This document shows, in pieces, positions 1-49,541 of a stretch of 49,541 bases of DNA. Origin of the DNA: a virus. The stretch is taken from positions 1-49,541 of the IMG/VR virus record IMGVR_UViG_3300038660_000262; one strand, written 5' to 3'. How positions within the stretch are numbered: position 1 is the first letter of the stretch; the number at the start of each line of letters is the position of its first letter. The notes under the pieces were generated by a model. The model was not told where the DNA came from, made no database searches, and was given only the letters and a program-made list of their open reading frames with translations. A program made the translations under genes and the position numbers.

Positions 1-15
1 TGAAACCAACGCCAA

Positions 16-38
16 AAACCCGACTGATTAAGTCGGGT
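16..38 (-). terminator. Rho-independent terminator downstream of the attL tRNA remnant
   Basis: A perfect 9-bp stem (AACCCGACT / AGTCGGGTT) with a 5-nt loop is followed, on the reverse strand, by a run of T. It sits just after the 3' end of the tRNA-Met remnant. It is probably the host terminator that originally served the unbroken tRNA gene. A related hairpin of different sequence follows the intact tRNA at the right end. Confidence 0.75.
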
Positions 39-66
39 TCTAAGCGTTTGGATTATTTAGTAAATT

Positions 67-113
67 TGGTTGCGGGAGTAGGATTTGAACCTACGACCTT
101 CAGGTTATGAGCC
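67..113 (-). pseudogene. 3' half of tRNA-Met displaced by integration
   Basis: Reading on the reverse strand, this is the tRNA-Met 3' part: anticodon loop with CAT, variable loop, T arm and terminal CCA. It has no 5' half; similarity to the right-end tRNA stops abruptly at 113/114. It differs from the intact copy only at two positions in the T stem (GTAGG/CCTAC here, GTTGG/CCAAC on the right), which keep base pairing. The simplest reading is that this is the original host 3' half, while the phage supplied the replacement 3' half now at the right end. Confidence 0.85.
93..113. other. attL core (21-bp direct repeat)
   Basis: These 21 bases are identical to 49448-49468 and cover the anticodon loop and flanking stem of tRNA-Met. 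Looser similarity (two mismatches in 49 bases) extends outward to the CCA end at 67. Strand exchange must have occurred within this block. Confidence 0.8.
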
Positions 114-253
114 GAAATCTCTGCGATTCCAATAACTTAATAAAAACAACCACTTAGCTGCCAAGCCTTTGTTTGGGCGTTATTTTCACCCTTGCAAGCA
201 TCAGCACTCGCACCGATTGACCGGCAAAACCAGCGCGAAACACGCAGTCGCAG

Positions 254-273
254 GTTGATGTGGCGTTGATGTA
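254..273 (+). repeat. Candidate arm-type integrase site, left copy
   Basis: Two GTTGATGT units separated by GGC form a 20-base block. The same 20 bases occur once more at 49337-49356, in the same orientation and near the other end. The left block lies about 140 bp inside attL. Paired short direct repeats flanking both cores are typical of tyrosine-integrase arm sites. The rest of 114-628 holds no gene that I can support. Confidence 0.55.
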
Positions 274-628
274 AGCTGATCGATGATGCCCCGATCATAA
301 TCGCTTTCGGCCCAAACCGGTTTTTGAGCGATAGAGCCGGTGCTGCGGTGCGGCCCGTCACAGCAGACATTCGCTACACTTGCGCGATGTTGGTGACGAC
401 GAACTGAGATGCCAATCGCTCAGGTCATCTCCTGCGATCAGAGCCAATGCATTGTTCCGGTACAAAGGACCGTTGCCCACGAGGTTGTTGGGAAAGTTAA
501 AACTCAGGCCCACGCTCAATGGGTTCCTTCTTCGTCCGAAATAATGGTACAGAACTCTCGAGATGTTTATCCTGAGCTAGTTGGTGGAGGTGTGCCGTGA
601 CGAAAAGCAACGCGCAGAGAGCTCGCCA

Positions 629-2149
629 ATGAAGTTTCATGTACTTCCAGCGAGGAATAGCCCGCCGTCGTCCGGACGTAACGAGGTCTACCTCACTATT
701 GATCACTGGAATGACTACTCCTTTGTCACGAGCTTTGCCGTCCATGTGTTCGATGAAAACGGTACAGGCCACAGCTTGTCGAACGTAAGAATAGGTTTTG
801 TCGGTCAAACAGAAAAGATGTCAACATACTCAAATCTGGATGATACTTTCGACAGATTGGGTAAAGATTATTTCTCTCTTGGAATGGACGTCGATTATTA
901 CAAAGCCCTATTTTCTGACTTTAGTGAAGAATGGCGACGCGAGTTCCTAACGCGCATGTGCGATGTCGTTTGGGATGAAGACCTTCTTGAAGCGATAAAG
1001 ACTGAAAAGGTCTTTGAAGTCTCCCACCTCCGCTCGATTTCGATCAGTAAAATTCGTGATCAGTTCGCCAGTGTGCTCAGAGGTGACGTCTTGCTAACCA
1101 ACTTTAAGTTTGGATTCAATCTTCCACCTTCAGAAAAATTTGCCGGTTTTGATCTTTCTTTTCGGGTCAGGGCAAACTCAACACCTAGTACGAACATGCA
1201 CGCTTTGATTGGTAGAAACGGAGTTGGAAAAACAACGCTGTTGAACTCAATGGTTAAAGCCGTTGCCGATCATGTGGAAACGGAAGCGTACTTCTATACA
1301 CAGGACATCTTTGGAGAGGATGAGAAAAATAACGCGTACTTCAGCAGTTTAGTATCGGTTGCTTTCAGTGCTTTTGATCCATTTGACCTTCCCGGCGAAA
1401 GCGATGACACGCCGTACACATATATCGGAATGACGGATTACGCCGATGATGATGGCGCGATCATTAAATCAAAAGATCAGATATTTGAGGAGTTCGTCGA
1501 CGGTTTAGCTTTTTGCTTGGAAGAAAAGCGTAGGCTAAACCGGTGGATCGAAGCAATTGAAACTCTCCAAAGCGACGAAAATTTCGCCGACATGCGCCTG
1601 CTGTCACTGGTGGGGTTGCGTGGCGAAGAGCTAAGAGAAAGAGCGCTTTTTCTGATCGAAAAGATGAGTTCGGGGCATGCGGTAGTGATCCTTGCAATGA
1701 CTCTTCTGGTGGCGAAGGTCGAAGAGAAGACACTGGTGCTATTCGACGAACCAGAAACCCACCTCCACCCACCTCTACTTTCTGCCCTGATGCGAAGTCT
1801 AAGCCAACTTCTACACACAAGAAATGCTGTCGCAATAATTGCGACCCACTCCCCGGTCGTTTTGCAAGAAATTCCGAAATCCTGTGTTTGGAAGGTTTTT
1901 CGCAGCAAACTTGCATCAGAGAGAAAGCGCCCGGATACTGAGACTTTCGGTGAGAACGTAGGAGTCTTGACCCGAGACGTGTTTGGCCTCGAAGTCTCGC
2001 GATCAGGTTTTCACACAGTTCTATCGGAACTAGTCGGCCGAGGCGGGACGTACGATGAAATCATGGATATGCTAGGTGGAAATTTGGGCAATGAGGCTCG
2101 GGGAATACTCAAGGCGATGATCATCAATCGCGATGAGGAGACCACCTAA
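629..2149 (+). CDS. ptuA: Septu-like PtuA: AAA/ABC-type ATPase
   Basis: A cytosolic ATPase of the OLD/AAA_21 type, 506 residues from the chosen ATG at 629. The frame is open upstream to a TTG at 581, but the ATG gives a natural N-terminus and the upstream part looks non-coding. A Walker A motif (GRNGVGKTT) lies near residue 195, Walker B (LVLFDEPETHLHP) near 368-380, and an H-loop (IIATHSP) near 405. The next gene starts 2 nt downstream and encodes an HNH protein. This ATPase-plus-HNH order matches Septu (PtuA/PtuB), where the ATPase assembles with and controls the nuclease during phage infection. Base composition is clearly AT-richer than the phage backbone, suggesting separate transfer. It could instead be another ATPase/HNH defence pair; no reverse transcriptase is nearby, so it is not the retron form. 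Confidence 0.72.
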   Translation: MKFHVLPARNSPPSSGRNEVYLTIDHWNDYSFVTSFAVHVFDENGTGHSLSNVRIGFVGQTEKMSTYSNLDDTFDRLGKDYFSLGMDVDYYKALFSDFSEEWRREFLTRMCDVVWDEDLLEAIKTEKVFEVSHLRSISISKIRDQFASVLRGDVLLTNFKFGFNLPPSEKFAGFDLSFRVRANSTPSTNMHALIGRNGVGKTTLLNSMVKAVADHVETEAYFYTQDIFGEDEKNNAYFSSLVSVAFSAFDPFDLPGESDDTPYTYIGMTDYADDDGAIIKSKDQIFEEFVDGLAFCLEEKRRLNRWIEAIETLQSDENFADMRLLSLVGLRGEELRERALFLIEKMSSGHAVVILAMTLLVAKVEEKTLVLFDEPETHLHPPLLSALMRSLSQLLHTRNAVAIIATHSPVVLQEIPKSCVWKVFRSKLASERKRPDTETFGENVGVLTRDVFGLEVSRSGFHTVLSELVGRGGTYDEIMDMLGGNLGNEARGILKAMIINRDEETT

Positions 2150-2151
2150 AT

Positions 2152-3030
2152 ATGAAGAGATTAGACGCACCGGCATATGCGTCAATGGATCTGTACGATG
2201 AAAGCGTGGCAGGTTTAACTGGCGAGGCAATTAAAATTAAGTTTCTACACAATCGACCGACAGTCGTCGAAGCCTACCAAAGATTTGATAAAGAATCTGT
2301 GACCAAAACTTGGTGCGAGCTTCCAAGGGCCGCTCACGGTAAGCCAGAGGCGATTGTTTTAGGAACACTCTCGAAAGAAGATTTGGTGAGCCTCTACGAT
2401 GATGGTGTTGTAAAATCCAAAGGTAAACCAAGAAAGATCTACGATCAGATCAAATTGGCCGCCCACGATGAGTGTCCGTATTGCGGTGGTATGGGGGAGA
2501 TGGGGGAAGACGGCGAATTGGGCACAGCAGATCACTTTTTGCCGAAGGCATATTTTCCAACATACGCTGTCCTGCCACTAAATTTAGTTCCAGCCTGCGG
2601 AGTCTGCAACAAAGGGATGGGAGGCTCTTTTCCGACCGATCAAAACCTCCAGCCGCTGAATCCATATTTGGACGAAGACCATTTTTTTCTAGAGAAATGG
2701 ACTTCGGCATCCATTCGTCATGAGGTTCCTTTGGTCGTTGATTTTGAAGCGAGGCCACCAGTTGGTTGGCCCGAAAAGGACCAACAACGTGTCAAGGCAC
2801 ATTTCAAAGCTTGCAAGCTTGAGACACGATACCGCTCTCGAGCATGGACGGAACTCACTCCCTTGATATCTCAGCGCAAGTCCACACTGAGCAAATTTAG
2901 CTCCGAGCAGTTCCGCGAGCACCTTTTAGTGATCGCGAATGAGCCGAACTTACCGATAAATGGTTGGAAGCGGACGCTGCATTCTGCATTGGCTGCCTCG
3001 CAATGGTTCTGCGAGGCAGATTTCGCATGA
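2152..3030 (+). CDS. ptuB: Septu-like PtuB: HNH endonuclease
   Basis: A 292-residue protein whose centre is an HNH nuclease. CPYC near residue 108 and CGVCN near 149 form the zinc-binding pairs, and DHFLPK near 127 carries the catalytic Asp-His. The stretch NLVPAC preceding the second CxxC pair is typical of PtuB-like HNH proteins. The start at 2152 is 2 nt after the ptuA stop, so the two are surely co-transcribed. The expected role is nucleic-acid cleavage once the ATPase partner is triggered. Codon use and AT content match ptuA and differ from the integrase and head genes. The C-terminal 110 residues show no motif I recognise. Confidence 0.72.
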   Translation: MKRLDAPAYASMDLYDESVAGLTGEAIKIKFLHNRPTVVEAYQRFDKESVTKTWCELPRAAHGKPEAIVLGTLSKEDLVSLYDDGVVKSKGKPRKIYDQIKLAAHDECPYCGGMGEMGEDGELGTADHFLPKAYFPTYAVLPLNLVPACGVCNKGMGGSFPTDQNLQPLNPYLDEDHFFLEKWTSASIRHEVPLVVDFEARPPVGWPEKDQQRVKAHFKACKLETRYRSRAWTELTPLISQRKSTLSKFSSEQFREHLLVIANEPNLPINGWKRTLHSALAASQWFCEADFA

Positions 3031-3481
3031 CGCTGTCGCGTGGACGTGCCGCAACTTAATCCGGGATAAGTTTTCGAGAACCGACTAGCCGCGTGCTTCA
3101 CGTCAAATGTTTGCTCCAGTTTGATCTGACAATTTCTTATTCACCTGCGGCGAATGTCTGCAAGCCGCTCGAAATAACAGCCACTTGCGCGGCCACAGCG
3201 CCTTTGCTGACTTTGCCACCAAGGTCATCTTCGCTTTTCCACAGATTCCTGCGTTCCCCTCTTGCTCCGAATCGAGCACCCGTGCAGGTTGCACAAATGG
3301 GGGAGAGCAGTCCTCAACCAAAAGCAAAACAGGTCTATCGGAAACACAATTTCGGCCGCTAGAGGCGCGTTAACGCCCACCAGGTCGTTCCACCCGGACA
3401 CTTACCCTGCGCCGTCAAGGCGCGAGCTGCATGCGGTTTGAGCTCAGATCATCCTCGGGTCATTTTGAGGAGGTTTCAGCC
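3031..3481. other. Non-coding stretch between Septu pair and regulator
   Basis: About 450 bases without a supported gene. Short open frames on both strands have poor codon use, no ribosome binding site and no recognisable domain. A Shine-Dalgarno (GAGGAGG) for the next gene lies near 3467-3473. I see no clear terminator for the Septu operon. Confidence 0.5.
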
Positions 3482-4081
3482 ATGGCCTTGCCGCCCCGCG
3501 TGTTTTTCACCCTTAATGAAGCCTCAGCCCGCTGGGGCTGCAACATCGCTGACATCGCAGGCTGGGCACATACAGGCAGATTCCGTATCCTGACAGGAAT
3601 CGCCCCTGTTCGCTGTGGCGAAGAAATCATTGCAGACATGGTCGTGCTGTCGCCTATGGAACTGCTCCCGCTATTCCGTCGGTGTGGCACCGGCCCTTCT
3701 GAAGGCGTCATGCGACGCATCCAGCCTCTGGCCCGCCACGACTGGATGCTGATCACGGATCCCCCAGACGGACTGTCCGTTGGGTTGGCTGATATGCTGA
3801 TCCTGGCTGAGGAGGTTCATGCCTTCGAAGAGGAAAACGATATGGTTCGCCGCGTGACGGCGGGGCCCGGCGTGTCAAAGTCTTATGATTGGGAGGGGAT
3901 GATGGTTGCCTTGATGCTGCGCATACACGACCACGGGCTGCCCGCGACCCAAGCCGAGCTGGTGGCCGAGATGCAGGACTGGTTCGCGGATCAGACGGAC
4001 GGCAAGAAGATGCCAGACAGCCGCAGCATTCGACGCCGTATTACACCGATCTGGAGGGCCCTGCGACGAGAGGATGCGTGA
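3482..4081 (+). CDS. Putative DNA-binding regulator next to the integrase
   Basis: 199 residues from the ATG at 3482, chosen because GAGGAGG lies 8 nt upstream. The N-terminus (LNEASARWGCNIADIAGWAHTGRF) reads like a winged-helix/excisionase-type DNA-binding fold. The C-terminal 60 residues end in a basic helix-turn-helix-like segment (SRSIRRRITPIWRALRRE). I do not recognise a named family. It converges on the integrase, ending 25 nt from the integrase stop. Its place suggests a regulator of integration or lysogeny. It is the best candidate for a lysogeny regulator in the left arm, but that is inference only. Confidence 0.5.
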   Translation: MALPPRVFFTLNEASARWGCNIADIAGWAHTGRFRILTGIAPVRCGEEIIADMVVLSPMELLPLFRRCGTGPSEGVMRRIQPLARHDWMLITDPPDGLSVGLADMLILAEEVHAFEEENDMVRRVTAGPGVSKSYDWEGMMVALMLRIHDHGLPATQAELVAEMQDWFADQTDGKKMPDSRSIRRRITPIWRALRREDA

Positions 4082-4106
4082 TGATCCGGATCCGCACCGG
4101 GCCGCG

Positions 4107-5372
4107 TCAGGCCGACTTGGTGTCACCGTGATTGTCCGCGTCGTGAACCAGCTTCGGCATCGGTCGGAACGCGCTGGCCACGGCATCGACCCCCGCGCGC
4201 AGGGGTGAATCCATCAGATGCGCATAGCGCAGCGTGGTCTGCGTCTGGCTGTGGCCCAGCAGTTTGCCGATCATTTCCAGTGACGCCCCGCCGCTGACAA
4301 GCAGAGAGGCAAAGGTGTGGCGCAGGTCGTGAATGCGCACGTCCTGCAGCGCGCATTGCTTCTGGATCTGTACCCAGAACCGCCGCACCTCCTGCACCGG
4401 CTGGCCGGGCGTATCGCCGGGGAACAGCCACGGTGTACCGCTTGGCACCGACAACTGGCGCTGGCGCACGATGGCGGCGGTCTCGTCCGAGATCGGAACG
4501 CGATGCGCACGGCGCTGTTTTGTCATCATCGGTGGTTTCGACCAGCTCAGATGTTCAAGGTTGAACTGTTCGAACCGCGCCTGCCGCACCTCGCCCAGCC
4601 GTGCGCCGGTCAACATGCACAGACGGATGATATCGGCGGCACGCCGGTCTTCCGCCGCATCCAGAGCGGCGCCCAAGCTGGTGATCTCCTCCTTGGACAG
4701 GAACCGCTCGCGCGGCGTTTCAATGCGGCGGTGAAAGCGCTGGGCGGGGTTGTCGGCGCACCAGCCCCATTCCACCGCCAGCGTGAACATTTTGCGCAAC
4801 ACCTCTCCCATCCGGTTGGCGCGCACCGGCGTGGGCTTTGCGGGCTGCAGCTTTCGCGCCCGGTTGTTGGGTTTTTCCTTGTGCGGTCGCGCCCGGCCCT
4901 CAGCGATCTTGTTGAGCAGCTTGTCGACGTCGGTCGAGGTGATTTCCGTCACAAGTTTCCGGCCCCAGACCGGGGCCACCAGCTTGGCCAGCGAGGCGCG
5001 CTGGTCGGCGGCGTTGCGTTCGGCGAGCTTTGGCAGATGCTGGGCGCAGTAGCGCTCGATCAGATCGTTCACACGCGGCGCTTCGCGCAGCGCCCCGCGC
5101 TGGGCCAACGGATCAGCCCCGGCGTCGATCTCGCGGCGGATTTCCTTGGCCCGCTCGCGCGCCGCCGACACCGACCATTCCGGCCAGCGGCCGAAGGTCA
5201 TCCGGCGTTGCCGCCCGGCGTGGCGATAGTCGAGCGTGAAGGCCCGACCGCCGCCGCGATAGATGCAGGCAGCGAACCCGCGCACGTCTGTGTCGAAAAT
5301 CTGGTAATCGCGCCCGACGATGGGCTCGGCCTCGCGGAGTACTTTCTCGGTCAGTTTGGTGCGCTCGGCCAT
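4107..5372 (-). CDS. Tyrosine-recombinase phage integrase
   Basis: 421 residues from the ATG at 5372, which has AAGGA about 9 nt upstream; an in-frame ATG nine codons earlier lacks a site. The N-terminus (FDTDVRGFAACIYRGGGRAF) is the DUF4102-like arm-binding domain of P4-type integrases. A SAM-like core-binding domain follows, then the catalytic domain. I can see the catalytic Arg in TGARLGEV (near 257), HDLRHTF (near 347), GHSQTQTT (near 373) and the Tyr in RYAHL (near 381). All active-site residues are present. It should catalyse recombination between attP and the tRNA-Met attB. It is not adjacent to attL: the Septu pair and a regulator lie between. The GTTGATGT repeats at both ends are candidate arm sites. 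Confidence 0.95.
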   Translation of the reverse strand: MAERTKLTEKVLREAEPIVGRDYQIFDTDVRGFAACIYRGGGRAFTLDYRHAGRQRRMTFGRWPEWSVSAARERAKEIRREIDAGADPLAQRGALREAPRVNDLIERYCAQHLPKLAERNAADQRASLAKLVAPVWGRKLVTEITSTDVDKLLNKIAEGRARPHKEKPNNRARKLQPAKPTPVRANRMGEVLRKMFTLAVEWGWCADNPAQRFHRRIETPRERFLSKEEITSLGAALDAAEDRRAADIIRLCMLTGARLGEVRQARFEQFNLEHLSWSKPPMMTKQRRAHRVPISDETAAIVRQRQLSVPSGTPWLFPGDTPGQPVQEVRRFWVQIQKQCALQDVRIHDLRHTFASLLVSGGASLEMIGKLLGHSQTQTTLRYAHLMDSPLRAGVDAVASAFRPMPKLVHDADNHGDTKSA

Positions 5373-5433
5373 GGGTCCTGTCCTTCTTGCATCCGACATG
5401 AGGCGTGGATTCGCCGCACTATCAAGACAAGCA

Positions 5434-5897
5434 TGGAGGACGGGGTGGCGGGGAGGCGCAGAGTGGCGGAAAGGTCGCCCCCTTTGTGCCACCCCTTGTT
5501 TTACTGGCGATCTGGCGCTGGACAGGGAAGTCGTCGGTCGGATGCACCGCGATCACAGGTCCTTGGCGCGCGCAGAACGATGCCGAAAGACCCGGAATCG
5601 ATGCACCGGAACACGCCGATTTTGTAAATCTCCAACAAATTCAGTGGGTGGCAAGGGTGCCGTGTCGGGTGCCACCCCCTCTTTGCCCGCCAATGCCGGT
5701 AAATCACCTGTAAATCCCGGTGTTCGCAGGTGTTTGCAGCTTCGGCCTGCGTTCCGCATCCCCCACGACCACGGGCGGCGCGGCGGCGCTTCATCCCACC
5801 TGACCCGCAAAACTCAAGATAACCCAATAAAACAAGGGGTGGCACAAAGGGGCCCGCCTTTGCGCCACCCTGCGCCTCGCCGCCACCCCTTCGCCTC
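5434..5897. repeat. Imperfect long inverted repeat in the integrase/early-operon intergenic region
   Basis: The arms at about 5434-5506 and 5824-5897 are reverse complements over roughly 73 bases with around ten mismatches; the inner 29 bases have one. The 317-bp loop holds a third, shorter copy of the GTGCCACCCC motif near 5665-5690, which pairs with GGGTGGCA at about 5645. The region 5373-5965 has no supported gene; its open frames are antisense and unlike phage genes. It is the likely control region between the divergent integrase and early operon, or a remnant of repeated sequence. Confidence 0.55.
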
Positions 5898-5965
5898 TGC
5901 GCTCACTGATCTCTGCAAACGCCCCCCGACACGACCGGTCACGGGGCCAGAACAGGGAGACACCC

Positions 5966-6223
5966 ATGCCGCATCTCGGATCAATGCCCGCCCCGAAAGA
6001 AAAACCCCGCACGCTGCTGGTCGGCTGGATCAGCCGTCTCGACCTCGCACTGGAACTCGGCCTGTCGGTCGACACGTTACGCCGCTGGGAGGCCCAACGC
6101 ACCGGCCCGCCCTGCGTGCGCGCCGGGCGCAAGGTCTATTACCGCCGCGCTGCAGTCGAGGACTGGCTGGAAGAGCAGGAGCAGGCTGCCCCGCGCCGCC
6201 GCCGTGCCGGAGGGCGTCGGTGA
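5966..6223 (+). CDS. Small HTH (MerR/excisionase-like) protein
   Basis: 85 residues, first gene of the early operon. The core (LALELGLSVDTLRRWEAQRTGPPCVRAGRKVYYRRAAVEDWL) is the helix-turn-helix plus wing of HTH_17/AlpA-type excisionases, ending in a basic tail (RRRRAGG). CAGGGA lies about 7 nt before the ATG; an internal ATG six codons in is a weaker alternative. Such proteins act as excisionase or early regulator. It overlaps the next gene at TGATG. Its position opposite the integrase, across the inverted-repeat region, fits either role. Confidence 0.7.
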   Translation: MPHLGSMPAPKEKPRTLLVGWISRLDLALELGLSVDTLRRWEAQRTGPPCVRAGRKVYYRRAAVEDWLEEQEQAAPRRRRAGGRR

Positions 6224-6465
6224 TGATGACCAGATCCCGCAATTCTGACTGGCCTGCCGACCGTGTGGCAGAGGCCCGCGCCGTCCTGGCCGACGTGGCC
6301 CACCATTCCGATCACCTGATCCGGCTCGCCTGCAATGTGCTCGTTCAGCATGGCGAGACGGAACAGGAACGCGAGGACGCCCGCATTCTGCTGGTGGTCA
6401 TCGACGCACGGCAGCCAACCCGTAGCGCCCCGCAGCGAGATCATGATGGTGAGGTGGCACGATGA
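6223..6465 (+). CDS. Small phage protein of unknown function
   Basis: 80 residues starting at MMTRSRNSDWP; the ATG overlaps the previous stop and the last bases overlap the next ATG, so it is translationally coupled on both sides. It is rich in charged residues and mostly helical by eye (VADVAHHSDHLIRLACNVLVQHGE). I recognise no domain. Coding is supported by the overlaps and the high GC at third positions. Confidence 0.6.
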   Translation: MMTRSRNSDWPADRVAEARAVLADVAHHSDHLIRLACNVLVQHGETEQEREDARILLVVIDARQPTRSAPQRDHDGEVAR

Positions 6466-6854
6466 CGCGGCGTGGAACCCCCGAGGCCGATCTGCAGCGC
6501 GCGGTCGTGCAGGCGCTACGCGTTGCCCTGCCGCGCACGGCCATCATCCATCACTCCGCAAACGAGGTGACCGAGGCCGGGCCACGCGGCGCAAAGCGCC
6601 AGGCTATTCTGGTCGGCATGGGCGTGCATGCGGGTTTTGCCGATCTGATGGTGCTCTGCGACGGGCGCGTTCTGTTTCTTGAACTGAAGGCCCCGAAGGG
6701 GCGCCTGCGCCCCAACCAGGAGGCGTTTCGCGATGCCATGCTGGCACAGGGCTTCGGTTGGGCACTGGTGCGCTCCGTCGACGATGCGCTGGGCGCATTG
6801 GCCGATCATGGCTTCACCAGCCGTGCCCGCCCAGCGCGGAGGGCGGCATCATGA
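6462..6854 (+). CDS. VRR-NUC domain nuclease
   Basis: 130 residues. A PD-(D/E)xK fold of the VRR-NUC type is suggested by GFADLMVL (catalytic Asp) followed by LFLELKAPKGRL (Glu-x-Lys), then a Gln-rich helix (PNQEAFRDAM). These small phage nucleases are often found in replication modules and are thought to process branched DNA. It starts with an ATGA overlap and ends overlapping the replication gene, so it belongs to the early operon. Length is normal for a stand-alone phage VRR-NUC protein. Confidence 0.8.
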   Translation: MTRRGTPEADLQRAVVQALRVALPRTAIIHHSANEVTEAGPRGAKRQAILVGMGVHAGFADLMVLCDGRVLFLELKAPKGRLRPNQEAFRDAMLAQGFGWALVRSVDDALGALADHGFTSRARPARRAAS

Positions 6855-7819
6855 GCCACAAGGCAACCGTCTGGGCTATCCAGCAACGCGGATTGAAGCC
6901 CGCGACCAAGATCGTGCTTTGGTTCCTCTGTGACCGGCACAATCCGGACTTCGGCTGTTTCCCGACGCAGGTACGTTTGGCCGACGACGCGGAAATGTCG
7001 GTCTCAGCACTGAACAACCATCTCACCAAGCTGGAGGAGCTGCGCCTGATCCACCGGGTTCGCAGCTATGATCCGCGCACCCACAAGCGCAAGGCAACGC
7101 GCTACATCCTGGGGTTTGAGGATGGGTTTCCACCAGAGCCAACTCCGGAAACCGGAGACGGCACTTCTGGGACGAAGGGAGAACAGAACGACGACCCAAC
7201 TCCTGATTCCGGACATGGAGCCATCTCCAGATTTGCGGCAAAGCCATCTCCTGATTTTGCCGAAAGCCATCTCCGGAATCCGGAGATTAACCTTGTAAGA
7301 GAACCCCTAAGTAAACCTGTAAAGGAGGAGGAGGACGCGCAAGCGCGCGATTCCGATTTTGATCGGTTCTTTGCAGAACTGCTCGGCGCGCTGGGCTTTG
7401 CCGCCAATGCCAGCCTCCCTGCGTGGTGGCAGGGTTGGCCAGCGCGGACCCATGTGCGGCGATGGATCAATGACCTCGGGTTGTCTGAAGACCGGATCAT
7501 CGAGGTCGCGACCGAAACCCGGAACGATCACCCCGATCCGCCCGATGGACCGAAAGCGCTGGATCGGTTCATGGAACGCGCCGCCCAGCGCGATGCGCAG
7601 GCGGCTGCCGCAAATGTCAGCGCCCTGAAATCCAAGCGCGGCCGCAAGGCCCAAGGAAAGCCACCACCCAGCCCGGATGAACTGGCGGAATTCTACGCGG
7701 CCAAGATCAACTCCGACGAGTATCTGCCCCCCAGCATGATCAGCAACGCCATGTGCGGGGCAATGCTGGCGCGCGGGCTGGTGACTGCGGACAGGCTGCG
7801 TCAGCGGGGAGTGCGGTGA
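6851..7819 (+). CDS. Phage replication initiator-like HTH protein
   Basis: 322 residues from the ATG at 6851 (ATGA overlap). The N-terminal 100 residues form a winged HTH (HTH_36 type): CFPTQVRLADDAEMSVSALN then LTKLEELRLI. A low-complexity linker (residues about 95-150) is encoded by DNA carrying iteron-like repeats. The C-terminal half is helical, with WPARTHVRRWINDLGLSEDR. The layout recalls lambda O: a DNA-binding N-terminus, the origin inside the gene at the linker, and a C-terminus that contacts the host machinery. No helicase or primase gene is nearby, so the phage probably recruits host DnaB. The function is inferred from architecture. Confidence 0.65.
   Translation: MSHKATVWAIQQRGLKPATKIVLWFLCDRHNPDFGCFPTQVRLADDAEMSVSALNNHLTKLEELRLIHRVRSYDPRTHKRKATRYILGFEDGFPPEPTPETGDGTSGTKGEQNDDPTPDSGHGAISRFAAKPSPDFAESHLRNPEINLVREPLSKPVKEEEDAQARDSDFDRFFAELLGALGFAANASLPAWWQGWPARTHVRRWINDLGLSEDRIIEVATETRNDHPDPPDGPKALDRFMERAAQRDAQAAAANVSALKSKRGRKAQGKPPPSPDELAEFYAAKINSDEYLPPSMISNAMCGAMLARGLVTADRLRQRGVR
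7139..7290 (+). repeat. Iteron-like repeats inside the replication gene (candidate origin)
   Basis: Related units beginning CCAACTCC or CCATCTCC start at 7139, 7196, 7221, 7244 and 7267. The last three are spaced exactly 23 bp apart. Two units contain dyads of the form CTCCGGAA-N-CCGGAG. An AT-richer stretch (about 7286-7325) follows directly. Iterons followed by an AT-rich segment within the initiator gene is the lambda ori design. Confidence 0.55.
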
Positions 7820-9066
7820 ATGGCATGGTGTCACGTCCCCAGCACGGATTGTCCCTCTGCGCAGGCGGCGGAGGCCTTGATCTGGGCCTCATGCTCGCCG
7901 AGCCCGGCTATCACACCCGCGCCTTTGTCGAATGGGAGGACTGGCCCCGAACTGTCCTCGTTGCCGCCCTGCGCGCAGGGTATTTTGTACCCGCGCCAAT
8001 CTGGGACGATTTGCGCTCATTCGATGCCCGCCCCTTCCGCGGGGCCTTCGACACGGTGCTGGCCGGGTATCCCTGCCAGCCCTTCAGCGCAGCCGGAAAG
8101 CGTGGCGGTGCCAATGATCCCCGCCACCTCTGGCCAGAGGTTGCCCGCGTCGTCCGGGAATGCCGTCCCGAATGGGTGTTTCTCGAAAATGTCTCCGGGC
8201 ACGTCACCCTCGGCCTTGAGACCGTGCTGCGAGAGCTTTGGGACATGGGCTATACGCCTGCGGCAGGCCTGTTCAGCGCGGCGGAAGTCGGCGCGCCGCA
8301 CCAGCGCATGCGCGTCTTCATCCTGGCCCACGCCGATGAGCCTGCATCTGGGCACCGCGAGTTACAACCCAGCGGGCAACAGCGACTTTACTCGCAAGGC
8401 GGAAGCGCTGGCGCTGGACATCACCAACTGGTCGACACCGAAGGCGATGGATGGCGCGAAGGGTGGGCCCAGCCAGAGCTATGGCTCGGGCGGATCTCCA
8501 CCGCTGCCAGCGCAGGCGGCGCAATGGCAGACCCCGGTGGCCGACGATCAGGTCGACCGGCTGCGCGGCAAGATCAACAGCCGGGGCGAGCCCAAGCTGA
8601 GCGCGCAGGCGCTCCAGTGGCCGACACCGGCGGCACAAAACTGGAAGGGCAGCAGTCCGGCCAGCGTGACGCGGGCGGATGGCAAGTCCCGGATGGACAT
8701 CCTGCACTACCGGGCCGAACAGGGCTTCACCCACCCGGACCCGGTGATCGGGATGCATGGGCAGCGATCCTCGCCGCACGCCCCGATCTCGCGCCCGCTC
8801 TGGGCTTCAATGATTGCCTCGCATGGGCAGGCCGTCTCGCGGCGGATCCTGAAAGGCCGATCACGGCGGCGGCTGAACCCGCTCTTCGTCGGATGGCTGA
8901 TGGGATGGCCCATCGGGCACGCGCTCTGCGCCTGCTCGGCAACGGAGTTCACCCACTGGCAGCAGCACATGCGTGGCGCTCTCTCGCAGCTGCCCATGGC
9001 CTCGGGCCAGTGGATCTGGCGGCCGAGCGGGGAGCCGGAGGGCCCGGTGCAAATGAACCTCTTTGA
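7816..9066 (+). CDS. DNA cytosine-5 methyltransferase (phage Dcm-like)
   Basis: About 416 residues from GTG 7816 (GTGA overlap, GGGGA just upstream); ATG 7825 is an alternative. The N-terminal catalytic half has motif I (SLCAGGGGLDLG), motif IV (GYPCQPFS, nucleophile Cys), motif VI (ENV) and motif VIII (HQRMRVF). The C-terminus in this frame (RALRLLGNGVHPLAAAHAW) matches motif X. The middle, from about 8330, has repeats such as VADTGG seen in the variable regions of this phage family. The oddity is that from about 8330 onward third-position GC favours the +1 frame over this one, and that other frame also resembles phage methyltransferase C-termini. See the separate overlapping-frame entry. 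Expected role: self-modification of phage DNA against restriction. Confidence 0.75.
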   Translation: MNGMVSRPQHGLSLCAGGGGLDLGLMLAEPGYHTRAFVEWEDWPRTVLVAALRAGYFVPAPIWDDLRSFDARPFRGAFDTVLAGYPCQPFSAAGKRGGANDPRHLWPEVARVVRECRPEWVFLENVSGHVTLGLETVLRELWDMGYTPAAGLFSAAEVGAPHQRMRVFILAHADEPASGHRELQPSGQQRLYSQGGSAGAGHHQLVDTEGDGWREGWAQPELWLGRISTAASAGGAMADPGGRRSGRPAARQDQQPGRAQAERAGAPVADTGGTKLEGQQSGQRDAGGWQVPDGHPALPGRTGLHPPGPGDRDAWAAILAARPDLAPALGFNDCLAWAGRLAADPERPITAAAEPALRRMADGMAHRARALRLLGNGVHPLAAAHAWRSLAAAHGLGPVDLAAERGAGGPGANEPL

Positions 9067-9082
9067 AGGATTGCAGCCATGA
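8330..9082 (+). other. Overlapping +1 reading frame with coding signature
   Basis: In this frame I read WPTPMSLHLG, NWSTPK, QWQTPVAD, QWPTPAAQNWKG and finally NPLFVGWLMGWPIG and CSATEFTHW. W-x-TP repeats and an xxWLMGWP ending are, from memory, features of phage methyltransferase C-termini. Sampled windows near 8400, 8580 and 8880 have about 17 of 20 codons ending in G/C here, against 10-12 of 20 in the methyltransferase frame. Its stop overlaps the next gene's start as ATGA, as in the rest of this operon. There is no good start; an ATG near 8336 lacks a ribosome binding site. It may be reached by frameshifting, or the locus may hold a frameshift or sequencing error. Confidence 0.45.
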
Positions 9083-9732
9083 GCATGCAGGGACGGATTG
9101 GCCGCGCTGGTAGCGGACGGATCAAACGCGCGCTGGGCGTGCAGGCAGCGTTGGAATGGGCGTTCCGGGTGGAAAAGGCGCAGCTGGAACTTCCGCCGCT
9201 GAAGGATGTGGTTGAGGAGAACTTTGGGTTTGGCCTGGAATATGTCCTGATGCAACGCGCCGCGCTGGGCTGCAAGGTCGATGGCGGCCAGCACAAGATG
9301 GGCAGCTACACCCACGCGGATGCAGAGGTCATTGCCGCCACCGTCGCCGGGATGCCCGACAGTCTGGGTGGCATCCGCATGGCCATCCGCGTGGCCGAAC
9401 TGGCCCGCGCCGGGCTGACCCCGGACTGGATGCCGGGTGTCGTGCCGCGCTGCGTGCCGGTCGAGACGCGGCAAAATCAGCATGGCGTTCGGGCCGTGAC
9501 GGAAGTTGTCGGCACCGAGCGCGTGCTGACCCGGGGCAAATGGCGAACGGTCGAGGTTCTGGCCTGCCCGGTCACCTGGCGGCCGCATCCGGAACAGATC
9601 ACCTCCGCCCGTCGCGGCTATGAGGACTGGTGGCAGGCGCTGGATTGGGTGCGGGATGGGTTGGTGGCCGGGCGGATGCTGCGGGATGTCGCGGTGACGG
9701 CAGCGATGCCGAAGGTGCGGCCGTGGCGCTGA
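9079..9732 (+). CDS. Conserved-looking phage protein of unknown function
   Basis: 217 residues; the ATG overlaps the preceding frame's stop as ATGA. I recognise no domain. The N-terminus is basic (GRIGRAGSGRIKRALGVQ); the central part has a GGQHKMGSYTHADAE segment followed by helices. Position at the end of the early operon fits a late-early regulator or a DNA-metabolism accessory. High GC at third positions supports coding. Confidence 0.55.
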   Translation: MSMQGRIGRAGSGRIKRALGVQAALEWAFRVEKAQLELPPLKDVVEENFGFGLEYVLMQRAALGCKVDGGQHKMGSYTHADAEVIAATVAGMPDSLGGIRMAIRVAELARAGLTPDWMPGVVPRCVPVETRQNQHGVRAVTEVVGTERVLTRGKWRTVEVLACPVTWRPHPEQITSARRGYEDWWQALDWVRDGLVAGRMLRDVAVTAAMPKVRPWR

Positions 9733-9776
9733 CGCGTGCAGCGATCTCATCGGAAACCAGCCCTTGCCAAATGGCA

Positions 9777-9800
9777 TGTAACCTATATATATGTGTCACA
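9777..9800. promoter_or_regulatory. Palindromic operator/promoter of the RES toxin-antitoxin pair
   Basis: A 24-base dyad of the form TGT-N-AC-N2-ATATATAT-N2-GT-N-ACA, with 18 of 24 positions symmetric. It sits 12 nt before the antitoxin ATG at 9812 and contains the only TATA-like tract in the region, so promoter and operator probably coincide. Autorepression by the antitoxin is the usual arrangement. Confidence 0.5.
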
Positions 9801-9811
9801 GGAGATTTGCC

Positions 9812-10225
9812 ATGCAGTTTGCCACGATCGAACCTACCGCGTCCCGCCCGGACCTTCCCGTCATCACGGACGAGGAGGCTGCGGCCCTTGCGCGCACCAC
9901 CGTAAACCTGTTTCGCGTCTGGCAGCTCAGCGATATCGAGGCCCGCACCCTGCTGGGCGACATGGCCCAGCGCACATGGGCGCGCTGGAAGGATGGCAGC
10001 ATCGGCCGGATCGACCGTGACCTGCGGGCGCGCATGGCCATCCTGATGGGGATCCACAAAGGCCTGCGGTATCTCTTCACGGATCCCGCGCGCGGCTATG
10101 ATTGGATCAGGAAGCCAAACGCGGCCTTCAACGATCAAAGCGCGCTCGACGTCATGATGCGCGGCGAGATTACCGATCTGATCGACCTGCGCAGCTATCT
10201 GGACGCCGAACGTGGCGCGTGGTGA
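9812..10225 (+). CDS. Xre/MbcA/ParS-type antitoxin
   Basis: 137 residues from the ATG at 9812, with AGGAG 7 nt upstream (an in-frame ATG at 9791 lies inside the operator). The N-terminal half is an Xre-like helical domain (LFRVWQLSDIEARTLLGD, RTWARWKDG). The C-terminal half is the toxin-binding domain typical of RES partners: HKGLRYLFTDPARGYDWIRKPNAAFNDQSALDVMMRGEI. It should neutralise the RES toxin encoded next and repress the operon. The stop overlaps the toxin's GTG. Confidence 0.88.
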   Translation: MQFATIEPTASRPDLPVITDEEAAALARTTVNLFRVWQLSDIEARTLLGDMAQRTWARWKDGSIGRIDRDLRARMAILMGIHKGLRYLFTDPARGYDWIRKPNAAFNDQSALDVMMRGEITDLIDLRSYLDAERGAW

Positions 10226-10911
10226 CAGCACCGGTGCGTCACGTGATCTGGCCGCGCAGCGTCCGGATCATCCGCTCGATCTACCCGCCCATCGACCTGT
10301 TTGAGGATATTGCCGATCCCGCCGATTGGGAGGCATTGGCCTCCGCCGAGGCCAAGTTCAACCCACGCATCCGTGACAGTATCGGCGATCTCGCGAAGGT
10401 GCCGGTGGCCCGACGCGTCACAGGGTCCGGCGCAAGCTGGCTCATGGCCCCCTTTGTTCACTGCTCGCCGTTGCGGCCGGGGCGGTTCAGCGATGGCTCA
10501 TTCGGGCTTTACTACGCGGGCGACAGCACCGAGGTGGCGATTGCCGAGACCATCCATCACCACACGAAAACCATGCTGGCCACCGCCGAAGCCCCAGGCT
10601 GGACCTCGCAGTTCCGCGAGTTGATCGGGTCGGTCGACGCCGACATGGTTGACGTCACAGGGATGGCAGACCTGCTGGACCCCGACCACTATGGCCCCTC
10701 GCAGGTGTTCGGCGCCCAGCGCCGCGCAGCAGGCTCCAACGGCATCGCTTGGCCCAGCGTCAGGTTTTCGGGTGGCAACTGCATCGCCACATTCTGGCCG
10801 GATGTGGTGCCGATCCCGACGCAAGGCGCGCATTTTGCCTATCATTGGAGTGGAAGTGCCGTCGATTATGTCAAAAAACTGGATACAGGTCAGATCTTTG
10901 GCGTCTTTTAA
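10222..10911 (+). CDS. RES-domain toxin (NAD-degrading)
   Basis: 229 residues from GTG 10222, overlapping the antitoxin stop as GTGA. The RES family signatures are visible: RIIRSIYPP near the N-terminus, GRFSDGSFGLYYAGDSTEVAIAE in the centre (Arg, Tyr and Glu of the active site) and SVRFSGG with the late Ser. Known RES toxins degrade or phosphorolyse NAD+ and arrest growth. With the upstream antitoxin it forms a complete type II module that may stabilise the prophage or act in abortive infection. Length is normal for the family. Confidence 0.88.
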   Translation: MTAPVRHVIWPRSVRIIRSIYPPIDLFEDIADPADWEALASAEAKFNPRIRDSIGDLAKVPVARRVTGSGASWLMAPFVHCSPLRPGRFSDGSFGLYYAGDSTEVAIAETIHHHTKTMLATAEAPGWTSQFRELIGSVDADMVDVTGMADLLDPDHYGPSQVFGAQRRAAGSNGIAWPSVRFSGGNCIATFWPDVVPIPTQGAHFAYHWSGSAVDYVKKLDTGQIFGVF

Positions 10912-11076
10912 CATTGTGAGGCTTCTTGGTTCTATAGATCAGAACGATCAAAGATTGCAGCGCAGCCTTCTCACGCTTACGATGAAAATCAACTATGGCT
11001 GCCAAACGCCTAATTAGATTGATAAAAACGCCGTCACCATTGATCCGCCACGATAACAGGACTGCTGTAACCGCCC

Positions 11077-13467
11077 ATGAACCAATTTGCTCACAACAAG
11101 CTCGTCTCCTTTATTTGGTCTATCGCAGATGATTGCCTTCGCGACGTTTACGTCCGGGGAAAATATCGTGATGTCATCCTGCCGATGGTCGTGCTTCGTC
11201 GCCTTGACACACTTTTGGAACCCACCAAAGCCGAAGTTCTCGAAGAGGTCCGCTTTCAGAAAGACGAAATGAAGGCGACTGAGTTGGACGATGCGCCCCT
11301 CAAAGCGGCCTCCGGTTACGTGTTCTTCAACACCAGCAAATGGACGCTGAAGCGCCTGCACGCCACTGCGACCAACAACCAGCAAATCCTGCTGGCCAAC
11401 GTGGAGGATTATCTGAATGGCTTCAGTGACAACGTCAAAGAGATCATTTCTCGCTTCAAGCTGCTGGAGCAGATGCGGCACATGGCGGACAAACAGGTGC
11501 TGCTGGATGTACTCGAAAAGTTCATCTCACCCTACATCAACTTGACGCCGCACCAAGTCGAAGACCCCGACGGCAACACGCTCCCGGCGCTGAGCAACCT
11601 CGGCATGGGCTACGTTTTCGAAGAGTTGATCCGCAAGTTCAACGAAGAAAACAACGAAGAGGCGGGCGAACACTTTACCCCGCGCGAAGTGATCCATCTG
11701 ATGACGCACCTGATCTTTGACCCGATCAAGGATCGCCTGCCTCCAGTCATGACGATCTATGACCCTGCCTGCGGCAGCGGTGGCATGCTGACTGAATCGC
11801 AAAACTACGTCATTAACCCTGACGGCTTGATCAAGGCCACCGGAGATATTTACCTTTACGGCAAGGAAATCAACGACGAAACCTACGCGATCTGCAAATC
11901 TGATATGATGATCAAGGGCAACAACCCCGAGAACATCAGGGTCGGCTCCACCCTATCGACCGATGAATTTGCCGCGCATCGCTTCGATTTCATGCTCTCT
12001 AACCCACCCTATGGCAAAAGCTGGAACAGCGAACTCAAATACATCAAGGACGGCAAAGACGTCATCGATCCACGCTTTAAGGTCCAACTCGCTGATTACT
12101 GGGGCAATGTAGAGCCTCAAGACGCCACCCCTCGTTCCAGTGACGGCCAGTTGCTGTTCCTGATGGAGATGGTGGGCAAGATGAAGACTACCAAGGACAG
12201 CGCCATCGGCGCACGCATTGCCTCGGTGCACAACGGCTCCAGCCTGTTCACCGGCGATGCGGGCGGCGGCGAGTCTAACATCCGCCGCCATATCATCGAA
12301 AATGACATGCTGGACACCATCATCCAGCTGCCGAACAACCTATTCTATAACACCGGAATCACCACCTATATCTGGCTGCTGACCAATGCCAAACCCGCCG
12401 ACAGGCGGGGCCGCGTGCAGTTGATCGACGCCAATCTTCTGTTCCGCAAACTGCGCAAGAACCTTGGCGACAAGAATTGTGAATTCGCGCCCGAGCATAT
12501 TGATGCCATCACCAGCGCCTACCTTGCCTTCCAGCCGGTCGAACGCGCGCTGGACGGTAACGGTGATCCCACTGGCATCGCGGTGCAAATCTTTGACAAC
12601 ACCGATTTCGGTTATCACAAGGTCACTATCGAACGCCCCGACCGCCGCCGCGCCCAGTTCAGTGCCGAACGGCTGGCCCCCCTGCGCTTCGACAAATCTC
12701 TGCGGGAACCGATGGAGCATCTGTGGGAGACCCATGGCGATGCGGTTTATGAAGCGGGCTTCCTGAAAACCCAAGCCAAGGCAATTGTGGAGTGGTGTGA
12801 AGAACAAGGCATCGCCCTGAACGCCAAGGCCCGTGCCAAGCTAATCGATACCGCCAACTGGAAACGTCTGCGTGATTTGCTCGACCACGGCCACGCGCTG
12901 ATGCAAATCATCGGGACGGATGAGACCGCCGATTACAATGACTTCTGCGATCGCATGAACAAGGTGCTGAAGGCCCGCAAGATCAAGCTGTCGGCGACCG
13001 AGAAGAACGCGATCCTGAATGCCGTCAGCTGGTATGACGAACATGCAGAAAAGGTCATCGCCAAACGCGCCAAAATGACCAAACAGGAACTGGAGGATCT
13101 GACCGCCCATCTGGGCTGTGACGTGGGCGATCTGGCCGATTTTGGCTATTACCGCCAATCCGACGGTGCCTGGCTGACCTACGCGTCCAACGCAGACCTG
13201 CGCGATTCTGAGTCTGTGCCGCTGAAAGACAGCATCCACCGCTATTTCCGGGCCGAGGTGAAGCCCCATGTCGATGAGGCCTGGATCAACCTCGACACGG
13301 TCAAGATCGGGTATGAGATCAGCTTCAACAAATACTTCTACCGCCACAAACCCCTGCGGCGTCTGGACAAGGTAACGGCGGATATTCTGGCGCTGGAACA
13401 GCAGGCGGACGGGCTGATCTCGGATATTCTGGGGGTTCCGGTCGCAGCGCTGTCGGAGGTGGAATGA
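11077..13467 (+). CDS. hsdM: Type I restriction-modification system, methyltransferase subunit HsdM
   Basis: 796 residues. An N-terminal HsdM helical domain is followed by an N6-adenine methyltransferase: motif I PACGSGGM near residue 230 and motif IV NPPYG near 309. The protein is longer than the usual 500-550 residues; the C-terminal 300 residues (from about 500) are helical and probably contact HsdS and DNA, as in the larger HsdM subfamily. It modifies adenine in the bipartite site chosen by HsdS. The stop overlaps the hsdS start (ATGA), so the subunits are translationally coupled. No strong Shine-Dalgarno is seen before the ATG. The gene stands in the phage as cargo between the early operon and a terminator. 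Confidence 0.95.
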   Translation: MNQFAHNKLVSFIWSIADDCLRDVYVRGKYRDVILPMVVLRRLDTLLEPTKAEVLEEVRFQKDEMKATELDDAPLKAASGYVFFNTSKWTLKRLHATATNNQQILLANVEDYLNGFSDNVKEIISRFKLLEQMRHMADKQVLLDVLEKFISPYINLTPHQVEDPDGNTLPALSNLGMGYVFEELIRKFNEENNEEAGEHFTPREVIHLMTHLIFDPIKDRLPPVMTIYDPACGSGGMLTESQNYVINPDGLIKATGDIYLYGKEINDETYAICKSDMMIKGNNPENIRVGSTLSTDEFAAHRFDFMLSNPPYGKSWNSELKYIKDGKDVIDPRFKVQLADYWGNVEPQDATPRSSDGQLLFLMEMVGKMKTTKDSAIGARIASVHNGSSLFTGDAGGGESNIRRHIIENDMLDTIIQLPNNLFYNTGITTYIWLLTNAKPADRRGRVQLIDANLLFRKLRKNLGDKNCEFAPEHIDAITSAYLAFQPVERALDGNGDPTGIAVQIFDNTDFGYHKVTIERPDRRRAQFSAERLAPLRFDKSLREPMEHLWETHGDAVYEAGFLKTQAKAIVEWCEEQGIALNAKARAKLIDTANWKRLRDLLDHGHALMQIIGTDETADYNDFCDRMNKVLKARKIKLSATEKNAILNAVSWYDEHAEKVIAKRAKMTKQELEDLTAHLGCDVGDLADFGYYRQSDGAWLTYASNADLRDSESVPLKDSIHRYFRAEVKPHVDEAWINLDTVKIGYEISFNKYFYRHKPLRRLDKVTADILALEQQADGLISDILGVPVAALSEVE

Positions 13468-14750
13468 TGGAAGGGTTGGGGTTCAACACATACGACGCCT
13501 ACAAGGACAGCCATGCGAGCTGGCTTGGCGAAGTGCCTGCTGATTGGCAGGTCGGTCCCGGCCGGATTTGCGTATACGAGAACAAGAACAAAAACACAGG
13601 CATGAAGGAAAGCACCGTGCTTTCTCTCAGCTATGGTCGCGTCATTGTCAAAGACGAGGACAAGATGACCGGGCTGGTGCCGGAGAGTTATGAAACCTAT
13701 CAGATCGTTCAGCCCGGCGACATCATCATTCGCGGCACTGACCTTCAGAACGACGTCACCAGCCTTCGCACCGGGCTGGCCAAAGATCATGGCATCATCA
13801 CTTCGGCGTACATCAATCTTCGCCCTAAACCAAACGCCTACGCCGAGTTTCTGCACTACCTTTTGCATTCCTACGACGTGAAGAAGGTTTTCTACGGATT
13901 GGGCTCTGGCCTGCGCCAGAACCTTTCCTATGTTGACTTCAAGTATCTCACGATTCCGCTCCCCAGCCTTTCTGAACAGCGCGCCATCGTTGCGCTCCTT
14001 GATGACAAATGCGCCAAGATCGACGGGGCGGTGAAGATCAAGGAAGACCAGATCGCGCTGCTGCGCGAGCGTCGGCAAATCATCATCCAGGACGCCGTCA
14101 CCCGAGGCCTGAACCCCGACGTGCCGATGAAAGACAGCGGCGCAAGCTGGCTTGGCGAAGTGCCTGCTGATTGGCAGGTCGGTCCCGGCCGGATTTGCGT
14201 ATACGAGAACAAGAACAAAAACACAGGCATGAAGGAAAGCACCGTGCTTTCCCTCAGTTATGGTCGCGTCATTGTCAAAGACGAGGACAAGATGACCGGG
14301 CTGGTTCCCGAAAGTTACGAGACCTACCAGATCGTTCAGCCCGGCGACATCATCATTCGTGGCACCGACCTGCAGAACGACGTTACCAGCCTTCGCACTG
14401 GACTGGCCAAAGACCATGGCATCATCACTTCGGCCTATATCAATCTTCGCCCGAAGCCGAACGCCTATGCCGAGTTTCTGCACTACCTCTTGCATTCCTA
14501 CGATGTGAAGAAGGTTTTTTACGGACTGGGATCAGGCTTGCGCCAGAACCTCTCCTACGTCGACTTCAAGTATCTGACGATACCGTTGCCTAGCCTCACA
14601 GAGCAACGCGCAATAGTGGCGTTCCTCGACGAAGAGTCAGCCAAAATTGATCGCGGCATAGACATGATTAGACGCGAGATCGCCGCGCTCAAGGAATACA
14701 AAACCAGCCTGATCAACGCGGCCATCACCGGCAAGATCAAAGTCATTTAG
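13464..14750 (+). CDS. hsdS: Type I specificity subunit HsdS with duplicated identical recognition domain
   Basis: 428 residues, two target recognition domains (TRDs) separated by conserved helices. Residues 18-169 and 227-378 are identical over all 152 positions that I compared, including RTGLAKDHGIITSAYINL and SGLRQNLSYVDF. The helical regions differ: SEQRAIVALLDDKCAKID versus TEQRAIVAFLDEESAKID. Normal HsdS proteins have two different TRDs and an asymmetric target. Two equal TRDs in opposite orientation predict a symmetric bipartite target, in which both half-sites are the same sequence inverted. At DNA level the copies differ at roughly 38 of 456 positions, all synonymous. Coupled to hsdM by ATGA; hsdR follows 8 nt later. 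Confidence 0.93.
   Translation: MMEGLGFNTYDAYKDSHASWLGEVPADWQVGPGRICVYENKNKNTGMKESTVLSLSYGRVIVKDEDKMTGLVPESYETYQIVQPGDIIIRGTDLQNDVTSLRTGLAKDHGIITSAYINLRPKPNAYAEFLHYLLHSYDVKKVFYGLGSGLRQNLSYVDFKYLTIPLPSLSEQRAIVALLDDKCAKIDGAVKIKEDQIALLRERRQIIIQDAVTRGLNPDVPMKDSGASWLGEVPADWQVGPGRICVYENKNKNTGMKESTVLSLSYGRVIVKDEDKMTGLVPESYETYQIVQPGDIIIRGTDLQNDVTSLRTGLAKDHGIITSAYINLRPKPNAYAEFLHYLLHSYDVKKVFYGLGSGLRQNLSYVDFKYLTIPLPSLTEQRAIVAFLDEESAKIDRGIDMIRREIAALKEYKTSLINAAITGKIKVI
13515..14597 (+). repeat. Direct repeat encoding the two HsdS recognition domains
   Basis: Copy 1 is 13515-13970 and copy 2 is 14142-14597, offset 627 bp. The first ~105 bases are nearly identical; later parts carry frequent silent changes. 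By eye I count about 38 differences, none changing an amino acid. Confidence 0.85.
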
Positions 14751-14758
14751 GGGGCAGC

Positions 14759-17700
14759 ATGGTCAGCAACACACGCGAAATCGCACTCGAACAGGCCATT
14801 CAGAAACATCTGACTGGCCATACGGCGGAAGAGCTGGCAGGCCAACCCGCACCCGTGAGCGGTGGCCCCTATCGCATCGGCCTGCCCAGTGATTTCAACG
14901 CCCAGTTCGCCCTAGACACCGCGATGTTCTGGCAGTTTCTGCACGCGACACAGGGCAAGGAACTGGCCAAGCTGCAATCGCGCAACCCATCCGATTGGCA
15001 GGCCAAGATCCTTGAACGCTTTGATCGCATGATCAAGAAGAACGGCCTGCTGCATCTCCTGAAAAAGGGCCTCGACGTTGACGATGCGCATCTGACGCTG
15101 ATGTACCCCGCCCCGCTGGCCAGCTCTGCCGCCCGCGTGCATGAAAACTTCACCGCCAATATCTGGAGCATCACCCGCCAGGTCCGCTATAGCCAGACCA
15201 ATCCGCTGGAAGAGATCGACATGGTGCTGTTCCTGAACGGCATGCCTCTGATCACGGTGGAGTTGAAAAACGCCTGGACCGGCCAGACCGCCCGCTTTCA
15301 CGGCCAGAAGCAGTACCGCGAAGGCCGCGATGCCACCCAACCCCTGCTGCAGTTCGGCCGCGCGCTGGTGCATATGGCAGTGGACACCGACGAAGTGTTC
15401 ATGGCGACCAAGCTGGCCGGACCCTCCACCTTCTTCCTGCCGTTCAACAAGGGCCACAACAACGGCGAGGGCAACCCGCCCAATCCGAACGGCCACAAGA
15501 CCGCCTATCTGTGGGAAGAAGTGTTCCATCCCGCCAGCCTTGCGGGCATCATTCAGCATTTCGTGCTGCTGGAGGGCAAGGCCGCGGATCCGCTGGCAAA
15601 GAAATCGCTGATCTTCCCGCGCTATCAGCAGCTCGACGTCGTGCGGCGCCTGCTGGACCATGCGTCCACCAACGGTGTGGGACACAGCTATCTGATCCAG
15701 CATTCGGCGGGGTCTGGCAAATCGAATTCGATCACTTGGGCCGCGTATCAACTGATCGAAACCTATCCCCAAAGCACCAGCCTGCCCGGCGCGCGCGGTT
15801 TGGACCAGCCGCTGTTCGACTCTGTCATCGTGGTGACGGACCGCCGGTTACTGGACAAACAGCTGCGCGACAACATCAAGGATTTCTCCGAGGTCAAGAA
15901 CATAGTTGCCCCGGCGCTGCGGTCTTCCGACCTGAAATCGGCGCTGGAAAACGGCAAGAAGATCATCATCACGACGATTCAGAAGTTCCCGTTCATCATC
16001 GACGGCATTTCAGACCTGAGCGACAAGCGGTTCGCGGTGATCATCGACGAAGCGCACAGCGGCCAAAGCGGCCAGGCCCATGACAACATGAACCGTGCGA
16101 TGGGTGCAGGCGATGTGGACCCAGACGAGGACGATCCGCAAGACCGCATCCTGGCGGCGATGCAATCGCGCAAGATGCGCGGCAACGCGTCCTATCTGGC
16201 ATTTACCGCCACGCCCAAGGCGACGACGCTTGAGAAATTTGGCGAGCGGCAGCCGGATGGCAGCTTCGCGCCGTTTCACCTTTATAGCATGAAGCAGGCG
16301 ATCGAGGAGGGTTTTATCTTCAATGTGCTGGCCAACTACACGACCTACAAAAGCTATTACGAAATCCAGAAATCGGTGGAGGAGAACCCGCTTTTCGACA
16401 CCAAGAAGGCCCAGAAGAAGCTGCGCGCCTATGTCGAACGCAGCCAGCACACGATCAACACCAAGGCTGAGATCATGCTGGACCATTTCATCCCGCAGGT
16501 CGTGAACACCAAGAAACTGCGCGGTAAGGCCAAGGGGATGATCATCACCCAGAACATCGAAGCTGCGATCCGCTACTACAAGGCGGTGACCAAGCTGCTC
16601 GATGCCCAAGGGAACCCGTTCAAGGCGCTGGTCGCCTTTTCGGGCGAGAAGACCGTCGATGGCATGAAGTACACAGAGGCCGAGATGAACGGCTTCGCCG
16701 AAAGCGAAACGCGGGATAAATTCGACACGGACGAATACCGGCTGCTGATCGTGGCGAATAAGTATCTGACCGGGTTCGACCAGCCCAAACTGACCGCGAT
16801 GTACGTGGACAAGAAGTTGCAATTCGTGCTGGCCGTACAGGCGCTATCTCGTCTCAACCGTTCGGCCCCGAAGCTGGGCAAACGGACGGAGGATCTGTTC
16901 ATCCTCGACTTCTTCAACAGCGTCGATGACATTAAGACCGCCTTCGACCCCTTCTATACTGTGACCACACTGTCCGAAGCGACAGATGTCAACGTGTTGC
17001 ACGAGCTGAAGGACGCAATGGACCAAGTGGGCGTTTATGAGTGGCAGGAGGTCGAAGACTTCGTGACCCGGTATTTTGCCGGTGAAGATGCTCAGACCCT
17101 AAGCCCTGTCATCGATATTGCGGCCAATCGCTTCAACGCCGAATTAGAGCTGCCCGACCCCGAGAAGATCGACTTCAAGATCAAGGCAAAACAGTTCGTA
17201 AAGATCTATGGTCAGATGGCGTCGATCATACCATTTGAAGTGCTGGAATGGGAAAAACTTTTCTGGTTGCTGAAGTTTCTGATCCCAAAGCTCAAGATTA
17301 AGGATCCCAATCAAGACATGCTCGACGAGCTGCTGGAGGCCGTCGATCTGTCCTCGTATGGCCTGGAGCGCACCAAGCTGAACCATGAAATCGGTCTCGA
17401 CGCATCCGACACGGAACTGACGCCTCAAAATCCAAACCCGCGCGGCAACCGCGACGGTGATACGGAAACAGACCCATTGGATGAAATCATTCGCAGCTTC
17501 AACGAGCGGTGGTTTCAGGGCTGGAGCGCGACACCGGAAGAGCAACGGGTCAAATTTGTCAATATCGTCAATAGCATCCGTGCACACCCGGACTACACGG
17601 CCAAGTATGAGGACAATGCTGACCCCTTCAACCGTGGTCTAGCACTGGAGAAAATCCTGATGGACGTGATGCTGAAACGGCGGAAGGACGAACTGGAGCT

Positions 17701-17800
17701 CTATAAGCTCTTTGCGTCTGATCCAGCGTTCAAGGCGGCTTGGAGCCAGAACATCGAACAGGTGCTTAACAAGAACTTGGACAACCAACCCAGCGCCTGA
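14759..17800 (+). CDS. hsdR: Type I restriction endonuclease subunit HsdR
   Basis: 1013 residues. The N-terminal nuclease domain has the PD-(D/E)xK pattern: EEIDMVLFLNG followed by LITVELKNAW (near residues 152-172). Two RecA-like motor domains follow, with Walker A (SAGSGKS, near 315) and DEAH (VIIDEAHSGQ, near 428), and motif III-like FTATPK. The C-terminal third is helical and should dock to HsdM/HsdS. The subunit translocates DNA using ATP and cuts away from unmethylated sites. All motifs look intact, so the system should restrict. It starts 8 nt after hsdS. A hairpin follows the stop. Confidence 0.95.
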   Translation: MVSNTREIALEQAIQKHLTGHTAEELAGQPAPVSGGPYRIGLPSDFNAQFALDTAMFWQFLHATQGKELAKLQSRNPSDWQAKILERFDRMIKKNGLLHLLKKGLDVDDAHLTLMYPAPLASSAARVHENFTANIWSITRQVRYSQTNPLEEIDMVLFLNGMPLITVELKNAWTGQTARFHGQKQYREGRDATQPLLQFGRALVHMAVDTDEVFMATKLAGPSTFFLPFNKGHNNGEGNPPNPNGHKTAYLWEEVFHPASLAGIIQHFVLLEGKAADPLAKKSLIFPRYQQLDVVRRLLDHASTNGVGHSYLIQHSAGSGKSNSITWAAYQLIETYPQSTSLPGARGLDQPLFDSVIVVTDRRLLDKQLRDNIKDFSEVKNIVAPALRSSDLKSALENGKKIIITTIQKFPFIIDGISDLSDKRFAVIIDEAHSGQSGQAHDNMNRAMGAGDVDPDEDDPQDRILAAMQSRKMRGNASYLAFTATPKATTLEKFGERQPDGSFAPFHLYSMKQAIEEGFIFNVLANYTTYKSYYEIQKSVEENPLFDTKKAQKKLRAYVERSQHTINTKAEIMLDHFIPQVVNTKKLRGKAKGMIITQNIEAAIRYYKAVTKLLDAQGNPFKALVAFSGEKTVDGMKYTEAEMNGFAESETRDKFDTDEYRLLIVANKYLTGFDQPKLTAMYVDKKLQFVLAVQALSRLNRSAPKLGKRTEDLFILDFFNSVDDIKTAFDPFYTVTTLSEATDVNVLHELKDAMDQVGVYEWQEVEDFVTRYFAGEDAQTLSPVIDIAANRFNAELELPDPEKIDFKIKAKQFVKIYGQMASIIPFEVLEWEKLFWLLKFLIPKLKIKDPNQDMLDELLEAVDLSSYGLERTKLNHEIGLDASDTELTPQNPNPRGNRDGDTETDPLDEIIRSFNERWFQGWSATPEEQRVKFVNIVNSIRAHPDYTAKYEDNADPFNRGLALEKILMDVMLKRRKDELELYKLFASDPAFKAAWSQNIEQVLNKNLDNQPSA

Positions 17801-17807
17801 CACCGAA

Positions 17808-17833
17808 GGCGCTGAGCAATGAAGTTCAGCGCC
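17808..17833 (+). terminator. Stem-loop after hsdR
   Basis: GGCGCTGA and TCAGCGCC form a perfect 8-bp stem with a 10-nt loop, starting 8 bases after the hsdR stop. There is no T tract, so termination would be weak or Rho-assisted. It may also protect the 3' end of the hsd transcript. Confidence 0.45.
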
Positions 17834-18181
17834 TCAGCCCCCCCACGGTATGGTTCCTCCCAACCCCCAAACGTATACGGGGGGGCGCAGCGCGGCATTT
17901 CGCTAGCGACTGGCTTCTTCACCGGGGAATCCAGGCGGAAGCCACCTCGGCGATAACGCGAAATAAAGTCACGACATTACAGCACCTTACGATGGCTCGC
18001 CCGGCTCTCAGGGTGGATTTTACTGTTTCTGTCAAGAATCCACCCCGTGGAATCCAGGGAAGCCACCTGGACCAGAAGCCAAGCTTCGGAAGCCACCCCT
18101 CCGCGAAGCCATTGAATCCGCCCGAGATTTTCGTTTGACAAAGCTGCCCCCCTTGACCTACCTATTGATCATCGAAGAATA
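17834..18181. repeat. Intergenic repeats (GAATCCAGG / GGAAGCCACC) and a hairpin
   Basis: This gene-free stretch carries related units with GAATCCAGG followed by GAAGCCACC at about 17927-17947 and 18050-18068, and a third partial unit near 18090. A 9-bp stem GGGTGGATT / AATCCACCC (18011-18019 with 18037-18045) has a 17-nt loop. TTGACA near 18135 and TTGACC near 18151 are possible -35 elements. The repeats may mark the seam where the hsd cassette entered the phage. Confidence 0.4.
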
Positions 18182-18213
18182 GCGCCCGGAGGAAACCCCT
18201 CTCGGGCGCTTTT
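18182..18213 (+). terminator. Strong Rho-independent terminator
   Basis: GCGCCCG at 18182-18188 pairs with CGGGCGC at 18203-18209; the arms continue inward with a short GC-rich bulged helix. The sequence TTTTCTTTT follows. It would end transcripts coming from the early operon or hsd genes, or from promoter-like sequence just upstream. Confidence 0.8.
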
Positions 18214-18309
18214 CTTTTCTCCCCACATCTCGCGGATCCCGATTCTACCGCTGCCACTCTTGGCCGCGCGCATCGCTCTGTCCACCCTGCCCAAAATGAG
18301 AACCACCCC

Positions 18310-19572
18310 ATGGACCTTGTCTTCGCGCCAAGCGAGATCGAGACGTGGCCGATTGATCGGCTGCGGCCCTATGCTCGCAATGCCAAGATGCACGGCGACG
18401 ATCAGGTGGCGAAGATCGCCGCCAGCATGGCGAAGTTCGGCTGGACCGTGCCTTGCATGGTGGCCGACGATGGCGAGCTGATTGCTGGGCATGGCCGGGT
18501 GCTGGCGGCAACGATGCTGGGCCTGAAGGACGTGCCGGTGATCCGGCTTGGCCATCTCGACGAGGCCGAACGTCGGGCTTACCGCATCGCGGACAATAAA
18601 TTGACCGAGTTGGGCGACTGGAACGAGGCAATGCTGCGCGACGAGATCGCGGGGCTGCTGGCCGAGGATTTCGACCTGTCGTTGCTGGGCATCACCGACG
18701 AGGACCTGGATGCCCTGCTGCGTGATCCGGATGCGCTGGGCAGCGATGGGCCCATCGAGGGCGAGGATGACATTCCCGAACCGCCGGTCACGCCAGTGTC
18801 GGTTGCGGGCGATCTCTGGCAGCTGGGATCGCACCGGCTGATCTGCGGTGACAGCACCACGGCCGACGTGGTTGGCCGTCTGCTTGGCGATGCGAAACCG
18901 CTGCTGATGGTCACCGATCCGCCCTATGGCGTGGAATATGACCCGTCCTGGCGCAATCAGGCGGGCGCGGCCAAGACCAAACGCACTGGCAAGGTGCTGA
19001 ACGATGATCGTGCCGATTGGCGCGAGGCTTGGGCGCTGTTCCCCGGCGACGTCGCCTATGTCTGGCACGGTGCGCTGCACGCCGCGACCGTGGCCGAGAG
19101 CCTCGTCGCGGCGGGTTTCGCAGTCCGGTCGCAAATTATCTGGGCCAAGGATCGGCTCGTTCTCAGCCGCGGCGATTACCACTGGCAGCACGAACCCTGC
19201 TGGTATGCGGTGAAAAAGACCGGCAAGGGCCACTGGGCGGGTGACCGAAAGCAGACCACGCTGTGGCACATCTCCAGCAAGGACCAGGACACAGCCACTG
19301 TTCACGGCACCCAGAAGCCGGTCGAATGCATGCGCCGCCCGATCCTGAACAATTCCAGCCCCGGCCAAGCGGTCTTTGAACCGTTCATGGGATCCGGCAC
19401 CACGCTGATCGCCGCAGAAACCACAGGCCGGGTGTGCTTCGGGATCGAGTTGAACCCGGCTTACGTCGATGTCGCCATCGAGCGCTGGCAGCAGTTCACC
19501 TGTGCCAATGCCGTGCTGGCTGACACCGGTGAAACTTTCGCCGAGCTGAAGGCCAAGAGGCTCGCGGCATGA
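18310..19572 (+). CDS. ParB-like domain fused to DNA methyltransferase (DPPY type)
   Basis: 420 residues. The N-terminal ~130 residues are a ParB/Srx-type domain: WPIDRLRPYARNAK and ELIAGHGRVLAA, then YRIADNKLTEL. The C-terminal half is an amino-methyltransferase of the beta class: DPPYG near residue 203 precedes the SAM-binding motif FMGSGTT near 360. DPPY points to N6-adenine methylation. ParB-MTase fusions are common in phages of Rhodobacterales and are thought to modify phage DNA. The stop overlaps the next gene's start (ATGA), and the next gene is a paralogue in its N-terminal half. Confidence 0.88.
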   Translation: MDLVFAPSEIETWPIDRLRPYARNAKMHGDDQVAKIAASMAKFGWTVPCMVADDGELIAGHGRVLAATMLGLKDVPVIRLGHLDEAERRAYRIADNKLTELGDWNEAMLRDEIAGLLAEDFDLSLLGITDEDLDALLRDPDALGSDGPIEGEDDIPEPPVTPVSVAGDLWQLGSHRLICGDSTTADVVGRLLGDAKPLLMVTDPPYGVEYDPSWRNQAGAAKTKRTGKVLNDDRADWREAWALFPGDVAYVWHGALHAATVAESLVAAGFAVRSQIIWAKDRLVLSRGDYHWQHEPCWYAVKKTGKGHWAGDRKQTTLWHISSKDQDTATVHGTQKPVECMRRPILNNSSPGQAVFEPFMGSGTTLIAAETTGRVCFGIELNPAYVDVAIERWQQFTCANAVLADTGETFAELKAKRLAA

Positions 19573-20942
19573 ACGCTCCGATCCTGCCGGGCCGGATCGA
19601 GCACTGGCCGATTGACCGGCTGCGCCCTTATGCCCGTAACGCCAAGACCCACGACGCCGACCAAGTGGCAAAGATCGCCGCCAGCATGGCTGAGTTCGGT
19701 TGGACCGTCCCGGTGCTGGTGGCCGCCGACGGCGAGCTGATCGCCGGGCACGGCCGTGTCCTGGCTGCCGCCCAGCTCGGACTGCCCGAGGCCCCGGTGA
19801 TCGTACTGGGTCATCTGACCGAGGCCCAGCGCCGGGCTTATCGCATCGCCGACAACAAACTGACCGAGCTGGGTGGCTGGGACGAGGCGCTGCTCATGCA
19901 GGAATTGCAGGCGCTGCTGGCCGAGGATTTCGACCTCGGGCTGATCGGGATCCCCGAGGACGAGTTGGATGCCTTGCTGGCAGGCGCCGACGACCACCCG
20001 GCGATCTCTGACGATGCCGCCGACGCCATCCCCGGACCGCCAGCCGAACAGATCACCAAGCCGGGCGATATCTGGGTGCTGGGCAAGCATCGGCTGTGCT
20101 GTGGCGATGCCACCGATCCGGACGTCGTTGCGAAGCTGACGCAGGGCGAACAAGCGACGCTGATGTTCACCTCGCCACCCTATGCCCAGCAGCGCGACTA
20201 TGGCGCGGCCAAGGACAAGGTCGGCGATTGGGACGCATTGATGCAGGGCGTGTTCACAGCGGCCCCGGTCACGGACGACGTCCAGCTTCTGGTGAACCTT
20301 GGCCTCGTGCACCGCGACGGCGAATGGATGCCCTATTGGGAAGGATGGGTGGAATGGATGCGCACCTCTGGCTGGCGACGCTTTGGCTGGTATGTGTGGG
20401 ATCAGGGCCCGGGTCTGCCGGGCGACTGGAACGGCCGCCTGGCCCCGTCGCACGAGTTCATTTTCCACTTCAACCACAGCTCACGCAAACCACACAAAAC
20501 TGTCCCGTCCAAACACGCGGGTGTAACCCTCGGCGGCGGTGGGCTGCGCGGAGCCGACGGCACCGTTCACGCCAAGACCGGCACCGGCAACGCGATCCAA
20601 AGCCACCGCATCCCCGACAGCGTTTTCCGGATCATGCGCCACAAGGGAGGGCTGGGCGCGGCCGGATCGCATCCGGCGGTATTCCCTGTGGCGCTGGTCG
20701 AAGCAGTGCTGACTGCTTTCAGCGATCCGGGCGACCTGATCTATGAACCCTTCTGCGGCTCCGGCACCCAGTTGATCGCTGCCGAACGCGCTGGGCGAAG
20801 GTGTTTCGCGATGGAACTGGACCCGGTCTATTGCGACGTCGCCGTGCGACGGTGGGAGATAGCGACGGGGCGGATGGCCAGTCGCGCCGCCGAACAGGAC
20901 GAGGCTGAGAGCCCGGCTCCTCAAACGAGGAAACGCGCATGA
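19569..20942 (+). CDS. ParB-like domain fused to DNA methyltransferase (SPPY type)
   Basis: 457 residues. The ParB-like N-terminus closely repeats that of the preceding gene (WPIDRLRPYARNAKTH, ELIAGHGRVLAAAQLGL), so the pair arose by tandem duplication. The catalytic half differs: TSPPYAQQRDYG is a motif IV of the N4-cytosine kind, and FCGSGTQL is the SAM motif near the C-terminus. A long insertion between them (HFNHSSRKPHKTVP region) is probably the recognition segment. Together the two enzymes likely modify two different targets. It overlaps the next small gene by ATGA. Confidence 0.88.
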   Translation: MNAPILPGRIEHWPIDRLRPYARNAKTHDADQVAKIAASMAEFGWTVPVLVAADGELIAGHGRVLAAAQLGLPEAPVIVLGHLTEAQRRAYRIADNKLTELGGWDEALLMQELQALLAEDFDLGLIGIPEDELDALLAGADDHPAISDDAADAIPGPPAEQITKPGDIWVLGKHRLCCGDATDPDVVAKLTQGEQATLMFTSPPYAQQRDYGAAKDKVGDWDALMQGVFTAAPVTDDVQLLVNLGLVHRDGEWMPYWEGWVEWMRTSGWRRFGWYVWDQGPGLPGDWNGRLAPSHEFIFHFNHSSRKPHKTVPSKHAGVTLGGGGLRGADGTVHAKTGTGNAIQSHRIPDSVFRIMRHKGGLGAAGSHPAVFPVALVEAVLTAFSDPGDLIYEPFCGSGTQLIAAERAGRRCFAMELDPVYCDVAVRRWEIATGRMASRAAEQDEAESPAPQTRKRA

Positions 20943-21148
20943 CACAGTCCCGACGAATGTCATTTGTCGAAGCCGTCACGAATGTCGTCGTGGGCTATAT
21001 CTTGGCCGTCGCGGCACAGATCGTGGTGTTCCCATGGTTCGGCCTGCACCTGCATCTTGGCGAAAACCTGATGATCGGTGCGGTTTTCGTTGGCATATCA
21101 CTCCTGCGCAGCTACGCGCTGCGCAGGTTGTTCCAGCGCTGGGGATGA
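20939..21148 (+). CDS. Small membrane protein (DUF7220-like)
   Basis: 69 residues with two hydrophobic helices (VVVGYILAVAAQIVVFPWF and NLMIGAVFVGISLL) and a basic C-terminus (RSYALRRLFQRW). From memory it resembles the DUF7220 family found in phages of this group; not verified. It overlaps the second methyltransferase by ATGA. Role unknown; inner membrane location is likely. Confidence 0.65.
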   Translation: MTQSRRMSFVEAVTNVVVGYILAVAAQIVVFPWFGLHLHLGENLMIGAVFVGISLLRSYALRRLFQRWG

Positions 21149-21159
21149 AATTCAGATGC

Positions 21160-21699
21160 TCAGGAGGCGTTCAGGCGATGTACCGTGCCACGCCCCTCGA
21201 CCTTCTCCGTGGTGACAGGCAGGCCCAGCTTCTTCTTCAACGCCCCTGAAATCATGCCCCTCGCGCTATGAGCTTGCCAACCGGTTGCCACGACAATCTC
21301 GGCGATAGTAGCGCCTTCGGGGCGCTGCAGAAGGGTGATGATCTGCGCCTGCTTGGTTCCGGTGCGCGGTGTCGGCGGTTTGGGTGCGGGCGGTTGGGCG
21401 GCATGTGTTCGGATCGCGGCCATGGTTTTGACCACCGCTGGCTCGATCCCGATGGCGAGCAACCCCGCGTCCGTGACCACCAGCGTGGTGCCGTGGCCAT
21501 CGCCGGTTTCCCGCCAAAGCGGTTCGCCCTTTCGCAGGTCGGCATCGACTTCCTCGAGCCAGCCGCGTCCGATCATCATGCTGATGACCTTTTTCGCAGC
21601 TGCGCCATGCAGCCCCTTGGGCAATGGCAGGGCGAGGTTGTCCGGGCGCTGGGATGCGGCGCTGAGGATAAGGCTTTGCGTGTCGGTGAGTTTGGGCAT
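21160..21699 (-). CDS. DUF3489-like protein
   Basis: 179 residues from ATG 21699, chosen because upstream sequence in the same frame reads as non-coding and the phage-typical start MPKLTDTQ lies there. The N-terminal half is a helical domain (TQSLILSAASQRPDNLALPLP), followed by a Pro/Ala-rich linker. The C-terminus (TKQAQIITLLQRPEGATIAEIVVATGWQAHSARGMISGALKKKLG) is the winged-helix DUF3489 domain. Probably a DNA-binding regulator. It converges on the small membrane protein gene and is last in a reverse-strand run of four genes. Confidence 0.8.
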   Translation of the reverse strand: MPKLTDTQSLILSAASQRPDNLALPLPKGLHGAAAKKVISMMIGRGWLEEVDADLRKGEPLWRETGDGHGTTLVVTDAGLLAIGIEPAVVKTMAAIRTHAAQPPAPKPPTPRTGTKQAQIITLLQRPEGATIAEIVVATGWQAHSARGMISGALKKKLGLPVTTEKVEGRGTVHRLNAS

Positions 21700-21796
21700 G
21701 GGGGCCTCCGGTTGTGATATGCGACGCGCGGTGGCGCGCTCTTCTACCGGGGCAAGCCCGCCGCGTTGGCGGGCTGCATCATGCGGCGTGGCCGGT

Positions 21797-22066
21797 TTAT
21801 TCGGCGTATTCGCCCTCGTTGAACGCGCTGTCCGTGATACGCTTGAGTTGGCTCGCGTAATGCTCAAGGGTTCCGACATCGCCCCAATTGATCTCGTCGG
21901 GGTGGGCGTTGAAATGATCTGCGCTGAGGGCCTGCAGGCGCTCAAGCATCTCGTCGATCTCCGCCTTTTTCGCAATGAACGCGCTCAAGGCAGCCTCTTT
22001 ATTACGCCGGGCCTTCTCGGCGCGTAGCTGGTGGCGGGGTGTGGTGGCAGGGTTGAGGCGGGTCAT
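21797..22066 (-). CDS. Small helical phage protein
   Basis: 89 residues from the ATG at 22066, which has GGAG about 8 nt upstream; an ATG at 22093 does not. The centre is a charged, coiled-coil-like helix (AEKARRNKEAALSAFIAKKAEIDEMLERLQAL). Not recognised. Acidic C-terminus (FNEGEYAE). Same strand and likely same operon as its neighbours. Confidence 0.55.
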   Translation of the reverse strand: MTRLNPATTPRHQLRAEKARRNKEAALSAFIAKKAEIDEMLERLQALSADHFNAHPDEINWGDVGTLEHYASQLKRITDSAFNEGEYAE

Positions 22067-22183
22067 GGCGGGGCTCCGTTTGGTGAGTTGCATCGTTTGC
22101 GTGTCATCACCATCGCTCTGCTGCGCCCATTATCGTAGGCAAATCAGAGCAATATCAGTGCTTTCTGATTACACTCGGTGGCA

Positions 22184-22402
22184 TTAAATCAGCTGCAGCT
22201 CGGCCAACACGGCGCTGGCAGCGGCCAGTTGCGTCGTGGGCAGTTCGACCTTGAGATGCGAGATCACGTCCGAGGCCTCAGCGGTGATACTTTCCTCGCG
22301 CAGTGCGGCCTCGATAGCGGCGGCGACAGCGTCGGGGCGCGAGCGGTCAAACTGGTCGGGCAGCGCGTCATGATCGATGCGGATTGTGGTGATGGCGGTC
22401 AT
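22184..22402 (-). CDS. Small acidic phage protein
   Basis: 72 residues with a strong GAGGAG site before the ATG at 22402. Two predicted helices (DAVAAAIEAALREE and TTQLAAASAVLAEL) flank a beta-like segment. I recognise no family. Located 10 nt after the gene at 22413-22595 on the same strand. Confidence 0.55.
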   Translation of the reverse strand: MTAITTIRIDHDALPDQFDRSRPDAVAAAIEAALREESITAEASDVISHLKVELPTTQLAAASAVLAELQLI

Positions 22403-22412
22403 GTTCGTCTCC

Positions 22413-22595
22413 TCATTCCTGCTGTTCGATCATGGCAAGGATTGCGCAAGCCATCCCGCCGAGGAATTCGCTGCGGCGAAAGACGATCTCGTCGATCTCA
22501 CCCGCCGTGGTGATCGTGGGGTCGACCGCAAGGTCTGCCGCCATGTGCGGCAGCAGGCGGGCGGCTTCGGTATTGAAGCGATGGGCGATTGTCAT
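22413..22595 (-). CDS. Small helical phage protein
   Basis: 60 residues; GGAGA precedes the ATG at 22595. It reads as short helices (ARLLPHMAADLAVD, GEIDEIVFRRSEFLGGMACAILAMIE). Not recognised. It is the first gene of the reverse-strand run, divergent from terminase across a 124-bp AT-richer gap that should hold promoters for both directions. Confidence 0.55.
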   Translation of the reverse strand: MTIAHRFNTEAARLLPHMAADLAVDPTITTAGEIDEIVFRRSEFLGGMACAILAMIEQQE

Positions 22596-22719
22596 GGGCG
22601 TGTCTCCGATCCGGGGGTGATTTTCTTATCCGAGAATCGCTCGACGGGCGAGTGTAATCAACTGAATAAGACCGTTATTTCGGTTTATTTCCAATATCTT
22701 GAGGGCACGCCCAATCGCC

Positions 22720-23256
22720 ATGGAAGGTATGTCCGAGCGTGAGTATTCCGCCCATTCCGGCCTGTCGCGCGGGGCCATTCAGAAGGCCCGCAAGGCCGGG
22801 CGTCTGGTGGTTTACGGCGATGGCTCGATCAACGCCGCAGCCTCGGATCTGCGACGCGCCGAAATGACCGATCCCGATCAGCAGCGCCGCAGCACCGGCA
22901 GCGATAGCGGCTTCTCGGGGCCAGCCGACAGCTCATCCTACCTCAAGGCCCGCACCGCGCTGACCGTCTACCAGGCGCAGGAACGCCAGCTGGCGATCCA
23001 GAAGAAGAAGGGCACGCTGGTCGACCGCGCCCGAGCGGAAACGCTGGTGTTTCGCCTGGCGCGGCAGGAACGCGACGTCTGGGTGACCTGGCCCAGCAGG
23101 GTCGCGGCGTTGATGGCGGCGGACGTGGCCGCGGAGGTGGAAAAACAATCCGGCATACCGGTGATGATCGAGGCCGCGATCCTGCAGAGGGTGCTGGAAA
23201 CCCATGTCAGAGCGCAACTCGACGCCCTTGCCGATCTCCGGGTCAGCCTCGGATAA
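22720..23256 (+). CDS. Terminase small subunit (Nu1-like)
   Basis: 178 residues from ATG 22720. The N-terminus (MSEREYSAHSGLSRGAIQKARKAGRLVVYGDGSIN) is a winged-HTH DNA-binding domain of the lambda Nu1 kind. A helical region (ARTALTVYQAQERQLAIQKKKGTLVDRARAE) should mediate oligomerisation. The last 53 bases overlap the large subunit gene. It recognises the packaging site of the phage DNA and recruits the large subunit. First gene of the late head operon. Confidence 0.85.
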   Translation: MEGMSEREYSAHSGLSRGAIQKARKAGRLVVYGDGSINAAASDLRRAEMTDPDQQRRSTGSDSGFSGPADSSSYLKARTALTVYQAQERQLAIQKKKGTLVDRARAETLVFRLARQERDVWVTWPSRVAALMAADVAAEVEKQSGIPVMIEAAILQRVLETHVRAQLDALADLRVSLG

Positions 23257-25255
23257 CGACGACACGGCCACCGACGATCTGACCGCAGACCTCGATCTCG
23301 GCTTTGACGGGGCTGAGGACATCCTGCGGTCCTGGCGCAGCGGGATACGGCCCGATCCGGATCTGACGGTGTCGGAATGGGCCGACCAGCACCGCAAGCT
23401 GTCGTCGCGCGCCAGTGCGGAACCGGGCCAGTACCGCACCGCGCGCACGCCTTACTTGCGCGAGATCATGGATGTTCTGTCGCCGCGCCACCCGGCGCAG
23501 CGGATCAGCTTCATGAAGGCAGCGCAGGTTGGCGCCACCGAGGCGGGCAACAACTGGATCGGCTTCGTCATCCACCACGCGCCGGGACCGATGCTGGCGG
23601 TGCTGCCAACAGTGGAGATGGCCAAGCGCACCTCGCGCGGGCGGCTCGATCCGCTGATCGCCGAGAGTCCCGCCCTTCGGGAACGGGTGAACCCGGCGCG
23701 GTCGCGCGATGCGGGCAACTCGATGCTGTCCAAGGAATTTCCCGGCGGCATCTTGGTGCTGACCGGAGCGAATTCCGCCACCGGCCTGCGCTCGATGCCC
23801 GCGCGCTACATCTTTCTCGATGAGGTCGACGCCTATCCGGCTTCCGCCGATGAGGAAGGCGATCCGGTCACGCTGGCCGAGGCGCGAACCACCACGTTCT
23901 CGCACCGTCGCAAGGTGTTCATGGTCTCCACGCCGACCATTCGGGGGCTGAGCCGGATCGAACGGGAGTTCGAGGCGTCAGACCAGCGCCGGTACTTTGT
24001 GCCCTGTCCGCATTGCGGAGTGATGCAATGGCTGCAGTTCGAACGCCTGCGCTGGGACAAAGGGCGGCCCGACACGGCGGCCTACTCCTGCGAGGGCTGT
24101 GAAAAGCCCATCGCCGAGCACCACAAGACGCAGATGCTGGAGGGCGGCGAATGGCGTGCGACGGCGACCTCAGTTGACCCACATTCCATCGGCTTCCACC
24201 TCTCGGCGCTCTATTCACCGCTGGGCTGGAAAAGCTGGGCGCAGATCGCGCGGGACTGGCTGGCGGCGCAGGGCTCGGAAGAGATGCTGCGCGCGGCGCG
24301 CAACACGCTGCTTGGGGAAACTTGGGTCGAGTCTGGCGATGCGCCGGAATGGCAGCGGCTGGCGGAGCGCCGTGAAGCTTTCGGGGCGCAGATCCCCGAA
24401 GGCGGTCTGTTCCTGACGGCAGGCGTCGATGTGCAGAAGGACCGCATCGAGGTCGACGTCTGGGCCTGGGGGCGCGGGCTGGAAAGCTGGCTGATCGATC
24501 ACATCGTCATTCCGGGCGGTCCTGACGATCCGCAATGCTGGGACAAGCTGACGGCGCTCTTGGGGCGCACCTGGACCCATGCCAACGGCGCGGTGATGGT
24601 GATCGCCAAGCTGGCGATCGACACCGGCTATGAGGCGGCGGCGGTCTATGGCTGGGCGCGGGCGCAGGGCTTCGAGCAGGTCTCGCCCATCAAGGGTCTT
24701 GAAGGGTTCAACCGCGCGACACCGGTGTCGGGCCCGACCTTTGTCGATGCCACCATCGGCGGCAAGCGTCTGCGCCGCGGCGCACGGCTTTGGTCGATCG
24801 CCACGGCGACATTCAAGACCGAGACCTATCGCTTCCTGCGGCTGGAACGGCCCAGCGACGAGGACCGCAGCTTGGGCGTGTGCGATGCGCCCGGCACTGT
24901 GCATTTGCCCGACTGGATCGACACCGAATGGCTGAAGCAGCTGGTGGCCGAACAGCTGGTCACGGTGCGCAACAAGCGCGGCTATGCCCATCCCGAATGG
25001 CAGAAAATGCGCGAACGCAACGAGGCGCTGGATTGCCGGGTCTATGCCCGCGCAGCCGCATGGATCCTCGGGGCCGATCGCTGGGACGAGGCCACATGGC
25101 GGCGGCTTGAAGAACAGGCCGGGGTGGAAACGCGCCCGGCACCGCAACCGGCCGCCACTCCCGAACCGCAAGAACCCGCCGCGCCAAAGGCCGGAACACC
25201 GACCACCCCGCGCCGCAAGCGCCGGGTCTATACACCGAACTTCATGAGGAATTGA
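23204..25255 (+). CDS. Terminase large subunit (lambda gpA family)
   Basis: 683 residues. The ATPase half has a P-loop-like KAAQVGATEAGNN near residue 105 and Walker B YIFLDEVDAYP near 204. A zinc-ribbon of the GpA family follows (CPHCG then CEGC). The nuclease half includes AGVDVQKDRIEVDVWAWGRG with catalytic Asp residues, as in gpA. A Pro/Ala-rich basic tail ends the protein. It packages DNA into proheads and cuts concatemers. The start overlaps the small subunit gene, and gpW follows 1 nt after the stop. Confidence 0.95.
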   Translation: MSERNSTPLPISGSASDNDDTATDDLTADLDLGFDGAEDILRSWRSGIRPDPDLTVSEWADQHRKLSSRASAEPGQYRTARTPYLREIMDVLSPRHPAQRISFMKAAQVGATEAGNNWIGFVIHHAPGPMLAVLPTVEMAKRTSRGRLDPLIAESPALRERVNPARSRDAGNSMLSKEFPGGILVLTGANSATGLRSMPARYIFLDEVDAYPASADEEGDPVTLAEARTTTFSHRRKVFMVSTPTIRGLSRIEREFEASDQRRYFVPCPHCGVMQWLQFERLRWDKGRPDTAAYSCEGCEKPIAEHHKTQMLEGGEWRATATSVDPHSIGFHLSALYSPLGWKSWAQIARDWLAAQGSEEMLRAARNTLLGETWVESGDAPEWQRLAERREAFGAQIPEGGLFLTAGVDVQKDRIEVDVWAWGRGLESWLIDHIVIPGGPDDPQCWDKLTALLGRTWTHANGAVMVIAKLAIDTGYEAAAVYGWARAQGFEQVSPIKGLEGFNRATPVSGPTFVDATIGGKRLRRGARLWSIATATFKTETYRFLRLERPSDEDRSLGVCDAPGTVHLPDWIDTEWLKQLVAEQLVTVRNKRGYAHPEWQKMRERNEALDCRVYARAAAWILGADRWDEATWRRLEEQAGVETRPAPQPAATPEPQEPAAPKAGTPTTPRRKRRVYTPNFMRN

Positions 25256-25256
25256 G

Positions 25257-25472
25257 ATGGATCTGGAACGGATGCGCGCGCTGCTAGCCGCACTGCAGGA
25301 GGCGCGCTACGCGGGCGTCCGCTCGGTCAGTTATGACGGCAAGTCGATCAATTATGGCTCAGACGCTGAACTGGCGAATGCCATTGCCGATCTGGAAACC
25401 CGCATCGCGACGGCCACCTCGGGCACCCCGCGTCGTCGGCGCTGGGGCACTGTCGCCTCAAAGGGTCTGTGA
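25257..25472 (+). CDS. Head-tail joining protein (gpW-like)
   Basis: 71 residues, the size of lambda gpW (68). A helix (DLERMRALLAALQEARYAG) is followed by a beta hairpin (VRSVSYDGKSINYGS), a second helix (AELANAIADLETRIA) and a basic tail (RRRRWG), the same order as gpW. It lies between terminase and portal as in lambda. gpW completes the head before tail attachment. Confidence 0.82.
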   Translation: MDLERMRALLAALQEARYAGVRSVSYDGKSINYGSDAELANAIADLETRIATATSGTPRRRRWGTVASKGL

Positions 25473-25475
25473 TCC

Positions 25476-26972
25476 ATGGCGTTCGAGGCTTTCCGTCAAC
25501 GGATCGGCAGCATCATCGGCGGGTTTGACGCGGCGCAGGCCCACCGGCGGTTGCGGGGCTTCCGCGCCTCCCGCGCCCACGTAAACACGCTGATCGCAGC
25601 ATCTGGTGACACGATCACCGCCCGCGCCCGCTGGCTGGTGCGCAACAATGGCTACGCAGCGAATGCGGTGGAATCCTTCGCCAGCAATGTGGTCGGCGAT
25701 GGCATTAAACCCTCATCCACCATCGCCGATGCCGCAAAGAAGGAAGAGTTGCAGGCGCTGTGGCTGGCCTGGACCGATGATGCCGACGCCGAAGGGCTGA
25801 CCGATTTCTACGGGCTGCAGCGCCGCGCCGCGCGCGAGGTGTTCCTGTCGGGCGAAGTGTTCATCCGGATTCGGCCGCGCCGGGCCGAGGATGGTCTGAC
25901 CGTACCGCTGCAATTACAGATGCTGCCCGCCGAGATGCTGCCGCTCGACATGAGCCGCGAATTGCCCGGCGTCGGCCTGATCCGACAGGGCATCGAGTTC
26001 GACGGTATCGGCCGCCGCGTTGCCTATCACTTCCTGCGCCGACACCCCGGTGACATGACCGATCCGGGGCTTGCGGGCGAGACGACACGGGTGCCTGCAT
26101 CCGAAGTGATCCACGTATTGGACCCGGTCGAAGCAGGTCAGCTGCGCGGCGTATCACGATTTTCCGCTGCGATCGTGAAGCTGTTCACGCTGGACCTCTA
26201 CGACGATGCCGAGTTGGAGCGGAAGAAGATCGCGGCGATGTTCGCGATGTTCATCACCTCGCCCGCCCCCGAAACCCCTCTGGAACCGACCGAAGACGAT
26301 CTGGAGGTCGAGCCCGGTCAGGTGGTGCGGCTCGATCCTGGCGAGGATGTGTCCACCCCCGCCACCCCGGACTCGGGAGGCACATACGAGCCGTTCCAGT
26401 ACCGCACCTTGCTGCAAATCGCGGCGGCGCTGGGCATCCCCTATGGCTATCTGACCGGAGACACCGCCAAGGGCAATTTTTCCAACACTCGTATTTCGCT
26501 GATCGAGTTCCGCCGCCGCATCTCGGCCTGGCAGCATGGCGTGCTGGTGTTCCAGCTCTGCCGCGCGGTGTGGTCACGCTGGATGGATGTGGCGGTGCTG
26601 TCCGGGGACATCGATTTGCCCGGCTATAACAGCCAGCGGCGCCAATATCAGGCCTGCGCCTGGTTGCCGACGAAATGGGACTGGATCGATCCGATGAAGG
26701 ACGCCTCGGCGGAAATACTGCAGATCGAAGCGGGCCTTAAATCTCGCACGCAGGCAATTTCCGAGCGCGGCTATGACGCCGAACAGGTCGACCGCGAGAT
26801 TGCTGCCGAGCGCAAACGCGAACTGGCGCTGGGCCTCGACTTCCGCCGTCCGGGATCTCCGGCGCAGGGGCCAAGCCATGGGGTCACGAAGGATGACGAT
26901 TCTGCTTCGAATGATGCCGACGAGATGGACGATAGCGCCGACGGCAAACCCGACCCGAAGGATGACACGTGA
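25476..26972 (+). CDS. Portal protein (lambda gpB family)
   Basis: 498 residues. Recognised by the N-terminal HRRLRGFRASRAHVNTLI and NNGYAANAVESFASNVVGDGIKP segments, the GLQRRAAREVFLSGE helix and the crown region, all familiar in gpB-type portals. It forms the dodecameric channel for DNA packaging and ejection. The C-terminus is acidic and disordered (DDDSASNDADEMDDSADGKP). It overlaps the protease gene at TGATG. Confidence 0.93.
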   Translation: MAFEAFRQRIGSIIGGFDAAQAHRRLRGFRASRAHVNTLIAASGDTITARARWLVRNNGYAANAVESFASNVVGDGIKPSSTIADAAKKEELQALWLAWTDDADAEGLTDFYGLQRRAAREVFLSGEVFIRIRPRRAEDGLTVPLQLQMLPAEMLPLDMSRELPGVGLIRQGIEFDGIGRRVAYHFLRRHPGDMTDPGLAGETTRVPASEVIHVLDPVEAGQLRGVSRFSAAIVKLFTLDLYDDAELERKKIAAMFAMFITSPAPETPLEPTEDDLEVEPGQVVRLDPGEDVSTPATPDSGGTYEPFQYRTLLQIAAALGIPYGYLTGDTAKGNFSNTRISLIEFRRRISAWQHGVLVFQLCRAVWSRWMDVAVLSGDIDLPGYNSQRRQYQACAWLPTKWDWIDPMKDASAEILQIEAGLKSRTQAISERGYDAEQVDREIAAERKRELALGLDFRRPGSPAQGPSHGVTKDDDSASNDADEMDDSADGKPDPKDDT

Positions 26973-28333
26973 TGCACCACGCCCAGATCGCCCAGCGGGC
27001 CTTCAACACGCCACTGATGGTGGACCCTGCCAAGGCACTGGCCTTCTTGTCAGGGCTGGGTCCGCGCATCACCGGGCAGGACATCACCTTTCAGGGCGTG
27101 GAGACCGATGCCGCTGATCAGGCCGAAGCCGTCCTTTTAGCCCGCGCCTCGCTGTTCGGCACTGATCTCGCCCAACGCCATCAACGGAATGGAAGCCAGC
27201 CCTACGCGGTGGTGGACGGCATCGCGGTGATCGAAATCGCCGGAACGCTGGTGCATCGCGGGGCGTGGATCGGGCAATCCTCGGGCCTCACTTCTTATGA
27301 GGGCATTGCCGCCCAGATCGACGCGGCGATCACGGATCCTGCGGTGCTCGGCATCGCTCTCGATATCGACAGCTTTGGCGGTGAAGTCGCCGGGGCCTTC
27401 GATCTGGCCGATCGCATCCGCGCCGCCCGCGCGCAAAAGCCGGTGCAGGCCTTCGTGGCCGAACATGCGCTGTCCGCTGGCTACGTTCTCGCCAGCCAGG
27501 CCGACTGGATCATCCTGCCGCGCACCGGGGCCGTCGGCAGCATCGGCGTCGTGGCCCTGCACACCGACATGAGCGGCGCGCTGGACCAGAAAGGCATCGC
27601 TGTCACGCTGATCCATGCCGGGATCCACAAGATCGACGCCAATCCCTACCAACCACTGCCCAAGGCCGTGGGCGACCAGATGCAGCGCGAGCTGGAGGAT
27701 TTGCGCCTGCTCTTCGCCCAGACCGTCGCCGATGGTCGTGGAGACCGGATCGACGTCGCGCGAGCGCTGGGCACCGAAGCGGCGGTGTTTCGGGGCGAGG
27801 CCGCAATCTTTGCAGGTCTTGCCGACGAACTTGCGGATCCAATCACCGCCTTCCGCGCCTTCGCCGCCGCCCCAGGGGGCATCAATCCCACCAGCAGAAA
27901 GGGTCCACAGATGACCACCCACTCCACCGACACCCCGAATTCGGATCAGATTGCCGATGCCACGCCGTCCACCGAGTCCGTCGCACCGGGCACGCCTGAA
28001 CCGCCCGTCGCGGCGCCCACGCCCACGTCTGAGGCACTTGCACCGGCTGCTCCCGCAGGTGACGCAGCGAGCCTGACCGCCGATGCCATCCGCGCCGAGG
28101 CGGCCGAAGTGGCGCAGGTCTGCGCGCAGGCTGCCCGGCTGGGTGTGGATATCGACGCCGCCGACGCCGTCGCGCGCGGGCTGAAACCCGAAGCCCTGCG
28201 CGCCCGCGTGCTGGCCGATCTTGCCTCGCGCGGCGATGCCGCAGGCATTATCGCCACGGCCCCGGCTGCGGCGGCCGCCAAAGACAGCCCGATCATCGCC
28301 GCCGCAAAGAAGGCCGCCACAGCCTCGCGCTGA
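26972..28333 (+). CDS. Prohead S49 protease with C-terminal scaffold (gpC/Nu3-like)
   Basis: 453 residues from ATG 26972 (a GTG codon precedes it). The N-terminal 300 residues are an SppA/ClpP-fold S49 protease: catalytic Ser in HALSAGY near 168 and Lys near 220 in GIHKIDANPY. After about residue 310 comes a Pro/Thr/Ala-rich, acidic helical scaffold part, as in lambda gpC. It processes the portal and scaffold during prohead maturation. A nested in-frame start at 27911 would give the scaffold alone. Confidence 0.92.
   Translation: MHHAQIAQRAFNTPLMVDPAKALAFLSGLGPRITGQDITFQGVETDAADQAEAVLLARASLFGTDLAQRHQRNGSQPYAVVDGIAVIEIAGTLVHRGAWIGQSSGLTSYEGIAAQIDAAITDPAVLGIALDIDSFGGEVAGAFDLADRIRAARAQKPVQAFVAEHALSAGYVLASQADWIILPRTGAVGSIGVVALHTDMSGALDQKGIAVTLIHAGIHKIDANPYQPLPKAVGDQMQRELEDLRLLFAQTVADGRGDRIDVARALGTEAAVFRGEAAIFAGLADELADPITAFRAFAAAPGGINPTSRKGPQMTTHSTDTPNSDQIADATPSTESVAPGTPEPPVAAPTPTSEALAPAAPAGDAASLTADAIRAEAAEVAQVCAQAARLGVDIDAADAVARGLKPEALRARVLADLASRGDAAGIIATAPAAAAAKDSPIIAAAKKAATASR
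27911..28333 (+). CDS. Nested scaffold protein from internal start (Nu3-like)
   Basis: In-frame ATG 27911 starts the MTTHSTDTPNSDQ segment, right where the protease domain ends. It would give a 140-residue, Ala/Pro/Thr-rich scaffold with a final helix (AAEVAQVCAQAARLGVDIDAADAVA). Lambda makes Nu3 in the same way from within gene C. A short purine stretch (AAAGGG) lies about 8 nt upstream. Confidence 0.55.
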   Translation: MTTHSTDTPNSDQIADATPSTESVAPGTPEPPVAAPTPTSEALAPAAPAGDAASLTADAIRAEAAEVAQVCAQAARLGVDIDAADAVARGLKPEALRARVLADLASRGDAAGIIATAPAAAAAKDSPIIAAAKKAATASR

Positions 28334-28369
28334 ACCACCTGCCAAGCCCCAAAACATGGAGACTGACCA

Positions 28370-28750
28370 ATGCCCGTCCTGACGGAACCGCCCAGCATGG
28401 GCGATGTCCTCAAATATGAGGTCAACCCGAACTATACCCGCGAAGTCGTGACCCTGCTGCAAGGAATGCCGTACCCTGTCGGCTCGGTACTCGGGAAAAT
28501 CACCGCCAGCGGCAAGTACAAGCTGTCGACCAGTGGCGGCAGCGACGGCGCGCAGACCGCCAGCGCCGTCTTGCTCTACGCCGTCGATGCCACCCTTGCC
28601 GATGCGACCGGCATCGTCGTGGTGCGCGGCCCCTCGATCGTGTCGCGTGCAGGCCTCGCCTATGACGGCACCGTCGATGATGGCGCGAAGATCACCACCA
28701 AGATTGGCCAGCTGGCCGCCGTCGGCATCATTGCCCGCGACGGCGTCTGA
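28370..28750 (+). CDS. Head decoration protein (gpD-like)
   Basis: 126 residues with GGAGA before the ATG. The ordering GDVLKYEVNPNYTRE, YPVGSVLGKIT, then YAVDATLADATGIVVVRG and AVGIIARDGV is the gpD family pattern (DUF2190-like beta-tulip). It trimerises on the capsid surface and stabilises the full head. Located between protease and major capsid, as in lambda. Confidence 0.88.
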   Translation: MPVLTEPPSMGDVLKYEVNPNYTREVVTLLQGMPYPVGSVLGKITASGKYKLSTSGGSDGAQTASAVLLYAVDATLADATGIVVVRGPSIVSRAGLAYDGTVDDGAKITTKIGQLAAVGIIARDGV

Positions 28751-28782
28751 CCCCACACCCCCTTTCATCCCCGGAGCCCCCC

Positions 28783-29805
28783 ATGACCCTTGTCCGCAAC
28801 CCCTTTGACGCTGGCGGCTATTCGCTGGCCGAGATGACGCAGGCCATCAACATCCTGCCCAACCTCTACACCCGCCTTGGCCAGATCGGCCTCTTCCGTT
28901 TTGAGGGCGTCAGCCAGCGCTCGGTGATCATTGAGCAATACGAGGGTGTGCTGAACCTGCTGCCTTCTGTACCCCTCGGTGGTCCCGCCACCGTCGGCAC
29001 CCGCGAAGGGCGTGCCATGCGCAGCTTTGCCCTGCCTTGGATTCCGCATGACGATGTCATCCTGCCCGGCGACATCCAGGGAAGCCCGGCGCTGGGCGTA
29101 TTCGATGCGGCCGATCCACTGGTCGAGGTGATGAACCGCAAGCTGCAGCTGATGCGCCGCAAGCACGCCCAGACCCGCGAATACATGGAGATGAACGCGC
29201 TGCGCGGCATCGTAAAAGACGGGGCCGGGACGACACTCTATAATTACTTCACCGAGTTCGGGCTGGCACAAATCTCGGTGGACTTCCTGCTCGGCACTGC
29301 AGGCACCAACGTACAGGGCAAGGTCCGCGAGGTCTTGCGCGCGGTGGAGGACAATTTGCTGGGCGAGGCGATGTCTTCGGTCCACGCCCTTGTGAGCCGC
29401 GAGTTCTTCGACAAGCTGATCTCGCACCCGAAGACCGAGGAAGCCTACAAGTTCTACGCGGCCACCGGAGCCCAGCCGCTGCGTGAGGATATGCGCCGCA
29501 ACTTCCCCTTCGCGGGCATCGTGTTCGAGGAGTATTCGGGCACCGTCACGCTTTCGACCAAAGCCAGCGAACGGCTGGTTCCGGCCAGCGAAGGCATCGC
29601 GTTTCCACTCGGCACCATGGACACCTTCACCACTTATGGCGGCCCGGCCAACCTGCTGGAGGCGGCCAATACCATGGGCTTGCCACTCTACGCCCGCCAG
29701 CATCTGGACGAAAAGGGTCGCTGGATCGATCTGATGACCGAAGCCTCGATCCTGCCGGTGAACAAGCGGCCGCGCATTGCGATCCGCCTGCACACCTCGA
29801 ACTGA
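28783..29805 (+). CDS. Major capsid protein (lambda gpE-like)
   Basis: 340 residues. The N-terminus (NPFDAGGYSLAEMTQAINILPNLYTRLGQIGLF) and the AMRSFALPWIPHDDVILPGDIQG loop are typical of the gpE family, as is the C-terminal YARQHLDEKGRWIDL. HK97-fold shell protein, the most abundant virion component. It is coded straight after gpD. Length equals that of lambda gpE (341). Confidence 0.95.
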   Translation: MTLVRNPFDAGGYSLAEMTQAINILPNLYTRLGQIGLFRFEGVSQRSVIIEQYEGVLNLLPSVPLGGPATVGTREGRAMRSFALPWIPHDDVILPGDIQGSPALGVFDAADPLVEVMNRKLQLMRRKHAQTREYMEMNALRGIVKDGAGTTLYNYFTEFGLAQISVDFLLGTAGTNVQGKVREVLRAVEDNLLGEAMSSVHALVSREFFDKLISHPKTEEAYKFYAATGAQPLREDMRRNFPFAGIVFEEYSGTVTLSTKASERLVPASEGIAFPLGTMDTFTTYGGPANLLEAANTMGLPLYARQHLDEKGRWIDLMTEASILPVNKRPRIAIRLHTSN

Positions 29806-29811
29806 CGTACC

Positions 29812-30126
29812 ATGACCGTCTTTGCCGCCGCCATGGACCGGATCTATGCCACCCCGTCCATGGCGGTGGCCGCATTGTGGATCTCGGGCACCACGTCGCA
29901 GGAACGCTCCATCCGGGTGATCCGCCGCGCCCCGGATCGTATCACCGAGTTCGGCGCTGCGCAGTTCGTCAGTGATACGATGGTGCTGGATGTACGGGTT
30001 TCCGACCTGCCTGATCCCCGCCCGGGCGATCTGATCGTGATCGGCACTGACAGTTTCACTGTCCAGGGAGAGCCATTGCGTGACAGCGACCGCCTGATCT
30101 GGACGCTGGACCTGCGGCCATCATGA
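29812..30126 (+). CDS. Probable head-tail joining protein (FII-like position)
   Basis: 104 residues, mostly beta (ERSIRVIRRAPDRI, MVLDVRVSDLPDPRPGDLIVIG, FTVQGEPLRDSDRLIWTLDLRP). No strict family recognised, but size, beta content and position right after the major capsid fit lambda gpFII-type completion proteins. It overlaps the next gene by ATGA. Confidence 0.55.
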   Translation: MTVFAAAMDRIYATPSMAVAALWISGTTSQERSIRVIRRAPDRITEFGAAQFVSDTMVLDVRVSDLPDPRPGDLIVIGTDSFTVQGEPLRDSDRLIWTLDLRPS

Positions 30127-30755
30127 AGCTGAAACTTGACATTGATCCGGACATCATGGCGATGATGGCCGCCGAGGTTAAGGCGGGAGAAAAGGCTGTC
30201 AGCGCCGCGATGCGCGAGGCAGGAACCGGGCTGAAATCCGACTGGCGAGGACAAATCACCGGTGCGGGGCTCGGACGGCGGCTTGCGAACTCGATCCGCA
30301 ACCAAAACTTCCCAAGGTCGGGCGAAAGTCTCAATGCTGCCGCGCTGGTCTGGTCCAAGGCTCCGGAGATCATCAGTGCCCATGATACTGGCCCGCTGAT
30401 CCGCTCGAAAAACGGGTTCTGGCTGGCGATACCGCTGCCAGCGGCCGGACGCGGGCGACGCGGTGCTCGGATCACCCCCGGCGAATGGGAACGGCGTCGC
30501 GGTCTTCGCCTTCGCTTCGTCTATCGGCGCACCGGCCCGAGCTTGCTGGTGGCGGAGGGACGGCTAAACACCAAGGGCCAAGCAGTCGTGTCGCGCTCGA
30601 AGACCGGGCGCGGCAAGGTCACAGCACCGATCTTCCTGCTGGTGCCGCAGGTGAAGCTGCCGAAGCGGCTCGATCTAGCGCGAGACGCAGAGCGGGCGCA
30701 TGAGGCGGTACCGGGGCTCATCGTGGCGAATTGGGTGGAGGACAAGGTGCAGTGA
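30123..30755 (+). CDS. DUF6441-like minor tail/joining protein
   Basis: 210 residues, basic. The pattern MREAGTGLKSDWRGQI, LGRRLANSIR and then FRSKNGFWLAIPLP-type segments is familiar from DUF6441 proteins in Rhodobacterales phages, which sit at the lambda gpZ place. A long basic stretch (GRGRRGARITPGEWERRRGLRLRF) is typical. Probably acts at the tail terminus. The stop overlaps the ATG of an unrelated accessory gene. Confidence 0.6.
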   Translation: MKLKLDIDPDIMAMMAAEVKAGEKAVSAAMREAGTGLKSDWRGQITGAGLGRRLANSIRNQNFPRSGESLNAAALVWSKAPEIISAHDTGPLIRSKNGFWLAIPLPAAGRGRRGARITPGEWERRRGLRLRFVYRRTGPSLLVAEGRLNTKGQAVVSRSKTGRGKVTAPIFLLVPQVKLPKRLDLARDAERAHEAVPGLIVANWVEDKVQ

Positions 30756-31861
30756 TGGCTATGATGCGGGACGAGGCCTCTTCAGTTACCTGGCGGAGCT
30801 CGGAAGCCATTGATGAAGTTTACTTACGACTAGGATTGAATATGCAAAACTCATCTCTCCTTCGCTCAATGATAGACCCTGTGCTTGAGGCTATTTCCGA
30901 GAATGACCTGTCCGAAGATCAAGTTGAAAAGCTAATCGATGTCTTATTAAAAGACGGCACATCCGAGCTGCGTAATGCCTTAATGCAGTCCGCACCTTCC
31001 ATGTTAGCGGATGAAACAGCGAGCCGATTGGGGTTCGAAGAGCGTAACTATTTACGATGGAAGAAGCCGCTAGACCTCCTCATGGTTCTATGGCGTGTAT
31101 GCCAAGAGGTTGGAGAGGATCATGCTCACAGCGGTCCAGGAGAAATGGACCCTCTAGTATTCGACACCTTGGCACATTTGCATCCGCGGGCCTTACTTAT
31201 TGCAAGTGAGATAATGTGCCTTCTGCGTGCCGGGTTTGCAGATGGAGCTTTGTCTCGCTGGCGCTCACTCCACGAAATTATCGTCGTTGCGATGTTCATA
31301 GCACAACACGGCGAAATAGCGGCCCTTCCATACCGCCTTAGCGTCTGGTTCACAGCAGAACGAAGAGCAAGAAACTACAATACTCATGCCGAGCGGGCTC
31401 GCTTAACGCCCCTCAGCCAAGAAGAGTTCGCCGATATCGTAAGAATGCGCCAGAACGCCCAAGGGCAGCTGGGCAGGGCTCTTGAAACCGACTGGGACTG
31501 GGCAGCTGAGGCACTTGGAAAAAAGCGACCAAACTTTGCTGATTTAGAAAAAGCGGTCGATCTAGATCATTGGCGTCCACGGGTTCAATGGGCCTGCCAG
31601 CACATACACGGCGGCTTTGTGTTTCCAGACCGTCTGCTGGGACAGTCCGAAGCGAAAGAGCTGCTTTTCCAAGTGGGAGCGAGTAACTCTGGTCTTTCTG
31701 ATCCAATTCAGATGACTGCAATTTCGCTGATGCAGATGACCCTGACATTCCTTCAAGTGCCAGAGATAGATATGGGTGGCTTGGTCTTTATGAAGATTGT
31801 GCAGCATATATCAGATGACATCTTAGAAGCCGCAACATCCGTTCAAGAGAAAGTATTATAG
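30755..31861 (+). CDS. AT-rich helical accessory protein (DUF5677-like?)
   Basis: 368 residues from ATG 30755 (TGATG overlap with the previous stop). Almost all-helical, with an LHPRALLIASEIMCLLRAGFADGALSRWRSLHEIIVVAMFIA centre. The ArgTrpArgSerLeuHisGlu element is reminiscent of DUF5677 proteins; I am not sure. Base composition is far more AT-rich than the flanking structural genes, and the gene separates two that are usually adjacent in lambda-like order. It looks like a moron (accessory gene) caught at the head-tail junction. Being under the late operon, it could also have its own promoter within the 5' region. No catalytic motif seen; defence or superinfection control is only a guess. Confidence 0.6.
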   Translation: MAMMRDEASSVTWRSSEAIDEVYLRLGLNMQNSSLLRSMIDPVLEAISENDLSEDQVEKLIDVLLKDGTSELRNALMQSAPSMLADETASRLGFEERNYLRWKKPLDLLMVLWRVCQEVGEDHAHSGPGEMDPLVFDTLAHLHPRALLIASEIMCLLRAGFADGALSRWRSLHEIIVVAMFIAQHGEIAALPYRLSVWFTAERRARNYNTHAERARLTPLSQEEFADIVRMRQNAQGQLGRALETDWDWAAEALGKKRPNFADLEKAVDLDHWRPRVQWACQHIHGGFVFPDRLLGQSEAKELLFQVGASNSGLSDPIQMTAISLMQMTLTFLQVPEIDMGGLVFMKIVQHISDDILEAATSVQEKVL

Positions 31862-32058
31862 CCCCCAGCAAAGGACGCCATACCTTCGATATGTTCTTTA
31901 CTTCGGGCTAATCAGGCGTTTCCGTTATCGTAGCATCCGATTCATCTTGCTGGCGGTAATTTGCACGTAACGAGGATCTAGAGGGGTGCCACTGTGGACT
32001 AAACTTGGCTTCGTGCTCCAAGCGGACCTTCTGCGCACCTACAACAGAGCTAAAATCA

Positions 32059-32478
32059 GTGCCCACACCTCGCGAAACCATCCTCGCCGCGCTGCACGCG
32101 CGGCTTTCGGCGCTGCCCGCCACAGCCCTGCGCGGTGAGGTGCTCCCCGAGCGGGTACCCGCCGCTGGCCTGTTGATCCTGCGCGACGGCGAGCCGGGGG
32201 AGCCCGAGGTGACGTTATCGCCTCTGCGTTATCACTACGAGCACCGCGCCGAGATCGAGGCGGTCGTTCAGGGCACCGACCGTGACGTCGATTTTGACAG
32301 GCTCTGCGCCAGAATTGGCGTCGCGCTCTCGGCCGACCGCACTATGGGCGGACTCTGCGATTGGGTCGAGGCGGAAGCTCCACGTCCCATTGATCTGCCC
32401 GTCGAGGGCGCGGCAAGCCTAAAGGCGGCCGTCATTCCGGTCATCCTACATTATTCAATGGCTGATCCGCTCGCGTGA
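32059..32478 (+). CDS. Tail terminator-like protein (gpU position)
   Basis: 139 residues from GTG 32059; the frame is open upstream, but the start PTPRETILAALHARL is what I would expect for this family. It has the alpha/beta layout of tail terminators: N-terminal helix, VPAAGLLILRDGEPGEPEVTLSPLRYHYEHRAEIEAVVQG strands and a C-terminal strand. Capping the tail tube at its head end is the likely role. The 197 bases before it carry no gene and belong to the inserted AT-rich segment. Confidence 0.55.
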   Translation: MPTPRETILAALHARLSALPATALRGEVLPERVPAAGLLILRDGEPGEPEVTLSPLRYHYEHRAEIEAVVQGTDRDVDFDRLCARIGVALSADRTMGGLCDWVEAEAPRPIDLPVEGAASLKAAVIPVILHYSMADPLA

Positions 32479-32487
32479 TCTACCAGA

Positions 32488-32955
32488 TCAGCACGTGCCA
32501 TAAGAATTGCGCGAGAAGCGGCAGAACTCGGTGGATGTACCACTCCTGATCATTTCGCGGGCGATGTCACGGCCATCGGGCAGGAAGCACTGCCCGACAA
32601 TCCGTCCGAAACGGTCAATATCGCGCTGGCGGCAATACAGAACCTGACCAGACACCAGGCGGGTCATCGCAGCCGTTGCAGCTGCTCCACCGGATCGGTT
32701 GGTTTCGGGCGCATCGAGGCCCCAGACACGGATGCGCACATCCTGGCCTTTAACCCAGAACGTATCACCATCGACCACGCGCGTCACACGCCCCGAGAAG
32801 TCGATATCCGCTGGCAGAGCTGATCGCTCGGTCGTTGTGACATCCGCCGTCGGTGCATCGCACCCGCTCAAGGCAACCATGCCAACGACGGCGAGGATGA
32901 GTGTGGCGGGGAACGTAAGACGGCGATTTCTGCGGCGTTTTTTATATCGGGGCAT
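32488..32955 (-). CDS. Lipoprotein thermonuclease (SNase-like) in reverse orientation
   Basis: 155 residues. A basic N-terminus and hydrophobic helix end in a lipobox (ALSG|C), so the protein should be an exported lipoprotein. The SNase fold follows: RVVDGDTFWV, then RIRVWGLDAPET (Arg, Asp, Glu of the active site) and DRFGRIVGQ (second catalytic Arg). Calcium-dependent nucleases of this kind cut DNA and RNA. It is transcribed against the tail genes on both sides, so it is an accessory gene with its own promoter, perhaps limiting superinfecting DNA at the cell surface or recycling nucleotides. Confidence 0.82.
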   Translation of the reverse strand: MPRYKKRRRNRRLTFPATLILAVVGMVALSGCDAPTADVTTTERSALPADIDFSGRVTRVVDGDTFWVKGQDVRIRVWGLDAPETNRSGGAAATAAMTRLVSGQVLYCRQRDIDRFGRIVGQCFLPDGRDIAREMIRSGTSTEFCRFSRNSYGTC

Positions 32956-33063
32956 TTGGCTCTCTTTTGGTTTTGAAATTGCTCAATGGGGCATCTCTGT
33001 TGTTTCAAAGCTACCAGCGCCCCGCAAGACAAGGCGCTGGCATCAGGATAGAAAGGACACACA

Positions 33064-34002
33064 ATGGCACGAGCCCAAGGGGCGCGGGCGCAGATGGCGC
33101 TTGCGTTCGAGACGACCTATGGAACGCCGCCGGTGGGCGGCTTCACGAAGATTCCGTTTTCCAGCACGTCGCTGGGGGCGGAGCAGCCTCTGCTGAACTC
33201 GGAATTGCTGGGCTACGGCCGCGATCCGCTGGCGCCGATCAAGGATGCGGTGACCGCCGATGGCGATGTTGTGGTGCCGCTGGACGCCGAGGCCTTCGGG
33301 TTCTGGCTGAAGGCGGCATTCGGTGATCCGACCACGACTGGCACCGGCCCCTGGACGCATGATTTCCAGTCGGGAGCCTGGACGCTGCCCAGTATGTCAA
33401 TTGAAACCGGCATGCCCGAGGTGCCGCGTTTTGCGATGTATTCCGGCTGCGTACTCGACCAGATCAATTGGCAGATGCAGCGATCTGGCCTGCTGACCGC
33501 GACGGCGCGGCTGGTAGCGCAGGGGGAGACGGTGGGCACGACGACCAGCGCAGGCACGCCTGCCGACCTCGAATTGCAGCGCTTCGGCCATTTTAACGGG
33601 TCGATCATGCGCAACGGCTCGGCCCTCGGCAATGTGGTTTCGGCCGACATCACCTATGCCAACAACCTCGACCGGATCGAGACCATCCGCTCGGACGGCC
33701 GTATCGACGGGGCAGACCCGTCCATTGCGGCTCTGACCGGCTCTATTGAGGTCCGCTTCGCCGATCAGACACTGGTGACACAAGCGATCAATGGAGACCC
33801 TTGTGAGCTCGAGTTTGCCTATGTGCTGCCCTCCGGCGAGAGCTTCACCTTCACCGTGCACGCCGTTTACCTGCCGCGCCCCCGAATCGAGATTTCCGGG
33901 CCACAGGGCGTGCAGGCCACCTTTGACTGGCAGGCCGCGCGCGACAGCACGGTTGGACGGATGTGCACCGCAACCCTGATCAACGACATTGAGGTATTTT
34001 GA
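33064..34002 (+). CDS. Major tail tube protein
   Basis: 312 residues, largely beta. The N-terminus (GARAQMALAFETTYGTPPVGGFTKIPFSS) and the INGDPCELEFAYVLPSGESFTFTVHAVYLPRPRIEISGPQG end are typical of the phage_tail_tube_2 family in lambda/GTA-like phages. It polymerises into the tail tube. Located before the assembly chaperones, as expected. TGATG overlaps the next start. Confidence 0.85.
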   Translation: MARAQGARAQMALAFETTYGTPPVGGFTKIPFSSTSLGAEQPLLNSELLGYGRDPLAPIKDAVTADGDVVVPLDAEAFGFWLKAAFGDPTTTGTGPWTHDFQSGAWTLPSMSIETGMPEVPRFAMYSGCVLDQINWQMQRSGLLTATARLVAQGETVGTTTSAGTPADLELQRFGHFNGSIMRNGSALGNVVSADITYANNLDRIETIRSDGRIDGADPSIAALTGSIEVRFADQTLVTQAINGDPCELEFAYVLPSGESFTFTVHAVYLPRPRIEISGPQGVQATFDWQAARDSTVGRMCTATLINDIEVF

Positions 34003-34439
34003 TGCTCACGCTCGACCTTACGAACGCGCCGCGCTGGCATGATCTCGCACCCGGGGTGCGTGTGCAGCTGCGCCCCCTGACCACCGCGCTGATGGTGGCG
34101 ACCCGTAGCGATGCGGCCGTCGAGGCGGTTCCTGAGGATGCGTCCGACGAAGAACGCGCCGTTGCCTTCGCCAAGGCGCTGGCCCGGCGGGCGGTCCTCG
34201 CTTGGGAGGGCATCGGCGACACCGAGGGCAATCCCATCAACCCCAGCCCCGACTCTGTCGACGCTCTTCTCGACATCTGGCCGATTTTCGAGGCGTTCCA
34301 GCTGACCTACGTCTCCAAAGGCCTGCTGCTGGAACAGGAAAAAAACGTCTCCGCGTCCTCGCCGAGTGGTCCTTCGGCGGGGGCGAGCGCTACTGCGACG
34401 CGTGCCAAGCGACCTGCGAAGACTGCCCGGCGCGGCTGA
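34002..34439 (+). CDS. Tail assembly chaperone (gpG-like, zero frame)
   Basis: 145 residues. N-terminal beta part (LTLDLTNAPRWHDLAPGVRVQLRPLT), then helices, is like the GTA tail assembly chaperone. After residue 115 (slippery A AAA AAC at 34340-34346) the zero frame becomes a low-complexity Ser/Ala/Lys tail. The -1 frame continues instead into a plausible domain to 34666. It guides tail tube assembly around the tape measure and is absent from the virion. Confidence 0.82.
   Translation: MLTLDLTNAPRWHDLAPGVRVQLRPLTTALMVATRSDAAVEAVPEDASDEERAVAFAKALARRAVLAWEGIGDTEGNPINPSPDSVDALLDIWPIFEAFQLTYVSKGLLLEQEKNVSASSPSGPSAGASATATRAKRPAKTARRG
34340..34346 (+). other. -1 programmed frameshift site A AAA AAC
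   Basis: The heptamer is in the correct phase: zero-frame codons are AAA AAC. A -1 slip enters the frame that stays open to 34666. A possible stem (CTCGCC 34358-34363 with GGCGAG 34382-34387) begins 11 nt downstream. This is the G/GT arrangement of lambda-like tails. Confidence 0.8.
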
Positions 34440-34666
34440 ACCAGCCTTCGACATTCGAGGGTTGGCAGGTCTGGGACCTCATCGACCGTCTCGGCGGCCA
34501 GCTCCGCGTGCTGCCCGGAGCGGTGATCGGCTGGGATCTGAACGCGGCGCTCGCGCTGGGCGACGCGCTGGGCATCCCGCCCGTCGCAATGGCCGAATTG
34601 CTGCCCGTCATTGAGGCGGTGATGGTTGCGAAACTCAACGAACAGATGGAGCAATCCCATGGCTGA
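34346..34666 (+). CDS. -1 frame extension of the tail assembly chaperone (gpGT-like)
   Basis: Read only as a fusion after the slip: the product would be 34002-34346 joined to this frame, about 221 residues. The extension begins RLRVLAEWSFGGGERY and holds a Cys cluster (CDACQATCEDC), then a helical domain (TFEGWQVWDLIDRLGGQLRVLPGAVIGWDLNAALALGDALG). It has no start of its own with a ribosome binding site. It overlaps the tape measure start. Confidence 0.75.
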   Translation, partial: RLRVLAEWSFGGGERYCDACQATCEDCPARLNQPSTFEGWQVWDLIDRLGGQLRVLPGAVIGWDLNAALALGDALGIPPVAMAELLPVIEAVMVAKLNEQMEQSHG

Positions 34667-36833
34667 AAAACGGGTTAGCGTCCGCCTTGCAGCGGTCGGC
34701 GGCAGGCAGGTGCGCGCCGAGCTGGAAGGTGTCGGCGAGGCCGGATCGCGTGGCTTCGGCCGCCTCAGCCGGGAGATGGAAGCGGCGAATGCCCGGATGG
34801 CGGCGTTTTCGCGTCGGGTGAAGGTCGCTGCGGCCGCCGCTGTTGTCGCCGCCGCTGCTGCTGGCGTGGCGATGGTCCGATCCGGGCTGCAAACGGTGGA
34901 CGCGCAGGCCAAGCTGGCGCAATCGCTCGGAACCACCGTCGCCTCGATCCAGACCCTCGAGCGTGCTGGCGAACTCGCGGGCGTCTCCATCTCCGGCATC
35001 GAACAGGCGACAAAGGATCTGACGCGACGGCTCAGCCAGGCGGCTGCTGGCACCGGCCCGGCCGCTGATGCGCTGGAGCGGCTGGGGCTCTCGGCCACCG
35101 AGTTGATCGCCCTGCCGCTGGATCAGCGTGTTGGCGCGATCAATGCGGCCATCGAGAGCTTCGTGCCTGCGGCCGAACGCGCAGCCGTTGCAGGCCAGCT
35201 TTTCGGCGAGGAAGGCTCCATCGCCATGTCGCGCATCGACACCGCGACGTTGCGCCAGGCCACCGAGGACGTTCTCGCCTTCGGTGTCGTTGTCTCCGAG
35301 CAGGATGCCGACCAGATCGAGCGGACCAACGACGCAATCTCGCGCCTCGGCCTGATCTGGCGCGGGCTTTCAAACCAGTTGGCCGTCGCTGCCGCGCCTG
35401 CGCTGGAAGCCGTCGCTGACGCCATGGCCGCCGTGGCCAGCCGCACCGGGCCGCTCGGCATCGCCATTCGCGGCCTGTTCGATAACATCGGCCGCCTCAC
35501 CACCTATGCCATCACCTTTGCGGGTTTTCTCGCCGGGCGCTGGGTGGCGGGGATGGCGGTCGCGGCACTCTCCGTGCGCGGTCTGGCCACGGCACTTGTC
35601 CTGCTGCGGGGCGCGCTTATCCGCACCGGCATTGGTGCACTGATCGTTGGCGCGGGCGAACTGGTCTATCAGTTCACGAAGCTCGTTGCGGGTGCGGGTG
35701 GATTTGGGGCCGCGATGGGGTTGATGGGCGATGTCGCCAAGGCCGTCTGGGACGGCATCAAGGCCACCGCCGGATCGTTCGCGGATGATTTTCGGGCAAT
35801 GGGCGCGGATATCGAGCGCATCTGGACCCGGCTGATGGCGTTCCTGTCGACCAAATGGGCTGAGTTTCTCGGGAAGATTGGCCCGACCTTCAATGCGGTT
35901 GCAGAGGAGATCGGTGTCGATAGCCGGATCGACTGGTTTGGCGCCATGTCCTATGCTTCGATGCTGGAGCACGCCGCCAGCAACGCCGGGCACACGGCCG
36001 ACCGCTATCGCGAGCGCGCCGCCGCAACCCGCGCCGGGGCGTTTGACGGGGTCGGTCCGGCCTTGCAGGCACTGGGCGACGCCATGTCGGGCGGGGATGA
36101 TACCGGCACTGATGCGCTGGATGAAGCCACCGCTGCGGCAGAGCGGTTTGAGACGACGCTTGGGGATGCCGGGCGGGCGGCGACGGACGCCGGTGCGGCG
36201 GCCGGGGCTGCCGCTGCTGTCGCCGAACCCGATACCGGAGCCGCCGTTTCTGGCTGGCAGGCGGTCACCGCGGCCCTTTCCGATTATGCCAGCAAGGCCC
36301 GCGATATCGGCGGGGATATTGGCCAGAGTCTCGTCAGCGCCTTCCAGTCGGCGGAGAATGCGGTCGGAGAATTCGTGAAGACCGGCAAGCTGAAGTTTGG
36401 CGATCTGGTCACCTCGCTGATTGCTGATCTCGCAAAGCTCGGCGCGCGCAAGTTCATCCTCGGGCCGATCGCCAACGCGCTCGGTGGGGTGCTTGGGGGC
36501 GCGGGTGGGGCTGGCGGGATCTTTGCGAACATCCTGCATGCGGGCGGCATGGTCGGATCCGGCGGATCATCGCGGATGGTCCCGGCAATGGCCTTCGCAG
36601 CCGCACCCCGGATGCATTCCGGCGGCGTTGCCGGTCTGCGGCATGACGAGGTCCCGGCAATCCTGCAGCGGGGCGAGCGGGTGCTGTCGCGCCGTCAAGC
36701 ACAGAGCTACGGCGGCGGCGGTGGGGTCAATGTCACCATCATGGCCCGCGATGCCGAGAGCTTCCGGCAATCGCGCACGCAAGTTGCCGCCGATATTGCC
36801 CGCGCCGTGTCGCTCGGGCGAAGGGGCATGTGA
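34659..36833 (+). CDS. Tail tape measure protein
   Basis: 724 residues from ATG 34659, with GGAG 7 nt upstream. The N-terminus reads like a tape measure (VRLAAVGGRQVRAELEGVGEAGSRGFGRLSREM), followed by Ala-rich hydrophobic helices (AAAAAVVAAAAAGVAMV; later TYAITFAGFLAGRWVAGMAV). The C-terminal 100 residues are Gly-rich (GGVLGGAGGAGGIFANILHAGGMVG) and end as in lambda/GTA-type tape measures. It sets tail length and helps DNA injection. Confidence 0.93.
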   Translation: MAEKRVSVRLAAVGGRQVRAELEGVGEAGSRGFGRLSREMEAANARMAAFSRRVKVAAAAAVVAAAAAGVAMVRSGLQTVDAQAKLAQSLGTTVASIQTLERAGELAGVSISGIEQATKDLTRRLSQAAAGTGPAADALERLGLSATELIALPLDQRVGAINAAIESFVPAAERAAVAGQLFGEEGSIAMSRIDTATLRQATEDVLAFGVVVSEQDADQIERTNDAISRLGLIWRGLSNQLAVAAAPALEAVADAMAAVASRTGPLGIAIRGLFDNIGRLTTYAITFAGFLAGRWVAGMAVAALSVRGLATALVLLRGALIRTGIGALIVGAGELVYQFTKLVAGAGGFGAAMGLMGDVAKAVWDGIKATAGSFADDFRAMGADIERIWTRLMAFLSTKWAEFLGKIGPTFNAVAEEIGVDSRIDWFGAMSYASMLEHAASNAGHTADRYRERAAATRAGAFDGVGPALQALGDAMSGGDDTGTDALDEATAAAERFETTLGDAGRAATDAGAAAGAAAAVAEPDTGAAVSGWQAVTAALSDYASKARDIGGDIGQSLVSAFQSAENAVGEFVKTGKLKFGDLVTSLIADLAKLGARKFILGPIANALGGVLGGAGGAGGIFANILHAGGMVGSGGSSRMVPAMAFAAAPRMHSGGVAGLRHDEVPAILQRGERVLSRRQAQSYGGGGGVNVTIMARDAESFRQSRTQVAADIARAVSLGRRGM

Positions 36834-37459
36834 TGGCGTTTCATGAGGTCCGGTTTCCCGACAATATCAGCCGGGGCGCACGCGGCGGTCCCGAACGCCG
36901 CACGCAGATCGTCGAGCTGGCCTCCGGCGACGAAGAACGCAACGCCAGCTGGGCCAACTCCCGGCGGCGCTATGACATCGCCTATGGCATTCGCCGCGCC
37001 GACGATCTGGCGGCGGTCGTGGCCTTCTTCGAAGCGCGCAACGGTCGCCTTCATGGCTTCCGGTTCAAGGACTGGGGCGATCACAAGTCCTGCCTGCCTT
37101 CGGGCACGCCATCGCTGAGCGATCAGGGGATCGGGACAGGCGATGGTACGACGACCGCGTTCCAGCTGGTCAAGCGCTACGCCTCCGGTGCGCAATCCTG
37201 GACGCGCATTATCGCCAAGCCGGTGTCGGGCAGTGTCCGCATCGCTCTCGGCGGCGTTGAACAGATGTCGGGCTGGTCGGTCGATACGGCCACTGGCCTC
37301 GTCACCTTTAACTCCCCGCCGGGTTCTGGCGTCGCCGTCACTGCTGGCTTTGCGTTCGACGTGCCAGTCCGCTTCGACAGCGATGCACTCGATGTGACCC
37401 ACGACATTGAACGACTGGGCTCGATCACCTCCATTCCATTGCTGGAACTACGCCGATGA
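36833..37459 (+). CDS. Distal tail protein, DUF2460 (GTA gp12-like)
   Basis: 208 residues. FHEVRFPDNISRGARGGPERRTQIVELASGDEERN is the family signature, with WANSRRRYDIAYGIR and the FKDWGDH motif. In the Rhodobacter GTA this protein forms the first ring of the baseplate below the tape measure gene product. The order DUF2460, DUF2163, NlpC, TIM-barrel here is that of GTA genes 12-15. Overlaps at both ends (TGATG, ATGA). Confidence 0.93.
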   Translation: MAFHEVRFPDNISRGARGGPERRTQIVELASGDEERNASWANSRRRYDIAYGIRRADDLAAVVAFFEARNGRLHGFRFKDWGDHKSCLPSGTPSLSDQGIGTGDGTTTAFQLVKRYASGAQSWTRIIAKPVSGSVRIALGGVEQMSGWSVDTATGLVTFNSPPGSGVAVTAGFAFDVPVRFDSDALDVTHDIERLGSITSIPLLELRR

Positions 37460-38340
37460 AAAATATGAACCCTGACCTGCAGGCCCATCTCGACGAGGGC
37501 ACAACGACGCTGTCCTGGTGCTGGCGGATTGCGCGCGCAGACGGCGTGAGCTTCGGCTTCACCGATCATGACGTGACGCTGACCTTCGACGGCACCACCT
37601 TCGAGCCGGAAAGCGGGCTCACGGCCTCCGAGGTTCGTTCGGGCTCCGACCTGTCGGTCGATGCGCAGGATGCCGAGGGCGTGCTGACATCCGACAGGAT
37701 CACCGAGACCGATATTCTCGACGGCCGCTGGGACAATGGAGAGGTCGAGGTCTGGCGTGTGAACTGGGCAGACCCCGGCCAGCGCGTGCTGATGCGCCGT
37801 GGGGCCATCGGTCAGATCCGGCGCGGGCGGCTGGCGTTCGTGGCCGAGGTCCGCTCGCTTGCTCATGTTCTAGGCCAGACCGTCGGGCGGACGTTCCAGG
37901 CGACCTGCGATGCCGCGCTGGGCAATGCGCGCTGCGGCGTTGATCTTGATGATCCGGCCTTCAATGGCCCGGGCACCGTCCTCGATCTCTTGCGCGACCG
38001 CGCCTTCACCGCCTCGGGCCTCGGCGGCTTTGCCTCCGGCTGGTTCACCTTCGGCACGGTCGAATGGACCAGCGGGGTCAATGCCGGGCGACTGGCTGAA
38101 ATCATTGCGCATGACGTCACAGACGGCATCGCGGTGCTGACCCTGCTCGAAGCGCCCGTACGCGCCATCACCGAGGCTGATACGTTCAACATCCGCGCAG
38201 GCTGCGACAAGCGCATGGAGACCTGTGGCGCGAAGTTCGCAAATACCGCCAATTTCCGAGGCTTTCCGCACATCCCCGGCCAGGATGCCGTGCTTCGCTA
38301 TGCCACCAAGGATGGTGGGCACGAGGGTGGTGTGCTGTGA
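37456..38340 (+). CDS. Baseplate hub protein, DUF2163 (GTA gp13-like)
   Basis: 294 residues. WCWRIARADGVSFGFTDHDVTLTFDG and TFQATCDAALGNARCGVDL are characteristic, and the C-terminal Cys cluster (GCDKRMETCGAKFAN) matches the region of the GTA homologue that binds an iron-sulfur cluster. It forms the baseplate hub. Coupled to the NlpC gene by GTGA. Confidence 0.93.
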   Translation: MKNMNPDLQAHLDEGTTTLSWCWRIARADGVSFGFTDHDVTLTFDGTTFEPESGLTASEVRSGSDLSVDAQDAEGVLTSDRITETDILDGRWDNGEVEVWRVNWADPGQRVLMRRGAIGQIRRGRLAFVAEVRSLAHVLGQTVGRTFQATCDAALGNARCGVDLDDPAFNGPGTVLDLLRDRAFTASGLGGFASGWFTFGTVEWTSGVNAGRLAEIIAHDVTDGIAVLTLLEAPVRAITEADTFNIRAGCDKRMETCGAKFANTANFRGFPHIPGQDAVLRYATKDGGHEGGVL

Positions 38341-38783
38341 CCAACGTCGTTTCCAGCGCCAACCCCACGCGTGTCATCGCCATCGCGCGATCCTGGCTCG
38401 GGACGCCGTATCACGATCAGGCAAGCCTTCGTGGCGTCGGCTGCGATTGCCTTGGGCTGGCGCGCGGGGTTTGGCGCGAGGTGGTTGGCCCCGAGCCGTT
38501 CCCGATCCCGCCCTACAGCCGCGATTGGGGCGAAACTGGCCCGCGCGAGGTGCTGGCCGATGGCGCGCGGCGCATGATGATCGAGGTGCCGCCCGCCGAT
38601 GCCGGTCCCGGCGCACTCGTGCTTTTTCGCATGACGCCGCGCGCCATTGCCAAGCATGTCGGAATCCTCACCGGGCCCGACACTTTCCTCCACGCCTATG
38701 AGCGCCTCGGCGTGATCGAGGAACCGCTCACCCCCTCCTGGCGGCGGCGCATCGCCTTTGCCTTCCTCTTTCCACAACGCTGA
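38337..38783 (+). CDS. NlpC/P60-family tail peptidase (GTA gp14-like)
   Basis: 148 residues from GTG 38337. NlpC/P60 core with catalytic Cys in GVGCDCLGLARG (near residue 36) and His in AKHVGIL (near 108). It should cleave cell-wall peptide cross-links locally during DNA entry. Order and size match the GTA homologue. Confidence 0.92.
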   Translation: MTNVVSSANPTRVIAIARSWLGTPYHDQASLRGVGCDCLGLARGVWREVVGPEPFPIPPYSRDWGETGPREVLADGARRMMIEVPPADAGPGALVLFRMTPRAIAKHVGILTGPDTFLHAYERLGVIEEPLTPSWRRRIAFAFLFPQR

Positions 38784-38791
38784 GTTCCCCC

Positions 38792-41700
38792 ATGGCCACC
38801 CTCGTTCTCGGTGCCGCTGGCGCTGCCATTGGCGGCAGCATTGGCGGCGCGATCCTCGGCGTCAGTGCCGCCACGATCGGTGGCTATATCGGATCGACCA
38901 TCGGGTCGGTGGTCGACAACTGGATCGTCTCGTCGCTCGCGCCGACCCAGCGCATCGAAGGGGCGCGGATGGACAATCTGCGCATCACCTCAGCCACCGA
39001 AGGTGCGGTAATCCCGCGCCTCTATGGCCGCATGCGGATCGGCGGCAACATCATCTGGGCCACGGACTTTCGTGAGGAGACGAACACCACCACGCAGGGA
39101 GGCGGCAAGGGAGGCGGGGGTGGTGGCAAGGTCAAGACGACCGAGTATCTGTACTATGCGTCCTTCGCCGTTGCGCTCTGCGAAGGGCCGATCACCGGCG
39201 TCGGGCGCGTCTGGGCCGACGGCAAGCCGATGGACCTGTCCGGTGTGACCTGGCGCTGGTATCCCGGCGATGAGAGCCAAACGCCTGATCCGTTCATCGC
39301 CGCAAAGATGGGCGCTGGCAACGCGCCAGCCTATCGCGGCACCGCCTATGTCGTCTTCGAAGATCTGGCACTCGCGAATTTCGGAAACCGTTTGCCGCAG
39401 CTTTCCTTCGAGGTGTTTCGCCCGCTGGCTGATCCCGACACCGCCGAAGGCCTGACCCGCGCGGTCACCATGATCCCGGCCTCCGGCGAGTTTGCCTATG
39501 CCACGGGCGCGATCCGCAAGGGTGGCAGCGGAGCAACGCAGGCCGAGAACCTGAACGCCCGGGCCGATGTGCCAGACATGGTGGTTGCGCTGGACCGGCT
39601 GCAGGCGTCTGCGCCGAACATTGAAAGCGTCAGTCTGGTGGTGTCATGGTTTGGCGATGATCTGCGCGCTGGGCACTGCCGGGTCCAGCCCAAGGTCGAA
39701 CTCGCTGCCAAAAATACCACGCCAGCGGCATGGTCGGTAAATGGCGTGATCCGCTCTGCCGCGCATCTGGTCAGTCGCGACGATCAGAACCGGGCGAACT
39801 TTGGCGGCACGCCTGCGGATTTCACAGTGGTTCAGGCGATCCGGGAAATGAAAGCCCGAGGGCTGCGCGTCACCTTCTATCCGTTCCTGATGATGGATGT
39901 GCCGCCGGGCAATACCCTGCCGAACCCATATTCCGACAACGCCGCCGGGACGGGCCAGCCCGCCTTTCCATGGCGAGGGCGGATCACCTGTTCACCTGCG
40001 GCGGGCTATGTCGGATCGGTGGACAAGACCGCCACGGCGGCGGCGCAGGTCGCGGCGCTCTTTGGCAGCGCCAGCCCCTCAGACTTTGCCATATCGGGCG
40101 ACAATGTCAGCTGGACCGGACCATCCGGCGACTGGGGCCTGCGCCGCATGGTGCTGCACTACGCCCATCTGTGCAAAGCGGCAGGAGGTGTGGACACCTT
40201 TTTGATCGGCTCGGAGATGCGCGGGCTGACGACAATCCGTTCCGGGTCGAGCACTTATCCGGCGGTGCAGGCGTTGCGCGACCTGGCGGCGGATGTGCGG
40301 GCGATCCTCGGGCCTACGACAAAGATCGGCTATGCCGCCGACTGGTCGGAGTATTTCGGGCACCAGCCTGGCGATAGCAGCGGCGATGTCTATTTCCACC
40401 TCGATCCGCTCTGGGCCGATCCAGAGATAGATTTCATCGGCATCGACAACTACATGCCGCTGTCGGATTGGCGCGATGGGTTCGATCATGCTGATGCGGC
40501 GCTGGCCCCGGCGATCTATGATCGGACCTATCTGCAGGCGAACATCGCGGGCGGAGAAGGGTTTGAGTGGTTCTACAGCTCCGAGGCTGATCGCGCCGCG
40601 CAGGTCCGCACTCCGATCACCGATGGGTCCGCCAGCAAGCCGTGGGTTTTCCGCACCAAGGATCTGCGAAGCTGGTGGTCGAACCCGCATTATAACCGCC
40701 CGGGTGGGGTGGAGAGCGGTAGCCCGACGGCATGGGTGCCACAGTCGAAGCCGATCTGGTTCACCGAACTCGGCTGCCCGGCCATCGACCGGGGCACAAA
40801 CCAGCCGAACGTGTTCTTCGACCCGAAATCGTCCGAGAGTGTCACGCCGTATTTCTCACGCGGCTGGCGGGACGACGCGATCCAGCGGGCTTATCTTGAG
40901 GCAACCTACCTCTGGTGGGGCGAGGCTGCCAACAACCCGGTGTCATCGATCTACAGCGGCCGGATGGTGCATGTGCCGGAATGTGCCGCCTGGACATGGG
41001 ACGCGCGGCCCTATCCCTTCTTTCCTGAACTCATCGATGTCTGGGCCGATGGTCCGAACTGGCGGCTGGGTCACTGGCTGACAGGGCGTCTAGGGGCGGT
41101 GTCGCTGGCGGCGCTCGTGCGGCATCTCTGCCTGCGCGCTGGCATGCCTGCGGAGCGGATCGATGTTACCGGCCTCTGGGGCGCGGTCGAGGGCTATGCG
41201 ATTGGTGCGCTGGAAAGCCCGCGCGCGTCGATCACCACGCTGTCGCGGCACTTCGGGTTCGACGCGGTGGAGACCGAGGGCGTGATCCGGTTTGTGATGC
41301 GCGGGCGCGCCGCCGTCGCCACCCTCGCGCCCGATGTTCTGGTGGCCGCCCGCGAGGGCGATGTACTGGAACTGACGCGTGGCCAGGAGACAGAATTGCC
41401 ACAGGCCCTGAAATGGCAGGTGGCGCGCGCGGACGAGGACTACGACGCAGCGCTTGTCGAGGCACGGCGCATCACGGTCGACACGACGCGGATTGCGTCC
41501 GAGTCCTTTCCCATGGCGGTCCCACCAGAGGAGGCCGAACGCCGCTGTCGCCGCGCGCTGATGGAAGCCTGGACAGGCCGTGAAACGGCAGCGTTTCGCT
41601 TGCCTCCCTCGCGGCTCGGCTTCGATCCGGCGGATGTCGTGACGCTGGAACATGATGGGCGGCAGATGGAACTGCGGCTCATTTCCATTGCCGACGCAGA

Positions 41701-42757
41701 GGCGCGAGGCATCGAGGCGGTGTATCAAGACCGGGCAGCCTACGATATGCCGCCCGGATCGCCACGTCCGTCGTCACTCTTGAGTCCGGTCGTGTTTGGC
41801 GCGCCCGAGGTCGTGTTGATGGACCTGCCGCAACTCACCGAGGATCAGCCCGCGCATCGGCCGCTCATCGCAGCGCATGCGGTTCCTTGGCCGGGGGAAA
41901 TGGCAGTGTTTCGCAGCCCATCGACGGACGGGTTCGAGCTGCTGACCACGTTTGGCAGCCGGGCAAGAATCGGGGAGTTGGTCTCGGACTTCTATGCAGG
42001 CCCCACGTCACGGTTTGATCTCGGCAATGAATTGGTCGTCGATCTGCTGACCGGAACGCTGGAAAGTGTCACCGACCTGACCCTGTTCGCCGGTGCCAAT
42101 GCCATCGCCGTCGAGAGTGCCCTCGGCATCTGGGAGATCGTGCAGGCGGGCGCGGCTGAGCTGCTGGCGCACGGTCGGTATCGGCTGACCCGCCTGCTGC
42201 GGGGCCAGCGCGGCACCGAGGACGCGATGGGCAACCCGGCTCCGGCAGGCGTGCGAATTGTGGTGCTGGACGCAAGCCTTGCCTCGCTGCCGATCGCCGA
42301 GGCCGATCTCGAGCTGCCGTGGAACTGGCGCATCGGCCCCGCAAGCCGGTCTGTTAGCGACGAGACCTATGTTGCCGTTCCCTTCACGCCCGAAGGCGCT
42401 GGGCTGCGACCCTTTTCGGTCGCGCACGTCAAACAGCCCTGGCGGACAGCGCGCAGCCCCGGTGATCTGACCATCCGCTGGACGCGCCGGTCGCGGTCCC
42501 TCGCCGCCGACAATTGGGGCGCGGTCGTGGTGCCGCTGATCGAGGAGGTCGAAGCCTATGAGGTCGAGATCCTCGATGGGGCGACCGTCAAACGCACGCT
42601 GACCGCCTCCACAACCAGCGTCGTCTATTCCGCCGCCCAGCAGACCGCCGATTGGGGCGGGCCGCTCGGACCCAGCGAAACGCTGACCATCCGTATCTAC
42701 CAGCTCTCCGCTCAGATTGGGCGGGGTGCCGCCAAAAAAGTCACGCTCACCTTCTGA
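38792..42757 (+). CDS. Host-specificity tail tip protein with TIM barrel (GTA gp15-like)
   Basis: 1321 residues. The N-terminus has Gly/Ala hydrophobic helices (LVLGAAGAAIGGSIGGAILG). The middle holds a glycoside-hydrolase-like TIM barrel: IGYAADWSEYFGHQPGD, DFIGIDNYMPLSDWRDG and PIWFTELGCPAID, then a phage tail baseplate segment. A beta-rich C-terminus follows. In the GTA this is the megatron protein of the tail tip, contacting the host wall. This copy is the same length class. Confidence 0.94.
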   Translation: MATLVLGAAGAAIGGSIGGAILGVSAATIGGYIGSTIGSVVDNWIVSSLAPTQRIEGARMDNLRITSATEGAVIPRLYGRMRIGGNIIWATDFREETNTTTQGGGKGGGGGGKVKTTEYLYYASFAVALCEGPITGVGRVWADGKPMDLSGVTWRWYPGDESQTPDPFIAAKMGAGNAPAYRGTAYVVFEDLALANFGNRLPQLSFEVFRPLADPDTAEGLTRAVTMIPASGEFAYATGAIRKGGSGATQAENLNARADVPDMVVALDRLQASAPNIESVSLVVSWFGDDLRAGHCRVQPKVELAAKNTTPAAWSVNGVIRSAAHLVSRDDQNRANFGGTPADFTVVQAIREMKARGLRVTFYPFLMMDVPPGNTLPNPYSDNAAGTGQPAFPWRGRITCSPAAGYVGSVDKTATAAAQVAALFGSASPSDFAISGDNVSWTGPSGDWGLRRMVLHYAHLCKAAGGVDTFLIGSEMRGLTTIRSGSSTYPAVQALRDLAADVRAILGPTTKIGYAADWSEYFGHQPGDSSGDVYFHLDPLWADPEIDFIGIDNYMPLSDWRDGFDHADAALAPAIYDRTYLQANIAGGEGFEWFYSSEADRAAQVRTPITDGSASKPWVFRTKDLRSWWSNPHYNRPGGVESGSPTAWVPQSKPIWFTELGCPAIDRGTNQPNVFFDPKSSESVTPYFSRGWRDDAIQRAYLEATYLWWGEAANNPVSSIYSGRMVHVPECAAWTWDARPYPFFPELIDVWADGPNWRLGHWLTGRLGAVSLAALVRHLCLRAGMPAERIDVTGLWGAVEGYAIGALESPRASITTLSRHFGFDAVETEGVIRFVMRGRAAVATLAPDVLVAAREGDVLELTRGQETELPQALKWQVARADEDYDAALVEARRITVDTTRIASESFPMAVPPEEAERRCRRALMEAWTGRETAAFRLPPSRLGFDPADVVTLEHDGRQMELRLISIADAEARGIEAVYQDRAAYDMPPGSPRPSSLLSPVVFGAPEVVLMDLPQLTEDQPAHRPLIAAHAVPWPGEMAVFRSPSTDGFELLTTFGSRARIGELVSDFYAGPTSRFDLGNELVVDLLTGTLESVTDLTLFAGANAIAVESALGIWEIVQAGAAELLAHGRYRLTRLLRGQRGTEDAMGNPAPAGVRIVVLDASLASLPIAEADLELPWNWRIGPASRSVSDETYVAVPFTPEGAGLRPFSVAHVKQPWRTARSPGDLTIRWTRRSRSLAADNWGAVVVPLIEEVEAYEVEILDGATVKRTLTASTTSVVYSAAQQTADWGGPLGPSETLTIRIYQLSAQIGRGAAKKVTLTF

Positions 42758-42767
42758 AGGCCAACCC

Positions 42768-43844
42768 ATGTCCGACACCACGACCAACCTGGCTCTGCCT
42801 TACATCCTTGCGGCGCAGGCCCAGAAGCATGTCACCCACAACGAGGCGCTCCGGATCCTCGACGGGCTCGTGCAGCTCTCCGTTCTCGACCGCGATCTGA
42901 CCGCGCCGCCCGGTTCGCCCGCCGATGGCGACAGGTATATTGTCGCCTCTGGCGGCACAGGCGACTGGGCGGGCTGGGACATGAATGTCGCACTCTGGGC
43001 CGACGGCGCTTGGCTGCGCCTGCCGCCACGCACCGGCTGGCGGGCATGGATCGAGGACGAGGGCGTGCTGCTGGTCTACGACGGCTCGGATTGGATAGGC
43101 ACCACGCCTGCATCCTTGCAGAATCTCGCACTGCTCGGCGTCGGCACCACCGCAGATCCCGCCAACCCGTTCTCCGCCAAGCTGAACGCCGCGCTCTGGA
43201 CCGCGAAGACCGTGGTCGAAGGCGGTACCGGTGATCTGTTCTATACCATGAACAAGGAAGCGGCGGGCGACGATCTCGGCCTGACCCTGCAGAGCGGTTT
43301 CGTGACCAAAGCACTGCTGGGGTTGTTCGGGTCGGACAAGTTCCGCCTCGCAATATCGCCTGACGGCAGCACGTTCTTCGACGGGCTCATCGTCGACAAT
43401 ACGAGCGGCATCGTCGATCAGCCGCGACTACCCCGTTTCAAGGCCTATACCGACTTCGACAACTATGTTGGCGTCGGCACTTGGACCAGGATCGCCCTCA
43501 ACAACACCGACTATAACGATCAGGGGGCATTCGACGCCGGGACCAACCTGTTCACCGCGCCCGTCGACGGTACGTATCTTTTTGGCGCAACACTGATCTT
43601 CAAGGTCAATTCCAGCACCACGGCGCGAATGCGCGGGCGATTGGTTCTGAACGGCAGTACGGAAATCCGTGGATCGTTCGGCGAGAGCTCGGCCACCCAC
43701 GTCTCGCTCGCGACGGCCATCTGGCTGCAGACCATGGTGCCGTTGAGCGCAGGCGACACAGTCGAGCTGCAGGGGTACTACCGCGCGCAGGACGGCTACT
43801 TCGCGGCAGAGCACACGTCCTTCTGGGGCTGCAAGATCGGCTGA
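42768..43844 (+). CDS. Tail fibre protein: DUF2793 plus C1q-like domain
   Basis: 358 residues from ATG 42768 (GAAGG upstream). The N-terminal third is DUF2793 (TTNLALPYILAAQAQKHVTHNEALRILDGLVQLSVLDRDLTAPP), common in tail fibres of this group. The C-terminal 130 residues read as a C1q/TNF-like jelly roll: FTAPVDGTYLFGATLIFKV, RLVLNGS, VPLSAGDTVELQGYYR. This is the likely receptor-binding part. Confidence 0.82.
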   Translation: MSDTTTNLALPYILAAQAQKHVTHNEALRILDGLVQLSVLDRDLTAPPGSPADGDRYIVASGGTGDWAGWDMNVALWADGAWLRLPPRTGWRAWIEDEGVLLVYDGSDWIGTTPASLQNLALLGVGTTADPANPFSAKLNAALWTAKTVVEGGTGDLFYTMNKEAAGDDLGLTLQSGFVTKALLGLFGSDKFRLAISPDGSTFFDGLIVDNTSGIVDQPRLPRFKAYTDFDNYVGVGTWTRIALNNTDYNDQGAFDAGTNLFTAPVDGTYLFGATLIFKVNSSTTARMRGRLVLNGSTEIRGSFGESSATHVSLATAIWLQTMVPLSAGDTVELQGYYRAQDGYFAAEHTSFWGCKIG

Positions 43845-43902
43845 CCGGACGTGACGAGCCGCCGTTCCACAGGCGCATGAGGATCGATCAAAGGAAATCA
43901 CC

Positions 43903-44211
43903 ATGACAGAACGTAACTCCCTCGCGCAGGAGGTTGGCGCGGCCTTGCGCGACCACGGCATCACCGCCGCCATCACCGCGCTGATCGGTGGCACCATCGC
44001 CCTGCTGGCCGCCGTTTCGCGCAGGGCGTTCACCAATGACGCCATGCTGTCCCGGTTGGACCGCGAGCTTCTGGCCGAGCGCGACCGCGTCGATCGCCAG
44101 CGCGCCGAGGACCGCAAGGGCGACGCCGACCGGCTGGAGCGGATCGAGACCGACATCCGTGCCATGCGTGATCTGATGTTCGAAGCGTTCCAGCGCGGCC
44201 GCAGCAACTGA
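43903..44211 (+). CDS. Small membrane protein, holin-like candidate
   Basis: 102 residues with AAAGGAAA upstream. One hydrophobic segment (AAITALIGGTIALLAAVS) near residue 22-40, then a charged coiled-coil (RLDRELLAERDRVDRQRAEDRKGDADRLERIETDIRAM). It lies just before the endolysin and terminator. A holin or holin-associated role is possible but not shown by sequence. Confidence 0.6.
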   Translation: MTERNSLAQEVGAALRDHGITAAITALIGGTIALLAAVSRRAFTNDAMLSRLDRELLAERDRVDRQRAEDRKGDADRLERIETDIRAMRDLMFEAFQRGRSN

Positions 44212-44241
44212 GCGACGATCACACCGACAAAACTGCCATCC

Positions 44242-44262
44242 ACCCGCCCCAGAGGCGGGTTT
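44242..44262 (+). terminator. Rho-independent terminator before the endolysin gene
   Basis: ACCCGCC / GGCGGGT, 7-bp stem with a 5-nt loop (CCAGA), then TTTGCATTT. It ends the tail operon or attenuates read-through into lysis genes. Confidence 0.75.
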
Positions 44263-44281
44263 TGCATTTCTGGAGACCGAC

Positions 44282-44956
44282 ATGCCAACCACGACCTACG
44301 CCCATTTCCGCGACGTGCCCGACAGCGCCTGGCGCTGGCCCAGTTTTTCGCCCGCCGAGATCGCCTGCCGCGGCACCGGTGCGATTAAGATCAACACCGA
44401 AGCCATGGACATGCTGCAGACCCTGCGCAACCGGCTCGGCAAACCGCTGATCGTGCGCTCGGCCTATCGCAGCCCCGCCCACAATCGCGCCGTGGGCGGT
44501 GCGCCGCGCTCCAAACACATGCTGGGCACCGCGTTCGACATCGCGGTGTCGAACCATGACCCGGCCACGTTTGCCAAGGCTGCCCGAGACGTGGGTTTTC
44601 TGGGTTTCGGCACCTATCCCCGCTCGGGCTTCATGCACATCGATCTCGGCCCCGCGCGGTCCTGGGGCGAACCGTTCTCCGCACGCCCCACGTCCTTCGT
44701 GGCCGAGGTGCCGCCCGCCCGCGAAGTCCTGGCCGACAGCCGCACCCTGAAGGGCGGTGGGGCTGCCGGGGTGGCGACCATCGGCGCAGCAGGGGTCGAG
44801 GTGGCACAGGACGTCTTGGCTGAGACCCAATCCGCCATCCTGCCGCTGGTGCCCTACCTCGACACATTGCGCTGGGTGTTCATCGCCGTGGCGCTGATCG
44901 GCATCGCCTTCGCGATTCATGCCCGGATTGATGACTGGAAACGGGGGCAGCGATGA
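44282..44956 (+). CDS. M15-type peptidase endolysin with C-terminal membrane anchor
   Basis: 224 residues, TGGAGA upstream. The peptidase M15A/DUF882-like core has SAYRSPAHNRAVGGAPRSKHMLGTAFDI (His and Asp zinc ligands) and GFMHIDLGPAR (third His). A linker leads to a membrane helix (WVFIAVALIGIAFAIHARI) near residues 200-218, so the enzyme may be membrane-tethered. It cleaves peptidoglycan peptides at lysis. Overlaps the next gene by ATGA. Confidence 0.85.
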   Translation: MPTTTYAHFRDVPDSAWRWPSFSPAEIACRGTGAIKINTEAMDMLQTLRNRLGKPLIVRSAYRSPAHNRAVGGAPRSKHMLGTAFDIAVSNHDPATFAKAARDVGFLGFGTYPRSGFMHIDLGPARSWGEPFSARPTSFVAEVPPAREVLADSRTLKGGGAAGVATIGAAGVEVAQDVLAETQSAILPLVPYLDTLRWVFIAVALIGIAFAIHARIDDWKRGQR

Positions 44957-45207
44957 TGGGCTGGCTCACCGCGATCCTCGCCAGCAGCCCGGCGCGCAAG
45001 GCGCTGGGCCTGCTTTTGGCCGCCACCACCATCGCCCTGTTCCTCCTGAACCTGCGTAGCGCTGGTGAACGCGCTGGGCGGTTGGCGGAACGTTTGCAAA
45101 CATCGGAGACAACCCATGAGATTCAGCGCCAGATGCTCGAAGCTGCCAGCCGCCGTCCTCCTGATCGCGGTGCTTTGGTTGAGCGCCTGCGCGACGGACG
45201 GTTCTAA
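44953..45207 (+). CDS. Inner-membrane spanin-like protein (Rz-like)
   Basis: 84 residues: one N-terminal membrane helix (ALGLLLAATTIALFLLNL), then a charged periplasmic helix (RAGRLAERLQTSETTHEIQRQMLEAA). The second gene of the pair starts inside it in another frame and encodes a lipoprotein. This is the Rz/Rz1 design. Confidence 0.7.
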   Translation: MMGWLTAILASSPARKALGLLLAATTIALFLLNLRSAGERAGRLAERLQTSETTHEIQRQMLEAASRRPPDRGALVERLRDGRF

Positions 45208-45361
45208 CGCAGACGTGTTATGTCCGCCCGTAGTGCCCTACAGCGCCGCCGACCAGGCGCGCGCTGTAGCCGAGATAAATGCTCTGCCGGAGGGCACGGT
45301 AGTGATCCGGATGCTCAGCGACTACGCCGTGATGCGCGATCAGGCGCGGGCGTGCAGGTAA
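45116..45361 (+). CDS. Outer-membrane spanin-like lipoprotein (Rz1-like), embedded
   Basis: 81 residues from ATG 45116, with CGGAGA 6 nt upstream. Signal peptide (LPAAVLLIAVLWLSA) ends in the lipobox LSA|C. The mature part is short and includes a Pro pair (LCPPVVPY). The first 92 bases overlap the Rz-like gene in a different frame. It would complete the spanin complex linking both membranes. Confidence 0.7.
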   Translation: MRFSARCSKLPAAVLLIAVLWLSACATDGSNADVLCPPVVPYSAADQARAVAEINALPEGTVVIRMLSDYAVMRDQARACR

Positions 45362-45720
45362 AAAAGGGCCGGGCAATTGCCTGCGGGAAGCGCCTGACGC
45401 CTCGACCGCAACGTCACGCCCGGCCCGTTTCGCGGATTCACGGTTTCAAAGAACGGCAGCGAGTCGCTGCGCGGACATGATGGCATGCGACCTCGTCCTC
45501 TGTCGCGCGCCGAGATGGGCACAATTGTGCACCTCTGGCGGATTGAGAGTGGTGGTTGGCTATTCTGCGATCGACCTTCGATTGGACCAGATTACCGAAC
45601 CTCGCTGCGGCAGCACCAAGGTATGCTGAGCGGGCCTCTTCTTCCGCTCGCCTTTCGCGCCTTAATGTCTGATGCCAGCGGTGGTCTCAAAGCGGTCGAT
45701 TGTTCGCTTTGGGTAGGGGA
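45362..45720. other. Intergenic region with hairpins after the lysis genes
   Basis: About 360 bases. GGGCCGGGC near 45366 pairs with GCCCGGCCC near 45419, a 9-bp stem with a long loop, possibly ending lysis transcripts. A near-perfect palindrome GCAGCGA-G-TCGCTGC sits at 45456-45470. A 102-codon open frame (45485-45793) has no ribosome binding site or recognisable domain and runs into the reverse-strand protease gene, so I do not call it. It marks the seam between phage backbone and right-end cargo. Confidence 0.4.
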
Positions 45721-46539
45721 CTACTCGCAGTCGATGTCTCCGGATTGTCGTTCGTCAGCGATTATCGCGTTTACAGTTGCGATAGGCCAGTAGAATCCGA
45801 GCGTTCCAGATTTTTCCGCATCGGTGTAAAATCGTCCACCGTACACTCCAATAACTCTGATCAATAATTCCTTGCCGATAACATAGGCTTTATCGTCCGT
45901 ATACCCTTGTGATTGGTTTATAATTACTGGCCCGCCGGACATCCCCTTATAAGTAAGCCCATCAGTCAGGGTCGCTTTATTCCCATTAACTTTTTGGCTC
46001 GGCTCTGAGGCGATAGAAATCTTCTTCCATATCGGCGTTCCATTTACGTCCAGCGCACTAGGGTATCCGAGCGCGACGGCGTCAAGTCCGGCAAAAACAG
46101 TCCAACTCTGCGAGGCGACCCCGTTCATAGTTACAAGGCTTGGTTGCCCCTGCTCTTTAGGCATTTTAATTACGGCAATGTCACCGCCATCTTCAGTCCA
46201 GTCATATAGGAACAACGGCATCCCATCAGAAAACAGATCACCCCGAATAATAAATCTTTTGAGGGCTCCCCCCTCCTCTTTAATCATTAACGTTGCTTGA
46301 AATTTGTTCGGGGTGGCAAGCTTTGAACTAAGGCACTTCTTAGTAAAATAATCGCGCCCGGTAAAGTTATGAAGCGCCGTTACTAGAAACCAAGAGTTCT
46401 CATCCTCAGTCAAAAAACCTGAAGCAGTCGAAAGCTGTTCATTGTTTCGATATAGCGTTAGCATACAGGTTGCCGCTGAGGGGATTTGTATACCGTCAGC
46501 CCGCCCATAAGGTCCATTAGGATTAGAGATGTCGATCAT
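45721..46539 (-). CDS. Trypsin-like serine protease, cytosolic, AT-rich cargo
   Basis: 272 residues from ATG 46539, with GGGAG 5 nt upstream; the frame is open 22 codons further, without a site. A chymotrypsin-fold triad is visible: His in SWFLVTALHNF, Asp in GGDIAVIKMP, Ser in TYKGMSGGPVII. No signal peptide, so cytosolic. Composition is the most AT-rich of the right end. Such stand-alone proteases occur as effectors in several anti-phage systems and in toxin-like modules; the substrate cannot be read from sequence. No partner gene with a sensor domain is adjacent; it lies downstream of umuC on the same strand. Confidence 0.75.
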   Translation of the reverse strand: MIDISNPNGPYGRADGIQIPSAATCMLTLYRNNEQLSTASGFLTEDENSWFLVTALHNFTGRDYFTKKCLSSKLATPNKFQATLMIKEEGGALKRFIIRGDLFSDGMPLFLYDWTEDGGDIAVIKMPKEQGQPSLVTMNGVASQSWTVFAGLDAVALGYPSALDVNGTPIWKKISIASEPSQKVNGNKATLTDGLTYKGMSGGPVIINQSQGYTDDKAYVIGKELLIRVIGVYGGRFYTDAEKSGTLGFYWPIATVNAIIADERQSGDIDCE

Positions 46540-46727
46540 AAAAACTCCCGCCTCTAGCATTTTAATATAGCCAAGAACCCATTTGCTCAAATTGCAACTA
46601 CTCATGCAATGCGCAGCTTCCGTAACAAAAGGCTCGAAGTGATCCTCGTGAAAATTTTTGCATCAGCTGCAGAACCCGACTGTCAACACATCGGGAAGGG
46701 AGCATGCTGTCATGCGCCGACCTCTAT

Positions 46728-47999
46728 TTACCGAACCACCGGTAGATCGGAAAGCCGCGTCGTATAGCGAGGGCTTCTATGGTCAGAACGCAGCTTCCAT
46801 GAGCGTTTCATACCCTCACTTGCAAGTACCATCGTCTTCTTCCCGAAGCGATCATTCACTTGATCCAGCGCGGTCATTAGCGCCTGGGATTTCGGTTTTT
46901 CAGCATCGAACAGCGTTAGTGGCCGATCCTCGAACCGCAGAAGGTCGTCCAGCAGAACCCCCGCCTTGGTGAAGGCGAAGCCTCTGCTTTGGTCTTTCGG
47001 CCATGCAGCTTGCGCACATCGCCGCGCCGCCTCAACGAGATCGAACGTATCCGAGGACATCGGTGTCATTCGGGTGGTGCGGGATCCTGCATATTGCGGC
47101 CGATCCATGCGGTGCCGGTTGGTGTGGAAAAACACGGTCAGCGTTCCAGCAACCAGGCCATGCTGGCGCAGCTTTTCCGCTGCGCGGGTCGCATGAGCGG
47201 TGAGCGCCTGAAACAGCGTGTCGAAGTCCGTCATTGGCGTTCCGGCCGAGCGGGTCACGGCCATGCCTTTGCGCTGTGGCTCCACCTCATCAAAGGACAG
47301 GCATGGCTCCCCCTGCAGTTCCAGCACGGTGCGTTCGAGAACAACCGTGCCAAGGCTGCGCGCCTGCCTGAGAGGCATGTCGCGCAACTCAGCCGCTGTG
47401 CGGATGCCGAGACCGTGCAACTTTTTCTCTGTCTGACGCCCGACACCCCAGAGGTCGCCCACCGGCACCATGGGCAACAACCAGTCAGCCAGGGCGTCAT
47501 CCATCATGTCTAGAACTCCCGCGAAAATCGGGTTCTTTTTCGCGATGTCATTTGCACATTTCGCCAGTGTCTTCGTGGGCGCGATCCCGACACGGACCGG
47601 GACGCCGATGCGCCGCAGCACCGCGGCGCGCATGGCGCGGGCGTGAGCCGTACGGTCAGGAAAGCCTGTGAAATCAAGAAAGCACTCGTCTATCGAGTAG
47701 ATTTCCACATTCGGTGTGAAGTCCTCATAGACCTCGACCACCCGCCGGGAAATATCCCCGTAGAGCGTGTAGTTCGAACTGAACACGCGCACGCCATGCG
47801 CCTCGATCTTATCTCGGATCAAATGCAGCGGCTCGCCCATCTTGATCCCGAGCGCCTTGGCCTCATCACTGCGCGCCACGGCGCAACCATCATTGTTCGA
47901 GAGGACGATGACCGGCACGTTTTTCAGGGTCGGATCAAAGATCCGCTCGGCGCTTACATAGAAGTTCGCGCTGTCGCTGATCGCGATAGGCCGCTTCAC
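46728..47999 (-). CDS. umuC: Y-family translesion polymerase subunit UmuC
   Basis: 423 residues. Palm motifs: [16 protein letters not shown] at the start (the usual Cys/Asn of this motif are Ser/Ala here), [20 protein letters not shown], and the catalytic SIDECFLDF (Asp-Glu). The thumb helix-hairpin ([15 protein letters not shown]) and little finger follow. DUF4113 is present at the end ([47 protein letters not shown]), as in chromosomal UmuC. The start overlaps the umuD stop (ATGA), so they are co-translated. It bypasses DNA lesions after activation by processed UmuD. Confidence 0.95.
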
Positions 48000-48430
48000 G
48001 CCAGATCATAGCGGCGCACGACACCTGCGATCACACCCCATATCTCGCTGTCTTCCGTCAGTTCAATGTCCGGAAAGTGTTCGCGGCTGTTGGCCGGAGC
48101 GAGGTAATATCTGCCCTCACGCTTTCGCAGGATCTTCGCCGTCACCGCCCCTTCCACCACGGCCAGGACCGCGCGCCCGACGCGCCGTTTCCCAGCGCGG
48201 TCCACCGCAATGATGTCGCCGTCCCGGATGCCCACGTCCCACAGGCAATCGCCTTCGACGCGCCACCAGAAGGTCGAGGCCGGGTGCCGCACCACCCAGG
48301 CCATCGGGTCGATCTCATCTTCCAGATCATCCCCGGCAGGCGACGGGAACCCGGCACTGACTGGCGTGCTGATAAGGCGCATCGGGGATCCGTTGGCGAT
48401 GACAGGCTGTTCGACGCGGTGCAGCGGCAT
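47996..48430 (-). CDS. umuD: UmuD-like S24 protein with Cys at the catalytic Ser position
   Basis: 144 residues from ATG 48430 (AGGG 6 nt upstream). A longer open frame reaches 48484, but an SOS box lies within that extension, so 48430 is preferred. The cleavage site A26-G27 in [12 protein letters not shown] fits UmuD. The active-site motif reads [15 protein letters not shown]: Cys62 stands where UmuD has Ser60. Lys99 (VTAKIL) is 37 residues later, exactly the Ser60-Lys97 spacing. The fold and dyad Lys are kept but the nucleophile is changed (codon TGC). It may still be cleaved by a Cys-Lys pair or may be non-cleavable. It controls UmuC activity in SOS mutagenesis. Confidence 0.9.
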
Positions 48431-48444
48431 GGGAATCCCTACGA

Positions 48445-48459
48445 GTTCTTCTTTTGTTC
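48445..48459 (-). promoter_or_regulatory. LexA (SOS) box upstream of umuD
   Basis: GTTC-N7-GTTC on the plus strand (GAAC-N7-GAAC in the gene direction), the consensus of alphaproteobacterial LexA. It lies 15 bp upstream of the umuD ATG. It implies DNA-damage induction of umuD-umuC and perhaps of the protease gene beyond. Confidence 0.8.
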
Positions 48460-48514
48460 TCCATCTGCGATAGAGCCCCCGCATGTCAAGACCGATCGGA
48501 TTTCTCGACCGAAA

Positions 48515-49192
48515 TTACAGACCGCCCTTGTCGGATTTCAGGCCTTCGCCGCTTTGATGAATGACCATGGATTCAGCCGGAAATGGCCGTAACAGAGCAA
48601 AGGCTGGTTCCGGCCGACCTGTCAGCCACTCCTCGTAGTCTTCCGGATGCAGGATCACGGGCATCCGGTCCGGGTGGGTATCTCGCACCAGCTCATTCGG
48701 CGTTGTCGTCACCATCGACGAGGTGACCATCTCGCGGTGCTCACCGCCGTAATTGCCGCTGAATGCGCGCCAGACACCGGCAAAGGCCAAGGGCGGCCGT
48801 TTGCCCTCGCCTGTCACGCCAAACCAAACATAGGTGGCCGGGTTGCGACCCTTGGCCTCGCAGAAGCTCGTCGCTGGAATCAAGCACCGGCGTTCGACAA
48901 AGCTCGCCTTCCAGAAGGGCGACGTTCGCAGCTTGTCGTCACGCGCGTTGTTTACGGCCTTCGGCTGAATCGGCTTGCCGGTCTTTTTTGAGACCTGGGG
49001 CAGCACAAAACCCCAATGCGTATTCCAGAGGGCGCGCTGACCATCATCAGTCAGAGCAACGACAGGAGCGTTTCCCTTCGGGAAGATCGCAGGCAACGGC
49101 TCGGCATTGCCGAGCTGATCGTTGCTCGCATCAACCGCGAACAGCTGGCGCATGGCGGCAACCGGCATGGTGTTTGAGTAAAGATTGCACAT
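48515..49192 (-). CDS. SRAP (SOS response-associated peptidase, YedK/HMCES type)
   Basis: 225 residues. Met-Cys2 (MCNLYS), which forms the covalent link to abasic sites, is intact after Met removal. VNNARDD, RCLIPATSFCEAKG (catalytic Glu) and DTHPDRMPVIL (catalytic His) complete the family signature. The segment after the Cys-Glu motif differs from E. coli YedK (no Trp after the Glu) but matches the alphaproteobacterial subgroup as I remember it. It shields abasic sites in single-stranded DNA. Same strand as umuDC and directly upstream, forming a DNA-damage cassette. I see no SOS box of its own. Confidence 0.92.
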   Translation of the reverse strand: MCNLYSNTMPVAAMRQLFAVDASNDQLGNAEPLPAIFPKGNAPVVALTDDGQRALWNTHWGFVLPQVSKKTGKPIQPKAVNNARDDKLRTSPFWKASFVERRCLIPATSFCEAKGRNPATYVWFGVTGEGKRPPLAFAGVWRAFSGNYGGEHREMVTSSMVTTTPNELVRDTHPDRMPVILHPEDYEEWLTGRPEPAFALLRPFPAESMVIHQSGEGLKSDKGGL

Positions 49193-49336
49193 GGCAGATC
49201 GTAACTCGATTTAGGGGGGGCCGTCACGAGGCAACGCGCGCCTGACTTGTTTGACCAATTACAAATCGCGCTTCTTTGCACGCGGCTGCCTGCGAATCCC
49301 CACTCATGCGCGTGGTTGCCGTTTTTCTGGTCCGGT

Positions 49337-49356
49337 GTTGATGTGGCGTTGATGTA
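49337..49356 (+). repeat. Candidate arm-type integrase site, right copy
   Basis: The same 20 bases as 254-273 (two GTTGATGT units), in the same orientation, about 92 bp from the attR core. The 144 bases between the SRAP gene start and this repeat hold nothing else that I can support. Confidence 0.55.
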
Positions 49357-49369
49357 GGGCGCGCAAGCA

Positions 49370-49396
49370 AAAGCCCGACTGTTTAGGTCGGGCTTT
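49370..49396 (-). terminator. Rho-independent terminator after tRNA-Met
   Basis: AAAGCCCGAC / GTCGGGCTTT, a perfect 10-bp stem with a 7-nt loop, followed by T residues in the tRNA direction. The phage brought this terminator together with the new tRNA 3' half. Confidence 0.8.
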
Positions 49397-49421
49397 AAGC
49401 ATTTGATTTAGCGCTGTAATT

Positions 49422-49498
<77 letters not shown>

Positions 49499-49541
49499 TT
49501 GTAGGAGCGCTGTTACTCTTGTCACATAAAACGTACAAGGG

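Follow-up and report, generated by a model that had tools for sequence, protein, structure and literature searches.

Described counterparts of the locus analysed here include Septu and the type I-A retrons, in which a PtuA ATPase is paired with a PtuB HNH nuclease. In Septu EcB88, substitutions in the Walker or HNH motifs abolished immunity, and tRNA-Tyr is cut by the system (PMC13096335); the PtuAB pair of retron Eco7 depletes tRNA-Tyr. Tha/Ith of Staphylococcus aureus phages provides a precedent for prophage-borne defence that spares its own phage (PMC11087260). The PDC-M01 family appears in the accessible portions of the literature as computational mentions, none of them with anti-phage activity, and for genomes of the Bacillus cereus group 41 duplicates are given in which a PDC-M01 call and a Septu call coincided (PMC11811056). 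Among searched titles and abstract openings none gave a defence role to the Ea59 protein of phage lambda, an absence that is unproven with subscription papers mostly outside the search; within the same scope Ea59 was not linked to Septu, and Ea31 combined with HNH led only to Cas9 nicking work.

The window, that is, the whole 49,541-base stretch of an IMG/VR virus record, has the layout of a prophage integrated into a tRNA-Met gene and carries an ATPase gene and an HNH gene close to its left end. We conclude that this pair is probably a prophage-borne anti-phage system of Septu build, belonging with Ea59/Ea31 to the PDC-M01 subfamily and lodged in the slot for variable cargo that separates attL from int and orf216.

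Genes, profiles and predicted folds of the pair

The first gene (629..2149, plus strand) codes for a PtuA-like ABC-type ATPase of the PDC-M01A/Ea59 family, running from ATG 629 to its stop (506 aa), and the second (2152..3030, plus strand) for a PtuB-like HNH nuclease of the PDC-M01B/Ea31 family, running from ATG 2152 to its stop (292 aa). The genes lie 2 bp apart on the same strand and both are intact, in agreement with the earlier note, which had reported an intact ATPase/HNH pair at 629-3030. A longer ATPase frame exists from TTG 581, and ATG 629 was taken as the start because it aligned with the starts of relatives. A promoter and terminator scan stayed at chance level and gave no promoter beyond it.

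The best PADLOC match of the ATPase was PDC-M01A (PDLC04235, 3e-193), a full-length match over residues 1-504, followed by the PtuA1 profile PDLC00282 (1.5e-175, also residues 1-504); the remaining PtuA profiles shown were far weaker (5.4e-25 at best). The HNH protein matched PDC-M01B best and at full length (PDLC04256, 3.8e-93, residues 1-289), and its HNH core alone scored 2.4e-9 and 1.2e-8 on PtuB profiles against 3.3e-39 on PDC-M01B. The PtuA/PtuB profile search that the earlier note had proposed therefore gave a full-length PtuA match and only a weak, core-restricted PtuB match; TIGR02646 did not match the HNH protein at E≤10, and Pfam and NCBIfam gave it no name at E≤1. Because PDC-M01A/B were the best profiles, PtuB was matched in the core only and TIGR02646 was absent, we file the pair, from its sequence, as PDC-M01, a Septu-related family, rather than as Septu type I. 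PADLOC lists this family as phage defence candidate M01.

Predicted folds were obtained as AlphaFold models from alignments of 29 HNH sequences (mean pLDDT 89.5) and 27 ATPase sequences (87.4). When the HNH model was compared with 74 chains by VIA-align, the first eight rows (Z 9.4-11.2) were PtuB of retron Ec78/Eco7, of Ec83 and of E. coli Septu together with two retron I-A HNH chains, with 190-207 residues aligned at an rmsd of 4.8-6.2 over model residues 1 to 278-287. The ninth row was an Ec83 mutant complex (Z 4.7), and the first unrelated row was McrA (3.9). Foldseek alone returned 13 rows for the HNH model, none at E≤0.001. VIA-align comparison of the ATPase model with 998 chains placed PtuA or retron I-A ATPases in all of rows 1-16 (Z 15.2-18.9), and ABC ATPases came after them, from Z 14.9. 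The alignments in these 16 rows started at model residues 144-159 and did not cover earlier residues. The start of E. coli Septu PtuA falls at model residue 158-159, which leaves the ATPase here with roughly 145-158 extra N-terminal residues; the extension (residues 1 to ~145) was present in 10/10 aligned relatives, and no stretch listed by Pfam on the ATPase starts before residue 178.

Profile searches of the PDB led from the ATPase to PtuA (2.5e-10) and from the HNH protein to the HNH protein 4h9d first (3.8e-5) and to PtuB-type HNH proteins at 2.4e-4, while a PDB search with the HNH sequence by itself returned one row (E 0.5). The motifs of both proteins are complete. Walker A, the SSGH signature, the DEPE of Walker B and the H-loop histidine were invariant in the 27 ATPases, as were C108, C111, D127, H128, N144, C149 and C152 in the 29 HNH proteins; the spacing of H128 and N144 equals that of H75 and N91 in PtuB of Septu EcB88 (PMC13096335). 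The designation of the pair as Septu-like, made in the earlier note, holds because the predicted structures align best with PtuB and PtuA, and gene make-up and motifs fit it as well, but at the level of profiles the best names are the related PDC-M01A/B, which also match lambda Ea59/Ea31.

The slot between attL and the integrase

The attL core (95..113), GACCTTCAGGTTATGAGCC, is identical to a second copy at 49450-49468 within an intact tRNA-Met gene at the right end (49422..49498, minus strand), and 0 such copies were expected in shuffles. Tandem arm-like sites lie 159 bp inside the left core (254..273, plus strand) and 113 bp inside the right core (49337..49356, plus strand) and are presumed to be arm-type integrase sites. 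Non-coding DNA at 330..628 forms the upstream part of the cargo block, in which homology to two relatives, L003 and L004, begins from ~346; 330-628 was also tried as a known repeat and rejected, as 2 of 295 family genomes matched it and one of the two was the known relative G002. Beyond the pair lie orf216 (3431..4081, plus strand), which is kept beside the integrase and belongs to phrog_13283, with no function assigned there, and a tyrosine integrase (4107..5492, minus strand; likely start at 5372). This integrase is the only PF00589 match in the whole record, and the pair, lying between it and the attL arm, is therefore inside the element. The pair, whose composition had been noted as foreign, lies in DNA of low G+C: the three 1-kb windows covering 1-3000 had a G+C of 0.47-0.49, compared with at least 0.60 for 35 of the 45 windows starting at 4001 or later, and further low stretches lie at 11-18, 31 and 45-47 kb.

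Several other genes of the prophage were recorded alongside. A type I restriction-modification system occupies 11077-17800 (HsdM 11077-13467, HsdS 13464-14750, HsdR 14759-17800), with a G+C of 0.53-0.60, below most of the prophage. It is followed at 18310-20942 by a DNA methyltransferase (PADLOC MTase_II, 5.9e-103) and then a ParB-like/methyltransferase fusion. Low-G+C DNA at 45724-46605 codes for a trypsin-like peptidase that PADLOC matched weakly to PDC-S45 (1.1e-11) and LmuA (5e-7), and the attR end (46728-49192) carries SOS-type genes for a UmuC-like polymerase (IMS), an S24 peptidase and an SRAP protein.

Relatives of the integrase were found at 28 viral loci and, at E≤1e-150, as 49 matches in 35 of the 394 genomes of the family to which the Roseovarius gaetbuli genome belongs; the regions around 36 of these 49 matches were examined. 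The core was found in 23 loci, 20 of them with the arm at 158-159 bp. Slots were measured from orf216 (from int in L060) to the attL arm, or to the core less 159 bp in L012, L059 and L064. This bounded 22 of 47 loci, which with the window makes 23 slots, the other 25 having no core in the available stretch. One slot, that of L066, was empty, at 305 bp and without any ORF of 80 aa, and the others measured 1.8-8.9 kb. The stretch between attL and int/orf216 is thus a recurrent cargo slot in related prophages. The location of the pair between attL and the integrase was given correctly in the earlier note; its premise that the integrase normally adjoins attL was not, because in the relatives the integrase is followed by orf216 and then by the variable slot.

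PADLOC was run on 30 of the 60 slot ORFs of at least 150 aa, and slots lacking a strong match may therefore still hold defence genes. Strong matches were obtained in 11 of the 23 slots, some of which may be over-called because the ATPase, kinase and RT profiles of PADLOC are promiscuous. At E≤1e-30, eight slots held a retron VI reverse transcriptase (L012), a CBASS cyclase, phospholipase and 2TM effector (L044), a kinase of mad6/PD-T4-6 (L045), NsnB, together with AriA at 3.3e-30 (L048), NsnA (L049), PDC-S37/Hhe (L052), RT-Toprim I-C (L054) and PDC-M68B (L063). The remaining three were L029, whose reverse transcriptase shares 97% identity with the L012 enzyme, the window itself, and L004, with an ATPase/HNH pair 89% and 85% identical to that of the window. 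Weaker matches occurred in L014 (5.4e-20) and L064 (1.7e-14), and the proteins scanned from L015, L028, L046, L051, L059, L060, L069 and L076 gave none; L050, whose own proteins were outside the scan, has a large protein resembling the match-less one of L012. Among ten control proteins taken from the window outside the slot, six had no match at 1e-5, and the four that matched comprised two type I restriction-modification proteins, one methyltransferase and one weak match (1.1e-11). This att-proximal slot, empty in one prophage and filled with varied defence genes in others, should be useful in the search for new systems.

Two features of these loci were observed in passing. A conserved protein of ~446 aa lies beside attL in 7 of 21 slots (L012, at 11955-13292, L014, L015, L029, L048, L049 and L050); it had no PADLOC match and a sub-threshold match to an Xre/MbcA/ParS C-terminal domain. 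An attP-like arm-core-arm arrangement was seen in L029, L052, L054, L060 and in L044 and L045, which come from one genome with two such integrases 50 kb apart; the arrangement fits tandem prophages or circular phage DNA.

Relatives in lambda, E. coli and other records

In the phage collection, 24 records matched the ATPase and 18 the HNH protein, and 22 and 17 of these, respectively, were lambda, lambda-like or lambda-derived (one labelled Campylobacter phage). The best record was gut phage MT835554 (48.8% for the ATPase and 33.1% for the HNH protein), and the closest named relatives were lambda Ea59 (47% identity over 99%) and Ea31 (32% over 98%), which themselves matched PDC-M01A at 3.9e-201 and PDC-M01B at 5.8e-113 in PADLOC. 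In lambda, int is followed by the recombination site (27724-27738), then by ea59, which is read away from 26973, and then by ea31; in phage O276 the equivalent site is labelled attP.

DNA of the lambda pair was matched in 91 of 5426 E. coli genomes (at least 80% of the pair in 68), and near-identical or 90-95% identical DNA to the pair of E. coli MCJCHV-1 in 90 of the 5426. Gene context was read in three E. coli records. MCJCHV-1 has icd, ATPase, HNH, an integrase pointing at the pair (annotated as frameshifted) and an excisionase; this remnant of another prophage, at icd, has the same order as the window (att, ATPase, HNH, integrase). Record pMY504-2 has the same start and integrase-like frames after the pair, and the third record, one of those with 90-95% identity, has the pair in a different island, which carries conjugation genes. 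Among plasmid records, 59 matched the HNH protein and 93 the ATPase, some of them phage-like. Three of the 'plasmids' (NZ_CP104294.1, NZ_CP068597.1 and NZ_CP082339.1), from unrelated bacteria, have the 48.5-kb length of lambda and lambda-level identity to the pair and may be lambda control DNA.

At E≤1e-30 the ATPase was found in 6 of the 394 family genomes. Viral contigs scanned with the HNH protein alone yielded nothing, and the HNH alignment yielded 56 loci there. Nearness of the pair to an integrase was assessed in the 24 of 34 viral records with a PF00589 match; 6 pairs lay near one against 7.2 expected (P 0.82), or 13 against 9.6 when counted on a circle (P 0.07). As this general nearness was not significant, only individual integrase-adjacent cases are claimed. 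Among other family pairs, integrase-like frames lie a few kb off in L080 and L081, and none were found near the pair in L082 or in L041, a 3.1-kb contig.

The presence of relatives in lambda raises the alternative that the pair benefits the phage itself, in its growth or in competing with a co-infecting phage, and does not defend the lysogen. 'Ea' stands for early, and the lambda relatives are early gene products, expressed in lytic growth. We regard this alternative as unlikely, since the pair also occurs on plasmid records and in the E. coli island with conjugation genes, and both lambda genes are listed as non-essential (PMC10695390).

Probable role and comparison with known systems

Protection of the lysogen is a plausible candidate function of the pair, and defence as such is a function that we infer strongly rather than report as a result. 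By analogy with PtuAB, drawn because of fold and motifs, an oligomer of the ATPase would bind and restrain the HNH nuclease until some indication of infection, which the N-terminal extension may sense, released it. The freed nuclease would then cut nucleic acid, either DNA or, as in retron Eco7 and Septu EcB88, tRNA, and this cutting would stop the infecting phage and thereby protect the lysogen. A two-gene operon with a nuclease could also be an addiction or toxin-antitoxin module, the nuclease acting as toxin, the ATPase as its restraint, and prophage stability being the gain; PtuA and PtuB of retron Eco7 do together constitute a toxin (PMC11555353). We consider this distinctly unlikely, because Eco7 toxicity in that work needed both genes, neither being toxic alone, and because the antitoxin there was the retron part, which is absent here.

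The Rhodobacterales MAG locus L002 is 94.5% identical to the window over 66-3486; frames to the left of its attL core (L002 1-2497) resemble, by eye, the protease/capsid genes of a phage head module, as though a second prophage lay next to the core. In L004 (Palleronia pontilimi) the block corresponding to 346-3100, at ~86% nucleotide identity, has the reverse orientation with respect to int, orf216 and the arm; L003 (Roseovarius gaetbuli, a short contig) has it reversed with respect to the start of orf216. Beside the block in L004 lies what we take, by eye, to be an IS66-like remnant. The frames are open in all four close copies. Between the window or L002 and L003 or L004, dN/dS was 0.086-0.095 for the ATPase and 0.125-0.165 for the HNH gene, which indicates purifying selection and hence that the genes are maintained; it was 0.14 between the window and L002, and 0.29 and 0.72, from very few changes, between L003 and L004. 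The two proteins diverged in parallel (r 0.945 between ATPase and HNH distances over 22 pairs, with 0/5000 permutations as high), a correlation that supports only joint travel of the genes because the pairs are related by descent. A functionless passenger brought in by recombination or an insertion element, to which the inversions and the remnant in L004 would point, is very improbable and already disfavoured by the selection seen between diverged copies and by the four open copies.

Reading the pair as a defence system, we put forward tentatively, and with less confidence than the reading itself, that Ea59/Ea31/PDC-M01 may form a branch of its own within PtuAB defence, distinguished by a conserved ~145-residue N-terminal infection sensor and occupying an att-side cargo slot from lambda to alphaproteobacterial prophages. 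If this were true, the ea59-ea31 genes of lambda, which lie in its dispensable b region, would be a defence locus. The candidate family is now tied on one side to PtuAB proteins of solved structure and on the other to two lambda genes that have no assigned role, and the role of Ea59/Ea31 is therefore directly testable in laboratory E. coli.

Among known systems, PDC-M01 agrees with the pair in the full-length match of both proteins and in gene order, and no difference from it was found. Septu type I shares the ATPase and HNH make-up, and the predicted folds fit its PtuA (8eea_C, Z 17.4) and PtuB (8eea_G, Z 10.2); it differs in that the ATPase here carries the N-terminal extension and the HNH protein falls outside TIGR02646 and is weak on PtuB profiles. 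The PtuA/PtuB effectors of type I-A retrons (Ec78/Eco7, Ec83) gave the best structure and PDB profile matches; a type I-A retron as such was rejected, the record having no PF00078 match at E≤1 and Rfam giving only tRNA. In lambda, the pair lies ~750 bp from the annotated recombination site, with int on the other side of attP, so that the two come to lie at opposite ends of the lambda prophage, whereas here both are at the attL end; Ea59 and Ea31 nevertheless share with this pair full-length homology of both genes, adjacency and the same gene order.

Follow-up and report, generated by a model that had tools for sequence, protein, structure and literature searches.

The specificity subunits (HsdS) of EcoKI, EcoR124I, MjaXI, and TTE-HsdS combine two recognition domains (TRDs) with a central and a C-terminal spacer helix, in folds represented by 1yf2, 3okg, 5ybb, and 2y7c, and belong to operons of the order hsdM-hsdS-hsdR. 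The HsdS studied here is alike in all these features. In the listed subunits, however, the two TRDs differ from each other, while those of the studied HsdS are identical.

Specificity units with one TRD in both halves are characteristic of EcoR124I delta50 / EcoR124INT, EcoDXXI::Tn5, NgoAV, and the CC398 half-S, with GAAN7TTC or ACCN5GGT as palindromic targets (PMC3874165, PMC3320862, PMC6158711). These enzymes are symmetric because one truncated S subunit dimerises, whereas in the studied HsdS the TRD is repeated within one full-length chain. NgoAV, with its fragmented hsdS, is the only natural type I system with a palindromic target that Loenen et al. name (PMC3874165). The S subunit of M.BstXI is also full-length and has two TRDs for the same half-site, CCA, which makes its target symmetric, but these TRDs are similar and not identical, and restriction is of type II (PMC3874165). 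Finally, Furuta et al. found one H. pylori S allele, HPV225_1544, in which TRD “e” occupies both the TRD1 and the TRD2 position as a result of movement of TRDs between positions (domain movement, DoMo); its partner is of type IIG, it is located on the host chromosome, and silent divergence of the two copies is not described in the passages on this allele (PMC3077401).

A full-length duplication of this kind has been called unusual in a preliminary description of the locus; it is so, although HPV225_1544 (PMC3077401) and M.BstXI S (PMC3874165) are precedents. In the literature searched, we found no described type I HsdS that is full-length and has TRDs both protein-identical and silently diverged. 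What appears to be new here is a full-length type I HsdS of this composition carried by a phage.

Prophage setting and the type I operon

The window, i.e. the whole stretch of DNA analysed, comprises the 49,541 bases of an IMG/VR virus record and has lambdoid head and tail genes. Some stretches recur in Roseicitreum antarcticum and Paracoccus aminovorans plasmids, one of its tail proteins is 85% identical to a protein in a sampled genome, and as a whole it has the appearance of a Rhodobacterales-type prophage. A direct repeat at 13-113 and 49368-49498 is 84% identical over 102 bp, and its right copy is overlapped by a tRNA-Met gene on the minus strand (49422-49498). The prophage probably integrated at tRNA-Met, with the two repeats as its attachment sites.

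Genes hsdM (11077-13467), hsdS (13464-14750), and hsdR (14759-17800) lie side by side on the plus strand and form a single operon. The stop codon of hsdM overlaps the start of hsdS by 4 bp (ATGATGG), and the gap between hsdS and hsdR is 8 bp. The 796 aa HsdM is the type I N6-adenine methyltransferase subunit (PF02384, E=3.5e-55; PF12161, E=1.3e-23; PADLOC MTase_I, E=2.6e-257), in which catalytic motifs DPACGSGG and NPPYG are intact. The 428 aa HsdS is the specificity subunit, matching PF01420 with two stretches and PADLOC Specificity_I (E=1.7e-117). The 1013 aa HsdR is the restriction and translocase subunit (PF04313, PF18766, PF04851, PF22679), with the motifs GSGKS (Walker A), DEAH, and ELKN (ELK nuclease motif). 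The NCBIfam matches of hsdM and hsdR score below the curated cut-offs of the models, and the matches to PADLOC type I models are strong. Because motifs for methylation, ATP hydrolysis, and nuclease activity are all present, the system looks functional and is apparently complete.

The AlphaFold2 model of HsdS has a mean pLDDT of 84.5, and its closest PDB folds are the HsdS subunits 1yf2, 3okg, and 5ybb. Both the model and the fold matches display two TRDs parted by conserved helices, and in the model the two repeat copies coincide with the two TRDs of what would be an ordinary HsdS. The central conserved helix, which spaces the TRDs, is encoded at 13971-14105 (residues 169-214 in the model), and the C-terminal helix, its expected partner, at 14595-14726 (residues 378-421). 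The latter shares no more than 59% identity with phage relatives. The protein is thus one chain with two TRDs, and not a half-HsdS with a single TRD that dimerises.

A minus-strand ORF of 385 aa (13338-14495) runs antisense across hsdS and both TRD copies. It is probably a code artefact of the GC-rich, third-position-variable hsdS, and no gene.

Further genes were noted around the operon. Near the left prophage end, a pair of genes for an AAA ATPase and an HNH-type protein (581-3030), with matches to PADLOC PtuA / PDC-M01A and PDC-M01B, would represent a second, Septu-like defence system. Directly upstream of hsdM, a RES-domain protein (PF08808, E=2e-31) follows a 144-aa ORF placed as an antitoxin gene would be (9791-10911), likely a RES-Xre toxin-antitoxin pair with a putative antitoxin. 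Downstream of hsdR, two adjoining genes for N6/N4 DNA methyltransferases (18310-20942) have similar N-terminal parts and are apparently mutual paralogues. In a related prophage-like stretch of R. antarcticum plasmid pRA03 (L032, 11540-18730), a DUF262 protein and a type ISP enzyme are located between a DNA methyltransferase and paired methyltransferases, in the place that the type I operon has in the window. When the two stretches are compared, this place looks like a site of defence swapping.

Identical domains and their diverged DNA

TRD copy A (13515-13970, plus strand; HsdS residues 18-169) is in position 1 and is orthologous to TRD1 of a related phage, L002. Copy B (14142-14597, plus strand; residues 227-378) is in position 2 and encodes exactly the same protein sequence, so that both specificity halves carry the same TRD. 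The two copies differ at 38 of 456 nucleotides, distributed in 37 codons, 35 at the third and 3 at the first codon position, and none of the differences is nonsynonymous (pS = 0.36; dS about 0.48-0.50). If changes were random with respect to their coding effect, the chance of finding 0 nonsynonymous among 38 would be about 5e-25. In a comparison of 52 distinct HsdS, a non-random sample in which several were fetched for their resemblance to the window HsdS, the double TRD is unique: the window halves share 88% identity, compared to 34% in the HsdS that comes second.

The differences between copies are unevenly distributed (Fisher p = 1.0e-5). There are none in the 107 bp of 13518-13624, and only 2 in the 161 bp 5' tract (13518-13678 in copy A and 14145-14305 in copy B, plus strand), while 36 fall within the 292 bp 3' tract (13679-13970 in A and 14306-14597 in B, plus strand), or 35 when the four-sequence alignment is used. 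Besides the 107 bp run, there is an uninterrupted identical run of 47 bp. Identity of the copies begins at residue 19, straight after the last difference in the flank. Because the differences are spread so unevenly, one end of the repeat was likely subjected to gene conversion, and its 5' end looks like a recent conversion tract, made in either direction, on an older repeat.

A simple recent duplication was ruled out for the 3' two thirds, where nucleotide divergence is 12%, and is accepted for the 5' tract only. The core observation of the preliminary description, that residues 18-169 and 227-378 are the same and that all 38 nucleotide differences are synonymous, holds in full. It missed the mosaic, in which one end was probably homogenised recently and the remainder is old.

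Domain movement and the origin of copy B

A related system is in phage L002, with HsdM 89% and HsdR 96% identical to those of the window; its HsdS has the same TRD in position 1 (98%) and an unrelated TRD2. In phage L009, a homologous TRD (86%) is in position 1, accompanied by a third TRD type in position 2. These two were the only close relatives of the TRD detected in IMG/VR, GTDB genomes, phages, plasmids, and the family of a close prophage carrier (397 genomes), and matches in genomes of a different family (around G077) did not exceed 60%. Homologues in position 1 were found in L002, L003, L004, L007, L009, L036, and L037, and more distant ones in this position are from Thiodiazotropha (70%), Synechocystis pSYSG (L007, 60%; the gene is perhaps sll8009), and Brachybacterium (53%). 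Homologues in position 2 are carried by the E. coli plasmids L005 and L006 (64%), by phage L028 (58%), and by L049 (50%).

The same TRD is thus in position 1 in some alleles and in position 2 in others, as in DoMo. Applying a threshold of at least 45% identity over at least 120 aa, we counted 73 cross-position TRD pairs among the 52 HsdS, and the comparison indicates that TRDs of this HsdS family commonly move from one position to the other. In L009, L012, and L013, phages with HsdM about 83% identical to that of the window, TRDs are different in both positions while HsdS flanks are nearly identical, a pattern that, on these alignments, is one of active TRD shuffling. Since TRDs often change position in this family, an allele with a doubled TRD is an expected product of shuffling.

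Phylogenetic information on copy B comes mainly from the 3' tract. Over 13679-13970, copy A differs from L002 TRD1 at 23 sites and from copy B at 35, and B differs from L002 at 40; correspondingly, dS is 0.67 between A and B and 0.37 between A and L002. Outside the 5' tract, nine informative sites group A with L002 and leave B outside, compared to two and one for the other topologies. This suggests that copy B predates the split of the two phages, or that it derives from another allele. In the TRD flanks, a candidate place of recombination, the motifs KDSG/KDSH and EQRAIVAFLD are shared, but no donor was among the sampled alleles, and the trees do not separate the three topologies. A search of IMG/VR, plasmids, and the 397 genomes of the carrier family disclosed neither a donor of copy B nor a closer relative of copy B or of the C-terminal helix.

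The explanation that we consider probable, and the best overall, is that hsdS of an apparently complete type I system on a Rhodobacterales-type prophage acquired one TRD in both positions by shuffling, that copy B is the older or separately acquired one, and that the target is palindromic. Domain shuffling among hsdS alleles would have brought the same TRD into both positions, with B not being a recent in-place duplicate of A. Gene conversion, in one direction or the other, would later have equalised the first ~160 bp of A and B, and strong purifying selection on each copy would hold the TRD protein constant.

As an alternative, TRD1 could have been copied over TRD2 in its own lineage long ago, followed by silent drift under purifying selection and a later conversion of the 5' part. 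The AU test on A, B, L002, and L009 keeps all three trees compatible, including the one joining A and B (p = 0.37), and the two copies agree at 5/5 informative sites of the 5' tract. Copy B also starts with a flank of the position-1 type, ASWLGEVPADW, and not with the flank IDWIGQIPAHW that its relatives have in position 2, but this identity could stem from the conversion tract itself. We hold old in-place duplication to be unlikely, as copy A is nearer to L002 TRD1 than to copy B over the 3' tract and the A-B dS is well over that between A and L002.

Constraint on the domain and the predicted target

Copies A and B and the L002 TRD are protein-identical over residues 46-169; silent differences among them number 24 to 40 in residues 54-169. 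In the latter segment, A and L002 differ by 24 silent changes and A and B by 36-37, with no amino acid change in either pair. For a tree of three branches, with a synonymous length of about 0.92 and 0 nonsynonymous changes, the rough 95% upper limit of dN/dS is about 0.012, an estimate based on pairwise counts on few sequences. Between the window and L002, dS and dN are 0.70 and 0.072 for HsdM, and 0.52 and 0.023 for HsdR. In these two and two neighbouring genes, none of about 1,985 overlapping stretches of 116 codons is free of amino acid changes. Other TRD pairs of the same HsdS family, at dS of 0.45-0.71, have 24-43 nonsynonymous differences. The TRD itself is able to change, because its dN relative to L009 is about 0.12 (dS about 1.3, near saturation). 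The constraint indicated by these comparisons is real, tighter than expected, and acting on single copies too.

Selection could in principle maintain identity of A and B as a pair, if symmetry of the target is beneficial. The lack of amino acid differences in 152 residues at dS of about 0.48, where comparable TRD pairs have dozens, agrees with this, as does the absence of any change-free stretch in HsdM, HsdR, and the two neighbours. However, L002 carries the TRD once and is equally protein-identical over residues 46-169 in spite of silent divergence, so that symmetry is not needed and concerted selection on the pair is improbable. Because the single copy behaves in the same way, what is constrained is each TRD by itself and not the likeness of two copies. 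The TRD alignment and dN/dS calculation proposed in the preliminary description gave 0 nonsynonymous changes and dN/dS below about 0.012, and the same TRD was found singly in position 1 of L002. Long-lasting purifying selection on the TRD protein and a history of exchange between alleles are supported, and so, as a prediction, is the palindromic split target that the description put forward. Its proposal that selection keeps both TRDs the same is, as phrased, not borne out, given the single TRD of L002, and its premise that old drift must alter amino acids is refuted for this TRD, since A, B, and L002 are silently diverged with identical protein over residues 46-169.

Still less probable is an assembly artefact, in which hsdS genes of two strains would be joined in a chimeric contig, or collapsed reads would give a false repeat. 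The window is an IMG/VR record without available reads, and an identical tract of 107 bp can lead short-read assembly astray. A false duplicate is nevertheless expected to be identical, while the copies are 8% diverged by silent changes only; the ORF, both helices, and the junctions of hsdM, hsdS, and hsdR are intact, and a chimera would presuppose another strain in which this TRD occupies position 2. Selection of the silent differences as a barrier to recombination between the repeats can be dismissed almost entirely: silent-only changes do reduce homology between the copies, but identical runs of 107 bp and 47 bp are kept, the longer one being strongly contrary to the idea, and the same kind of silent divergence exists between TRDs of different phages.

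Regarding the target, TRDs of HsdS are mutually inverted; when a TRD changes position, it recognises its half-site as the reverse complement (PMC3983042, PMC3874165). TRDs that are virtually identical in positions 1 and 2 in S. aureus both read AGG (PMC5399793), a symmetric EcoR124I engineered from one TRD recognises GAAN7TTC and has both methyltransferase and endonuclease activity (PMC3320862), and the CC398 half-S reads ACCN5GGT (PMC6158711). An unassigned palindromic type I-like motif, RGAN7TCY, has been listed for H. pylori F32 (PMC3983042). Because the TRDs face DNA in opposite orientations and are identical here, the window enzyme, by analogy, most likely reads a palindromic split target, composed of a half-site, an N-spacer, and the reverse complement of the half-site. 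Spacer length in these families is set by the helices between TRDs. None of the homologues found has an assigned half-site, and in the literature searched the motifs listed for the Synechocystis strain are not tied to the pSYSG gene. Methylation would be performed by M2S, while R2M2S would check the target before cutting, and the enzyme would in this way protect the lysogen against foreign DNA.

With a shared S subunit, type I specificity ought to be free to change. We tentatively put forward that the type I enzyme encoded in the window is a natural, full-length one reading a palindromic split target, and that its TRD protein has been frozen (dN/dS below about 0.012 across three lineages) although the same TRD class tolerates change elsewhere, the exact specificity being under exceptional selection. 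Possibly, this is because the phage must match the methylation of its hosts or of competing phages. The absence of amino acid changes at dS of about 0.4-0.8 in any case poses a testable question, namely what keeps the TRD constant. If the reading favoured above is true, a full-length HsdS with a doubled TRD would be a clean substrate for measuring the half-site of one TRD, and symmetric type I enzymes would prove to have shuffling, besides truncation, as a natural origin.
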